The notes under the pieces: generated by a model
The model's input: the letters and a program-made list of their open reading frames with translations, nothing else
Databases searched by the model: none
Told to the model about the DNA's origin: nothing
Source of the DNA: Prostheceraeus crozeri
Lineage: Eukaryota; Platyhelminthes; Polycladida; Euryleptidae
Reading direction: 5' to 3'
Assembly: GCA_907163375.1 (NCBI GenBank)
Contig: CAJQUW010009247.1
Location: 310,001 to 374,000 of the forward strand
Length of the DNA: 64,000 bases
Program-made: the position numbers and the translations under genes
Part shown: one piece after another, positions 1 through 64,000 of the stretch
Layout of the letters: each line of letters opens with the position of its first letter
Position numbering within the stretch: the first letter of the stretch is position 1

Positions 1-1323
1 GGACCGTAAAGTCATTGCAATTACATCTCAATTACATGGCTAAAAATGTAGTTGACTACAATTGCAAATTACTAATCAGAAGATGCAATTGTTTACAATT
101 ACTAATTGCAGTAATTGTATTTGCAATTACGAAATTGTAATCACAAGTGCAATCACAACACAAGCCTGCATGCTGACAACGGTTATGGAAAGTTAATTGC
201 TCATTCTAGTTAAAGAAATCAGGTATTAATTACACATCTAGTTGCAGTGAATTTAAATGATAATTCACGAGCACTTTCGCAAGTCACCGCCTGAATAAAT
301 ATGCCTGGTCGGTAGCTTGTAAAGTTGCTCGCGAATGCAAAATTTTCAAAAATTCATTGCATCAAGATATAGGAATTCTCCACCCAAATGACTCTTTATT
401 CAATGCCCTTTATTCAAAATATGTGTTTAAATGTATTCACTATTCAAGTACTTAAAACCACTCTTTGCGATATAATTTATGTAATTTTGTTCAAAGTGGA
501 GAATGTAGCATTGTACCAATATACAATTTGTAGAATTACAATGATCCGACTTAGGAGCTTTTTTGAAGAATACATTATGAAAACGTATGAGCAAAGCATT
601 CAATTATCACGTATCTATCAGGCACTTTTTCGTTGTATGATAAGGTGATTAATGATTATTTTATGAAGTGCATGTATGCAAAGCTTATCAAAAATTTACT
701 ACTTACCCCTACTTGATTGATGCTACCAAAAAAGGCTGTTTTAATTGAGTGCTGTGGCCAATAATTACAATTTATTAATTGATTGATATCTTAACTTGAA
801 TCAAGAACAATGAATAATGACTGCTCCAGTTACAGAAGTTAATGAGTCAGTGTAAAAAAGCAAAGATGGAATAATGATAGAAGCGAGATATCATCAAATG
901 ATTGTCCTTCGAAGCTCCATTAAAACCATCATTGTACATAAGAAAGGCACATAAACTTTCGAAAAAATCTAGGTCAGAACCTAATAGGTTTGCCAACAAT
1001 GACAAGCTCTTCCTGCTCAATTGTGCATTGCTTGCATGCCAAAAACGATCGGGCATTACAACCCATCAAGTCCACCAGAAGCTTTCTTGTTATTGTAGTT
1101 CTGACTTCAGAAATGCGGGATCTAGTTTACATGGATATTTGCCCACCAATGCCTGAAAATCTTTCGACTCCTTCCCCCATTCTTCAAAAACAGACACCGC
1201 CATGGATAGGCATCTCCACCCGAGTTCTGCATATTTCGAGCCGTTGGAGGAGTGCTTGCGACTTTCAGCGATGTCAAGAAAAAATCTTAAGGTTGTACTC
1301 GCGACGGATTGATTAGTAATGAT
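1..1323. other. AT-rich non-coding flank
   Basis: I see no convincing gene here. The first 160 bases are dense in AATTAC/GCAATTAC words on both strands, which gives a low-complexity, self-complementary patch. The open frames around 400-650 and 850-1310 lack family motifs and have biased, non-protein-like composition. This is probably degraded repeat DNA. Confidence 0.5.
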
Positions 1324-2193
1324 TAGGGCAATTTTTTATGGCATGTCATATTTTTGCATATTATATTTTTGAAGAGGATTTTTAGTTTGAAAGTTTTGTT
1401 CTGATTGCATTGTATATTTTTGTCATGTTTGTTATGTTTGTTATGTTTGTTAGGTCATATTTGGTCATAGTTCCAAATTTTCCTATTTTCGTATATGAAT
1501 TACTAGTCCTACAACATTGATAATGACAGCTGATGAATGACTTCAGTGTAGAAATAAATTCATGCCATTTCAAATTATTATTATTATTATACAAAGCTTG
1601 ATTCTTTGTTTTTTCTAAAAATCTACATTGCTCCACGCAACGCCCTGAGCGATGGTGTGTGACATTATGGCTTCAATATACTCACTGTCACACAAACACG
1701 ACCTTACTGCAGCAGTCACTTAAATCTAAAACGATCATACGCTAACATCCTAGATTTGATATCCAGTGCAAAGTTTACTATGCTTGAAGCACAAGAAGTA
1801 AGTTGTTGAAACTACAAGAAGTTTCATCCAATGACATCGTCGGCATTCGCGGTTGTATACAGAAACGCTTGCAAAAAGCAGGTATTTTGCATGCATCATC
1901 AACATGGAAAGGAAGCCGTAAGCCGATTTTTCTACGCTGTGTTACGGAACTCAACAACGTCAGAGATTGAACGATTATTCTCCATGTTAGGAAAGCTATT
2001 GGCAAAAGATCGACAGTTTCGGCCTGACAACATAGAAAATACTTCATAATGTACAAAAACAAAAATAAATTGCTATTCTTTAATGCACGATGTTTCTTGT
2101 TTATTGGGAATTATACTTTAGTTCATATAAGAGAATATTTTGTATGTTTAAAGCCATATTTCAAATTTGTTTAGGTCATAAAAAATTGCCCTA
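1324..2193. mobile_element. Non-autonomous hAT element with 8-bp target duplication
   Basis: The ends are inverted copies of TAGGGCAATTTTTTATG (left) and CATAAAAAATTGCCCTA (right). They are flanked by a perfect 8-bp direct repeat, GTAATGAT, at 1316-1323 and 2194-2201. An 8-bp duplication and TAGGG-type ends fit the hAT superfamily. At about 870 bp it is far shorter than an autonomous hAT, and it keeps only the last piece of a transposase (1831-2049). It is therefore an internal-deletion derivative. It also contains a 39-bp stretch (1375-1413) found again in a Penelope-like remnant at 2554-2592. Confidence 0.88.
1831..2049 (+). pseudogene. hAT transposase C-terminal dimerisation fragment
   Basis: The 72-residue open frame ends with a segment of the form T-S-E-I-E-R-L-F-S, then a basic stretch and R-P-D-N-I-E. 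This is the pattern of the hAT C-terminal dimerisation region, where S-E-R-x-F-S carries the catalytic glutamate. There is no BED finger or RNase H-like core upstream. The fragment sits inside the hAT ends at 1324 and 2193, so it is a leftover of the parent transposase and not a functional protein. Confidence 0.7.
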
Positions 2194-2480
2194 GTAATGA
2201 TAGATAAGTTATGTACTTGACTGACTGCTTTACTTGTGGTAGTGTCACCACTCACTGTGGTGGGAAAACTTTGCACCTTTAGAAACGATTAAGCATATCT
2301 TGAGACTTATCACAAGCTGATACCTTCCATGATTTTCATCATGACAAGAAATAGCAGCCGTGATGAAGCGCAGTGGGCAAAAAACCATGATATGCCACCC
2401 CAACCTCCCAACCAATTGGTGGTGTGATGCTATGAGAATACATAGAAATTCGTTGAATTGTTCACATTCGGCCCGACTGT

Positions 2481-2720
2481 TTATTTTTGTTTTTGCTTTA
2501 AGGTGATGATTGATTCCTTTAATCTGAGATTTGCTTCATTATCTGCCGTGTTAAGGATTTTTAGTTTGAAAGTTTTGTTCTGATTGCATTGTTTGATGAT
2601 GTTTGTGAATAGATGAATCTTGTTGTTGTGGCGTTCTTTTATTCTGTTGTGAAGATTGCCAACAGTGACACCAATGTAATGTTGATGGCATTGTTGACAC
2701 TGATAATCATATATTATTTT
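2481..2720 (-). pseudogene. Penelope-like element GIY-YIG endonuclease remnant
   Basis: Read on the minus strand, this is about 80 codons open to a stop at 2481. It contains a C-x2-C-x2-H finger-like start, then H-Y-I-G-V-T and N-R-I-K-E-R-H, and ends in E-S-I-I-T-L-K. This is the order of the GIY-YIG nuclease domain found at the C-terminus of Penelope-like retroelements (Y-I-G core, catalytic-type R, downstream E). No reverse transcriptase domain is recognisable upstream, so only the 3' tail of an element remains. Confidence 0.65.
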
Positions 2721-3278
2721 GCTTTATCATAAAGTACAAAAATTCCTGTTAGGTGCCACCAACTGGGGATTTGAAGATGAGGCCTCCTTCAGGTTCGGTT
2801 TCATTGCACTCAAAATTACAGCATTTTACTATATGACACGACTGCCATTGATTCATCATTCTTGTGAGAGCTTCATTATCACTGTACCGACGAATGAAAG
2901 AGCTTGAGGTCAGAGAAATGTTCATGATTTCGTCTACAGGAGCATCAGCAAAGCTATGAAATGATTTTATGACTGATGATGATAAGATGTACAGAGAAAT
3001 ACTACCGCAGCGTAGGCTGGCGGTAAAAGCTTTGATTGAGTGCTTGACATGAGTACTTCGACTTGTAAAAGTTTTAACTGACAATAGCTAAATTGAAATT
3101 ACATTGAAAGCAACATGCTGCACATATTCCACATTTCAAACACCGTTCTTCGTGGTTGGAATTCGAAGTCATCCATTTCCTTTCTACCTAATGCATTATA
3201 AGACCCGCGTACGCTGACTCGGTTGTCAGATAGGAATGAGACGCTATGCAGATGATGTCACAGACGGAGCAAAACTGA

Positions 3279-3349
3279 GCGTCTTGGTGGATTTGAACCA
3301 CCGACCTCAGGCATTCTTGGCCAAAGCACTAACAACTGAGCTATCTAAT
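3279..3349 (-). repeat. tRNA-like sequence (pseudo-tRNA or SINE head)
   Basis: On the minus strand there is an A-box-like TAGCTCAGTTGTTAGTGC. It is followed by a perfect T-arm, GGTGG-TTCAAAT-CCACC. The acceptor stem does not close and the anticodon loop lacks the invariant T33, so a working tRNA is unlikely. A tRNA-derived SINE head or a pseudogene fits better. Confidence 0.5.
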
Positions 3350-3855
3350 AATGTAATTATAGTCTGAGAAACATTTTGTTATTAAAATAGCTTGTCTCAT
3401 TCTCAGCGCAATGATATCTCGATGTAAGCTTTATAGGTCCTTCCACATTATGTTTTTTTTCAAAAGAAGTAGGGTTATTTGAATGAAGACATGTATGGTG
3501 CCGGTATCTGATATCATTCCCCTTTACGTCTGCGTTATGCAAATAACTTACATTCAGGTAGGTTATTGCATTGTGGCGCGATATATCCTTCAAATAATGA
3601 CATTTTATAAATCAAAAAATTATTAATGGTAGTATTATTAGTATTAATTATTAGTATTGTAATTATTAGTAAATTGTAAAACTGTTGAGCCCTGTGTCCT
3701 ATCCGAAGATAATTCACAAAGAAAATATCAGCATTATGTCTAGCCTTACATTGAAAACTAGACCAATATTTTGACCGGTAGTAACAATAGGCTGCGAACT
3801 CACATAATGCACATGCGTAACCTTTGCCTATATTCATGTATACAGCGCCTCGCAC

Positions 3856-3981
3856 GTGAGATGGCAGGATGGGGAGACTAGCGCTGAGGTAGCAGAGAAG
3901 TGTCGTGTAGTGGAACTAATTGAGAAGATCAGGCAGATAAGACTCCGGTGGTTCGGCCATGTTAATAGAATGATGATGATG
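3856..3981 (+). pseudogene. Non-LTR retrotransposon ORF2 C-terminal relic
   Basis: The first 40 or so residues end in R-L-R-W-F-G-H-V-N-R-M, preceded by a helical E-L-I-E-K-I-R segment. This matches the tail that follows the reverse transcriptase domain in many LINE ORF2 proteins (R-L-R-W-x-G-H-V-x-R). The motif runs straight into an ATG triplet microsatellite, as is usual at LINE 3' ends. Nothing upstream is recognisable as RT, so this is a 5'-truncated copy. Confidence 0.65.
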
Positions 3982-5574
3982 ATACAGGCCTACACAATCC
4001 GAAGCTATACACTGAGATTCAATACTTTCAATTCAAAGATATGCATAGAAATAAAAAAATATCGGATTATTTCGGATCGTGTCGGATCGGATTGGATAGG
4101 ATTCTGGTTTTTCCCGTATACAATCGGATCGAACCGATAGCCATTCTCTGATCTGCCGCACATCTTTATTGCGCTGCCTTTTCAATTCTACATGGTTTTA
4201 TTGTTTACCAACACAGATGAATGAACCGGTTCAATTTGAAATCGCAAGTCAGTCAGACTTCACATCTGCTACAAGTCGAATTATGAACGCATCAAGGCAA
4301 TAACAGACTTGAAAAATCAAAAACTGCACACGAGGGGAACTGCATCAGTAAATAAGTAAACTGATGGGAATACATACATTGAGTAGACACAAAAACTTAT
4401 CAGATAGAGCGAATTAGGAAATAAAGGGCCGCACCTGCATTGCAACATAACTAGGGATGCTCTCCAATGATAGATAGGATAGAAAACATCAAAAAAAGTA
4501 CATTACCCTTTGGAAATCAGAATGCGAACAAGATTTCTGTGAACAACAGCTTCGCCAGTGTCTGACATCTTGATTTTGATTACCTTGAACAAATTTTCTA
4601 TATTAACATACTACTACTCAAAGTAAAACAGTAAATAGTGAGTAACGAAAAATTATGCAGGGGTTTGAGATGATTGAAGTTTGAAGATTGAGGGTTGATT
4701 GAAGCTGTAGGATTGCTTTCAATTCAGCAAATGCTATGTCCCGTGTGATGTTGACTTTAACAACGAAACCTATCTGAAAATCCCCGTGTCCCGTACATCG
4801 TCATGTTCATTTTCAATATGATCGGGATCGTATAAGCATTACTTTGGTCTTTATAATGTAAGCGGATATATCCTCTCAGATTTAATGTATGAACAATATA
4901 GCGCAGTAGACGGCCGCACGCACGAATTCAAGTCGAAGTTGCAAAATTTCAATGAAAAAGTAAATTTTCAGAAAATCAGAACTTATGTTTTAATGTAGCC
5001 AAAGACATGCGTGTATTTTCATTAGACAGCATTTTTCTCAAGCATTCTTAATCAGTTCAATTAATCTAGTTAAAACTCGTTGCGTGCATGCTTATCTGCA
5101 CACGAGCACTTTTTTGAAAAATAAACGATGTGGGGCACATTGAACCACCCAAGATGGGACACTTTTAGCAATAAGGTTCTTAGTGACCCACCTCGATGCT
5201 CAATTTTTCTTGCATTGAGTGAGCGAAGTGATTTATAAGTTTGACAATGTAACAAATTGGTCTGCAGCACTATCAAATTGACTGTTAAGATACATTTGAG
5301 CAGTTATGGCATTCGTTCTGTGCATTGCAACTCTTTTCGAAAACAAAGCACCAGGGTAGCATGGCGAGAAAGAAATATTGGGGAAAATTCATTGATAAAT
5401 TGATATAATGGTCCTCATCAAAATGTGGCTTTGAATACACTGGAGCTTTCCTGTGTGGTCAAATAGCCTAAATTGAATTATCAATGCTAAAATGTTTATA
5501 TTACTCAAGTGTGGAAGCTCCCCACTACTCTAATGTATTTTTAGTGGCGACAAATCCGCCATCTTTTTTAACCA

Positions 5575-5870
5575 AGATCAATTAATTTCTATGTCAAATC
5601 AATTATCAACCTTGTACCAACATTCTAGTAACCATAGAAATTGACCTTCATTTGTGTGTTTGTCTTCCAAATGTCTGCGGATAACTATGCAATTTTTCGC
5701 TGATTCAAAGTTTTGACATAGCTATTCATTCCTTTCCATCACATATTTCAATACTATTCTGCTGTCAATTGCGACATCAAACAAACACTGCTTATAAGCG
5801 CTGGCTGAAAAGTAATATCATAGCTGTCGCCACAAATCGACAATTGATTTCATACTTCGACACTGGCCAA
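5575..5870 (+). repeat. Dispersed repeat, copy 1 (partner at 23405-23685)
   Basis: The segment from CAATTAATTTCTATG to ATCATAGCTGTCGCCACAAATC is found again in the same orientation at 23405-23685, with scattered substitutions and small indels. No terminal repeats or coding sequence are visible. The family is unknown. Confidence 0.75.
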
Positions 5871-7339
5871 TACTTCTTGTTTTGGTGTTTGAAGATTTTT
5901 CAACATTTTTCTTAGGCCTACTTGTGTCTTGCATGTATACATGCAATGCGCAATGCCTACAGGCATACTTTTTTTGATGATCACAATGATAAATGTAATA
6001 TTGTGTATCAATACTTTTAGAATTAATGATCCTACCATGGCTCTCCTATCATGAATAATGCTATTAATCTGAGAGCTCTGCATTTTCTTTCAGAAATCAG
6101 CATTTTTTCATATTAATCATAGATTATCATTTTCGACAATATAACTCCCAAGCAATGAGGTTTTTACTTGACATGTTAATTCATGAACTGAGAACAGGAG
6201 AAATTGCAACTCAGCTTTGTGGAAAAAATATAAAGAGATGGACATGAAAGCAAAATAGCGAATTTAAAATGAATATTATGAAAGTGTACAGCAGCGAAGC
6301 ATTTGCGCAACTGAAACAGCATAGAATCGTAAAACTGAAACTCTTAACAAGAAGTCCATTCACTAAAGTTTTCTGGATAATCGATATCATGGCATGAAAT
6401 GTGGGAGCAAGGATGTCTATAGACAGAATACTACATAGACATCCACACTATGCACATTTTAATACCAAGTGTCCATTCCATAATTGGGATTCATGCCTTC
6501 ACTTCATAGCATTTTATCAGGGTTGCCAGACAAAAACTGGAAATTTCCAATTTATGCCGCCAATTTCAATGTATTTTCAATGGAGCAATAACTTCCATTT
6601 ATGCCCTCTGCAATGGATAGAGCGCAAGATTGGATGATATCTGAAAAAGAAAGCACGACGACGAAGTCGGAGAGAGCATTGTAACATTAACACAGGACAA
6701 CTAGAATTTCATTGATTTGCAATAGATATTTGAAATGCATTTACATGTACTCCTAGATATTAGAGCCCTAATATCCTAGGTATCCAAGGAATAGACATGG
6801 TCAGGGACATCTATGATATTGTTGTCCAAAGTTGTCACATGTACTTAGCATCAAGATATCCAATGAAGTCCAAGATTCATGTCATGCACCAAATCTACTG
6901 TTGGTCAAAGACGTGAATGGATCACAGTGGAAACAAATAAAGAGCAAGAAGACGGTACAATTGTTCACTCCTACAATTCAGTACAAGACGAAACTAAACA
7001 AAAATGTCCTACTCAAAATACAATTGAATTAAGTCAGTTCCATCAAATTCAAGCATGCTTGGACTCTAAAAAATGAAAGAGCTCACAGAAATCGTATCTA
7101 GTATTACAGAAACACAAAAGCGGATGCCCATTTGATAAATATGGACTGCGGATTACCTCAAAATCGAGTTAACGTGCCTTCTTAGCAGTGAGCGTGCCTT
7201 CTAAAAAAAGAAGGCCCGCCTGCCCTTCTATATCGGTGTTATAATTTCCATAGTTTCTGAAAAATAAAGTACTGCTGCAAACATGTTACAGTGCTCTAAG
7301 TTTTCATATATCTACCAACAACATTATTCACAGAATTAG

Positions 7340-7890
7340 ATTAATCTGCGAGCGCTTCGGTTTCCTAGAAAGGAAGAATTGTATGCAACCTTAATATCGA
7401 AATGGCACAACTTGCTCCTTCTCGAATAGGTAATTCGTGTATCGCTTTCTATTGGAAATAGCAAACGATGAGGTGTCAGCAGAGGACACCAGAAACAGTG
7501 AGAGATGCGTGCGTGCTGTGATATCACTTCGCACACACCGAAGCACACATCGATGCCTGGCTTCGATTCAGTGTGTGCACTAAACAGTGAGAAATGCGAG
7601 GAGAGGATGTGAAATCAATAAGTGAACTAATTTTCGTACGCCTGCTACTTTCTTTAATAATGATCGGAAGGGCCAACATTATGGAGAAAGCTTATGCGCA
7701 ATGATCTGAATTCTTCGAATCTGAAGGAATTGTGGTAATCGAAGCACTTTGCTGGAACTCACATTATTCCGCAAGCGACGCACGACTTTTTTTCTTATCT
7801 CTGTAAGGTATTGGAATTCCTTTTTGCCCACTTAGTAGGTTCCTCGATGTGCCGTCAATTTCGTATTAATCACACTTCTAGCAAACCGAA
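7340..7890 (-). repeat. Dispersed repeat, copy 1 (inverted partner at 58945-59560)
   Basis: The reverse complement of this interval matches 58945-59560 along most of its length. Shared anchors include GGTTTCCTAGAAAGGA and CTTTTTGCCCACTTAG. Neither copy keeps a long open frame. The element type is unclear; the second copy lies inside a hAT-type insertion. Confidence 0.75.
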
Positions 7891-8187
7891 GCAGATAAAA
7901 GATTCTGTGACATAATCATTTCAATGCTAAATTGATCGACATCTATGGACCACGTCTGTTTTTTTCATAGACCATAGACATGATAGTTCAAGCAGCTCCC
8001 TGACTAACAAGTGCTTTTAATCCATGATAGTTCAAGCATGAATAGAAATTAAAGCTATCTGGCGTCGGGCATAGATTCGAAGATATCCTCGTGTTCTGCG
8101 CGCCCTCAGATATCTTCCATTTCATGCCCTCGAAAAATAGCTATAATTCCTATATTCTGTGTTTGATGTCAAACTTAGCATCAGAGA

Positions 8188-8739
8188 ATGAAGATGTATG
8201 GAGACCCACAAGAAATGCAAACTACTGTGAAAAGTTCCATCAGCAATATTGACAAAGTCGACTACTTCAAAATCACGCAAATTCGCTGTCACTTGGTCCA
8301 AGGAATACTTCATATTCTATCTGGTTCATTTTCCATCCTTTCAGAAAGTATTGGAATTATGATGATTCAGGAAGTTGATCCCACGTATCACTATTGTTTC
8401 GCTGGCATTTTTGCAGGACCGATTTTCATTGCTGCCGGAGTTTTCAGCATAATCTTTTATAAACGGAATAAAAATTCAAGCGCCATTATCTGCCTGGTTC
8501 TCAACATCATGTCAATAATTGTTGCCACTGTTGGTATAGTGATGTGCTCTTTGGAAATGAATACCCCAATGCCTGCATCCGTTGTAATTATGAATCCTGT
8601 AAGAATCTTTTTGGCAGTTTTTGTCAAATGCAGTTTAATTGGTGTGTTTTGCGGTTTTGAAATCATAGCGTCTGCCATTCAGGTTGTCCTTTTATTAATG
8701 TCACTCGATATAATCAAGCATCATCATACTATGGTTTAG
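8188..8739 (+). CDS. Four-transmembrane MS4A/CD20-like membrane protein
   Basis: This is a 183-residue single-exon protein. Four hydrophobic segments lie at about residues 39-60, 69-91, 98-121 and 137-170. The loop between TM1 and TM2 is short, TM2 is glycine/alanine rich, and both termini are polar and presumably cytoplasmic. Spacing and length resemble the MS4A/CD20-like tetraspanning family, whose members act as plasma-membrane or endolysosomal scaffolds and ion-flux modulators. There is no signal peptide, and no tetraspanin CCG motif in a large loop. The start is the first ATG of the frame; a second ATG lies two codons later. Another small four-TM family is possible. Neighbouring DNA is repeat-rich and gives no functional context. 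Confidence 0.6.
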   Translation: MKMYGDPQEMQTTVKSSISNIDKVDYFKITQIRCHLVQGILHILSGSFSILSESIGIMMIQEVDPTYHYCFAGIFAGPIFIAAGVFSIIFYKRNKNSSAIICLVLNIMSIIVATVGIVMCSLEMNTPMPASVVIMNPVRIFLAVFVKCSLIGVFCGFEIIASAIQVVLLLMSLDIIKHHHTMV

Positions 8740-11406
8740 TCAGCCTATACATGAACTTCTAGCATTTCTTGAAAGACAGTAAAGACAAATTGTGAGAGTC
8801 ATGGCATAGAAAATCTAAATTACTAAGGGCCATCTGTCTTGTCCATGCAAATATTATTCAGTTCTACCTCTCTATTCCGAATGCGATGCTTGTAACAGCT
8901 CATGGTGTCAAAGAGCATCATTATGAACAAAGAAGACATATTTTGTCAGTCTTATTTTCAGAAGCTGAACAGCCAAGCTATATTTTGTTTGCTTTATTTT
9001 CAGAAGCATTTTCAAAACAAACCAGAAACTTTTCATGTCATGTAATCGCTTTCAAATAGATTTTATTGCATGATTTTTCTCTCAATCTAGCGCCGCAGAT
9101 ATCGTTCATGATTTCATAATTAAGCTTCTATATTTTGAATTTTTTTGATTAATAAATTAAAAGAATTTCAAAACATTTCTATGAATAGATGGAGGTACAT
9201 GCAGTTAGTGATGCAAATTTTCCGGAAAATTGAAGGAAATTTTGCTACAAAGATTCTATGTTTAACACCACCTCAGGTAAGCACTAATAGAATTGGAGCG
9301 AAGGTATTGTTTTTATTATTTCGATTGCAATGATCGTAGCCATCTACGAATCCCTGTCTCATCTTTAAGAGTATGCCCTTGTGGTCAGCATATACTCGTA
9401 ATTAAAGAGCCACTGCACAGTCTCCTATAACACTTGTATGAATTATGAATTAAATTAATATAAATTAAATAAATTGATTTAATACAAAAATTAAATAGAT
9501 CATTTGGGAAAGCTAGGTAGCAATAATTGGGAAAGCTATTGAGTGAAACCTTTTCAATAGCAAAATATTCGGCATCCGTAGTCTACTAATGTAGTAAAAG
9601 TAGTGTAGCCATGCAATTTGCTACGAAGCTAGTCAATATGAATGCAGGAATTGCATGAACTCACGACACAAAAACCTCGCAATGCTTAAAGGTGTGTTTA
9701 CACATGAAACTTCATTGCTGACAATTTTTATTGCTGCCACCCAAATTGCACATGCAAACGCTACTGACACTCTTGTCTGACACTAGATTGCTTTTTTTTA
9801 TAAGTTGCTGCAACTGAGCCAGGCGCAACTTTTAGCTGACACTTTTATTGACACTCGTATGACAGTAATCGGAACACAGCGACCTGACTTCTTGGAGGCT
9901 CGATTTGTTCTTGCTATTTTCATTATCACGAGTCATTAAATTACTAATGGTTAGGTAATATACATAATTCACCAACATATATGAACCAAAGCACACAAAC
10001 AATGAAGGTAAACAATCAACAGTCGCGGTCAGAGAACAAAGACATGCCTTCGCTAATTGTCTTGTCTTGAAACTTCGTTCACTCTACATGTTGTTTGTGT
10101 ACTTTTATGGAAATGAAAACAAATATTGAAGAAGTTTGAAAAAGAACTATTGAACTAATTAATTTAATTAATGAATATAACATTTCCAATCAAAAAGGTC
10201 ATGATTTTGTGATAACTTCACGATATCACTCATTTTTCATTAGTTTACCGATTTTGGTGAATAGTATGTCAAAAGAGAGCTCAGAAAATGCTCTTTCTCC
10301 TCGTGCCTGATTGATTTTCATACTCACATGTTTTCTTATAGAAAAATTGCAATTTGTAAATTGAGTGATTTTCATATTTTGAGCACTACTCAGCAAATTC
10401 AATAACGGATGCAAGTCCGTTATAGCGTTACGGATCATAGCTCATTTTAAAGCCGAGAATGCAAGCTCTCGAATAATGTATGGCACGTTGTTGTGCGATG
10501 CGATTGGAAAGCATGAGAATCGATTGAACTTCAACGAAATTTAGGTGGGTTTTTTTTATGATCAACTCTGTATTATTTTTACAAATTGGTTCAACAGCTT
10601 CATTTTTTAACACTAGAGGTGTTTGAGTTGCGACTTTGCTTTGAATTCAACAGCCGAATTGATAGTGAAAATTGATCGAAACATGCAATTAAACTAATTA
10701 CTGAAATGACATTTTACATAAGCCTAGTGTAATAACCAACAAATTCCCAAAACATCATCATTGAATCATATTGAAATGAGATGTGTATGTGAACTACCTA
10801 CCAAATACTATACATTATTAAGCGATTAGTAGGCTACTTAAAATTGACAACCATGTGTCTACTGGCAAACACTCAGAGGCGACCGCCCATGAACACAGTT
10901 AGTCTAACTAATATCGAACAGCATCACTAACCCATTGGGGATGCGCACAGAAGGACTGTTAAGTCAGTCTTGGTTAGTGATCGCTAACTTCATGACAGCC
11001 TGCCTGTGATTAGTTTCTGTAAACATCAGAGGTCACTATTGTTGAGTGCCTTGAGCTGAATAGTGAATTCTTTGCAGATGACGTCTGCTACGTCATCCGA
11101 CTGGTGCGGGATAAGAAATTGTGCTGCTGTCATGTATTGATCTAAAAGCAGGAGATTGATGACTTGCCTAAAGCGCGTGCGCTTGCCTACGCAAAGCTTT
11201 CGTGACCACTGCATGGTAAAAGAAGAATGACTGTAGCTCTTACTATGCGCTGCACGAATGACAATAGCACTCATTGTGTACTAATTGTTTTTCTGCTATG
11301 TAGTTGCTGACATAGCAGACACGCGTGAATAAGGGAACTCGCTGTCTCAGCTAATATACTTTTATAAATCTATGCTTTCATGCCGAAATTTTCTTTGACT
11401 TGTTTA
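8740..11406. other. Gene-free AT-rich interval
   Basis: I see no gene. The stretch 9440-9490 is a low-complexity TAAATTAA tract. The minus-strand frames at 10226-10613 and 11026-11274 have no recognisable domain. The DNA around 10860-11280 is less AT-rich and could be an old transposon, but I found no ends. Confidence 0.45.
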
Positions 11407-11408
11407 TT

Positions 11409-11700
11409 AGGGTAAGGCAACATGACTAGCTTTTGAGCTGCGCTGTAGCCGCGGTGTGAAAATGTTTGCATGTGTTTCAATCGGAGCGGCCACACTAGTA
11501 GCTCCAGCTGCGCTGTGGCAGCTTGTCACAGCTAGCTTCGAGCTGCGTTAGGGTAAGGCTAACGCCACATGACGAGCCGCGCTTTGAAGCTAGCAGCGAG
11601 ATCGCGACGTCAAGCTTCGAACTTTGAGAGTCTAGTGGCCACATGATGAGCGGTACAGCTTGGTTACCGCTTGCATCAATCTAGCTGATAGTGCAGCTGT
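11409..11700. repeat. Probable left terminal region of a PIF/Harbinger element
   Basis: A GC-rich stretch contains two related subterminal motifs, GGGTAAGGC followed by A-C and CATGAC-AGC, at about 11410 and 11550. Many GAGCTGCG/AGCTTCGAGC words also occur. It immediately precedes the Harbinger transposase exon at 11806 and is preceded by TTA, a typical Harbinger target. The matching right end was not found, so this side alone is called. Confidence 0.45.
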
Positions 11701-11805
11701 AGCTGATGTGTTCACATGAAAAGCGTTGACTGCTTTATCACAGCTTTGAAAAAGCTAGCTATTATTATTACTCAAGCATGCGTAAAAATCATTCCACGTC
11801 AAGAT

Positions 11806-13815
11806 ATGTCACTTAGAAAGGTTCTTTTGTTGAGTGAATTGATGGAGACATCTTCTATTTTGAGAAGTAATATTGTATTTGAAGAGCGTGATCATTGGGT
11901 TCATCCAATCAATGCAAAAAGAGACGAGTTGGGTGAATTTCATCATTTGATACCAGAATTGAAAGAGGATGCAGAGAGATTCTATGGTTATTTTCGAATG
12001 CTACCGAAGACATATACAACGATTTTCAATATAGTTAAATCGGATCTCATCAAAGAAGACATAGGTTTCAGACGACCAGTATCAGCCGAGGAACGATTCG
12101 CACTAACTTTAAGGTAAGTATAATTGATTCGTCTAAGGAGATTCGTATTTTTTATCCATTTATGTGAAAACAGACATCACCCAGATTTATGCAATTACCC
12201 TAAATTTTCATTGGCCTGCATGTGCTGTATAAGTGTAAATGTTATTTTCATCGAACAGTCTGACATAGTATATAGCAGGTGATTTGAAATCAAAATACAT
12301 GTAATTGTTGCAGTAATAAGTAATAATTTGATTTGTTGTTTTGCTTGATGACATATATTTTGCTGTAATTTTACAAGAGATATATAAACTTCAATTTAAG
12401 CGCTTATTTGGAAGCTTGAATATAGGCCTACATGTATATATATATACGCATGTTGCAACTGTATGTGAGAACGGCATGAATACTCCAAATAGTGTTTACT
12501 AATGAAGTCTAAAATTACATGAAAATATCCAGACTTAAAAACAGTGTAATGAAGTTTTAAGAAAATGCTCAATTGTTCAAGTGAGCAAGGTAACTGTCTT
12601 GGAATGCAGGAGTATCGTACGAACACATGATAGAAGATGAGGTTTCTATTGTGGAGTCTTTGTTATTCTTTGATAATTGCTGGAAAACGGCATCGTTGAT
12701 AACCTTATTGATCTCAGCTTTTCTTTTCATAATCAACATAGGGTCAGTCAATTTTCTCAAGTCATGCGAGATAGCACTGCAAAAGGTCGTCCACTCATCA
12801 CTTGGCACGTTTGACTTAGCCATAAAGGCTTGTAGGTTTTGCATTTTCTCTCGTTCAATTTGCAGAAGCTCCTTATTCAATCGCGCTTTCTTAGATTTTC
12901 GAAATTCCGTGTTCCGACCTGAAGATGAGTCACGAGTGATAGAAGATTGGTCCAGAAGTATCGCTTTCGACGTACGTTGGCTCATCTGTGACGCTATCAT
13001 GAAAACTTCCATGCAAATCCCGTCCTACAAATTGGTCCTTCATGTACAACATGGCTTTGTAGTACGGCCACCGAACAAATGCCTCATTTTTCTCAAATGC
13101 TGGTTGACCGGACGAAGTCTTCGGAAGTTTCCCGCAAACTTCCCTCATCTTGTCCTTCAATACCTTTAATTTCTTTCTGCACGCATCCGCTGAAAAGAAG
13201 AAATAGAAGTTGCTCAATTATTTACTTAACAATATCGAACATTCATACATTCATAAAATCAACAGAAATATAATTGCTTGTAAAATGATCGTATAGAAAT
13301 CATTAAGATATTATTAGTAAAATCTTTTAATATTAAGTAGCAAAATAGAACAGCACAATACGTGCATGTTGTCAGAATTATAATAAAGTCATGATCATAA
13401 TAAATGTATGTGTAATTGTCTTGACAAATTTCGCTATTTTGCATTTATTTGTATCTCATCTTTATTACAGGTACTTATCAACTGGTATCTCATTTCGATC
13501 ATTGGCTCATTCATCCAGATTAGGAAGAAGTACAGTTGGGAAGATTGTTGAAGAGACTGTCAGTGTTTTGTGGTCAAAGTTGAACCCAATATATCTTGCA
13601 GAACTGACACGAGAGAGATTCCTTGAGATCGCGAAAATGTATGATGAATATTGCAATTTTCCTAATGTTATAGGAGCAATTGATGGAAAACACGTGCGGG
13701 TAGAAGCTCCGAACAACTCCGGCTCCAATTATTTCAATTATAAGCATCATTTCTCCCTTGTTCTCCAGGGTGTTGCAGCCCCGGATTTGAAGTTCATTTC
13801 AGTGGAAGTTGGGGC
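11806..13815 (+). pseudogene. PIF/Harbinger transposase, two exons, 3' truncated
   Basis: Exon 1 (from ATG 11806 to 12113) encodes a Harbinger N-terminal region with W-V-H-P-I-N, G-E-F-H-H-L, R-F-Y-G-Y-F-R-M and an E-E-R-F-A-L-T-L-R end. The donor is AG|GTAAGT. Exon 2 begins at 13471 after TTTATTACAG and continues in frame with Y-L-S-T-G. It then gives a helix-turn-helix-like stretch and the first catalytic aspartate in V-I-G-A-I-D-G-K-H. The frame departs from the family at about 13815, just after V-E-V-G-A, before the second D and the E. The sequence after that is unrelated AT-rich DNA, so an insertion or deletion has removed the C-terminus. The 1.36-kb intron holds an antisense MADF/BESS gene, the usual second Harbinger protein. 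A DDE nuclease of this type would act in the nucleus; this copy cannot. Confidence 0.8.
12569..13189 (-). pseudogene. MADF/BESS-type accessory protein of the Harbinger element, broken
   Basis: The minus strand begins after a good acceptor (CTTCTTTTCAG, exon from 13189). It encodes the second half of a MADF domain: K-L-K-V-L-K-D-K-M-R-E-V, then F-V-R-W-P-Y-Y-K-A-M-L-Y-M. The frame stops at 12930. An overlapping frame to 12569 carries a basic linker, a helical E-R-E-K-M-Q-N-L segment and a BESS-like D-P-M-L-I-M-K-R-K-A-E-I-N-K-V-I motif. The two parts need a frame change near 12950-13000, and no exon for the first half of MADF was found. Harbinger elements encode a transposase plus a Myb/MADF DNA-binding partner for nuclear import and end recognition. 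This is that partner, lying antisense inside the transposase intron. Confidence 0.65.
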
Positions 13816-16075
13816 CTACACTGTAAATCGCTGGATACGAAAATTACATACAAACATATACCAAAATTACATACAATTTGAAACTAACATCTGATACGAG
13901 ATTCTCGTATGTTTACAGAGATCTGGTATGTTTTTCATACCACATCTCACTTACTTTTGTATGTGATTGGTATGTAGTGATACGAACTATTCTATCTGTG
14001 ATTGGCTGTTTTACACTGAAATACGAGTTGTTGGTATGTTTTATATACGAGAGCCGATGCAAATTGGTCTTCATTCGTATGTCTTTAGTATGAGCACCTT
14101 TAAGTCTCATAGCAAAAATGTGTGTATTACATACTACTGTCAAACAACGTTTTTCAGTAATACCAGTCTTGAATATTTTTTGTTTGATAGAGTGATGTTT
14201 ATTTAGATTAGATTTATTGTGAATTTTATGCTCCACGAGGTTGTCGCCGTTGCTACTTGTCTAGCAACATTAACAGGACGTTTAGTTAGTTCTACTTTAC
14301 GAACCAATCTGAAAAACATCAATTCATATTAATGATATCTTTCGTGCAATCATGTTGACTTATATATCTTAAACATAGCTATTTTTGCGTTCATGAATTA
14401 TAATGTGTTTTTATTTCGGATTGATAATATGCGTTTTAAAGCTAGGATCGACGTATAGCCTTGTTAAGCTTTGAGCTGTGAGAGTTACAAAGGAATCTTT
14501 ATGGATGTCAGACCATAATGTCACATCATCTGCGTAACTGATGAGTAAAATTTCATCATTGGTGGGTCGAATACTCGCATCATAAATGCTGAGGTTAGTT
14601 TTCTGTGTCTTTCAAGACTTTGTTATGTGCGCATTTGCCTCCGTTTACCTGTTGTCCCATCTTTCTTATTCCTCTATTAGTGTTCATATAAGCAATGCAA
14701 GGTGCTTTGCATTTTGTTTCAGAATATATTATTTTCATTGTAATTTACTATAATCAGACATGATAATTATGAAGTCGGTAGATGACCCATGTCACCTAGG
14801 AATTCATGAACCAGATTGCCGCTTTTCAAGTCTTCATTAGGTGAACCTAGAGACTGGGTGGACCATAGCAGGAACATCTTTGATATAAGATATCTAAGGG
14901 GCGTTCAACTCCCATACCATGTACTCGACTGGAGGTCAGTCACTTTGGTAGGTTTGATTAATGACGGTTGTTTGTGCTGGATAAATCTGGTTAAAACCGT
15001 GAAACAAGTTGTGAACAATTATCCAATACTCTAATACGCGCATTCATACAGGGAATCTGTTGAAAGAAGATTCTGGACCAAGTCAAGAATTACAAAACAA
15101 AGCAAGCGGTGATTTTCCACGATTTTAAGGTCCTACCATATTGGGCAATTCAGGAACATCATTGATAACGAAATCCGTTTAAATTTCGTCGGTGAATATG
15201 AAAACATTCGCGCATCACTGTGATAAAAATAGCCATCAATTTTTGTTTAATGAAAGTTGAGTAATTCAAAGCCGGAAATAAATCACATGTTATATCGCTT
15301 CATTGATCTTGAATTCTCGAATAAAGTCCACCAGTGGTCCAAATAAGTGTACAGGAGGAGATTTTAGATAAGTCAATGGGAAAATCAATAGAAATTTACA
15401 ATTTATTTAAAAAGAAAGTTAAAATTTATTTTATTTCATTTATTTTTTTTATCTTTTTTTGTAAGATTAACATGTATAATGCACAGATTCTTCCGACAAT
15501 TTCTCTGCAAGACTGGGCCGGGCGCATAAATTTGTATGTACAGCAATCAATTCATTTGGATTCTGATGTATTTTACAATAATGAAGTAAACTGTTTACCA
15601 CTTGCTCAATGGTTTTATCCAGATACACACTATCATCATTAATCAAGTCTGCCAAAGTCACTGGCATGGATTTCTATATACTATACTATATAGAAATCCA
15701 TGTCACTGGTCTCCAGTCCAGTACATGGTATGGGAGTTGAGCGTCCCTTAGATATCTTATATCATAGACTTCCATGAGGTGTAGACTATTCCACAGAAAT
15801 CCATAACTAGTCATAGAAACGTGATGATAAAGACGGTAAAAAGTTAGCAAATCATCTATTAAACCGACATCTATGATAAATAGTCCATGAAGTCCAGGTA
15901 TGAATATTAAAGGCGTTGACAAGTACAACAAAGAAATGTTGATCAAACACACATCGCCTTTGCGCTCAAGTTACTCTCACAGTCTGTGTGATCATACATG
16001 AATACAACGTCATCAGGCCGAAGACTTGACTTAACTCACGATAGCAGGTGATGTCTTATAGAGAATTTTGATAAC
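13816..16075. other. Gene-free interval with inverted dispersed repeats
   Basis: I see no gene. A GTATG/CATAC-rich block (13830-14110) contains the palindrome ATACGAGATTCTCGTAT near 13893. Farther on, 14870-15030 is repeated in inverted orientation at about 15596-15780, and the second copy has an extra palindrome inserted at 15665-15702. Confidence 0.5.
15596..15780 (-). repeat. Inverted copy of 14870-15030 carrying a palindromic micro-insertion
   Basis: The reverse complement matches 14870-15030 (shared anchors AAGATATCTAAGGG-type and CCATACCATGTACT). Unlike its partner, this copy is interrupted at 15665-15702 by a near-perfect palindrome with 16-base arms, CATGGATTTCTATATA and its complement. 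The palindrome is flanked by a 7-bp direct repeat, TCACTGG. Confidence 0.75.
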
Positions 16076-18457
16076 ATGCTAATATCCAAACTTACTGTTG
16101 GCATATTTTCTCTTTTCGTAGTGCCTATCATTTGTCTGAATTCCGATGAAGTTACCGTAGCCTGTTATTTGAAGGGCAAAAAGTCCGTCCAAGTGATACC
16201 TTTAGCTGCGCTATGCAATGGTATACGAGATTGCGATGGTGGACCTGATGAAGCCCCACAACGATGTTACCATGACTTTTGGAATCCTGAGAGTAGAACT
16301 TATGTAAATTACATGAAAGAATTGGCAATGCGAGAATTAATGACTGGCATTGGTAGAAGGGAGTATTACTCATATGAGCAGACATGTGCTTATTACGCTC
16401 AACGACTTAAATGTTACGGATTACCACTTGAAAAAATTGATCTTCAAAACTCCTCGTCTTTGATTGATGTAAGATTGACGAATTGCGCTTTGGAAGGAAA
16501 TTTACAAGAATACTTGGAAATTTCTAAAGACATTAGGTACGTAAATCTTGACCTAGAGAACAATTTTCTCACCTCTGTCGACATAGTATTGCAAGGTGCA
16601 TCAATTCAATTCCTGGTTTTGAGCTTCAATAAATTGACAATCTTAGAAAGAAACAGTTTTCTTGACTCAGAAATATCTCATATCTTATTGGCGGGAAACG
16701 ACATAAAAAAAATTGGACCATTTGCGATCTGCTTCATTAAGTCTCTCTCAACATTGATTCTGGCAGGAAACAAAATATCTCTAATAGAACAAAATGGTTT
16801 GGCGTCCGAAACGTTGGAACTTCTGGATCTTACAGGAAATCAAATAGAAGTATTACAGACACATATTGGATATTTACCTCTTTTGAGTGAGTTATACCTA
16901 CCAGACAACAAAATACGAAAGATCGATGAGTCATTCTTCAAGCTTACTCCATCATTAAGAAATTTAGATCTCGCAGATAATAAACTACAAGCTTTGCCAC
17001 GTACATTATCAACAGATCTGAAATATCTTCATTCTTTATCACTGCGAAACAATAAACTGCTTAGATTGATTTATCCCTGCTATTTCCCGATTAATCTGGA
17101 GTATGTTGACCTGGCTCGCCTAAAAATTCAGAATTTGCATTTCGACATATTCAGTAAAATGCGAAAGATAAATACAATGATTTTCAGCGACCCATTAAGC
17201 TGTATCTACATTCAATATTTTAAAATGTGTTTCGGTATTTCGGATCGACTAATTTCTACTTCACAAGCAAGATCTCTTATGAAGAGCACGACTTACCGCA
17301 TCACCCTAATTTCTATTTCTGTTTTAATTTTCTTATCTAATATTACACTTTACATCGCTATAAATAGAAGTGAAAGCTACAGGCGCGTTATGAAAGAGCG
17401 CATATTTATTTCGAATTTGTGTCTTTCTGAAGTTCTCATGGCTGCTTATTTGGCTGTTATTATTCTAAGAAACTTCCAAGACTCAAGCAATTTTCGAACA
17501 GAAATTGTGTATTGGATACAAAGTCCTTATTGTAAAATAATAGGTGTTATCGCAAATGTTTCAAATGAGGCTTCTCTCCTGATATTATTTCACATATCAT
17601 TCGCTCGCACATGCTTGTTGATGAGACCTTACTCCAACAACACGCTGTTCACATCACGGAAATACATCTGTTTAAGTTTTTTCATCATTTGGTTAATCAG
17701 TATTTCATTGGCAATTGTGCCATTTTCCTTTAAATCAGCACATTACTACGGTTCTTCAATATCCTGCAATCCTATGTTTTTAAACAATCCACGGAGTTCA
17801 GGGTGGGAATATTCCTGCGTCTTATTCGTGTTGAACTCTTTCTTAGTAGTCAGTACTATAGCACTCACATGTAAAATTGTCAACATCCATTGGACACGAA
17901 CAAGACGCCTGACAGTTCAAGCTCAAACAACATCTGCACGAAGCTCCTTCTCAAATCATTACATGGATATATTTTATACGATTTTGAATGATAAGTTTAC
18001 AATGAGACTGATGTGGCTGGTTATTGTAAAAATGATTTGGTGGGTTCCTTTCACAATTATAAAGCTTTATTCAATCTTTGGATTTGTTTCTAATCCAGAT
18101 CTCGAGTATCTTTTCAGTACCATATTTATTCCAATACCAAAATTATTTATTCCTATGCATATGTTGGCATCTGTGCTGAGTGATCGCTATGGCCATCTAT
18201 TTCCCAGAATGATTAAGCGTCTAACAGCGTCAACCCAAACTCAGTTATCTACATCCTTGAGTCAAATCAGGAGATTTCGCCAGTCAACTAAGACCTTCAC
18301 AAGAGCGAGCACGACAGAAAAGATGATGGACTCAATCTCTCCATCTTTAACAAACAGATCACTGGAAATGTTGGATTCGTCAGTTATAACAGCTTATGCG
18401 CCTATCAGTGACAAAGCAGAAGAGAAAGAGGTGGAGTTTCACTACAAAAGTATATAA
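16076..18457 (+). CDS. LDLa-LRR-7TM receptor (relaxin-receptor/LGR type)
   Basis: This is a 793-residue protein in one uninterrupted exon. An N-terminal signal peptide covers about residues 1-20. A cysteine-rich LDL-receptor class A-like module follows at 30-64, with the acidic C-D-G-G-P-D-E end of the calcium site. A second C-rich linker and about eight leucine-rich repeats span 110-360. A 7TM bundle follows at about 405-700. This order is that of type C leucine-rich-repeat GPCRs (relaxin family peptide receptors and relatives), plasma-membrane receptors for peptide or glycoprotein hormones. Oddities: the D/E-R-Y end of TM3 is A-R-T, TM7 lacks a normal N-P-x-x-Y, and vertebrate homologues have many introns whereas this gene has none. 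AATAAA at 18571-18576 gives a plausible 3' end. The start ATG opens directly into the signal peptide. The ligand cannot be inferred. Confidence 0.88.
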   Translation: MLISKLTVGIFSLFVVPIICLNSDEVTVACYLKGKKSVQVIPLAALCNGIRDCDGGPDEAPQRCYHDFWNPESRTYVNYMKELAMRELMTGIGRREYYSYEQTCAYYAQRLKCYGLPLEKIDLQNSSSLIDVRLTNCALEGNLQEYLEISKDIRYVNLDLENNFLTSVDIVLQGASIQFLVLSFNKLTILERNSFLDSEISHILLAGNDIKKIGPFAICFIKSLSTLILAGNKISLIEQNGLASETLELLDLTGNQIEVLQTHIGYLPLLSELYLPDNKIRKIDESFFKLTPSLRNLDLADNKLQALPRTLSTDLKYLHSLSLRNNKLLRLIYPCYFPINLEYVDLARLKIQNLHFDIFSKMRKINTMIFSDPLSCIYIQYFKMCFGISDRLISTSQARSLMKSTTYRITLISISVLIFLSNITLYIAINRSESYRRVMKERIFISNLCLSEVLMAAYLAVIILRNFQDSSNFRTEIVYWIQSPYCKIIGVIANVSNEASLLILFHISFARTCLLMRPYSNNTLFTSRKYICLSFFIIWLISISLAIVPFSFKSAHYYGSSISCNPMFLNNPRSSGWEYSCVLFVLNSFLVVSTIALTCKIVNIHWTRTRRLTVQAQTTSARSSFSNHYMDIFYTILNDKFTMRLMWLVIVKMIWWVPFTIIKLYSIFGFVSNPDLEYLFSTIFIPIPKLFIPMHMLASVLSDRYGHLFPRMIKRLTASTQTQLSTSLSQIRRFRQSTKTFTRASTTEKMMDSISPSLTNRSLEMLDSSVITAYAPISDKAEEKEVEFHYKSI

Positions 18458-18570
18458 TCTCCGGATTCCAAATCTATCGATGTTGGTGCAAATACTATTA
18501 ATTTCCGAAGCATGGAGCATGTGCATGATGCAGTAAAAATGCTTCGATTTTATGTACGATGTAACTAACA

Positions 18571-18576
18571 AATAAA
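18571..18576 (+). terminator. Poly(A) signal of the LGR-type receptor gene
   Basis: AATAAA lies 114 bases after the receptor stop codon on the coding strand, a normal distance for a 3' UTR. Confidence 0.6.
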
Positions 18577-18888
18577 GCTATCAAGAATAGGTATGAGCGG
18601 CTTGGCTTAATCGCCCTCTTTTCACATTAAGCAGTATCATCGCTTGTGGCACACTAGGTGACGTGCCACGCTCAATTACGCGTAATTCACGCGTAAACTA
18701 CGCGCAGTTGCACATGAACCTAAACATCCGTGGTTACGCGTAGCATTTGTGCAACATTTGTCGGCAGTCCTGTTACGTATAGGCTTTGCGTCTCATGTGT
18801 CTGCATGTATCAGAGGCTGAACAATGTGATAGGACCTAAATTTCATGCTCAGGGAAGACAGAACATGCTTAGTGACTCATCCGTGGTT

Positions 18889-19750
18889 AGGGTTGTTGTA
18901 TATCCCGAAAAATCTTATCCCGGGAAATCGGGAAATCATTCAATCATTTCCGGAGAAATAAATTAGTAATGTTTATAAGCCGAATACATTGATGATAGAT
19001 TATCAACAATATTTTAGAATAACTCGAGGGTGATATAACATGTAAATACATACAGTGGTGATAAAAAATGGAACAGCTACATTTTCATCAATTTCAATCA
19101 CTTCTCCTGCCTTTATATTTATTGTATAGCAAGAAGGCATACATCATTTAAAAAGCTAACTTTCCAAAGATTCCAATGAGCTATAAAACTTGGGTATTCA
19201 TAAAAACATGCTCTGGACAGAGCTCCCGACAAGACGTAATAAGTTATTAAAAAATTTAGGTGTCCCACTTGTTCCATAATTTCTTGTCTAAATTGATTGG
19301 CAAAATGTTTTAAAATATAATAAAATTTTCATATAAATATGGAATTAATGTAAAATGATTGCTTAGATACATTCAGAATAGATTAAAAAATTAATTTTAT
19401 TAGTTTTTAGATCTTTTCTGAATGTATTTAAGAAGCCGTTTTACATTATTTTCTTATTTATTTAAATATTATTTTATTCTTTTTTGCCAGCCAATTTAGA
19501 CAAGAATTTTATAATGCGTTTTCTATTGGTCGTTAAGACAATAGAAAATCGAAGTCTTCCAATTACAGTTTGTTTATTGTTAAAACCGAAATTACACATA
19601 ATACAAAAGAGCGACATATCTACCCAATTAATATCTTTGCTGTAACTAAATCACAAATATTATGTATTTCCCGGGATCCCAAAATATTTTCCCGGGAAAT
19701 CAATTTCTCGAAATTAGCTGATTTCCCGGGAAATCCCAGGAAACAGTCCT
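18889..19750. mobile_element. Non-autonomous foldback element inserted in MITE copy A
   Basis: The 862-bp insertion is flanked by a 10-bp direct repeat, ATCCGTGGTT, at 18879-18888 and 19751-19760. The uninterrupted MITE copies have this sequence once. Its ends are weakly inverted (AGGGTTGTT / AACAGTCCT) with CCCGGGAAATC words just inside both. The middle is a long imperfect palindrome (arms about 19270-19390 and 19395-19518, for example TTCTTGTCTAAATTG against CCAATTTAGACAAGAA). The target length of about 9-10 bp suggests a MULE-like mechanism, but the family is not certain. Confidence 0.7.
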
Positions 19751-19800
19751 ATCCGTGGTTCAAGCGGCAACTCATACAACTGTAGACGACGCGCAAACTA

Positions 19801-21283
19801 TAGGGTGTTCAGCTAAGGACGCCGGATTTAATTTAATTGTCATAAACACAATACTAAAGATATCTTATAAATTTAACGTCTAGAATATCTGCAACAATAT
19901 GCCATTTCATTATCCACTGTGACTTTTTCATGAATTCGATGCTGAAAGTGGCATTCAGCGAGTTTTACTCATGATGATATAAAGCACTTGGCGCAGTCAT
20001 GATACTTGCCATTTGTGTCATTGTGATTACATTGGAAGCAAGCATGTATTCAACTGATCAAAGAATCCAGATTGTCAAAATGCACTACAAGCATGGGGAA
20101 TGTTTTGCAGTTACAACTCACAAGCTGAGGAGTCTGTTCGGGAGAAGAAATGCCCCAGATGAGTCGACGATTCGTCGATTAATCCAGAAGTTTAAGAAGA
20201 CCGGCTCCGTGTTGGACATCAAGCATCCTGTGCGATGTCGACCTGTGCGTTCTCAAGAAAACATCAATGCTGCAAGGGAGCGTAGAGGGAAACCCCAGGA
20301 CGTCTGTACGCCATCGGTCGCAGCAACTGGAGATTTCCAACGGATCCCTGCACAAGATCCTTCATGAGGATTTGAGTTTGCATCCTTACAAGGTTCAATT
20401 GACCCAGAAGCTTGAGGCTTGTGACAACACAGCTCGAGAACATTTTGCCAATTTTGTTCTGCAGAATCAAGAACTGGATCCCATCTTCGCCAAAAGAATA
20501 ATCTTCAGCGACGAGGCCTACTTTCATCTCGACGGCTATGTCAACAAGCAAAATTGTCGGCTCTGGGCCACGGAAAATCCTCAAGAGATTCACGAAAAGT
20601 CACTACACCCAAACAAGTGCACAGTATGGTGTGGTTTTTGGAGTGGTGGAGTCATTGGGCTATATTTTTTTGAAAACGAGAATGGAGTGGCCGTGACGGT
20701 GAATGGTGAACGCTATCGAAGGATGATAACTGAGTTTTTTTGGCCCCAATTGGAGGATTTGGAAGAAGAGGACCTGTGGTTTCAACAGGATGGTGCAACT
20801 TGCCACACTGCGAGGCAAACCACTCAGTTGCTGAGAGATAAGTTCCCCGATCGATTGATCTCCAGCAATGGCGATTACAGGTGGTCACCAAGATCTTGCA
20901 ATTTGTCTCCACTTGACTTTTTCCTATGGGGTTTTGTGAAATCACGGGCATATGAGAGCAAACCCAACACTATTGCTCAATTGAAAAATGAAATCCGAAG
21001 TGTGATAAGTGGAATCACACAAAACTTGTGTCAAAGAGTAATCGAACATTTCCTTCAAAGAATACGTGTTTGTAGTGACTGCCGAGGTGGTCATTTGAAA
21101 GATATTGTTCTTCATAACTAAATTTGTTTTTTTACTACAATAAATTGTTTTCCTTTTAAAGCGATTGTGCATACTGAAATGGCATAGTGTTGTAGATACT
21201 TTAGTCATTGAATTAATGAGATATCATCAATACTGTGGAAATAGCAACTAAATTAAATCCGGCGTTCTTAGCTGAACACCCTG
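19801..21283 (+). mobile_element. Tc1/mariner-superfamily element (DD41D type), TA target
   Basis: The inverted ends read AGGGTGTTCAGCTAAG-ACGCCGG and continue into GATTTAATTT, with one mismatch. They are flanked by TA on each side (19799-19800 and 21284-21285). The element sits inside MITE copy A at a TA that is intact in the 44-kb and 63-kb copies. At 1,483 bp with one transposase gene, size and structure fit a near-complete mariner-like element. Confidence 0.88.
20044..21121 (+). pseudogene. Mariner-like transposase, one frameshift
   Basis: From ATG 20044 the first frame encodes an N-terminal helix-turn-helix of the DUF4817 type (S-T-D-Q-R-I-Q-I-V, then D-E-S-T-I-R-R-L-I-Q-K-F). The frame changes at about 20270-20280 and the second frame runs to 21121. 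It carries the DDE domain: first D in F-S-D-E-A-Y-F, second D in Q-Q-D-G-A-T-C-H, and third D in S-P-L-D-F-F-L-W-G, with 41 residues between the last two (DD41D). The usual S-P-D-L motif before the third D reads S-C-N-L. The enzyme would cut and paste the element at TA sites; the frameshift makes this copy inactive. Apart from that lesion the domain looks complete. Confidence 0.85.
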
Positions 21284-21532
21284 TATAAACGCTCGCCCGC
21301 GCTTGTTCATAAACATTCCCCATGCTTTGACATTATCAGATCAAGTGATTTCTGACTCTTTGTGCAGCGCTTATGTACTCGCGTAGAAGTATAAACTGCC
21401 CTTAACCACTGATGTTTGGGGTGCTCCGTAGTTACGCGTGAATTATGCGTGGCATGTCACCCAGTCCAAGTTGCGTATAATATACTAGGTAGAGTAGCAA
21501 ATCAGTATTAATTAAATTCCGATTAAAGGGAA

Positions 21533-22525
21533 TTTTTGCAGTTTTGAAGAAATTACCACGAAATTGACTGATCATGATAGCAATTCAGAAGGAATAATGG
21601 TATTTTGCAGATCCTCCATGTCATGACAACATTGGAGAGGTAATATTTGATAGATCATCAATTGGTACAAATCGATGGGTTACAATGACTTTAATGCTCA
21701 GCCTCATTAATAAGAGGATTTTCTTAAGCGTGATCATATCACAATCCATCTGCCACTGACAGAACAAAATATCATAATCAAAGATAGTAATCGTAATTAA
21801 CTTTAAAAGATTTACAAAAGATTTTACAGGAACTGAAGCATGGATTTAGTTAATCATGAAATCATGCCGATGAAAATTGAATTGAAAAATTGAAATTTGA
21901 GGCAAAAAACATAGGCCTACATAGGAAGATTTCAACTTTTCCATGACGACTTGCAATATATTGTGGTTCATGAAATTTCTTTGATCATCAACTTTCTTTC
22001 TGCTTAATTAAGATACTTCATAGCCATAGAGTAAGTATGTTAGGTAGACTGGTAACTCAGCATTTTTTTTAAATCCCCAATGTGAATACACTTTCGATTT
22101 ATTAAATGAACTCGAGGTGAATAGAATTGGGCATTGTTACCAAATGTGAGATATGCAATTTTTTGCAGTTTTGAAGAAATTGCCACGGAATTGAGTGACC
22201 ATGATAATGCAGGAAGAATGATGGTATTTTACAGATTCTCCGTGTCAGGACAGCCTTTGGAGATTTAGTGTTTGCTAGATTAGCAATGCGATGACCTGCT
22301 ATTACTTTTATGCTCAATTTCATGAGTATTTTCTTAAGCGTGATCATATCATAAGCAACCTGTCACTGGGAGAGCAAAATCACATAATCAAAGACAATTA
22401 TTTCAATTAACTTTGACAGATGTAAATGGTTCCACATCACTATTCAGATTCAAGAAATGAAACATGAATTTAGTGAATCATAAAATCATGCCGTTGAAAA
22501 TTGAATTGAAAACTTGAAATTTCAG
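21533..22525 (+). repeat. Tandem duplication, two diverged units
   Basis: Unit 1 (21533-21905) and unit 2 (22158-22525) share anchors GCAGTTTTGAAGAAATT and TTTTCTTAAGCGTGATCATA and a CATGCCG-TGAAAATTGAATT tail. The period is about 625 bp. A third, inverted piece is at 45845-45960 (AATTTCTTCAAAACT). Confidence 0.75.
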
Positions 22526-23404
22526 CCAAGAAAGCACGATTAATATCGCGACTTTTTCATGAAGAATTCCATTATAATACGGAGCATGAAATTCCCCTCA
22601 TAATCAGCTTGTGGAGAGAAATTTGGAGGAAGGTGATATTTGCGAACGAGAGAAAAATTCGGAGATTGAGGAATGACAGGCGGATTCAAGTCCATAAGAA
22701 CGCATGAGTGAATGAAAGCTGAGAACTCCAGATAGGGCATACGAAGTATAGGAAGCTAGTTCAATAGATGTTTTGGGAGTGATCTGACTTTATGATCTTA
22801 GTGAGCTACAAATTCAGAAATCTTTCGTAAAATTAGAAAAACGTGAATACTTACGTTAATACCGCGACTATTTTTTCTATGCATCGTCAGCAGACCGTCG
22901 GATTCCATCTTTCATGAAACAGAGCTCATCATTGGCTGATCAGTCTCATCATACTAGAAGTAATTGAAAGATAGTAACGGCCATCAAGATTACCAGATCT
23001 TAATCCTATCGAACATATGTGATATGATCTGGCGTACAGGAAAGTATCAAGAACAGGTGGAAGTAACTGTTTGAAGGACTTGACAATCCATGGAAGGTCG
23101 AAGACTGAACGAGCATTCATCAGAACGCAGTTGATACCGATAAATATTTATACTTCAAAGAATCAGAAGTATGATCAATTCATCAGGTCTCTTTCGATAA
23201 TGTAGCAACATTTTATAATCCTTTGAAAATATCAGCATTTATCATGAGGTTAATTGCTTTTCTTAACTTACGCAATAGAAACATTTAATACAGCATGATA
23301 AGAGGTTTGCTTTGTTATATAAAAAGATAACACACATTTTTGGGATAAGTGTAAGTCCCCTTAAATCGTATAGAGTGGATTGTAGTCGTTCATTAAGTAC
23401 CTTA

Positions 23405-23685
23405 ATAATCAATTAATTTCTATGCCAAATCGAATCTAGCATTTTAACCATAGAAAATGATCTTCATCTCTTGTTTTTGTCTTCCAGATGTCTACGGATA
23501 ATTATGTAATTTTTCACTACTTCATAGTTTTGACATAGCTATTCAGTCCCTTCCATTCAATATTTCAATACTATTCTTTTGTCAATTGCGATATCAAATA
23601 AAACTGCTTATAAGAGCTGGTGAAAAAGTAATATCATAGCTGTCGCCACAAATCAACCATTGATTCCATACTTCCCTTATATACT
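23405..23685 (+). repeat. Dispersed repeat, copy 2 (partner at 5575-5870)
   Basis: Direct-orientation match to 5575-5870, including the shared ATCATAGCTGTCGCCACAAATC near the 3' end. It is slightly shorter through small deletions. Confidence 0.72.
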
Positions 23686-23802
23686 TACTTTGTTATACAC
23701 TGTTCATGAAATTCCCTTGATAATCAGTTTCATTTCCGCTAAGTTGGGATGCTTATTAGCAAGTATTCATTGCTTTTGATATCCAACATGTTTCATACTA
23801 CT

Positions 23803-25345
23803 TAGATAGGGACGTCATATCGGTCGTATATAAATTTGCAAAATTTTGACTTTTTTTCAAAACTCCTCGAATAATTTTTGGACCAAGGGAACGTAATCTC
23901 CGCAAAAATTGAATCTTTTGATATAGAAATTTTCATTGTATACAGATACTTTTTGAGTCGACCCTCTACATAGGCCTTTATATCCCTACTCTATGCTCTT
24001 AGCAGATTTCTTTTGATGTCCAACAACCCTCATACTACTTACATAGACACACCAAATCGCTAGTATGTAAACATGAGAATAATTTGCAAAAATTTAGCTT
24101 CTTAAAAAGTGATTCTTTTACACCGCAGAAACGCGATCTCCGCAAAAGACTGAATCTTTCGATATAAATACTTTCACTGTATGCTGACACTTTTTGAATC
24201 GACACCATTTATCTATTATGTATATAAAGTGTATGTACTCTATGCCAATATCATTATTTGTGGCAAGTTGTGACCAACGTTCCCAACTGCAGAGGTAGCG
24301 TCGTTAATTTATATTCAAAATGTGTGCCACTTTAAGTCAGTAATCCTATGAATGCATCATACCTAGAAAACTATGTAAGCGTAGTACTTTGCAAGCAGGG
24401 TAGTCTGCTTGTTCAAGTCCAACAATGTAATGTGTATGAGGACGCTTTATTATAGTTTTAAAGAAAATTACGCAAACCTGCTGTCCCCTTCATTTGATTT
24501 AAGCAACTATACAGAAACAAGGTCTGAGCAGATCAAGAGACCTTTGTTACAGACCAAACATAAAACTAAAGCTTCATTACAAGCACGAACTGTGCATAAT
24601 TTTGAATTATTACAGCATATGAGTATGCTCCGCGGGCACACGCTAGGGATAGAAGCCCACCTACTGGCCGCTGCATGATGTGGAGGCCGATTACAACAGC
24701 ACGGGGGTTCTTCCTATCACTACAACATAATGGAAAAAAAATCCTCTGTGACGGTTAGTGAACAAGTAGCATAATTGCTTTTAGAAAATAAGTTTGATTC
24801 GAGGAGAAAGTGAGGGCCTCTAAGAGAACGAAGAAATTGTGATCATTTCTTTCATAACTTAAATTTGTTTAACAGAGGAAATAACGAAGAAGATGATGAC
24901 AAACAATAACTAAGGTGATTGATATCAAGTGATATAATAAGTTTCTCTTATCTTTGCAATTTTTTTAATTTTCTGATTCCCTTTGATATATTGTTGTTAA
25001 GTGATAAATCATAGTAGGTAGTTCGCATATAGGGCTGAAAAAGATCACAAAATTAAAGCGAAATTTTGAGAAAATAAATCTGTTAAAAAATGATCAAATT
25101 ACCACGAGCCATGACAACCATCTGACCTTAGAGCAAACATACGTAGTAGGTAGAGTGTCGACTCAAAAAATGTCAGCAGACAGCGAAAAAATTTTGTATC
25201 AAAAGACACATTTTTGTGCGGATTACGCTCCATTGGTCTAAAAAGTAAAATTTAGTTAATTTTAAAGAGCTAAAAATTTGCAAGCTTTTGCCTGTGTTTA
25301 TATGCTAGCGATTTGCTACTTCAGACCAATACAGAAGTAGTGTGA
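23803..25345. repeat. Three-copy repeat around CATACTACTT
   Basis: Copies at 23803-23972 and 24031-24215 are in direct orientation, and 25160-25345 is inverted. Each starts with CATACTACTT, contains CGNGATCTCCGCAAAA-like and TCTTT-GATATA-A words, and ends with ACTTTTTGA-TCGAC. Confidence 0.65.
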
Positions 25346-25485
25346 TGAAACTTTTAAAATATCAAAGTGAATGAAAATATGATTACAGGCACATGTAACT
25401 TAATTAAACAGGATATCAACCTAACTATGAAGGACATTTATGACCTGCATTAATAGCCGAAAGTCTTCATGCAAAAATTGAGATC

Positions 25486-25491
25486 TTTATC
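25486..25491. repeat. Target-site duplication, left (TTTATC)
   Basis: TTTATC sits directly before the left inverted repeat and is repeated exactly at 42126-42131 directly after the right one. A 6-bp duplication is the length made by Polinton/Maverick integrases. Confidence 0.9.
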
Positions 25492-26741
25492 AGTAGTAAT
25501 CCCCTGACAAAATCAAGCACGGTGCGGTGCAGCGATGAGTCATCGCTGCTTAGTCATCATGCTGACTCAGCCCCCCCTCAGGAGAGGAAGGACATGGCCA
25601 AGGATGTGTTGGGAGGAATGGGTCCGTGAGGACGAAACCGTTCCCTCCCCCCTCTGGAACGAGACTTCCAACTTTAGTTCTAGCGATCGTAGAAAGTCGT
25701 GCAATAGCTCATTTGAAAGCTAAGAGTGAAAAAAATGCAGTGGAAGAAACGGCTTGTTCATATCTGCCTTTGTTTAGATGTGAGAGTGACTTTAAGATTT
25801 TTGTCCATCACCGAAAAACGACAAAGTTAGAATTTTATGAAAATGTCTGTAGCGGCTAAACGAAGCCTCGGATGGGAAAACGGAGAGCAAATTAGGACTT
25901 TGTGGCCAATTTTGGGTCTAGGAACTTGTTTCCAGCTTAATCGGAGAGAAAAAGTTCTGACCTCCCCCCCCTCTGGAACGAGACTTCCAACTTTGGTTCT
26001 AGAGATCGTAGAAAGTCGTGCAATAGCTCATTTGAAAGCCAAGAGTGAGACAAATTCAGTGGAAGGAACGGCTTATTCATATCTGCCTTCGTTTAGATGT
26101 GAGACGCCACTAAAAATTTTGGAAATTTGTGAAGTTGAAAGTTGAAAATTTTCTTCACACTGAGTCTCCACACGGGATTTTTTCATGATAATGTTAAATT
26201 GTGACCACCTTTGGCGATGAATAGCGGAGGATTGGAAGTGAATGAAGAGCTCGGGTTTCTTTTAGGGGGAAGACCGTACTTTGTTCTCTAGGATCCTATC
26301 TTTTCAGATGCGTGAAAGGTTTCGTTTCTAAATGAGAGCATGTTAAAAATCGAGTTTTTGCGCATTTTCCAAGATTTTGGATACTTTTGAAAAAACGGCT
26401 TTTCAACTCGGCTTCTGGTCATCGTAGAGAGTCGACGGATGGCTTAAATGAAAGGTGAGAGCAAGAAAACGTGACTGTCAAAATTTGAAGTCAACCGGAG
26501 CACTAGAACCGGAGATAGATGTGTTTAAAGATTTGGATGATGGATATTACGTCATCAGCTGATCGCCACAAACTATATAAGCTGGGAACCGACAGAGACT
26601 TGTCATTAAGACGAGAGCGATTGTCAAAGGTAGGTCGTCTCTCTGAAGCTCTGATGATAGCATCGGACATTCCAAATTTCGGGTTTCTGTAGGAAACCGA
26701 CTTAGAAAATTTCATGGCTGATACCAGCAAAGGCGTCAGAT
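25492..26741 (+). repeat. Left terminal inverted repeat of the Polinton-like element
   Basis: The sequence matches the reverse complement of 40876-42125 nearly base for base, until about the ATTTCATG-CTGATA point. Inside it are three related sub-repeats at 25651-25790, 25971-26108 and a weaker one at 26401-26465 (shared core ATCGTAGAAAGTCG, then GCTCATTTGAAAG). It also carries a TATA box at 26573-26580 and a leader splice donor at 26630, so it supplies an inward promoter. Confidence 0.9.
26573..26580 (+). promoter_or_regulatory. TATA box in the left TIR, with leader exon
   Basis: TATATAAG lies about 55 bases before a splice donor (AAAG|GTAGGT, intron from 26630). An acceptor TTTCGTTACAG ends at 26775, seven bases before the ATG at 26782. 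The expected start site, about 30 bases below the TATA box, gives a short non-coding leader exon of about 26605-26629. The same box is mirrored at 41037-41044 in the right TIR. Confidence 0.65.
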
Positions 26742-26781
26742 CATGAATTTACTTAGTGATATTCTTTCGTTACAGACTGCC

Positions 26782-27450
26782 ATGGCCATGAATCCTACTC
26801 CAACTGCTGCATCACTGAATCTTCAACATCTCGAGGAGTGGAATCCGAAAATTCACGGCTATCCTAACTACAAACAACAGGTGCGCTACAACGGTGTTCG
26901 ACTCTATCTCCAAACGCCGGTGGTATACTTACCAAAAGTGGATACGCAAGAAATCGTGGCGGTCAAAACCTGAGCATCCCTATTGAAAATTGGTTGCGTC
27001 AGCAGCTTGACCTTTTAGAAGACGTTGTGAGGCAAGAGGCTCTTATTCCTACTGAACTATTACAGTTGTGGCCAGAAAAGAGAACTTATTATAAACCATT
27101 GTATCGCGGCACTCGCTGCTATGTTTTGCAAAGCAAGTATTGTAAAGTCACTTCAGGAGTGACAGTTGAACAGTTAGTTGAAACAGAACTGTCATCGCTA
27201 GGTGCAGGCCTTTATTCCTTTCATATTCAGGTGCCTGCTGTTCATGTGGGACCACAATCAATCTGATGGTAATTTGATTTCTCTCAATTTGCGCATTGCT
27301 CAAATTCATCATCAACCTGAGTTAACAGGTCTTGATCACACTGAGAAAGTCATTGATTCTTGTGTCAAAGAGTGTCAAGAACCTGTCACCAAACCTAACC
27401 GTCGTCGCGCATCAAAAAAAGATGGTGCTACCACCAAAGAGAAATCTTAA
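26782..27450 (+). pseudogene. Element protein of unknown function, paralog 1 (frameshifted)
   Basis: The gene starts at ATG 26782 just after a leader-intron acceptor. It runs in three frames, with changes at about 26965 and 27262, giving roughly 220 codons. The middle and end resemble the intact gene at 29199-29765. Both have a W-x(n)-L helical segment, an I-P-x-E turn, a conserved G-x-G-(L/F)-Y-S-F-x-I followed by G-P and D-G, then a hydrophobic strand. The tail is basic (R-R-R-A-S-K-K). The fold is unknown; short alternating strands and a helix could suit a small nucleic-acid-binding domain, but that is a guess. Its last 29 bases overlap the start of the exonuclease gene. Confidence 0.6.
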
Positions 27451-28148
27451 ATATTGTAATCAGTTAGTATGTAGTGAATGTGGAAAACGCGGTCTTGCGG
27501 ATTATGTTCAATTAAAACATTGTAATCATGTTGTATGTATCTTCTGTTATGTAAAGGACAGACATCCTTGTAAAGTTCCTGCTCAATGTATTATCTTGCA
27601 ATTAAGTCTTTTTGATATTGTGGGTTGTCATCGTCATAGACAGTGAGGGAACACCCATTCAAGAATTGAGTGCTATTGCAATGACGGAAAGCGATCAAAC
27701 TGTTGTTAGCGTATATCATAGATTTGCCTACTGTCCTCCACACAAAGACGAATGGTCACGGCGTCATGTGCATGGACTTGATTCTTCTATTTCGATTCAT
27801 ATTGGATTTGTAAAAGAAACGTATTTGATAAGTGATTTCAAACGGTGGCTGTCTGGTTTTCATATTGTTAAAATATTAGGAAATGATTCTGAACGAGAAC
27901 CAACAACGTTTCAGTTGCACATTGATAATTTATATTTACCATGTTGGGTTGATCGTGTAAGACAAGACTATCATATGCATTGTAATCAAAAGAAGTTTAG
28001 AGATGAAATGATTTTTGATATGGCAATATGTTTTGGTGAGAGACATCACCTTTGCAGACCACCATCCCATTGTAATACTAGAAATAAAGCCACCTACATT
28101 GCAAAACTCTCTTCACGCTGGCATTGTAGTCTCTATGACGTTTATTGA
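27422..28148 (+). pseudogene. RING-like finger plus DEDDh 3'-5' exonuclease
   Basis: From ATG 27422 the frame gives a RING-like cysteine pattern: C-x2-C, then C-x-H-x2-C-x2-C, then C-x5-C (27450-27590). At about 27600-27640 the frame changes. The continuing 27612-28148 frame has the three motifs of DEDDh exonucleases: D-S-E followed by Q-E-L (D at 27639), I-L-G-N-D (27885), and H-x4-D in H-C-S-L-Y-D just before the stop. A C-H-rich insert (C-R-P-P-S-H-C) lies before the last motif. Such enzymes remove 3' nucleotides from DNA or RNA and serve in proofreading or end trimming. In a polymerase-bearing element, a role in replication or end processing is reasonable. The frame change means this copy is probably dead or the two parts are separate. 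Finger and nuclease may form one protein in intact relatives. Confidence 0.65.
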
Positions 28149-28421
28149 CTGTATCTATATTATTGTCAACAGCATGGGTATATGTAAAACATGTTTTTAC
28201 TCCTTGTGAATGAGTGATGATCATTTTATGAAGTGTATTCTGTACTTGTAAATTTTGTCTGATGTTGAATAAACTTACAGTGGAACATGATTGTTATTTC
28301 TGTTTTATTCATAGTGGAAGTCATTGAAGCAATATGAAATCTATAGTCACTACGTTTATGATGGCGCATCGTACACTAAGTAACCACATGTGTGATTTGA
28401 CTCTTGATCAACAAGGATTCA

Positions 28422-28778
28422 ATGGATTTTTACAAGATTGGAAACACATTTAAAATGAAGATGAATGATATGAAAGTAGTGCTAACTGAAAGTCTTCCTC
28501 TCTTCAAAAGATTGATGGAGAGTTTACAACCTCAAGATGTAAAGGGTAGACTCGTTGCTTATATAGAGTTGAAAGATTTGCAAAAACCACTTCGTTTTGG
28601 ATCCTATTGCACAGAATGGATTACTCTTAGTGATCAATTTCATGTACGACATACGGAGAAAATTATGGAGAGAATAGAAGAAACGTTGGAAGGAAATGTG
28701 TACGTTGTTAAACATATCATGATTCAACTGAGTGTGTTTACATCCATGACTTTGTTTGATGGTCGACACATTGTGTAG
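28422..28778 (+). CDS. Small element protein, function unknown
   Basis: This is an intact 118-codon frame from ATG 28422 between the exonuclease and the second paralog, on the same strand. It is rich in charged helix-like segments and ends in a hydrophobic V-Y-V-V-K-H-I-M-I-Q-L strand followed by D-G. That end is faintly like the G-x-Y-S-F-x-I end of the two paralogs. No catalytic motif, transmembrane segment or signal peptide is seen. I do not recognise the family. Its preserved frame and codon-like composition suggest a real gene. Confidence 0.5.
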   Translation: MDFYKIGNTFKMKMNDMKVVLTESLPLFKRLMESLQPQDVKGRLVAYIELKDLQKPLRFGSYCTEWITLSDQFHVRHTEKIMERIEETLEGNVYVVKHIMIQLSVFTSMTLFDGRHIV

Positions 28779-28846
28779 GTGCAATAAAGATTTCTTTTCA
28801 CTGAGTATTTTGTAATGGTGTATAGAGCAACATGATTCATTCCGCT

Positions 28847-28983
28847 TTGTTAGATAAATGAATGCGTCTTTGTTCGAGAAAAGGGGCGTGTCACAACATG
28901 AGTCATTGCGCTTTGTGCATTACTATCAGGCTCTTTGTTAGATAAATGAATGCGTCTTTGTTCGCTAGAAGGGGTGTGTCACT
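28847..28983 (+). repeat. Direct repeat of about 50 bp between element genes
   Basis: Two copies (about 28847-28897 and 28931-28983) share CTTTGTTAGATAAATGAATG followed by CGTCTTTGTTCG and GGGG-GTGTCAC. They lie in the 420-bp gap upstream of the gene at 29199, so they may be promoter-associated. Confidence 0.75.
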
Positions 28984-29146
28984 AAAGTCTTTGTGAGGAC
29001 TTGAACGACTTTGTAAGAGGGCAGTCAGTCATAGGGAAGGTTTCCACCCACGCAGTCAAAAGTTCACGTACGATAACTCTTTGTCACGTAACAAAGACAA
29101 GGAAAACATGAAAAGGGAAACGCATGTGATTGGAGCTAGGTCTGGT

Positions 29147-29153
29147 TATAAAA
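29147..29153 (+). promoter_or_regulatory. TATA box of the second-paralog gene
   Basis: TATAAAA, preceded by CTGGT, lies 46 bases before the first base of the ATG at 29199. A start site about 30 bases downstream would fall in the CAATCATTTCC region and leave a short 5' UTR. This spacing decides in favour of ATG 29199 over upstream in-frame starts. Confidence 0.6.
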
Positions 29154-29198
29154 CGGACGACTGAGCACAAGGCAATCATTTCCGTCCTTGCGCTAACC

Positions 29199-29765
29199 AT
29201 GCAGTTGCTCAAAGCCATCAACTCCTCTGCTCTCGCACTAGGTACACTGAACTCCCTTACTCTAGCATCGGGTAAAAATGCTTTCAATCAAAAGATAACT
29301 CATCATGGAGAAGTCGTGACCATAAAAACTCCAAATCATCGGATGGCTTATCTAAAGGTTATGTCAGCAAAGTACGGACTCGCCGTGTGTGTACAGTTAG
29401 ACTATTGGACACGGTTGCAATTCAATACTCTTGAAACATTCCTGAAAGAAAATCTCACCATTCCCAAAGAAATTGTTCGACACAATGGGAAGCGGCCACA
29501 AGTTCCCATCATGGAAAGACGATACATGTATGTTCATATGGATAGACACTGTCTCATCATCCATGAAAAGGAGGGCAGCGAATTCGACTTACTCAATTGC
29601 AAACCACTCCCCATTTTGGGAAAAGGATTCTACTCTTTCGAAATTAAAATTCAAACCATCTACATGGGTCCGCGCAGGGACGGAATGTTGTTTACGTTGA
29701 ATCCCTATCTTGTCTCCATAACCTTTAAAAATGATGTCCATGTTGATGATGATCAACTACAGTAA
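29199..29765 (+). CDS. Element protein of unknown function, paralog 2 (intact)
   Basis: This is an intact protein of 188 residues from ATG 29199. A central segment alternates hydrophobic residues (Y-L-K-V, then L-A-V-C-V-Q-L-D-Y-W) and is followed by an amphipathic helix (L-E-T-F-L-K-E-N-L). The C-terminal third has G-K-G-F-Y-S-F-E-I-K-I, M-G-P and D-G-M-L-F. The last two blocks match the frameshifted gene at 26782-27450, so the element carries two members of one family. The strand-strand-W-helix order is loosely like the PC4/Sub1 single-stranded-DNA-binding fold, but that is only a resemblance in pattern. There is no signal peptide or membrane segment. It is acidic at the extreme end (D-V-H-V-D-D-D). 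Confidence 0.6.
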   Translation: MQLLKAINSSALALGTLNSLTLASGKNAFNQKITHHGEVVTIKTPNHRMAYLKVMSAKYGLAVCVQLDYWTRLQFNTLETFLKENLTIPKEIVRHNGKRPQVPIMERRYMYVHMDRHCLIIHEKEGSEFDLLNCKPLPILGKGFYSFEIKIQTIYMGPRRDGMLFTLNPYLVSITFKNDVHVDDDQLQ

Positions 29766-29921
29766 CACTCTCCACACACTGAGAACGCACCATCGGTCTT
29801 CATGAGACCAAGGCATAACGGCCACCGCATCAAGAAAGAAAATGTACACTCACCATGCCACACATGAACATGACTCTCTCCTTCTTTCTTAGGCATGCCA
29901 TTCTTCACTCAGGTTTGAATC

Positions 29922-30551
29922 ATGTGGAAATTATCAGCATGCCTCTATGCATCATGGAAAAGTCAGTGTGTTACATTTCATAATACGAAACGTCAACTTC
30001 AGATAACTCTAGAACGCCTTCAACTGCGAAGGTTACATCGCGCTATCCTATCCCACTCTTGCCGTGTCATTAATGTAGGAGAATGCATTGTATTTATTCG
30101 CATTCAAGAGATGATTCTACATAATGATCACTGCTACATCGTGATTCCAAAACCCTCTTGGGAAAAGTATAAAAGGGAAGTTCACTCCACCCTCATCTCA
30201 TTTGTGAGTCATGCTCCCCATCCGCATCATCAACGCCATGCGCGAAATGAATCTCAGAAGAGACGTCGATTTAGAACAGTCGCATATCCATCTGCCCAAT
30301 TCAGTATATCATCGCGGTTGTCCACAAATGTTGGTTATTCGCATGAGCAACGGTCGAAATCTTCAAATCTTTCGCTGCGGCAAAATCCAAGTCCTGGGAA
30401 ACCTTTCTCATTTCGTGATGCAGTCCATGTGTTACGAAGTCGTCAAGAAAATGCGAACACTCATGCCTCATCTACGCCTCAGTCCCCTGACATTGAAGAA
30501 TATAGTAGTGTCTGTTCAATTGAAGATGTTAGTGAATCTAGCAAACATTAA
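29922..30551 (+). CDS. Possible element gene, 5' part only credible
   Basis: A 209-codon frame starts at ATG 29922. The first 95 codons or so contain a strand-like I-V-F-I-R-I-Q-E-M-I-L segment reminiscent of the C-terminal block of the two paralogs. From 30211 it overlaps the TBP-like gene in another frame. There it becomes rich in S, R, H and P, which looks like out-of-frame reading. The true gene probably ends near 30205, where a stop exists in a neighbouring frame. I do not recognise a family. Confidence 0.35.
   Translation: MWKLSACLYASWKSQCVTFHNTKRQLQITLERLQLRRLHRAILSHSCRVINVGECIVFIRIQEMILHNDHCYIVIPKPSWEKYKREVHSTLISFVSHAPHPHHQRHARNESQKRRRFRTVAYPSAQFSISSRLSTNVGYSHEQRSKSSNLSLRQNPSPGKPFSFRDAVHVLRSRQENANTHASSTPQSPDIEEYSSVCSIEDVSESSKH
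30168..30175 (+). promoter_or_regulatory. TATA box of the TBP-like gene
   Basis: TATAAAAG lies 43 bases before ATG 30211. It is identical to the box found on the other strand at 37028-37035. Start sites would fall at about 30198-30205, giving a very short leader. Confidence 0.6.
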
Positions 30552-30750
30552 AACCAGTAATCATTGTATATTTTATGAAACTGAACTCTTTCCTGCTGCT
30601 CTGATTCGGAAGTGGCATCCTGTACATATTGCAGTGTTTCACAACGGACATTGTATCATGACTGGTTTACGTGATATCAGTAAAGTAGCTGACATTGTTA
30701 AATCTTTAATGCGTTATCTGTATGAGACACCGTTAATAGAATCGTGTTAA
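30211..30750 (+). CDS. TATA-binding-protein-like two-repeat saddle protein
   Basis: This is an intact 179-residue protein with two direct repeats, at residues 4-84 and 93-172, each matching one half of the eukaryotic TBP core. Repeat 2 has Y-E-T-E-L-F-P followed by a basic residue, then V-F-H-N-G and T-G-L-R. These correspond to TBP's Y-E-P-E-L-F-P, I-F-x-S-G-K and T-G-A-K. Repeat 1 has V-Y-H-R, V-I-R-M, I-F-R-C-G-K and a final helix. Three of TBP's four DNA-kinking phenylalanines are retained (F54, F127, F143); the fourth is a proline (P38). There is no long N-terminal tail. TBP bends TATA DNA and nucleates transcription complexes in the nucleus. A role as element-specific initiation factor is an inference from the TATA boxes before several neighbouring genes. 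It overlaps an uncertain frame at 29922-30551. Confidence 0.85.
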   Translation: MLPIRIINAMREMNLRRDVDLEQSHIHLPNSVYHRGCPQMLVIRMSNGRNLQIFRCGKIQVLGNLSHFVMQSMCYEVVKKMRTLMPHLRLSPLTLKNIVVSVQLKMLVNLANIKTSNHCIFYETELFPAALIRKWHPVHIAVFHNGHCIMTGLRDISKVADIVKSLMRYLYETPLIESC

Positions 30751-30782
30751 TCACATGATGTGTTTTGAATGAGTCATCGCAA

Positions 30783-30990
30783 TGAACTATCGCCCACACA
30801 CTTGTCGGTGAAAAGGTCATCAACAAGGTTCATAGCTTTATGATGAATCAGCACTATTTATAGACATGAAATGATGTCCACACACGTTTCGGTGAAAAGG
30901 TTAAACAAGACTGATTAGATTCTTATCTAACTGACTAGTGCTTCACCACTTCATGTGTCAGAGCTATTTATAGACATGAGTCAGCAAAGT
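30783..30990 (+). repeat. Short direct repeats after the TBP-like gene
   Basis: CACACAC-TGTCGGTGAAAAGG-type sequence occurs at about 30793 and 30880. CTATTTATAGACATGA occurs at about 30855 and 30965. The unit of about 90-110 bp is repeated twice with drift. It lies in the convergent gap between the two gene blocks. Confidence 0.65.
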
Positions 30991-31054
30991 TGTTGATGTT
31001 TTTAAGCCGAAGAAATTGTCATGATGTTACGTTCGTTAGTGAGGATGATAACTT

Positions 31055-31310
31055 ACAAACTCTGACATGGTTTTGACTTTATTTTATACTTTACCTATCT
31101 TGCAAACAGTGAAATGCTTGTCACTTTACTTTATACTTCACCTATCTTGCAAACTCTGAAATGATTCTAACATTAATTCAAACTTTACAATCATCAACTT
31201 TATTCCTAACTTTACAGACGTCAACTTTATTTCTAACTTTACAAACAATGAAATGATTCCGACTTCATTTTATATTTCACCTATCTTACAAACAGTGGCA
31301 TGCTTATGAC
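31055..31310 (+). repeat. Degenerate tandem repeat in the convergent gap
   Basis: About five diverged units are built from ACTTTA-TTTATACTT, CACCTATCTTGCAAAC and -GTGAAATG. It occupies most of the non-coding space between the TBP-like gene and the polymerase 3' end. Confidence 0.7.
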
Positions 31311-31396
31311 AGTATCACCAAGTCAGTCCCACCTATTTGAACCGCAACTTTATGTCAAAAGAGAAACGAGACAGTCTGTACATGATATGTTATTGA

Positions 31397-31791
31397 ATGA
31401 AAGATATTTCATTACAGTCACACATAGTTAATACTATACACGGAGAAAGCAAAGTCACTCATGTGCAGGGAGAAAACAAAGTCACTGATGTGCAGGGAGA
31501 AAACAAAGTCACTGATGTGTCGGAAACTGTACAGGAACAAAACAAAGTCAGCAAAAGCACTGGATACTCACTCCATCGATGATATGCTGTGATCAGGAGT
31601 TGGACGCATGTTACAAGGCACTTACTCACAACGCCCCATTGAAAACGCCATGGAGTAAAAAGCAAAACATCAACCACAACAGAGAGGAAGCATTCATCAT
31701 CATACATCGCCGGACGGAGGAAGAGAAAGTTTCTTTCTCTTGGGTGGAGGTAGATGAGTGTCTGGATGGCCGTGCGGTAATGAGTGGTTAG
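31397..31791 (+). other. Doubtful frame over a 30-bp tandem repeat
   Basis: Three copies of a 30-bp unit containing GGGAGAAAACAAAGTCACT run from about 31437 to 31525. They encode V-Q-G-E-N-K-V-T-D repeats in one open frame (31397-31582), followed by another open frame to 31791. It could be a small repeat-bearing protein with one frame change, or non-coding. No family is recognised. Confidence 0.3.
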
Positions 31792-31831
31792 GACTCATCC
31801 AGCATCGCTTGTCTTCCCAAGCTGAGAGACC

Positions 31832-34800
31832 TCACTTCCTAAACGTCGTTGTTCTGACTTGATGCGACTGTGATTTTAAAATGGTCATTTCTACTTTTTT
31901 AATTTTAGGTGAATCTAAGGCATCTTGATAGTCCCTATGTGTCATTTTTCTAACGATTGACTTCGAGATGCCTTTCGCACGTTTAATAGAAAGCTCTGAG
32001 GATTTTAGCTTCATGGAGTACATCTTGGGACGAAGCAAGATCATCTCCTCTATCTGTTTGCCGGCACACTCATCCTTGAAGCAGCCAAGCTTCGCTTTAT
32101 TTGTGTAGAGTAAAGCGGATGGTCAGTGGGATAGCTGGAACTATCAAACTTGGGTGCTAAATATTTTAAAATGTCTTCCTGCTTGACTTGGCTCGTGGTT
32201 GTCAAAGCTAGGAAAAGCTGTCTGTATCGCCGCCTACTAATTCCACATGTTGTATCAATGGACAAGTTTTAGAGGTGTGGTAAAACAACTTGTACATTTC
32301 TAACTTGGAGTGATCCAAGACAGCTTGACCGACATGAATGGGCTTGCAAAGTTCTACTTTGGATTTTGACATTTTAAAACCAGTAATGTCTTCGGAAATG
32401 ACATCATGGTGACAAAACAACGGTGAGCGGCATAACTTGATACTCGTTTTCGGATCAGTCACGATACGATAGTCCATGCGCTTTCTTACATCCTCCATGG
32501 TTTTACCAAAGAGGGCATTATTCTTAAATTTAAAGAAGTCCTTTTCGAAAGGATTCTTGGATTCAGCCCGTTTCTTACTATTAAATTCTATATGCGGTTT
32601 TAGAAAGGGCTTCTGCCTAAACGGGATAGCGCGATGGACTTTGTCAAGTTGCATCCCTATACCTAGATAGAATTTGAGGATGGAATAGTGCACGATATAA
32701 TGCTGCTTGTTCAATTGGGTGAGCAACAACTTCCTAGTGGGTTTATATTTTAAGTCATTTTCCGCCTCATATTGCTTATTGTGTTCTTCCATATAAGAAG
32801 AGAACATATCTGGACTGACTATGCCAGATTCGGGTGCGAGAGGAAAATCAACTGTTCTATTCTTAATACATTCTGGATGGATGAGGTCGACTTTAAATAA
32901 ATAACCTATGTCGGCCTCATCTCCCAGTGCCATGATGCGTGCTGGATTGGAGAAGTATTCAATGTCATGGGGCTCTACCCACTGGATCTCAGACTGTGGC
33001 AAAATTATTTTGGCCTATGTACATATTATTTTGGTCCATGTACATTAAATGCGTGGTCGAGCCTATGTCTTGGGTGCTGTTCACAACATGTTTGTTAACA
33101 AATTTTAAGCCTCCCCTAATACCACGTTCAAATAACGTGTACATTTCTGCATCTTGCAGTAAATGTATTCTCTCTTTAGTCATCTTGAAGACTGACTGAT
33201 AGGACAGACCCGGCAGACTAACAAAATGGACGGGGTCTAAGGCGTCTTGTTCTAATGTGACTTTCCTAAAAGTCTCAGACACGTCAGCCAACAGATAGAC
33301 ATCTAATTTTAAGTAGGTAAGCATGTAGTCACCAAAAGTGTGACACCTAAATTCTAACCATGCTTGCTCTGCATGCCTATAGTAATCCAGCGAACAGTCC
33401 TCACCCGTCAAATCATTTTTAAATTTATCGATGGACGGAAGGGATGTTTCTTTTAATGTATCCATTGAACTAAAATAACTATAAGGAAACACCCCTTTCC
33501 GTCGCATGAGACTGTCACTTATTCTTTCTTTAAATGTTGAGTGAGGGGAAGTGTTTCTAAATTATTAGCCAACGCGCCTAAGGAAGAAGACATAAATTGA
33601 AAACTATCTAGAAACTTAATGTCATAGAAGACAGGCTTCCCCTCCATCGTCTTATCTACTTGTACTTTGGCAGTGATGCACATAAATTTTGCCTTACTTC
33701 GTGCAATCACTTTGGATGACCAGGATTTCATTTTACCGAATCCATGGCGAATGATGATGTGAGCATCACAACATTTAAAGTTATGGAAGATGACGGGGAG
33801 CGTTCGCCGTTTGAGCCTAAGTTTCATGTTACATTTACTGCATAAGGCAGACCTAAATTTACCACTGAGATGGCAATGGTCCCTCACTTTCTTATGTTGC
33901 TGATCATCAAAGGATGAACAGCAGCGGGGACATTCCGTGGTCCTATCAAATTTGAATTTATCGGCTTCTGTGAAGCACATGGGTTTCCTAGTCAGCTCCG
34001 TTTCATAGCGTTGATGAAAACGGGCTTTCCTATCTAAAAAGTTGAGGAAGTTTTCAACGCACTCCTCGCATTGCCACACATGCATTTTATTTTGATTCCT
34101 ATAATATGGATGCCAAACTTCATAACAGGCAATGGCTGCTGGCTCATGACTTAGGTCTTCTTGTTCAATGTAACATTCAATGTCCGCATAGATGGTACAT
34201 ATGGGAATGAGCTCATTGCCATTTTCCTCATACCTATAAAATTTATCTTTGGGCATGACTTCCATTTGAAGTTTACCCCGAGAGCACCACTCACAATGCT
34301 GTTCAAAAAATGGTTTAGACCTGAAGCGCCGTGTGCAGGGATCACAGTAATAATGTTTGTTGTCACAACTTTGCTGGTAGCGATACAACTTTGAAATTTT
34401 AGGAATGCCACAATAATGCCATTCTGGGTGGTTGTCACTATAGACTAGGAGAAGATTGACAACCCGGTCGAAGTTACTTTGGCGGTTGTTATATCTAACG
34501 CCCTTCAGACCATTTTCCCAGAGATGGACGACGATCTTAATTTTATTGAGTTTTTCAAATTGGGCGATGCCTTTAACATCTAATGTGTTGACATCTAACC
34601 CGTCAAACTTAAGCTCATCGTCCCATTCGCAATACTTGGTGACTCTTTGACGACTCCTATCTATATCATTATAGTGAAGAATGGAGAGGACGGCATACTT
34701 GAAACACTGGGACTGACACTCTACATTGATGACAGCTTTTTTGTCAGCCAGTGCTTTGGGGAGGGTAAAACAACCACTCCCTTGCAAATTTTCTAAACGA

Positions 34801-36518
34801 TTGATTTTAATGTCTACTTTCTCTATCCCATCAAAGACCAGACCGCTGTCTCTTCCATTAAATTTATTTAAGTTGCTGACGAGATAGGTCGCATGTCTCT
34901 CTATCCACTCGTTTACATCACCTATCAGATCAGCAGCACAGAAGGCTATCCTAATGGTCACAGTGGACTCTACTTCTCCCGTGCTACTGTCTACCTTATT
35001 GAAACGAGCAGTGAGATAGAACCTGCCTTTGAGTAAAAATCTATCTAAGCTCGCCAACATTTGATGAATCAAACCTATATTATTCATCAAGAAAGGATGA
35101 ATATCTTGTACAGGTTCAGAGCTTTGTAACTCATAGCCGCGAACGAGCCTCTCAAGGGAAAACTTGCTCAGCCTTAGAGTGACGTTGTTGTCAGTGTAAA
35201 GCTCAGGGGAATGTGTGTGACAGAGTGTGTGCGAAGAAAGAACAAACTCTGTGGGAAAGGTCTTCCGACACGAAGAACAGGAAAAGCCGACGTGCGATGA
35301 AGGATGCTTCCTACCTGTTGTTGTCTGTGGTTGCCTCACACTGCCACAGGAACCGCCTTCGATGTGGACTCGCAAGTTGGTGCTGTTGTAGAACGTGCGT
35401 CCACAACCTTCACACTTGGGTCGTTCAGGGATCGGTCGGCGCCTTCTCCAGATCTCCTTTCGCTTTTGGACAGCGAGAATGCCGGTGTCGTCGAAGGCAG
35501 AATGGCCTCGCGAAGACCTGCCCACAGTCTGTACAGCTGAGCTGTCGAGCCATAGGTCCTTCTCTCTCCCTGACACCTCCCTCCTCGATTGCGATCGCCT
35601 CTCCCACTATCTCTAACTCCTCCTCCAGCAATCTCTCCACCGACTGAACGGAGAGGAGAGGGAGGTCGTTTGCTGCAGGTGGTGGTGGTGGCGATGTTGG
35701 GATGACGATGGGGCGGGAGGGAACGTCACCGTCCAGGATAACAGTCGCCAGATCTGTTGAGAAAAAGAGAAAAGAGATAAGCAACATGATCATAATTTCA
35801 AGTTTGAAGTCTGATCCCCCTTTTCCCAATCACGGTTACTTACCATCCACTGAATTGATCTTCGGCAACACCGATGGACGCGGAGGAGGCAAGAGTGGGA
35901 CGCGAGCCGAAGATGGAAGGGTCCTGGGCTTGGGTGTTGGAGGGACGCGGTGACGAGGAGCAGGGACTGGTGCAGGGGGCGGACCAGGCGGTGGAGGTGG
36001 GGCGATGACGATGCCCGAGCTCGAGAAAGGAGTTGGACCTTGAGCGGAGGTAGACGGGTGGGAGGGTAGGGCCGGAAATTCCTCGCGGTATTTCCGCCTC
36101 GTGGCTTATTCCCACTTCTTCATCTTGGCCAAGTCTGTAGAGAGGAAAGAGAGATTAGATAATGAGACAAGGATGATGCAAAGGATCTGAAACAGTCTAA
36201 ACATGAGATGTTAAAGATACTTACACTTGCCAAGCCGCTCATAGGCTTCCCCGATTGCTCCTTGGGTGACGGGTTCCCCTTTACGAATACATTCATGCAC
36301 TGAAAAAGAATGACAGCAAAGATAAGCAGAGATAAAATTTGGATTCGGTTTAAACATGAACAAAATAAGGGAGGGGCTCTTGACTTTAATTAAGATGTGC
36401 ACCCTAATGATGTTAGTAATAGAGTGAGTCAGCCTTGATACAAATACTTACATTGCTCGATGGTGGCCTTCTCCATCTCAGCAGCAATGCGGTAATTTTC
36501 AACTTTGTTGAATTCCAT
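31832..36518 (-). pseudogene. Protein-primed-type DNA polymerase B with zinc fingers, broken
   Basis: Minus-strand gene with four coding exons: 36518-36452, 36299-36225, 36134-35844 and 35753 onward. All three introns are GT-AG and all joins keep frame. Exons 1-3 encode a short helical N-terminus and a proline-rich linker. Exon 4 encodes C2H2-like fingers, then the polymerase. Visible motifs: Exo I D-I-E (about 34195), an endonuclease VII-like D-H-C-H/C-S-K-C finger (about 33880), Exo II N-F-K-C-C-D, Exo III Y-L-K-L-D, Pol A M-D-Q-N-N-M-Y, an F-G-K-T-M-E-D block and Pol C D-T-D-S. This order is that of Polinton and related virus polymerases, which copy the element using a protein primer. Lesions: TAA at 36106-36108 and frame changes near 35435, 33525, 33005, 32218 and 32080. 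All catalytic motifs survive, so decay is recent, or some lesions are sequencing errors. Confidence 0.88.
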
Positions 36519-37027
36519 TTTCTTGTTCGGATGTAGTTGATTAATTGAATCACTGAAAAATTACTTCAATCACTGAAAAGGAAAGATGAGAATCGTTTCA
36601 TTTGCTTAGTCAACGTTTTTCATGGGAACAATCATTAAAGTGACATCTAATGAATTACATTTCACTCTACTCCATATCATGAAGACTAACCTTTGTCGAA
36701 TGGCTGAAGTACTCTGACCTGGCGAGAGAAAGCGTCACGTTGAGTATGAAGTCGAACGCCCAACATGACCAACGACTCAGAGGTTTCGGTCTAGCAAGCG
36801 ACGAACAACCCGTGCAACGCAATCCCTCTACGGCAGTACCCACCGTCCCGAAGGAACGCTCGAGCAAAGGAGGTATTACAGCGATGATATGTTTTATGAG
36901 CAGAAGTGAATCTCTTGATAGCAAGAGACTATTCAACTTGATAGCAAGACGAAACAACCTGATAGGAGGAGCTCACCGACACTCACCTTGTGAAAGATAA
37001 ATGTGAAGAGCAGAGCTGGTGCACTGC

Positions 37028-37035
37028 CTTTTATA
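37028..37035 (-). promoter_or_regulatory. TATA box for the polymerase transcript
   Basis: TATAAAAG on the minus strand is followed about 42 bases later by a splice donor (CACAAG|GTGAGT, intron from 36986). A second donor-like AAAG|GTTAGT lies near 36691, and acceptor-like TTTTCAG sites lie at about 36555-36580 just before the polymerase ATG at 36518. This suggests a non-coding leader spliced to exon 1. Confidence 0.55.
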
Positions 37036-37173
37036 TGATTTTTCTAAGCGGTGAATGGATGAGACCCTTCGACCAATCGCATACGAGCTAGAGTTCCCGA
37101 TGTGCGCACACACATTTGTAACGCGTTCTTGAAATCGTCTTAGGCAAACATGATGTTTAGCAATAGACTCAGC

Positions 37174-37625
37174 CATGGCACCTGAAGTCAATACATTGAA
37201 ACATGATGATTGCACGATTCGTTTTCATCAAGAGAACTTCGGAGGCTTAATAGAAGATTAGATCCTTGAGTTTCAAAGGGAGGAGACAGAATTGGAAGCA
37301 TGTTTAGACTATACACGAGAAATATTTACGGAGTTGATATCTTATTTCAAGGACAGTAACATCAAGGCTCACTTAATTGCACATTTAATTCACTCATTTT
37401 CCACAAGGTGAAGCAGCGGAAAGTTTTGACATACAATTTCGTTCCTACGGACAAGAATATGTTACTGATGCTTCTGAGTGTTATACACGACATCTGCAGA
37501 AGATTATTTCTCGGATGGATGACTTTCATGGTTATGCCAATCATTTGCTTCTAAATAAAAAAAGCCATATTGTCATAGCTATTAGTAAAGTGGGTTTCAA
37601 TGATGTTAAATCAAAGTCCAAATAA
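37174..37625 (+). pseudogene. Broken element gene, family unknown
   Basis: From ATG 37174 the frame is protein-like for 28 codons, meets TAG at 37258-37260, and continues in the same frame with helical, charged sequence (R-E-I-F-T-E-L-I-S-Y-F). A frame change near 37405 leads to an equally protein-like frame (S-Y-G-Q-E-Y-V-T-D, C-Y-T-R-H, R-M-D-D-F) ending at 37623-37625. The stop overlaps an AATAAA signal at 37621-37626. About 150 codons in total. The coding character on both sides of each lesion argues for a real gene that has decayed. I do not recognise the product. It is divergent from the polymerase gene, whose promoter lies about 140 bp away. Confidence 0.5.
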
Positions 37626-37803
37626 AGTATTTTTCATGACACTTGTGTTTTGCTAACTATACTTTAGAGGCAACGAGCCTCTACTGATACCATGTAGTTG
37701 ATTTCTATAAACGGTAGACTTGTTACCCTTTGTGGTAGTACTATTCATCAATGGTTTATCATGTTGAGTTCAATCTTCGAAATAAGTATATTTGGAACAT
37801 CAT

Positions 37804-38070
37804 ATGTCTCGCTATGTTTTTTCTGCTGATTTTAGTAACTTACGTTTTCTTCAGTACTTGTATAGCAATCGACTGCGATGCAGTAAAGTAACTTATGCGT
37901 TCAGAGCTTGTTCACTACCGAAGAGAGAAGTCTTTGATGTGTTGCGTGTGGCGCAAGGGGGGCCTCTCGTTTCATCCCTTCATCATTTCTTCTCCGTGAT
38001 AGAGACAGTTCTTGAAAGAACTCATGGTTCATTCTCAGATAACGTAAGCAATGGAGAATTTAAAAAGTAA
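37804..38070 (+). CDS. Small hypothetical element protein
   Basis: An 88-codon frame begins at ATG 37804, with aromatic and basic residues in the first half (F-L-Q-Y-L-Y) and L-H-H-F-F-S-V-I-E later. A donor-like AAC|GTAAGC at about 38042 could splice the last codons away, so the real C-terminus is uncertain. No domain is recognised. It follows the broken gene at 37174 on the same strand. Confidence 0.35.
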   Translation: MSRYVFSADFSNLRFLQYLYSNRLRCSKVTYAFRACSLPKREVFDVLRVAQGGPLVSSLHHFFSVIETVLERTHGSFSDNVSNGEFKK

Positions 38071-38449
38071 CCTGTGGCAGATAGCTAAGATTCAACCGAT
38101 TGGCGTTCAAAGTGCTACGTTGAGCGAAGAGACCACAACGACCGCTGGAAAGTCGGATTAAGGTAAGTCTCAAGCCCTTGGCACACTCATCACTACGATA
38201 TCATCCGCTGTCTCAAGAGAGATCGCCCACCAACAGGAAGAATTATACCGAAGTTCTCCGTGCCATGCAACGTTAAAATTGACTGATAGCTGATGTAACT
38301 TTGTGATTCTATTTTTATTTATATGATAGATTCAGTCAGACCGAAGCCTGTCCAGAGCAAACCGCGAGGAGGTACTATCATGTCTTGCCCCATGGTGGCC
38401 CTTAAGAGGACCGATGGTTCGTTCTCGGGATGATGGGGGAATATGAGAC

Positions 38450-39563
38450 TCAAGCTTGTCGCTTCGTCTCCGGCTCGTTGACGGAAGCAGGTGGGCGCTT
38501 CTCTTTGATATCTGTAAAGAAAGAAGTTGTTAGTTATCATCTTGACTTCTAAGTTACTTATTTTTAACTTACAGAGCTTCTCCGGACGTGGTTCATGTGG
38601 GAATCCTGTGATGTCTTCCGAGTGGTTGAATATAAAGTAAAGACAGTCAACACCCTTCTTCAGCCTGGAGTAACACCGCTCGCCTCTTCCTCGCTCGTAG
38701 AGAAGTGGCTCCGCTATCACCTCTCGCCTCTTGATTGGGATGCGTAGACGACTTGATCTCTGTCGCTTCTTATCACTGCCTTCTACCTTGCAATGGAGCT
38801 CCTGATTGCTCTGAATCACCTTCCCCAACTGCCTCCGCAACCCTTCGATCTCCTCTCTCATCCGCCTCATCTCCTTCTCAACTAGCAAGCCTTCTTCTCT
38901 CGCATTGCGCGACAGGTTCTTGAACCTTTCACGCTCCAACTCGACTTCTTTTTCATTTAACGCCTCCGTCACCTTCTTCAGCTCTTGTGTCATTCGCGAA
39001 AAATTTTCTGATTTCTGCTTATAGTAGAAAGCATCTTCCTTCCACCTAGCAAGATCTTTTTCCAGCTTTTCATGCTTAGCAAGCAGTGGTGGATGATCTT
39101 GAAATGTGCGACATTGAGTCACAATTCCGCTACTACTCGTTGACTCTGTCTCGTTATCGAGATCAACTTTGTTGGCTCCTTCCTCAGCCTCCCCCTCACT
39201 CTCACTACTGGTCTCACTGAGATCAGAAGTCGACTCTGGTGCTGACTCGCTCAGGGCTGGAGTAGCTTCTGGTGGTACAATTGCAGCGACTGCCTGCTGA
39301 TTTTCAAGCGTCTTCAGTTCTATGGCAAATAATCTTTCTTTCTCTGCCTCTGTGAGCTCTACCTGCTCACATTCGCTGTGTGTTGAGTGCCATTCCGTCG
39401 GTGTCTCTATTAGACGTGAAACTTGGTGTCTGCTGCAAAAGTAGCTCAACCCACCTACCTGCCTCTTATTCGCACACTTGTGCTTTTTAAATCCGTCACT
39501 CTTAAATACTTTTGAGCAGGAGCACAATTTGTACTTTGTTCGCACATTTGCTGCTTTAGGCAT
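38450..39563 (-). CDS. Zinc-finger and coiled-coil element protein, spliced
   Basis: Two coding exons: 39563-38573 and 38511-38450, with a GT-AG intron (donor GTAAGT, acceptor TTTCTTTACAG), give about 350 residues. The unspliced frame would run on to 38319. The N-terminus has a C-x-C/K-H-K-C finger-like cluster (about residues 13-30) and a second C/H-rich stretch. An acidic serine/glutamate linker follows (about 95-150). A long coiled coil spans about 165-270, followed by a basic segment with R-R and K-K clusters. Zinc finger, acidic linker and coiled coil suit a DNA-binding or structural protein, but no function is established. A TATA box (39806-39813) and a leader intron (39755-39569) precede the ATG. 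The frame is intact, unlike the polymerase. Confidence 0.65.
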
Positions 39564-39805
39564 TTTTTCTGAAATGAAAAGGGAAAAACAATGATTATAA
39601 GTCCGTAAACGTTTGATAGCAAACGATTGATTCCTTGTTTATAAAACCTAGTTTATGAAACTCTAAAGATTGTTCGCATTCGTTTGATAGCAAACGATTG
39701 ATTCCTAATTAATGAAATTCTAAAGCTTCTTAACAAACTTTGTCGGAGCACTCACCGTTCGTCATGCAACTCGAAACAGGAGTGAAGACTAGAGAAAAGA
39801 CGCGG

Positions 39806-39813
39806 TTTATATA
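39806..39813 (-). promoter_or_regulatory. TATA box and leader intron of the coiled-coil gene
   Basis: TATATAAA on the minus strand is followed by a leader ending ACG|GTGAGT (donor at 39755). An acceptor CATTTCAG ends at 39569, five bases before ATG 39563. The arrangement matches that of the left TIR promoter and the polymerase promoter. Confidence 0.6.
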
Positions 39814-40875
39814 CCCAGTGAGCACAAAGCCATGATTCAGACCTTCCTTGTTTGGCCATGCGTTTGACATGACAACAGCGGTTTTGCCATTTATGGGCAT
39901 TGGCAGTTACCGTGCTTTCAGTTACCAACTCCCAACACAAAGACGGGTTACCCTATGACGCGAAAAGGATTGACGTCAATGCCTGCAGTAAGCCTCTCAT
40001 TTTTACCAAGTTACAATGAGAAACAATAGACGTTGCCAACCTTGAGTTACTGAGGCTAGACGAGATTTCACAAAGACCTGATAGCAGAAGTCAGGTTGAT
40101 AGCAAGCGTTTTGGTGTTAAGCTCTTGAATCCGTTACAGGCATTACTCAGAGGGGATCATATCCCAGCTCCAAGGCCTCGACCCACAAATCCAACCACGG
40201 GCGGACAGAGCGTGCGTCATGTCACTGTGTTGGTATCCGGGCCCCGATTTTGACATAAAAACCGGTGGAGTTATTTACAAGAGGAAACATCCCAAGTCGT
40301 TGCTTTGATCAGCTTGATAGCAAGCCGTGATTTACAAGTGTTTTGCAATGGAGATGTTTAGATGCCACCCATGACAAGATAGCTAAGACTCAACCGATTG
40401 GCGTTCAAAGTGCTACGTTGAGAACTGTGTCAAATGCGCAACATGAGTTGCCCCAGCGGTTTCGGTCTAAAATATGACACACTCTCTTGCCACACTTATC
40501 ACTGCGGCATCATCCGCCGTCCCGAAGGAACACCCTGTCAGTGGAATAATACAGCAAAACTCTCCGTGTCATGCTCGCTTTCAGTGAAAAGCCGCTTGGT
40601 TCATATGTGGCTCAGACATCATGACAGATCCTTTAGTTGACTTCAACAGGGTCGAATACCCCAGAAATCCTCCAAAAATAGTGAATATAATTTTTTTAAC
40701 TTTTTAGCACTACTTATGAAATTTTATAAGTAGTTTATCACTTAAGGCAGGTCAATAGCGACCGAACCTTTTTTGAATCAAGTCAAACGGACTTGTAGAA
40801 GCAAAGTTACAAGCCTTTAAAGTTTTGGAGTCTTTTATGGCCTGGAGACAAAGGCCATCTCCTGGCGAACCTCTA

Positions 40876-42125
40876 AGTCTGACCCCTTAGCTGATATCAG
40901 AAATGAAATTTTCTAAGTCGGTTTCCTACAGAAACCCGAAATTTGGAATGTCCGATGTTATCATCAGAGCTTCAGAGAGACGACCTACCTTTGACAATCG
41001 CTCTCGTCTTAATGACAAGTCTCTGTCGGTTCCCAGCTTATATAGTTTGTGGCGATCAGCTGATGACGTAATATCCATCATCCAAATCTTTAAACACATC
41101 TATCTCCGGTTCTAGTGCTCCGGTTGACTTCAAATTTTGACAGTCACGTTTTCTTGCTCTCACCTTTCATTTAAGCCATCCGTCGACTCTCTACGATGAC
41201 CAGAAGCCGAGTTGAAAAGCCGTTTTTTCAAAAGTATCCAAAATCTTGGAAAATGCGCAAAAACTCGATTTTTAACATGCTCTCATTTAGAAACGAAACC
41301 TTTCACGCATCTGAAAAGATAGGATCCTAGAGAACAAAGTACGGTCTTGCCCCTAAAAGAAACCCGAGCTCTTCATTCACTTCCAATCCTCCGCTATTCA
41401 TCGCCAAAGGTGGTCACAATTTAACATTATCATGAAAAAATCCCGTGTGGAGACTCAGTGTGAAGAAAATTTTCAACTTTCAACTTCACAAATTTCCAAA
41501 ATTTTTAGTGGCGTCTCACATCTAAACGAAGGCAGATATGAATAAGCCGTTCCTTCCACTGAATTTGTCTCACTCTTGGCTTTCAAATGAGCTATTGCAC
41601 GACTTTCTACGATCTCTAGAACCAAAGTTGGAAGTCTCGTTCCAGAGGGGGGGAGGTCAGAACTTTTTCTCTCCGATTGAGCTGGAAACAAGTTCCTAGA
41701 CCCAAAATTGGCCACAAAGTCCTAATTTGCTCTCCGTTTTCCCATCCGAGGCTTCGTTTAGACGCTACAGACATTTTCATAAAATTCTAACTTTTTCGTT
41801 TTTCGGTGATGGACAAAAATCTTAAAGTCACTCTCACATCTAAACAAAGGCAGATATGAACAAGCCGTTTCTTCCACTGCATTTTTTTCACTCTTAGCTT
41901 TCAAATGAGCTATTGCACGACTTTCTACGATCGCTAGAACTAAAGTTGGAAGTCTCGTTCCAGAGGGGGGAGGGAACGGTTTCGTCCTCACGGACCCATT
42001 CCTCCCAACACATCCTTGGCCATGTCCTTCCTCTCCAGAGGGGGGGCTGAGTCAGCATGATGACTCAGAAGCGATGACTCATCGCTGCACCGCACCGTGC
42101 TTGATTTTGTCAGGGGATTACTACT
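40876..42125 (-). repeat. Right terminal inverted repeat of the Polinton-like element
   Basis: Reverse complement of 25492-26741 with few differences. It contains the mirrored TATA box (41037-41044) and splice donor, so it has the same inward promoter, pointing toward the coiled-coil gene. Confidence 0.9.
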
Positions 42126-42131
42126 TTTATC
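42126..42131. repeat. Target-site duplication, right (TTTATC)
   Basis: Exact copy of 25486-25491 directly after the right terminal inverted repeat. Confidence 0.9.
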
Positions 42132-42843
42132 TGGTTCTTGGCTCAATTAGGCTAGCTTCTCAGATCTCAGTTAATAGCTTTTTCCATCAGTCTACTATAA
42201 ATGGATGTGCTAAGTTAAGAATCTTGTTCAAAGTTGTTAAGTAGCAGACTGCATTCTGCGTTCAAAGTAAAAATCACTGCATAATTGAAGTATGGATGGT
42301 TAGAGTTCAACTACTGTATATTAGCGTGGATTAAGTCCAATTTTCGTAAGTAGTACAAAATCCTTGGGTATATGACTTTGTGATTCACTAAATTTATGTT
42401 TTTTTAATAATGTGGACCCATTTGCATCTTTATAGGTTATAATTATGATCATTGCCTTCGATTCACAGATTATGCACTTTCAGTGGGAAGTAGTAATTTT
42501 TATTGACACGATCATGCTGAGGAAAATACATTTGTCATAATAACTCCTCATAGATGGATAGATTGTAATGGATGTGAGACTCTGCTTCATCTTGGTTGAC
42601 AGTTAAATCTGATGCGCCCAATATCATCAAAATTGCAACCTTTCCCCGGTGAAGTCTCAAAGGAGAAGCGAAATGACTCGCATATAGTAGCCATCTCTTC
42701 TCATTTGAGTCCAGTTTTTTAGCGACTTCATAAAAACAGTCTAGTTATTAATTCATCAAAGTTAATAAGATTATAATGTTGCAAAATTCCTTTTTTTCAC
42801 TTTTCAACTATTTTGTTTAGGAATAAAACTAGCCCTTGACAAC
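42132..42843. other. AT-rich spacer
   Basis: I see no gene, RNA or transposon end in these 700 bases. Confidence 0.5.
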
Positions 42844-44255
42844 GGCCGGTTTCACGAAAGCGTGTTAGCCAAACACGGTTTTAATTTATGTGGTTTTACG
42901 CTATCACTTGTTTCACGAAGCTTGTATCACGGTGATAATACAATCACTCAACTCTCTTAACACGCAATATTTATACCTCCTCGTAAGGAGTTATAAGAAG
43001 GTGGTTTGCATTGTAACTGATTTGACAGTTCAACTCCGTTGCGGAATGTCGTTCTATATATATATCAAATTCTTTATGGAAACCGAAGCATAAGACGAGA
43101 ACGAGTTTTTCGTGATCGCAGCAATCCCTTAGACGCGTACTCTAATAAGGATTTGCATGATCGTTGTCATTTTGACAAAGATGGTCTCATCTAGTTGGAT
43201 GAACTTCTCGGCGAAGACCTGCGACATCCAACAATAAGAAGTTGTGCTTTATCTTCACTATACGACAAATTTTCATCGCGCTACGATTCCTATCATCTGG
43301 AACATTTTACATCATCGACGGTGATGTCGTGAACGACAGTAAAGCACCAGTGAGCAGATATGTTACGTCTGTGACAGAGGCGACTGTGGCGTCTGTGACG
43401 TGGCGTCAGTGTGTGTGTGTGTGTGTTACGTCTGTGACTCGATCGAAGTAGGCCGCTGATCAGCTCCGCTTTCGATGCCGCTAGTTAAGCCCTCCGTGGC
43501 AGGGTTATCTCTCAAGATATTGACACTTATGTCTTGCCAAGCTGGAATAGGGGGTAAGGGGGGACCGCCGCCTGTAGGAATAGTCTTTTTGCAATGAGGA
43601 AGCTTTCTGGCATGCTTCAATTTGTCTATAATATACTTCGTATTTCTTTTGACAAGAGGATTGCGACTATTGAGAACATTTGACATATTTTCATACACCT
43701 TTCGTTTGCGTTGGGAACTTTCACTCCTTTTGTCTTTGGACTGAAGAATGTCTTTATTCTTGTCATAGATTTCAACCAAAGAAATCAATTCGCTATCGGT
43801 AAAATTCACGCTTCTTGATCTTGTTGTTTTCTCAGGCTTGTTTTCACTCTCTGCGTCCATAGCTCTAGGCTATCACTTGCTACGATATTTACTCTCATCA
43901 AATTACTAACAGATTATGAATGACTTCAGGTCAAAGGCAGTGATTCGATGACAGAGTAAATCGATGATGTTTGTAGCTGAATACGTCACTCAATCGTCAG
44001 TATGTCGGCATGACCAAAGACTTTGACATTGCAGAATAGGCAATTACCACAGAAATTTATTACTCAACGAAGATATCGGAGTCGCCAAAAAACACGGTAT
44101 TAAGTTGGTGATAGTTATAAATGGTTATAACCAAAAAAACACGCTTTCGTGAAACGGTTGTAAATTGAGTTATATGAAACACCGTGTTAGCGAATTTATC
44201 ACCCACATTTGCTCTTAAAGTGGTGTTTGGCTAACACGCTTTTGTGAAACCGGCC
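42844..44255. mobile_element. Harbinger-like derivative carrying only the Myb-type gene
   Basis: The ends are inverted copies of GGCCGGTTTCACGAAAGCG, continuing TGTTAGCCAAACAC, with one mismatch. They resemble the GGGCCGGTT start of the Harbinger at 54958. The 1.4-kb interior holds one gene (43426-43860, -) for a Myb/SANT-like protein and no transposase. A clear 3-bp duplication is not visible. It also contains a (GT)n run near 43410 with GTCTGTGAC repeats. Confidence 0.72.
43426..43860 (-). CDS. Myb/SANT-like DNA-binding protein of a Harbinger-type element
   Basis: This is a 144-residue intact frame. The first 90 residues have the layout of the Myb/SANT-like domain used by Harbinger accessory proteins: F-T-D-S-E-L-I-S-L-V-E-I-Y, then a K/R-rich segment, then N-T-K-Y-I-I-D-K-L-K-H-A-R-K. 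These are followed by a T-G-G-G-P-P-L-P-P turn, and a glycine/proline-rich turn is usual after this domain. In the family this protein binds the element ends and helps bring the transposase into the nucleus. No BESS or coiled-coil tail is present, and the protein is shorter than usual, so its C-terminus may be lost. Confidence 0.65.
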   Translation of the reverse strand: MDAESENKPEKTTRSRSVNFTDSELISLVEIYDKNKDILQSKDKRSESSQRKRKVYENMSNVLNSRNPLVKRNTKYIIDKLKHARKLPHCKKTIPTGGGPPLPPIPAWQDISVNILRDNPATEGLTSGIESGADQRPTSIESQT

Positions 44256-44366
44256 ACAGGTTTCCAATGCTCACCACGAAAAAAGACTTGCAAGAATTTT
44301 TGTGATTGATCAAATTTTATCTCCGCTTCATCCCTTCTTCTGTTTCTGTGATGCAACCTCATTATT

Positions 44367-44807
44367 ACGTGAACCACGCTCAATTACACATGACCCTAAA
44401 CATCCGTGGCTATGCGGGATATTGCTGCAATATCTGTTATATAAGTTAGTAGGCCTATAGTTGGCAGTCCTGTTATATAGACTTTGCGTCTCATGTGTCT
44501 GCATGTATCAGAGGCTAAACAATGTGACAGGACCTCAATTTCATGCTCTGGGAAGACAGTACATGCTTAACGGTTCATCCGTGGTTCAAGCGCCAACGCA
44601 GGAATACCGTAGACGACGCGCAAACTATAAACGCTCGCCCGCGCGGATTCATAGGCACTCCCCATGTTTTAACAACATCAGATCAAGTGATTTCTGACTC
44701 TTAGTGCAGCGCGTATGCATGCGGGTAGAAGCATAGAATGTCCTTAACCACGTATGTTTGGGGTGATCCGTAGTTACGCGTGAATCACGCGTGGCATGTC
44801 ACCTAGT
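44367..44807. mobile_element. MITE copy B
   Basis: About 440 bp, similar in full to copy C (63049-63490) and to the interrupted copy A (18653-21465). The right end GCGTGGCATGTCACCTAGT is complete. The left end is shortened to ACGTGAACCACGC. It is non-coding; the apparent frame 44461-44697 occurs in all copies but has no protein features. Confidence 0.8.
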
Positions 44808-47257
44808 GAATCTACATAAATGAATCAATCGTCACCACAGTATATTTTCTATCCACATACAAAAATTTATGCAGATCAGACAAGTACGTTTTGCGTTAGA
44901 GACAATAACGTGAAGTGTAGCGATGTCAACAGCTTGATCTGACTACGTCTGTTGGACGCATTACTGTTCCTCGTGTGTGCATTGTTCTCTCTCCCTCTTC
45001 GTCTCATCCACTCGTATTTGAAATCTTCCCACGACCACTTCCTAGTCACACCTTTTAAGTCAAAAATGTTAGTGTATGGATATGGTCATCATTACTTCAC
45101 GAGTTGTCAAGTGCTTTCTGCTCAGACAATGAGGTCAGAAGAAGTCAGATCAAGCTGCAACAACGCTTCACTTCAAGTTATCGCCCCTAATTCAAAAAGC
45201 ACTTGTCCAATTTGCTCAAATTTTGGTATGTAGGTAGAAAATATCCTCACTCACGTGCACTTGAAGTTTTGTAACGATTGATTTATTTCTACGAATTTTA
45301 GACAAATTTGAAAAACGCGGTAGGCATGCAGATAACCCATAAGTACCCTTTGGAGTTGGGGCTCTCCTACAACTGGTGAACGGAAGGTATCAGCCGCTAT
45401 CATTTTTCAGTAGTCGATCACGTGCTCCTGAGAAGAAATATAGCACGTTTGATCGAAAGCTTTATGCTGAGTCAAACACCTCACATTTTCGTTCAATTTG
45501 GGACGTTAAAGAGTAGTATAACATGCATATGCTTACTCAGCTTGACAGTTCTTGATAAATATTGCAGGTAATCTACTACTGCGTGAAATCAACAGGGAAA
45601 ACTTATCGAAATTATGATATATTTAATTTTTGCTGTAATTATTATTCCATGAATTGCATGAATTTGATATTGCTTTTTTCGTTATTTCCATGCTGAAAGC
45701 TTTCAAATTATGTATTGAACGTGTATATCACACTAAAATTTCTTCGGCCTACTGTCCTCAAGAACTTGCGGTTTTGTTAGTGTCACATCCAAATACTCTA
45801 ACCATACATGTAACTCCTATTCACTTCCATGGACGACAATTCATTAGGCGCTGCCAATCAAGGCTGTCATGACACCGAAGATGTGCAAAATACTATCATT
45901 CCGTCTGTATTGCAATCATGATCACTCAATTCCGTGATAATTTCTTCAAAACTACAAAGAACTACTTGAAGAAAAGTTGGCACTGGATCTCAACTCAAGT
46001 CCATTTTATAAAATCGAAACTGCATGTACATTGGGATTTAAATAATAACTAATACTGAGATGCTACTCAACCTGATATACTTACTTCGTACATCTGACTT
46101 AAAATCAATATAGATGTCAAAAGATGACATTAAATTCCAACAGATACGAGAACATCAATTTCTGGAAATAAATAGAACATACATACTTTGAATTGCCATA
46201 TGTCGCAGCAAGATATCTTAGTTAAGAGGAAATGATGACGCCATTAGAGCGCGCATGCGCCAACTATACGTCGTGTGCAGTGATTTTGGGAACAATTGAG
46301 TAATAGGGACATCAAGATCAGAGATGGTGGTCCCGGGGGCCTCCCCCCCGTTTTCGGACCTCAAAATAACCCGGGTAAAATAGGGCTAGGAGCATGCCCA
46401 CATTCAAAATAAAATCATTTGCAATATGTACCAAAAGATTCTTCAGAATCAAAAAAATTTCAGAATCAAGTATGTACTGTCATCATCAAATGGTTTATTT
46501 TGCTATGTCTCAAATTCAAGCATGGCTACAGTTTGATGAGGCTACAGTGTACATCTGATTGGTCGATACTTTCATCAAAGCGAGAATGATCAAAGCTAGC
46601 GTAGCTATTGTCTGTTGGCAAAGCTACCAAACCTGCATAGCGTCCCTTTCTCTATTATAGGAGAAAGGGACGTCTATTGTATCAGATGCTTCCCTTTCTT
46701 CTATTCGTATAAATACCAGTATGCCTTAACTGTAGATTAAATAATTTGTTTTAAGATTCTATGAAACAAAATTTCTACGAGTAGAGAAGTTGAAGTCAAT
46801 CGTAACCGTAAATGGTTTCCTAGACAATAATTTCAAGAGATTGAGCCTTTCACAAGTTATCAAACATAGAACTTTGCCATGGATTGCTAATTAAAATTAC
46901 CGATTGAGATCTATATGTAGATCTTTATATAACACGAAGACATAGTGAATGCAGAGTGCCACTTCTCAGACTTGAACACTTTAATTATGAAATTTCTTGG
47001 TAGCCGTAGACACCGCCTTAGAGGTCGGATATCATAGCTATCCATGATAGCAAAGATAGCTAACAATCCTATCTCAATGATCTTGCACTTTATCATTGGT
47101 ACAATGAATTGATTTGTTCATGCTAAATGATGTCTATTTCTCGTGCTCAGACTTGTATGCATTACAGCTTTCACCATTTTAGATATCCAATTCTCTACCA
47201 AATTTTCACTTGATTTGTGTAGGTCACATCGTGTAAGTGGATTGTTGAAGCATCAAA
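44808..47257. other. Gene-free interval before the 14-3-3 gene
   Basis: No gene is supported. It contains an inverted copy of the 21.5-kb repeat at 45845-45960, and a hairpin near 46643-46675 (arms CGTCCCTTTCTC / GAGAAAGGGACG). A probable 3' splice site for a non-coding first exon (TTGATTTGTGTAG at about 47220) lies just before the 14-3-3 start. Confidence 0.5.
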
Positions 47258-47992
47258 ATGGGTGATAGAGACGAATTAATATACTTCGCCAAATTAGCTC
47301 AGCATGCAGAGCGATTTGACGAAATGGTGAAAACCATGAAACAAGTATCGAACATGAAGCACGCATTGTCAACTGAAGAAAGAAACCTGTTATCTATTGC
47401 TTATAAAAATGTTATAGGACCCCGTCGTGCTTCGTGGAATATAATAAAAGGAATCGAGGAAGATGAGACGAAAAGTCCAACAGGACAGATGGAAATGATA
47501 AAGAAGTATAAATCGCAAATTGAAAGCGAGATCAAGCTTTATTGCAATGACATTATCGATCTGCTAGATCATTCAATACTTCCAAGCGCCAACGGAGACG
47601 AAGCGATAGTGTTCTTTTACAAGATGAAAGGAGATTATTACCGCTATTTGGCTGAAATATCAACAGGTACTGATCGCAAAAGCAACGCCGAGAATTCCTT
47701 AGGGGCATATAGGTTTGCATCAGACTCATCAACAGATCTACAGCCAACTCATCCACTTCGCTTGGGTTTGACGCTGAACATGTGCGTGTTTTATCAAGAG
47801 ATTCTTAATTCGTCCAGCCGAGCCTGTAAATTAGCAAAATCTGCAATTGACGACGCAATCGGTGGATTGGATACTTTGTGTTCAGATACTTTCAAGGATA
47901 CTACTCTCATGTTGCAGTTATTAAGAGACAATCTTTCGGTTTGGTCTGCAGAAGTGCAAATTGAAAACGGAAAATCTAATGAGAAAACATAA
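47258..47992 (+). CDS. 14-3-3 epsilon-like protein, single coding exon
   Basis: This is a 244-residue protein covering the full 14-3-3 fold of nine helices. Signature 1 (R-N-L-L-S-I-A-Y-K-N-V) is at residues 42-52, and signature 2 (F-K-D-T-T-L and L-L-R-D-N-L-S-V-W) is near 212-231. The phosphopeptide-binding pocket residues are present: K in Y-K-N-V, R in R-R-A-S-W, and R-Y in Y-R-Y-L-A-E. V-I-G-x-R-R-A-S-W places it with the epsilon class. These dimeric cytosolic proteins bind phosphoserine/threonine motifs in signalling partners. Compared with the conserved family, it is moderately diverged, has a short tail and lacks coding introns. That suggests a retrocopy that stayed open, or a lineage-specific paralog. 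AATAAA at 48109-48114 gives a plausible 3' end. Confidence 0.9.
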   Translation: MGDRDELIYFAKLAQHAERFDEMVKTMKQVSNMKHALSTEERNLLSIAYKNVIGPRRASWNIIKGIEEDETKSPTGQMEMIKKYKSQIESEIKLYCNDIIDLLDHSILPSANGDEAIVFFYKMKGDYYRYLAEISTGTDRKSNAENSLGAYRFASDSSTDLQPTHPLRLGLTLNMCVFYQEILNSSSRACKLAKSAIDDAIGGLDTLCSDTFKDTTLMLQLLRDNLSVWSAEVQIENGKSNEKT

Positions 47993-48108
47993 AAAAATAC
48001 TTCAGAAAATGCAAGAACCATTAGCCAAGTTCAACTTTGTGCACCTATATGTACAGTGCTTTTCACGAATATACTAGTGCATAATTTCATTTATAACGGT
48101 GGAGTGAC

Positions 48109-48114
48109 AATAAA
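48109..48114 (+). terminator. Poly(A) signal of the 14-3-3 gene
   Basis: AATAAA 117 bases after the stop codon, followed by an AT-rich, TG-containing stretch. Confidence 0.6.
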
Positions 48115-49329
48115 CTTTCATTAAGTTATTAATGGAGTATTATACTATCGAGCTCATTTTCAGAGAGATTTTGTGCTTTGACTAATGACCAATGAATTTT
48201 GCATTGATTTACAACAATTTTGTGCATTTGAAGCATTGTATGATTTTGTGATGCATGTATTGCAGTTTGCTTAAATTGAGATACCAGCGTATTCCTGCAC
48301 AATATTCACACTCAAATATACCAGTTACAAAAGTTCATCCGAGCACGAGGACTGTGCCTTGCATCTTTTGCAATAATTAAGATGATTTCATGTTAAACTG
48401 ATGTTTAAGAAATGTAAAGAGACTTCCATAATTATAAATGGATATAGCTGTAGCATTATAAACATAATTTCAGAAAAAGCGATGTCTTAGTCAATGTCTA
48501 AATTAGAAAAAAATTAAATGTCTAATTTTAATCAATGCTATCTCGTTGTAAAATTCATTAATCATAAGTAGTACTAGTAAATCGCAAGAATAACTTCTTG
48601 AAGTTCACAAGCGGGAGCGATGTTCATTAATTACATGTAAGTTGTACATGAAAGCGCTAAATTCTGCGTTTGACTGAAAGTCATGCAGCGCTAAATACAA
48701 AACAACTCTACACCTGAAAGAATCGCGAGCAATGTCCCTACCATCTCAATTCTTTATGACGCATCAGTCTGTAAGTTATTAAAAACCCTGTCACGTGTGC
48801 ATATGCGTTCGCTAGCAAACAGAGCAACTACTAGAACAATCAGTCAAAATAAAAAATTTTGCGTTTTTTGTAGGGACCAGAGATATAGTGAAAACTCTGT
48901 GTGAACTAAGTTTTAGTTGTTATTTATAATCTATGTATTAGATTTCCTGCCAGCATTTGTTTTGTATGGCAATCCAAATTCTATTAACAATAAGATGTTT
49001 GACGGTTGGTAGGACTCGAACCAACGACCCTAGGTTATCAAGACTTGTCGCTCTATCGACTGATATCAATTCTCATGTGATCATGAAAAATTATCCCAGC
49101 AGCAATGATTTATAATAGAATTAATTTGAATAATTAATTGAAGTTGTAATAAGGAATAAATGATGACATTCAAAAATCCGTAAGTTCAGAAATGCAATTT
49201 TGTTCTGTCCATTGGATTAATAAGCTCTTGGAAGAGCTCAATGCAGCTTTCCTGTGGCAATGAATTAAAAATGATCAGTTTTAGCTCAATAACTGATTAA
49301 AATTTGACGGCGAAATACTGCAAATAAGC
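48115..49329. other. Gene-free spacer
   Basis: No gene is seen. It contains a degenerate tRNA-like sequence at 49001-49069 (-). Confidence 0.5.
49001..49069 (-). repeat. tRNA-like sequence (pseudo-tRNA or SINE head)
   Basis: The minus strand has an A-box-like CAGTCGATAGAGCG and a B-box GGTTCGAGTCC. Stem pairing is poor and the acceptor stem does not close. It is probably a tRNA-derived repeat and not an active gene. Confidence 0.4.
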
Positions 49330-49337
49330 AATTATAT

Positions 49338-52032
49338 TAGGGTGCGGCGATTTAAATCGATCGGAATTGAAAAATCGAAAATCGATCGGTAATCAAAAGA
49401 GATCACGATTTTCAGTTCGATTTTTTCGTTTCGATAAATAAATGCTACATTTCCCAATTCAGGACAATACAGGTATGGGAAGTGGTCAGACCCAATTCAT
49501 TTCATGTATACACGAGAACGATTTCTTAATTGAAATTATCTGTGATTCCTCCCAGCTAGCTACATGTAGGATGGTTACTTGATCATCAAACAAGTTGCTG
49601 TGATAGACTGCTACTCCTATCAGCCAGAATCGGCTCAGGCAGTCTATTGTGTAACTAATCTGTGATGTCAGTTGAAGCCAACTAACGGTTGAAGCCAATT
49701 CTGTGGTTGAAGCTACGAGTCATCGGCGTTGGCATTGTCCTTGACTCCGTTCACTATTTCTTAGGGAAGCTGAAAATAGTTGATTTAAGGTGACGAAACT
49801 CGTTGGGACGCTGATTGGTTTAAAGTTAGACATTGTTATCATGATCGCCTTCGATCGAGAGGGCTATGCTGTAGTCAATTTCGGCATTCTACGCTCCCCC
49901 TACCGTCGTTATGTCCACAAAACAGAAATCACAAATACATCGTTATTTTACTTTAGACAATTGCAAGACGTCAGCGAAATGTCTCACAGGTGGCTGTAGG
50001 AATCCGAGTGTAAAGGTGAAGGATGGATCGACTACCAGTATGTTCAGACATTTGAAAGACAATCATCCGAAAATCTACTCCGATCTTCAGCAGGAGATGT
50101 CAGAGGAGAAAGCAAAGAAGGCGGTGAAAAGAAAGCCATCTCCATCTCGTCAATCAACCATCGAAACTTCCTTTGGGGTTCCTCACAAGTATCCACATGG
50201 TAGTGCCAAATCTCTGAAGCTCGATCGTCTACTTGCTCAAACTATCGCTGAGGGATATCTATCTATTCGTTTCGTCGAAAATGAACATTTTCGCAAGTTT
50301 GTCAAATGCTTCAACGACAGATATGACATTCCTAGTGAGACCAAAATGCGGCGCACTGTGCTTCCGACGTTGGAACGAGAAATCGATGTGAAAATGCAGA
50401 ACTTTTTCCAAGAGAATGATTTCCCGTCATACGCAATAACTCTCGATTTGTACGACGTTAAGAATCATCAGAGTTTCTTAGAAGTGACTACATCTTCTAT
50501 TGACGCCGACTACCGGCTACATTCCTATTTCATCGGAGTTGAACCTTTCAATTCGTCGGATACAGACCATACTGGAGAAACGATATCACAGTGTCTGCGT
50601 GGATTAATGGAAGAAATGTCCATCGATGTTAATGATCAGATATTCGAAGCTGGAGTGACCGACAACGCTGGCAATGTTCGACGAGGTATTGAATTGACTG
50701 GAATTCCTTGGATGCCTTGCATGGCTCACACACTACAATTGTGTATTGAAGACTCCTTCAAAGCCTGTGAGGCAGCTAATGATCTTCGGAAATCTTGTCG
50801 AGCGATAGCTGGCTTCTTCCATCGTAGCAATCCTGGAGTTCGACTTCTAAATAATCTGCAGCAAGAATCTGGAAAATCGATTCAAAGAATTCCGCAAGAT
50901 GTTCCAACACGATGGAACTCATCTTTCTATACTTGGTCAGTGATGATAGAAAATCGTCAAGAAATCAATAGCTCATTGCTCGAAATTCGGAATTCACGCA
51001 ATCCTCCACCGATTCTTCAAAAAAGTGAGTGGGAATTACTCGAAACCTTGACATCATTGTTGGCACCATTCGAGGAAGTTACTTGTGACTTGTGTTGTGA
51101 ACTGTCTCCTTCGATCAATCCTATCCTGCCTCTACTGTCAACCCTGACTGAACTCTTTGGATCTATCGACGTCCCCACCGCCTTGACTTCATTCAAAGTC
51201 ACATTATTGAACTCGATGAAATCCAGAATTGAACAAGTGACACCTGGTAATGAACAACCAATTCTGTTGGTCGCTTCTGCGATCGATCCACGATTTCTAC
51301 GTATTCTCTATTCCACACAAGTTGATGTTGCGAAGAACATTATCGTCGCGCGTGTTGTCGACTTCATGCAGAAAGAATCTCACACAGAAGAGAGGGTGAT
51401 TACTGCAGGAGTGAGACAAGAAAAGTCTGATGAGAAACGACAACGTGTTTCCTTGTGGTCGCAGATGAAAATTAGATCTCCGCTGGAATCAGATAGCAAA
51501 AACATTAAAGACCGAGCTATGATGGAGTTGCAGCGATATGTCGAATTGGTGGAGCAAACAAATCCTGCACCCGACGACAAGAAATTTGACGTTCTTGCCT
51601 TCTGGAAGAATCAACTGCAGAATCTTCCAAATTTGGCCAGGATTGCCCGACAATTCTTGTGTATTCCAGCAACAAACACGGCTTCGGAAAGACTAGGAAG
51701 TGTAACGGGCAATACCATGACGCTTAGTCGTGCAAATTTGAGTGGCCTGCGCGCACGGCAACTGATCAAAATCAGACGCAACAGTAAACTTTTGAATGAG
51801 TAGGGGGTAATGCGTTTTTCTAATTAGACTTCACAATATGCTTTCATATGATTCAGTATTGGCCGATATTTTGAGACATTTGTCATACATGTATCGCCCA
51901 ATAACACGTAATTAGAAAATAAAGCTCAGACTGTTTTGAAATGATTTCTTTTTTGGTTTACAAAAAATCGAAATCGGAAAAAAATCGAAATTTAATCAAT
52001 CGTTGGGGAAAATAAAACATCGCCGCACCCTA
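49338..52032 (+). mobile_element. Complete hAT transposon with perfect 8-bp duplication
   Basis: The inverted ends TAGGGTGCGGCGAT and ATCGCCGCACCCTA are flanked by an exact 8-bp repeat, AATTATAT (49330-49337 and 52033-52040). Subterminal AAATCGA/TCGATTT words occur at both ends. The 2,695-bp element contains one intact transposase gene. Ends, duplication and gene are all undamaged, so this copy may be recent or still active. Confidence 0.93.
49911..51803 (+). CDS. hAT transposase, BED-finger type, intact
   Basis: This is a 630-residue protein in one exon. A BED-type zinc finger is at about 24-60 (cysteines near 24-35, then R-H-L-K-D-N-H). The RNase H-like core has its first D near 180 (T-L-D-L-Y-D, in the place of the common T-x-D-x-W). 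The second D is near 249 (V-T-D-N-A-G-N), followed by the C-x2-H pair (C-M-A-H-T-L-Q-L-C), and W-N-S-S-F comes later. The C-terminal dimerisation block near 565-620 holds the catalytic E in N-T-A-S-E-R-L. The usual S-E-R-x-F-S reads S-E-R-L-G-S here. The enzyme excises and inserts the element via hairpin intermediates, acting in the nucleus. AATAAA at 51919-51924 gives a 3' end. Start chosen as the ATG just before the finger. Confidence 0.92.
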   Translation: MSTKQKSQIHRYFTLDNCKTSAKCLTGGCRNPSVKVKDGSTTSMFRHLKDNHPKIYSDLQQEMSEEKAKKAVKRKPSPSRQSTIETSFGVPHKYPHGSAKSLKLDRLLAQTIAEGYLSIRFVENEHFRKFVKCFNDRYDIPSETKMRRTVLPTLEREIDVKMQNFFQENDFPSYAITLDLYDVKNHQSFLEVTTSSIDADYRLHSYFIGVEPFNSSDTDHTGETISQCLRGLMEEMSIDVNDQIFEAGVTDNAGNVRRGIELTGIPWMPCMAHTLQLCIEDSFKACEAANDLRKSCRAIAGFFHRSNPGVRLLNNLQQESGKSIQRIPQDVPTRWNSSFYTWSVMIENRQEINSSLLEIRNSRNPPPILQKSEWELLETLTSLLAPFEEVTCDLCCELSPSINPILPLLSTLTELFGSIDVPTALTSFKVTLLNSMKSRIEQVTPGNEQPILLVASAIDPRFLRILYSTQVDVAKNIIVARVVDFMQKESHTEERVITAGVRQEKSDEKRQRVSLWSQMKIRSPLESDSKNIKDRAMMELQRYVELVEQTNPAPDDKKFDVLAFWKNQLQNLPNLARIARQFLCIPATNTASERLGSVTGNTMTLSRANLSGLRARQLIKIRRNSKLLNE

Positions 52033-52040
52033 AATTATAT

Positions 52041-53440
52041 GTTATGCTGACACATGCAGGCTAATATGCTAGACCTAGGTACTTGATATCAAAGATTGCA
52101 AATTGATTAAGAAAACACTTTGTTGGGCTCGAAATAAAATTGTTGCTGCTTCCATACGCAAGCTTTCGGACTTTGTCAGGCAAATACGGAACTGACTACA
52201 AATTGCAACGCAGCGTCTTGATTAGATATTGGCACAAGTAATATACTGTACATGTAGACATCACATGAGGACGAAGATCAAATTACAATGCAAGTACACC
52301 GGGCGGGTATAAAACACCACAAAATTGAAGCGTGTTTTAGGCACTTTCGTCTATGTTCTTCAGAGAAAACATCCGCTAGTTGATCCAACGGAACTCTTCC
52401 TCTCCGTTCGCAGTTGTGTCCAGTAAGTTCCTCCGAAAACGTCTTTCACCAAGATTAACCTTTTCCCTCCAATTTCTGATGCGGCTATCTTTTGCAATAT
52501 CTTTGTCTTCTGAGCACGCATTTCCAATTTCTCAGCCACCGAACTTCGAACTTTACCCACCGTCGGAGGATTGGGCAACTCCAAATCGTAGAAATCTGTA
52601 TTGCCTGTTCCTGAGTCAGTTTGGTCCTTGAGATAAAAGCGAACTAGAAAGACGAGAGGATGAGTGAATTCAATACCAAAGATAGGCTTGTGCAGAAGTT
52701 GTTCTCAGACTCAATCAATTTAAGCACAACAATTTCTTGGCTGCCGCAGCCAAGAATCTCGCTTTATTTTTATCTTAATCAGCGAGACACTGCAGTAGAA
52801 GCCTTAAGTGTCAAAATAAATTGAGTAACAGAAATCAAAAAGTACATGCTTGACACTTGTTAGTAATGTATGTTAAATAAACGATAGCAAATTTCTCAGT
52901 ATGAGCATTAAGAGCGTGCTGATTGCTTTAATATATGCGAAAACATGCCACGTTGAAATTTCTGCATTTGATCCTGACGCGCGGAGATGGTTTAGTCTGT
53001 TTTTTTCAAATACGAATGATGCACATGTTTCCATTCAGATTGACTATATACTGGCATAATGCGATTCGTATGCTACAGTAGAAGAGTAATAGGCGTCAGA
53101 AGACATGAAGCTGTCAGCTCGTAGCGGTTAATAGGAATCTTTTGTAGGGACGTATCTGCAATAGGCCTATCATGATGATATTAGGAATTAGGATTCATGT
53201 ATCGACAGTATTTTTGACTATTTCAACAAAATTTATTTGTGCCGAAGTAGCTGAAAACTTGCACCCATAGAAAGGCATATTATGATCTTTAGCTGGCTTA
53301 GCTATTCAAAATGGAAGTTCTGGAGTTCTGATATCATGAATTGTAGACATCTGAAGAGCCCAATTCGCTTTAAGTTGTCTAATGACATGCGCTTGCACAA
53401 CTACACAAGGTTAATAAGTTCAAATGTATGCACTGCAAAC
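52041..53440. other. Interval without a supported gene
   Basis: Overlapping frames at 52360-52631 have protein-like composition (minus strand L-P-N-P-P-T-V-G-K-V-R-S-S-V-A-E-K-L) but no known domain; an old gene or transposon fragment is possible. A perfect 11-bp-arm hairpin lies at 52734-52756 (TTCTTGGCTGC and its complement). Confidence 0.4.
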
Positions 53441-53769
53441 CAGGGATGCGGAGTCAGAGTCGGAGTCCTATCATTTTTGCTGGAGTCGGAGTCCCATCAA
53501 GTGATAGGACTCCGGACTCCGGCCTATAACTAGACTCGAAATATAATACAAACAAAGGAGGCGAGGAGCCGAGTCGTATGCATCCAACGTAAAGCGAAAT
53601 TTGATAAACTTTCATCGAAAATGATTGATAAGTGATACAGCAATGATCACTAAAGATAGGTTCAGGTATAAGCCTATAATGATCCATGATGTAGGTTACT
53701 AGTTTATTTTTAAAAACTAGGCTTTTATATACTTGCCGCCCGGAGTCATGATAGGACTCCGCATCCCTG
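53441..53769. mobile_element. hAT-type MITE rich in GGAGTC
   Basis: The inverted ends CAGGGATGCGGAGTC and GACTCCGCATCCCTG continue into GGAGTCCTATCAT / ATGATAGGACTCC. Flanks are CTGCAAAC (53433-53440) and CTGTAAAC (53770-53777), an 8-bp duplication with one mismatch. The 329-bp element has no coding capacity. Confidence 0.7.
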
Positions 53770-54049
53770 CTGTAAACTCTAGGGCGCGAAATTTCGCTTC
53801 AATTAGAAAACCTAGGCACTTGAAATCTAGGCATCAATTCTAGCCAACACAAGGCACGAGTAGACACGAAGTTCATAGTGCCGAATTCGTACTCATTGAT
53901 TTTTCCTTCGATTTCATTGGTAAACACAAATATTCTTGGTGCCTATTAGTGCCTAGTGGTGCTTCGAGGCACTAGAAAGGCACTAACTAGGCGCTAACTG
54001 GCACAAAATTTCGGCTTCGTGCCTAAGTTAGTGCCCTACAGTTTACAGT
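53770..54049. mobile_element. Possible second MITE, abutting the first
   Basis: CTGTAAACTCTAGGGC at the left and GCCCTACAGTTTACAG at the right are inverted with one mismatch. The interior is rich in CTAGGCAC/GTGCCTA words. It shares its first eight bases with the target duplication of the neighbouring element, so one of the two boundaries is uncertain. Confidence 0.5.
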
Positions 54050-54957
54050 GATACGGTAAGACATGATGCAGACCCAATATTTCTGCCTACAGTGGAATAG
54101 AATGTCCTCTTAGCTACACTAATTAAAGGAAAATTTGAAAAATAAGGAAGGGATCTCCTTTATACGAATATGTCGTCAAATCCCCATGCTTGATGCTTAG
54201 TCAGACTAAACGAAACATTCCTGAGAAACTGTACTCCTAAATACAGTCGATTTGACACCTTCTAGCCAATATGGGAGTTTTATATTCTGAAAGAATGGAT
54301 CATTCTCTCTTGCTTTTTGGTTGCTTAGCAGCAATTCTGGTTAGTTTACAGTTAAGTGATGACCGGTAGAGCCCGCAAATGACTTGTATTAATACTCACG
54401 ATAATATATTGACGCAGTGTCTGCCTTAAAAGGATTGCAGAAACAGTGTTTGTCGACTGATTTATAATGTATTCTTGTTGTTGCATTCAGATAGAAAGTA
54501 CAATTGTTGACTCGGAAACCAACCATAAAAGGTTGATCATCATTAAATTAGAATTTTCATTTTGAATTAAAGAATTTTCTCATTTGATGCCGTAATGCAA
54601 TATTAACTTGAAATTGAGAATGAGACATCTCCCTTTTCACCGAGATCCAAGCAACTTCAATCAATTAATAATTTTAGAAAACCAATCTCGGGATTCTAAT
54701 TCTCATTAATTGCGAGCTCCCTAGCGCTTCACTCGTCTACAGACAGGCAGAGGTAAAAGTGAAGCCAGAGGGCAGCGTGCGCTATTCAATCACGTTGCCA
54801 AGATAAAAATTCATTTCAACTGCGTGGTATAACATTTGAAACGAAAGCACTCCGTGAAAAACAATATGTTATTCATGCTACTATCAAACTGAATAGTAGC
54901 ATGAGATAGCTAAGTGAGAAATCGGTAAAAGTAACGAAAATTTTGCAGGGACTCCTG
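54050..54957. other. Spacer before the nested transposon cluster
   Basis: I see no gene or transposon end here. AT-rich, unique-looking sequence. Confidence 0.45.
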
Positions 54958-56176
54958 GGGCCGGTTGCTCGACTTCGACACTTAAGCTCAATCATTAATG
55001 TCCCATTAACGGCTAATGCTCCACTTCGTTAAGTGGGCACTTTTTTAATGTTCGTGTGCGTTGCTGGGATAGGGCATTATCCAAGTGGCCCATTAAGCGT
55101 GACACGTGTACACCTAAAACCACGTGCTAGTACAATTGAACATTTGACTGCATGGGAAGGAGTTCGATTGAGCAGGGATTGGCCACACGTTAACTCGGCA
55201 CTTCGGACTACCAATAATTAGGGTTGATGTAGTCACGTGATAGAGAAATCATCTCTGAACTTATCGTTCATCTGCTATGCAGACAACTGCTTCGCAATTC
55301 TCATGAAACTTGCTTGTGACGAGACGATGACTGAGAAGCAAAACAGAAAGCGCTCACCTGTTTGGACAATCAAAGACACCACAATGTTGGTAGAAATCTA
55401 TGAGAAATACCACATGACAATCATCGGGAAATTGACAGCATTTCGAACTTCAAAATCTCGCAGCGCTGCATGGGATGACTTGCTTGCTGATTTCCTTGCA
55501 ACTGCACCTGACAGCCCTCGTGAAGTCTCGCAGGCAGAGGCGTCGCGACCGGGGGGGGGTGTGGGGGACCGTGACACCCCCCCAATATGAAATTATTAAA
55601 AGATTCAGGTAAAATGAGAAATGTCAGGTAAACTGCCGGTCTGCCGGCGATTCAGCTCCAATATTCACTGCCGTTGTTCTTAGCCACAAAAACACGTCTT
55701 GTCACAAAAACAATTCATAATGTCGGGAAATTCTTACCCTTTCTAGACACCAGAAAGTATATGGTTAGTTGCTGTCGATGATATTGGGTGGTATGCACGA
55801 AAGAAGTATGTACTAGAGGTAGTCGGACTAGGGTAGTTTAAACTAGCTTTGGAAAATGACATGCACCAAACGTAGTAGAAACTCAATCATTCTTACTAGG
55901 TTGCAGATAGTATGTACTTCCCACTATTAATAGAAATGGAAGCATTTTCCATCAAGGGTTCACTCATATGAGTGATTTTCTCATCTTACTTCAAGGTCGT
56001 TCCTGCCGATCAGAAGTTTTATTGGCTATCGTGACTAACCGCGTCATTGATTACTCGAGAGCCAAATGGATTCTTCCGCTCTTTATTTTCTCCTGTCTTT
56101 CGACTCTGAATAGCAAACAAATGCAACGGCAGCTGCAGCCTCGGACACTTGCCGTTAGTTGACTAAAGTGTGAGTT

Positions 56177-56823
56177 ATGGATCGCGAGAGTGAACATACT
56201 TTTTTGAATTCATTGGAGATTATCAGGATGCAACCTTACGTGGGAATACTGTACAGATTCGCGAGAAAAGAAAAAGAGCATGGCAAGACATCACTTGCAA
56301 ATATTCCGCTGCATCTGAAACCGAGGAGAATCGATCGATGGAAGTCCTCCCAAAGAAATGGAACAATATTCAGTCAAGAATCAAAGACAAAGTGCGTAGG
56401 CGCCAATTAACTGGAGGCGGTCAAGAGGTCAAGTTTTCTGATAATGACTTCTTGGCTATGGGAATCATCGGTCTAGACAATCCCACTTTAGCGAAGATCC
56501 CATGTGCAAAGAGTGATGAGGGTCAATCAAGTATGATGATTCCCGAGGAAGTTGGAATGGATAGCTCAGCTGCAGAAGCTCCGGAAGAAGTCGTCGAGAA
56601 CCCTGCGATGCCGAGATGCAAAGCCGCTGCTGCGAAAAGGAAAGTGGATCGATGTGATTTAGGCCTACTACAATTGGAAGAAAAGCATGTTGCTATTGAA
56701 GAAAGAAGATTTCAAATAGAGGAAGAAAAGCTCAATGTTCAGCGAGAAATATTGAATGAAATGACGATCATTCGCCAGTGGCTTCAGGCTAACGGCACAA
56801 CCATTTTGAACATGTCTTTATAA
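56177..56823 (+). pseudogene. Myb/SANT-like accessory protein of the inner Harbinger, frameshifted
   Basis: Two overlapping frames, 56177-56410 and 56338-56823, must be joined near 56335 to make one protein. The second frame has P-K-K-W-N-N-I-Q-S-R-I-K-D-K-V-R, the last helix of the Myb/SANT-like domain. It then has a G-G-G turn, an acidic linker, a basic patch (K-R-K) and a C-terminal coiled coil (E-E-R-R-F-Q-I-E-E-E-K-L). The domain start is degraded, with no clear W-T-x-E-E segment. Its transposase partner downstream is intact, so this copy would need the Myb protein in trans. Confidence 0.62.
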
Positions 56824-57499
56824 AACATTGTAAATACGACTGCATTATTTTTCATGACAAAAAAGGGGATATACTGAAGGCTAATGTGCTGCCCTTGTAT
56901 CAGCAAATTGTGTAACAATGAGTAAAGAAGTGAATTGTGAAGGGGCACCTGGAATTCCTAATAGCAACCTTTTAAGTGAACCATTCTTTAAATTTTCTAG
57001 TTCTTGAAAGGCATAAACCGAATAGCAACTGCATAAGCGAACCAATCAATAAATTTTTCAATCCTTCAACAAATGCTTGTACTAGCAGAGTCGAAGGCAT
57101 GTTGAAGGGATCCAGAGTCTTGTCAAAAGTTGTCAGAAGTAGGCCTGCCTTTGATATATGCGCAATAATGGCCAACGATGCTGAGTTATTCATAATAAAA
57201 ATGAAGTAATGGGCATTTGCTTAATAGAAGCAGGTGAAGCAGATTGCCCTCCATAAGTAAAAAATGAGCAAGGAAAAAGCACAAGTCATTAGAACACAAA
57301 GCGAGCTTTGCGAACATTTGACAGACTGCTGGGGGAAAGAACAATTGCATCCTACAAAATGTGTTATTTGAAGCGTTCCTACTTTGGCTATTTCAGGTGG
57401 TCTCTTAGGCACAATCCATCTTTATTCCGAAGGCAATTATTTATATTAGAGTAAAATAAGAAATTAATGGCTCCATTAAACTTCAAGTTAACAAATCTG

Positions 57500-58555
57500 T
57501 CAATGGTTTTCTGCAAACAAACGCAAAAGATTGTTGCGGGAAGTACGTCCTTGACGACGTAGTTCATGATCTCCTCCGCTTTCACAAATTACTGTTGCTG
57601 GTTGGTCCGGTTCCTCTATTTGCATAGTGGCATCTGGTTCAGGAACTTCATCTTGACATGCAAGACTGAAGTTATGAAGAATAAAGCACACAAGGATCTC
57701 TATACTTTGACGTTGCAATGGTGAAGTAAGAGGTCGGCTTAGACAGCGAAATCTTTGTTTGAGACATCCAAATGCTCGTTCGATCACAACTCGTCCAACT
57801 GATACTGCACGATTATATCGATGTTGTGATGCCGTCATTGGGTTCACAAACGGCGTTGCTAGAAAAGGCAGTTGAGGATAACCACTATCTGCAAGTAAGA
57901 TACCAGGTAAATGGCTGTTGATAAACTTTTGATACACAGAAGAATTTGAGAAAACCCTTGCATCGTGGACGCTACCAGGCCATTCAGCAGACACTGATAA
58001 AAATCTGGTCTTCATATCACATACAGCTTGTACATTAATGGAAGGCCACCCTTTTCGGTTGATGTAGTGATCTGGATAAGACTCGGAATGAGGCTTCAGA
58101 ATTTCAATGTGAGTGCAATCAATTGCTCCAATTACATTAGGCACACGATAATACGCTTCAAACTCGCTCTTTATCGGCGTTAAATCAGGTGGGAATGAAA
58201 TGTAAGTCTTGCTGTGTAAGGCAAAGATAGCTTGCATTACTTGCCAGTTGCTTCTTGAAACGGTTGACTGATCCACACCAAACCAGGCGCCCAATGTTCG
58301 CTGAAACGTTCCGCCTCCCAAGTAATTCAAGCAAAGACAAACTCTTTGTGTAGGCGCTAGCGGATGATTGCGATTTGAGTTCGGGGTCAATGCTGATTCC
58401 AGAGAGTCGATCAAAGTGATCAAATTTTCTCGATCGAATCGAAACAATTGTTTCAGTTCGCAGCTGTCGAAGGAATCAATAAGCGATCTCTCAAAACTCG
58501 CTGTCGTCGAAAACTTGACTGCATGAACATCAATTAACAGGATGTTCATCTTCAC
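57500..58555 (-). CDS. PIF/Harbinger transposase, intact
   Basis: This is a 351-residue HARBI1-like DDE nuclease in one exon. A helix-turn-helix-like region lies at about 66-103 (G-G-T-F-Q-R-T-L-G-A-W-F-G-V-D-Q-S-T-V-S-R). The DDE residues are D146 (V-I-G-A-I-D-C-T-H), D198 (W-P-G-S-V-H-D-A-R) and E259 (V-I-E-R-A-F-G-C-L-K-Q-R-F). The linking Y-I-N-R-K-G-W-P-S-I-N-V-Q motif is present. The tail is basic. The protein cuts the element ends and inserts at short targets, together with its Myb partner. Unlike the other Harbinger transposases in the window, it has no stop or frameshift. Confidence 0.9.
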   Translation of the reverse strand: MKMNILLIDVHAVKFSTTASFERSLIDSFDSCELKQLFRFDRENLITLIDSLESALTPNSNRNHPLAPTQRVCLCLNYLGGGTFQRTLGAWFGVDQSTVSRSNWQVMQAIFALHSKTYISFPPDLTPIKSEFEAYYRVPNVIGAIDCTHIEILKPHSESYPDHYINRKGWPSINVQAVCDMKTRFLSVSAEWPGSVHDARVFSNSSVYQKFINSHLPGILLADSGYPQLPFLATPFVNPMTASQHRYNRAVSVGRVVIERAFGCLKQRFRCLSRPLTSPLQRQSIEILVCFILHNFSLACQDEVPEPDATMQIEEPDQPATVICESGGDHELRRQGRTSRNNLLRLFAENH

Positions 58556-58944
58556 GCATGAGTTTCACGCACTGCAATCTGCTGAAGTGTGCATCTGCGA
58601 TATGTTGAAGTATATAAGTCTCATCTAGATAAGTAAAAAGGTAACTAGGCTCGTTCTAGTATGCACTCGGTAGTAAGATCTGTTGGTACATATGAAATTC
58701 TAGTTCAAACTAGGGAATTCCTGTGTGGATAGTTTGTACTGGGTAGTTCAAACTCGACAAACAGTTTGGTGCATATCGATTCCTAGTAAGAGTTGAACAA
58801 GCAAGTACAAACTATCTAGTAAAAGGTTCGTGCATACCACCCATTGATTTGTCCCGCGAAAGCGGTCAAACATAGCGCGCTGAAAACGACCTCTACCCGG
58901 GATGACTGTATATGCGAGCAGGAGGAACCACAGAATTAAATATT

Positions 58945-59560
58945 TTGTTTATCTGCTTCGGTTTGCTAGAAGTGTGATTAATGAATGTGATAGAAGAATG
59001 TGATGGACGGCACATTGAGGAACCTATTAGGTGGGCAAAAAGGAATTCCTTATACCTTACAGAGATAGGAAAAAAAGTGATTAATGTGAATGTGAGGATT
59101 AAAAGGATTAATGTGAGTTCCAGCAAAGTGCTTCGATTGCCAAAATTCCTTCAGATTCGAAGAATTCAGATCATTGCCCACACGTTTTCTCCATAATATT
59201 GGCCCTTCCGATCATTATTAAAGAAAGTAGCAGGCGTACGAAAATTAGTTCACTTGATGATTTCACATCCTCTCCTCGGCATTGCTCACTGTATGGTGCA
59301 TACATTGAATGGAAGCCAGGCATCGATGTGTGTTTTGGTGTGTGCGAAGTGATATCACAGCACGCACGCATCTCTCACTGGCTCTGTTGTCCTCAGCTGA
59401 CAGCTTATTGTTTGCCATTTCCAATAGCAAGCGATACACGAATTATCCATTCGAGAAGGAGCAAGTTGTCTAATTCTGTGATGTACCATTTCGATATTAA
59501 GGTTACATATAACTCTTCCTTTCTAGGAAACCGAAGCCCGCGCAGATGAATCTAATTCTG
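58945..59560 (+). repeat. Dispersed repeat, copy 2 (inverted partner at 7340-7890)
   Basis: It matches the reverse complement of 7340-7890. It lies within the hAT-type insertion, so it was either carried by the hAT or inserted into it. Confidence 0.75.
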
Positions 59561-61436
59561 TGGGAGGAACAGTCGCTTCGCATTTTCTTAAAAATTGGAA
59601 CATAAGGCGATGTGAGTTAGCTCTCCTAAATTTAAAATATCTAAGTGCAATTGAAATGTAATTCCAGTACCCTACCTATAATGTGGCCAGTGAATATTGG
59701 CACTGAATCACCTGACGCTGAAACGCCTGCAACTCATTCTGCCTAGCTGTGTAGTGTATATTTAGCCGTTGATTCATATAAGTTCTGGCTATTGCGTTGT
59801 CCCTTGAGGAGATGACGTCATCTCTACGGTGGATTTCATCGAACCTTCCTCATACCGCGTCAGTCACACGCGCGCCGCGGAAAGCGCACGGTATGAATAA
59901 GGCACACCGTCCTCTCTGTACGTAGAAGTTTATTGTTAACAGCGTGTTAACTTTCTCGATGCAAACACCATCGAAAATTTCCTTAGCAGTCGAGACTACT
60001 CAATATGAATAATATTCGTATGAACCACCAATTAAATTATTTTTCATTTATAGACGTCATTTCCGGCCGATTAGATGACTAGGTACCTCTTCTGCAGGAT
60101 ATAATCATGAAACATGTTGGAATGTGTGTGTGTGTGTGAGTATGCGTGTGTGCAATAATCAGGTAAATTTTGGTTCTTAGTTGTAAATCAGGTAAAATTT
60201 AGCAAACACCCCCCCAATGATGTGTCCTTAGCGACGCCTCTGCTCGCAGGTTCAAACGAAAAATATCAAATTTGAAAGATGAAGTCCGCAAGCATGGAAA
60301 GTCAATCAGATATCACAAGACTGGTGGAGGACCAGAGCCTGAGAAGCCCCCTCTCTACATTCAGAAGCTATACGATATAATTCACGGTGAGAGTGGTGAT
60401 TCTTTGACAGGCATTGGCTCGGGGGCAGAGTGCGGGAGCAGAGACAGACTACAAGGAGCTGCTGTTGACGAACAAGGCACCAAAGAGCCTGAGAATGCAC
60501 CAATAGACGAGGAATATTTCAAAAATCGGAAGCGGCTAAAACTGTCTGAAGATAAGCAACCATGTAAGTCGGCTCAACTGAATATGTCAGTCAAAAAAGA
60601 TGGCAAGGATGAGCAGATGGCTCTAATCAACGAGCATCGGAAGTTGATTAGAGAACAACGTTACATGGTCTACCTCAAAACTCTAAAAATCCAGAATGAT
60701 CTGCGCGCCGGTGGAATACTTCACGAGTCATTTGAAACATTTTCAAGAAGAATCTGCACTGATGACACTGATTGCATTATTTCTCAAACTTATGAAATTT
60801 TGAACAGTCGAGACATCAATTCGATGCGAACAGCACGAATAAATTGACAACTCTCTTCATAATGCTATGTAAGTGACATGAATATTATTGTTCTACGCAA
60901 CTCCTCATGCAATTTGCAGCGATTTCTGAAAGTTTGAGTTGTTTTCAATTAATTTTCGCTTGGGCTATGTGTTTGGGCAGAGGAAAGGAGAAAGCAAAAT
61001 AACGCTAAGTAGAAAATCGTTGCGGATAATGCATTGCACATGAGTACTTTGAGCTTGAAGTGGCCCACCATAGACTACTTACAAAAGAGCAAAGGACAAA
61101 GTGCAGATGACATAAGGAAGAAGTACAAAAGGGCAGAGGAACATTATATTAATAGAGAAAAGAGACAATATGTCCTTCCATAGCACTGCAATAATTATAA
61201 ATGTCCTGTTATGTCACTATTTCAATCGATGCTATGTAGACCTACCTCTGCTCTTATTGTCTAGACATAGGCTATTGCTCTTATGTCCTTTGTTCATTTA
61301 TCTTGTGCTCTGTTGCCGTCTACCATGTATAGGCCGCTAAAATAGAAAAATAACGAAGGAGGAGGACAGATTCATAGAATAAACAAATGATTCTATTTCG
61401 CAGATACAGTACGCTTAACATGTCAAATTGACTCAG

Positions 61437-62470
61437 TCAAAAATGCTGCTGAAGAAAATTGCGACGAAACAATTGTCCGCTGCCATCTATTTCGCTTATG
61501 GGATTCTCACTGGAGTCCACCTCATAATTCTCTTCCTCGTCAAAGGGCTCTCTGTGCTGCAGATAGATATTATGCAGAACTCCACATGCAGCGATTATGC
61601 GACAAACACGCTTTGGACTCATTCTAATCTCAGAATGCAAGACATGAAACTTTCTCTTCCACCTCCCAAATGTTCGTTCAATTATGCATCTAGTTGTTTT
61701 GTGTGATCTATTATAGCGTTGCTCAGATAGATCACGCGGAACAAGTATTGGTGTCATTAGCCATGACTTACAGGGATACCCGAATCACCCACTAAAATGC
61801 CACGCTGTCGACCACTCTGAAATTCTGCACCAATGGCACTGGACGACAAAATTCTCGAATCGTGAGTACTCCCCGGCCAATCGGCAACTATGTTTAGGAA
61901 TCGACCATTTGAATCACAAATTGCTTGTACATTTATGCTGTGAAAACCTTTTCGATTCACATAGTAAGGCTCCTGTTCACCCCTTGGTGCCTGTATTCTA
62001 ATCTGAGTGCCATCAATGGCCCCTACAACTCCAGGAAATTGCGCAATATCGTAGAATTTATACATGAGATCATGATGATTTGTAGGGAAATACACATATT
62101 TGTCCAATCTGTTAAGTAGACTGAAAGACACATCACGAATAGCTCTGCTAACAGTGGCCTTATCCACACCCATGGAGTCTCCGATAAGATTCAAGAATCC
62201 ACCAGTTGAATAAAATCGCAACGCACATAAGAGCTGTATTTCGGGACTTGCAGCAGTTGATGATTGACTTGTGCGACTCAAATCACTTCGAATTTCATCC
62301 ATCACAAACCAAAACGTGCCTTTCCTCAATTTAAATCGCTGGTAAAATTCTAGATCATCAAGATTATCCAGATCGAGTCTATGCTTGAATTTCCGTGGTG
62401 ATGATGCTACTTCTGTATTCAAAATAGGCAAGACAACAGGGAGAGACATCCTCAAAGTCACTGATAACAA
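61437..62470 (-). pseudogene. PIF/Harbinger transposase of the outer element, one frameshift
   Basis: The frame from 62470 gives 237 residues with an N-terminal helix-turn-helix region, D153 (V-V-G-A-I-D-G-T-Q), the Y-Y-V-N-R-K-G-F-H-S-I-N-V-Q motif and D204 (W-P-G-S-T-H-D-S-R). It breaks off at G-D-S-G-I-P near 61770. The remainder, including the catalytic E in C-I-I-E-R-T-F-G-R-W-K-R, continues in another frame from 61757 to 61437. Comparison with the G-D-S-G-Y-P motif of the intact copy at 57500 points to the loss of a single base at about 61777. Otherwise the gene looks complete. Confidence 0.87.
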
Positions 62471-62651
62471 CAGTAAGTGATGTTAAGTGTCCCGTTAAAG
62501 TAGATCGACAGCTACCTTTAGATTCGAGTATTAACGAGGTCAGCTAAGTTAATGTTCGTTACCCGAGCAACGCACCTTAGCTAAATGCTCCATTAAAGAC
62601 TTCGTTAAGTGCCCATTTAAGCTAAGTGTCGAGGCGAGCAACCGGCCCCTG

Positions 62652-63048
62652 GACCCCCATTGCTCCCATGTGCAATTATCAATTTTTGATGCAAAGTAAT
62701 CGACTCTATTTCATATAATCATACACTTACAAGCACACCAATGCTTAGAAACTCTATTTTGATAACTTAAGATCATCCAGGGCACATTTAGAGTACAATT
62801 TAGAGCTCTCATTCATGTCTACTGTCTTCATGCTGTAAGCAAGAATGATGTAGGCCTAGGCCTATAATTTAGCATAATATCAGCAATTTATTGGCAAAGA
62901 TGAGTTTGATGATGCCAATTAAGTCTATGAATGCAACAAAACTTTAATACTGAACTATGTAATGCATAGATTGAAAATATGTTTACATATTACTAGCGTG
63001 TGTACCTCATCATGCTACCATTCTGACTATACTCCGATTCACTACATG
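62652..63048. other. Spacer
   Basis: About 400 bases of AT-rich DNA without a gene; AGGCCTA words near 62855. Confidence 0.45.
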
Positions 63049-63490
63049 TAGGTGACATTACGCGTAATTACACATGACCCTAAACATCCGTGGCTATGCG
63101 GGATATTGCTGCAATATCTGTTATATAAGTAAGTAGGCCTACAGTTGGCAGTCCTGTTATATAGACTTTGCGTCTCATGTGTCTGCATGTATCAGAGGCT
63201 AAACAATGTGACAGGACCTCAATTTCATGCTCAGGGAAGACAGAACATGCTTAGCGGTTCATCCGTGGTTCAAGCGTCAACGCAGACAACCGTAGACGAC
63301 GCGCAAACTATAAACGCTCGCCCGCGCGGATTCATAGGCACTCCCCATGTTTTAACAATATCAGATCAAGTGATTTCTGACTCTTAGTGCAGCGCGTATG
63401 TATGCGGGTAGAAGAATAGAATGTCCTTAACCACGGATGTTTGGGGTGTTCGGTAATTACGCGTGAATCACGCGTGGCATGTCACCTAGT
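63049..63490. mobile_element. MITE copy C
   Basis: The inverted ends TAGGTGACATTACGCG and CGCGTGGCATGTCACCTA bound this copy. The body is nearly identical to copy B (44367-44807). It is the least disturbed of the three copies and serves as the reference for the interrupted copy A. Confidence 0.8.
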
Positions 63491-64000
63491 GTAGTATGTT
63501 CTGAACGAGCTTGTGAAAGTTGAGCGTAGAGTCTTCACAATCATGAGTATGGAATATATGAAACTTTGAATGTGATCGCCAATGCTTCTAAATCGTGTGA
63601 ATGACTTTATGCTTCCATCAGTAACAATGACAGTCATCCGTTAAGATGTTTGTTCTATATCAAATCTCTTATACGGTCCACTATCTCAACTTAAAAGCTG
63701 CTGCCTCCAAAAGCGAAAACGAAACGCTACTCCAACTTGTTTTTAAGATTTTGTAAATAGTCTTCTATTTCTTCTCTATTTTTTGCTGTCCGATTTTGTC
63801 TTCTTATAACTTTGAGGTAATCACGGTTTCTATGTAGGCCTATCTATACATTGTTCTCATCAATCTGTGCATGTACGTGCTCACCGATTCTTGAAGTGAA
63901 GCAATAGAGTCATTATCATTATTGATTGACCCAGATTCGATTTGAAATCAATCATTTGAGGATTGATCGTGTACACTCGCAGGTCACGTCTTCTGGATTG
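63491..64000. other. Unassigned right edge
   Basis: I see no gene, splice-flanked exon or repeat end in the last 510 bases. Confidence 0.45.

Follow-up and report, generated by a model that had tools for sequence, protein, structure and literature searches.

A mobile element in the genome of the polyclad flatworm Prostheceraeus crozeri encodes a two-lobed relative of the TATA-binding protein (TBP). The gene lies within a stretch of 64,000 nucleotides, hereafter the window, in an element of 16,634 bp (25492-42125) that is bounded by long terminal inverted repeats (TIRs) and carries a B-family DNA polymerase (PolB). The reading I favour, and hold to be on balance probable, is that this is an old animal Polinton/Maverick gene kept by selection, whose divergent product probably binds TATA boxes in the Pol II promoters that the element itself carries. 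Viral TBPs and Polintons are known singly, while the combination of the two appears to be new; to my knowledge, no Polinton has been credited with a transcription initiation factor of its own.

The TBP-like protein

The gene at the centre of this analysis is the following.

30211..30750, plus strand: intact TBP-like gene, 179 aa (PF00352, PDB sequence matches, fold, relatives)

The first-pass annotation had described an intact 179-residue protein with both TBP half-repeats, and had proposed a profile search and a comparison with the TBP saddle as checks. Both bear the description out. The frame is open throughout, and PF00352 matches it significantly in two stretches, with an E-value of 4.1e-20 and a score of 71.9 bits for a Pfam cut-off of 22.9. 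In a phmmer search of the PDB, the best match was 1mp9 (E=2.7e-10), and the 35 distinct sequences returned up to E=10 are named as TBP or TBP fusions, the exception being 4wzs_D, which bears a locus name only. The NCBIfam TATA-box-binding models also match, under their strict cut-offs, and a profile alignment to the TBP core gave E=4e-13. The AlphaFold2 model, built on a 46-row alignment, has a mean pLDDT of 92.9 and a pTM of 0.83. It adopts the saddle fold (TMq 0.70-0.77 to TBPs), and Foldseek returned 44 PDB matches at E<=1e-3, from 3.3e-13, all of them by title TBPs or TBP-containing complexes, at 19-25% identity. The strength of these profile and structure matches answers the doubt raised in the annotation itself, that the likeness to TBP might prove insignificant. 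Public data hold 90 relatives of the protein, at 39-96% identity; the 46 aligned proteins are the window protein (P0001) and 45 of these. IMG/VR yielded no relatives of the TBP, the PolB or the capsid-like piece described below, and GTDB genome contigs yielded none either. A chance ORF is ruled out by the profile match, the fold and the conservation.

Three of the four DNA-kinking phenylalanines had been placed at their expected positions, and the alignment to the TBP core agrees: F54, F127 and F143 fill three positions and Pro38 stands at the fourth, so that the set of four used as a mark of the TBP family is represented by three in the window protein. Among the 46 aligned proteins, F54, F127 and F143 are invariant and P38 is nearly so. 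The C-terminal stirrup, E-x-E-L-F-P, is kept as well, E123, E125, F127 and P128 being invariant and L126 nearly so. In cellular TBP, this stirrup presumably holds the two acidic residues that are critical for contact with TFIIB. The element protein thus resembles cellular TBP and TRF2 in its two-repeat PF00352 fold, in its stirrup and in the DNA-contact positions of the C-terminal lobe, which are largely kept. It differs from them in its identity of about 19-27%, in the replacement of the fourth phenylalanine by proline and in having no N-terminal domain; its gene, moreover, is single-exon, mobile and present at more than a thousand sites. With a proline for the fourth phenylalanine and a degenerate N-terminal lobe, the protein may bind DNA weakly or in an altered way. 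According to an excerpt of PMC12209930, the Giardia TBP also lacks the key phenylalanines, and it prefers single-stranded DNA; Pro38 therefore bears on whether DNA is bound in the canonical way and leaves family membership unaffected.

The TBPs of giant viruses such as Heterosigma akashiwo virus 01 and Terrestrivirus have the same fold as the element protein but differ widely in sequence, a structure comparison with BFVD giving 42 viral matches at E<=1e-3 with 7-17% identity. The gene wsv303 belongs to white spot syndrome virus. It appears as a TATA-binding protein in a nimavirus gene table, also for endogenous nimaviruses of crustaceans (PMC10871703, in part); unlike the present element, nimaviruses are a family of large dsDNA viruses. 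Mirusviruses likewise encode a TBP, reported in 59% of their genomes (excerpt of PMC10132985), and in the excerpted text of PMC10675990 and PMC10132985 TBP belongs to mirusvirus or mirusvirus-like material; these are large plankton-infecting viruses and not mobile elements of animal genomes. ORF24 of KSHV, as described in part of PMC12529657, mimics TBP: it has a TBP-like domain, directs the transcription of viral genes and depends on its phenylalanines; the two acidic residues critical for TFIIB contact in cellular TBP are absent from it. ORF24 has a further DNA-binding C-terminal domain, whereas the Polinton protein is a bare core that keeps E-x-E-L-F-P. Among the papers listed in searches of open-licence literature, none reported a Polinton/Maverick with a TBP: the legend of a vertebrate Maverick figure names ppolb, atp, pm, pz, pro, Mcp, pw, mcp and int, with TBP absent (PMC8097293, in part), and the accessible portions of PMC10120064, PMC11071308 and PMC8097293 mention neither TATA nor TBP, those of PMC10675110 no TATA.

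The carrier element, its copies and a second family

The other features of the element and its flanks are listed here in order, apart from the overlapping frame and the TATA boxes treated below.

25486..25491: left target-site duplication TTTATC, 6 bp (flank sequence)
25492..26740: left TIR, beginning AGTAGTAATCCCC (BLASTN to the right repeat and repeat search)
26722..27450, plus strand: g2 remnant in more than one frame, a 241-247-aa ORF in several other copies (ORFs)
27612..28148, plus strand: g3, no assigned product, 176 aa in several other copies (ORFs)
28404..28778, plus strand: g4, of one paralogous set with g1 and g8, no assigned product; several other copies have a 140-aa ORF (ORFs)
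29193..29765, plus strand: g5, product uncharacterised, paralogue of g2 (ORF; g2-g5 BLASTP E=2.6e-16 on copy L037)
31832..35606, minus strand: DNA polymerase of the B family, broken into several frames, with C2H2 fingers and a part like endonuclease VII (ORFs, Pfam, relatives)
38319..39563, minus strand: 414-aa ORF, coiled-coil-like by eye (ORF; Pfam matches all under cut-offs)
40878..42125: right TIR (BLASTN and repeat search)
42126..42131: right target-site duplication TTTATC, 6 bp (flank sequence)

The carrier had been annotated as a Polinton-like transposon, which stands for its TIRs, its 6-bp duplication and its PolB; the integrase and capsid genes that would complete the likeness were not recognised. 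The TIRs are 1.25 kb long and 99% identical (1235/1249), start AGTAGTAATCC and begin AGT. Long TIRs beginning AG and a 6-bp target-site duplication, both found here, characterize Polinton/Maverick elements; a survey of vertebrate Mavericks puts TIR length at 46-1,447 bp and the duplication at 6 bp (PMC8097293). With PolB, these are the features that the window element has in common with Polinton/Maverick elements and adintoviruses, from which it differs in having no recognised integrase or capsid gene. The PolB region stays under the Pfam cut-offs in its matches to Endonuclease_7 (E=7.7e-5) and DNA_pol_B_2 (E=3.7e-4), and has 31 relatives in public data at E<=1e-3. As first noted, the TBP frame is intact while the polymerase is broken, 179 codons being open in the former and the latter lying in several frames at 31832-35606. 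Twenty Pfam queries of window ORFs gave no match to an integrase, ATPase, protease or capsid, a set that includes some ORFs twice with another start, covers part of the window ORFs and may let spliced genes escape; ten ORFs from related copies likewise gave no such Pfam match. The element is therefore Polinton-like in its ends and polymerase, not in its recognised gene content. In PHROGs and NCBIfam, TBP and endonuclease VII were the only matches that rose above chance.

The small genes offer some further observations. g5, with a single relative found, is not informative; it has the motif G-x-G-F-Y-S-F in common with g2, and a DNA-binding role for the pair is only a guess. g1, g4 and g8 are three small, mutually similar paralogues (L037 8856-9359 and 6212-6634; L038 5576-6028 and 7590-8501), and a weak likeness links g1 to the N-terminal region of PolB (E=1e-5), which looks like the multiplication of a domain linked to PolB. 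At 36120-36540 on the minus strand, GT..AG splice-like signals are visible by eye between short open stretches, which suggests an intron-containing element gene upstream of PolB. Elsewhere in the window, ORFs in two frames at 19999-21121, which I take to be a mariner-type transposase, lie between two inverted repeats that are 79% complementary (19799-19926 and 21158-21285), and another inverted pair of segments, 90-94% complementary, lies over 51 kb apart at 7329-7770 and 59105-59562.

The genome surveyed comprises 14,165 contigs that total 2.05 Gb. A 38-nt piece of the TBP gene, with up to 3 mismatches allowed, occurs at 1,359 places (681+678), and the reversed-pattern control at 0. Among the best 150 of 11,313 candidate places for the TBP query, a sample ranked best-first and so biased to good copies, 147 are free of stops, and the 149 other than the window copy show 94-97% identity. 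TBP is within 5 kb of 48 of the 53 PolB places among the matches listed (46 through 116 of the 150 TBP places and 2 through places of the 38-nt pattern); these 53 include open PolB frames of up to 1,380 codons in other copies. The region from g2 through TBP is common to all 10 high-ranking copies, and the PolB side continues in 9 of them, not in L039/L040. Matches to the TIR region in ten copies are at about 69 to 91%. g1-g6 and TBP keep the same order across copies, with some genes missing or broken (g2 in L035, g4 in L031, PolB in L033). The annotation had named a linked polymerase in several species as support for its claim; the linkage is established in this one genome only. Among the public relatives of TBP and of PolB, a comparison by eye of their longest contigs showed no length common to both sets.

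A second family of TBP genes is present in the same genome. With a host-type TBP query, at least 147 further TBP-like places were found at 23-27% identity to the query, at least one of which belongs to the first family, as it is also matched by the 38-nt pattern. In the nine highest-ranking loci with flanks (L044-L052), the second-family TBP is about 45% identical to the first. Within 1.5 kb of it stand a protease-like ORF (7/9 loci), a capsid-like ORF (8/9) and a second structural-looking ORF (9/9), and all nine loci have at least two of these three protease-like/capsid-like neighbours, a further likeness to Polinton/Maverick elements and adintoviruses. The protease-like ORF matches Peptidase_C48 (Ulp1/C48) with E=0.006, under the cut-off, and the cysteine protease S273R of African swine fever virus with E=0.0044. 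The capsid-like labels stand for a resemblance to Polinton and adintovirus proteins: these ORFs had no credible match in Pfam or the other libraries searched, and the predicted structure of the capsid-like piece (pLDDT 36) is too poor to use. Since even the capsid-like ORFs of the second family have no credible Pfam match, the missing capsid/protease match in the window element weighs little.

Selection, ancestry and an overlapping frame

Pooled over 14 distinct sequences from 20 copies, which are close relatives of one another, pN/pS of the TBP gene is 0.199. Between the window copy and the 19 others, mean dN is 0.0154 and mean dS 0.0663, giving a dN/dS of 0.23. A tree of 51 proteins sets 49 element-type TBPs (the 46 aligned rows and three second-family proteins) apart from host TBP and TRF2, with a very long branch between; the tree is without archaeal, mirusvirus or nimavirus TBPs, and the position that it gives to host TRF2, a long row, is uncertain. 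The two TBP families of this genome fall in different subclades among the relatives. The host genome has its own TBP exons, 86-87% identical to a Drosophila-type query, and a TRF2-like gene. That the gene might be a host exon captured in this copy alone, a doubt entered with the original annotation, is dispelled by the 1,359 sites and the scored copies, by the 48 of 53 PolB places, by the second family and by the long branch of the tree.

Part of the TBP gene is shared with another reading frame.

29922..30551, plus strand: g6, a 209-aa ORF in another frame, over the first 112 TBP codons (second-family homologue; synonymous shuffles)

The second family has a g6 homologue, an ORF of 220 aa (E=4e-16), the overlap with TBP being 112 codons in the first family and 108 in the second; in L052 of the second family the overlapping pair lies at 1664-2323 against 1447-2148. 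Shuffling of synonymous TBP codons left the g6 frame open in 1/5000 trials for the first family and 0/5000 for the second. Since the frame almost never stays open after such shuffles, an accidental overlap is unlikely. pN/pS of TBP is 0.180 in the overlapped part and 0.400, on few changes, in the rest. Of the variable sites in the overlapped part, 10 are at third positions of TBP codons, with 4 each at first and second positions, so that the TBP frame looks more constrained than g6. The likeness of g6 between the families may, inside the overlap, be partly a shadow of TBP conservation. A likeness of g6 to the coactivator PC4 was suspected and then dropped, Pfam giving no support.

Candidate promoters and the role of the protein

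A motif search of the element located these TATA boxes and Inr-like sites.

26574..26581, plus strand: TATATAAG box in the left TIR; Inr-like TCATT, A at +31
30168..30175, plus strand: TATAAAAG box, 43 nt upstream of the TBP start; Inr-like TCATT, A at +32
37028..37035, minus strand: TATAAAAG box; TCACA, A at +31
39806..39813, minus strand: TATATAAA box upstream of the ORF starting at 39563; TCACT, A at +30
41037..41044, minus strand: TATATAAG box in the right TIR

The element contains nine TATAWAWR sites against 3.6-3.9 expected under a first-order Markov model (Markov-1), a number reached in 1 of 100 simulations. TCABW with its A at +30 to +32 follows five of the nine, against 0.15 expected, and five was reached in 0 of 300 simulations; this Inr rule was set after the sites had been looked at, and a single TIR promoter, present in both repeats, accounts for two of the five. 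In density, TATAWAWR reaches about 5.4 per 10 kb inside the element, which is below the 8.2 and 9.6 counted on the outside, and the rest of the window has 42 such sites in 47 kb, 4 of them satisfying the Inr rule. The TATA/Inr pair at the TBP position recurs in 9 of 10 fetched copies, L029 having none. TATAAAAG stands upstream of TBP in 18 of the 19 first-family loci with an anchored start (1 of 20 has none), at 43 nt in 17 and at 45 nt in one. It does so too in 7 of the 8 anchored second-family loci (1 of 9 being unanchored), 43 nt from the presumed start codon. Conservation of this box has two possible causes, since it also encodes a kept Y-K-R in the overlapping frame.

A role for the protein in transcribing the element, one of the two suggested in the annotation, would fit this promoter evidence. 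The bare TBP core encoded by the element would act in the nucleus, binding the TATA boxes of the element's Pol II promoters, perhaps in preference to others, and would bend the DNA with three phenylalanines, the fourth place being taken by proline. The kept E-x-E-L-F-P stirrup would then recruit host TFIIB and Pol II, and transcription of the element could then rely less on host TFIID.

The same stirrup, kept while the N-terminal lobe is degenerate, would also suit a protein that binds TFIIB/TFIID partners or host TATA boxes unproductively and so diverts host transcription in the element's favour, and more than a thousand gene sites could supply it at a high dose. The invariance of F54, F127 and F143 across the 46 aligned proteins suggests, however, that DNA bending is still under selection, and the element has TATA promoters of its own, which makes a decoy or competitor rather unlikely. 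It is less likely still that the TBP fold now serves replication or packaging, through recognition of an origin or terminus or binding of single-stranded DNA at the TIRs. In favour of such a role, the TATATAAG box lies in both TIRs, the TBP gene travels with PolB, and the preference of the Giardia TBP, itself without the key phenylalanines, for single-stranded DNA (PMC12209930, in part) offers a parallel; yet five of the nine TATA boxes lie about 30 nt before Inr-like sites and none at the very termini, and among the kept residues are acidic ones of the TFIIB-contact region of cellular TBP.

Two further readings would deprive the gene of any such role. The frame could be open in present copies only through their youth, as the 94-97% identity of the 149 best-scoring other copies and the already broken polymerase of the window copy would allow, but a pN/pS of about 0.2 among copies, the dN/dS of 0.23 given above and the conservation of residues across both families and the aligned relatives leave it very improbable that the gene lacks a function. 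Strongly disfavoured, and the least probable of all, is recent capture of a host TBP or TRF gene as a mere hitch-hiker. The host does have TBP exons and a TRF2-like gene, and the element is in many copies; against this stand a stem of several changes per site between element-type and host TBP/TRF2, the 90 relatives in public data with identities down to 39%, the two families in one genome at about 45% identity, and the contrast between a host TBP split into exons and an element gene that is one ORF.

The reading preferred here, of an old and selectively kept TBP acting on the element's own promoters, can be extended in a way that I advance tentatively, as falling a little short of probable. 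TBP may be a stable core gene of a widespread animal Polinton lineage and, with the TATA/Inr promoters, may make up a pre-initiation system of the element's own, with direct recruitment of host TFIIB and Pol II; a mobile TBP gene of this kind, at more than a thousand sites of which many are open, could also affect promoter use in the host. Polintons are seen as a source group for many eukaryotic DNA viruses. A Polinton TBP kept by selection, in two families within one genome and with many relatives in public data, would show that small elements can carry core initiation machinery, and makes testable both promoter choice by nuclear mobile elements and the entry of TBP into larger DNA viruses, mirusviruses and nimaviruses among them.
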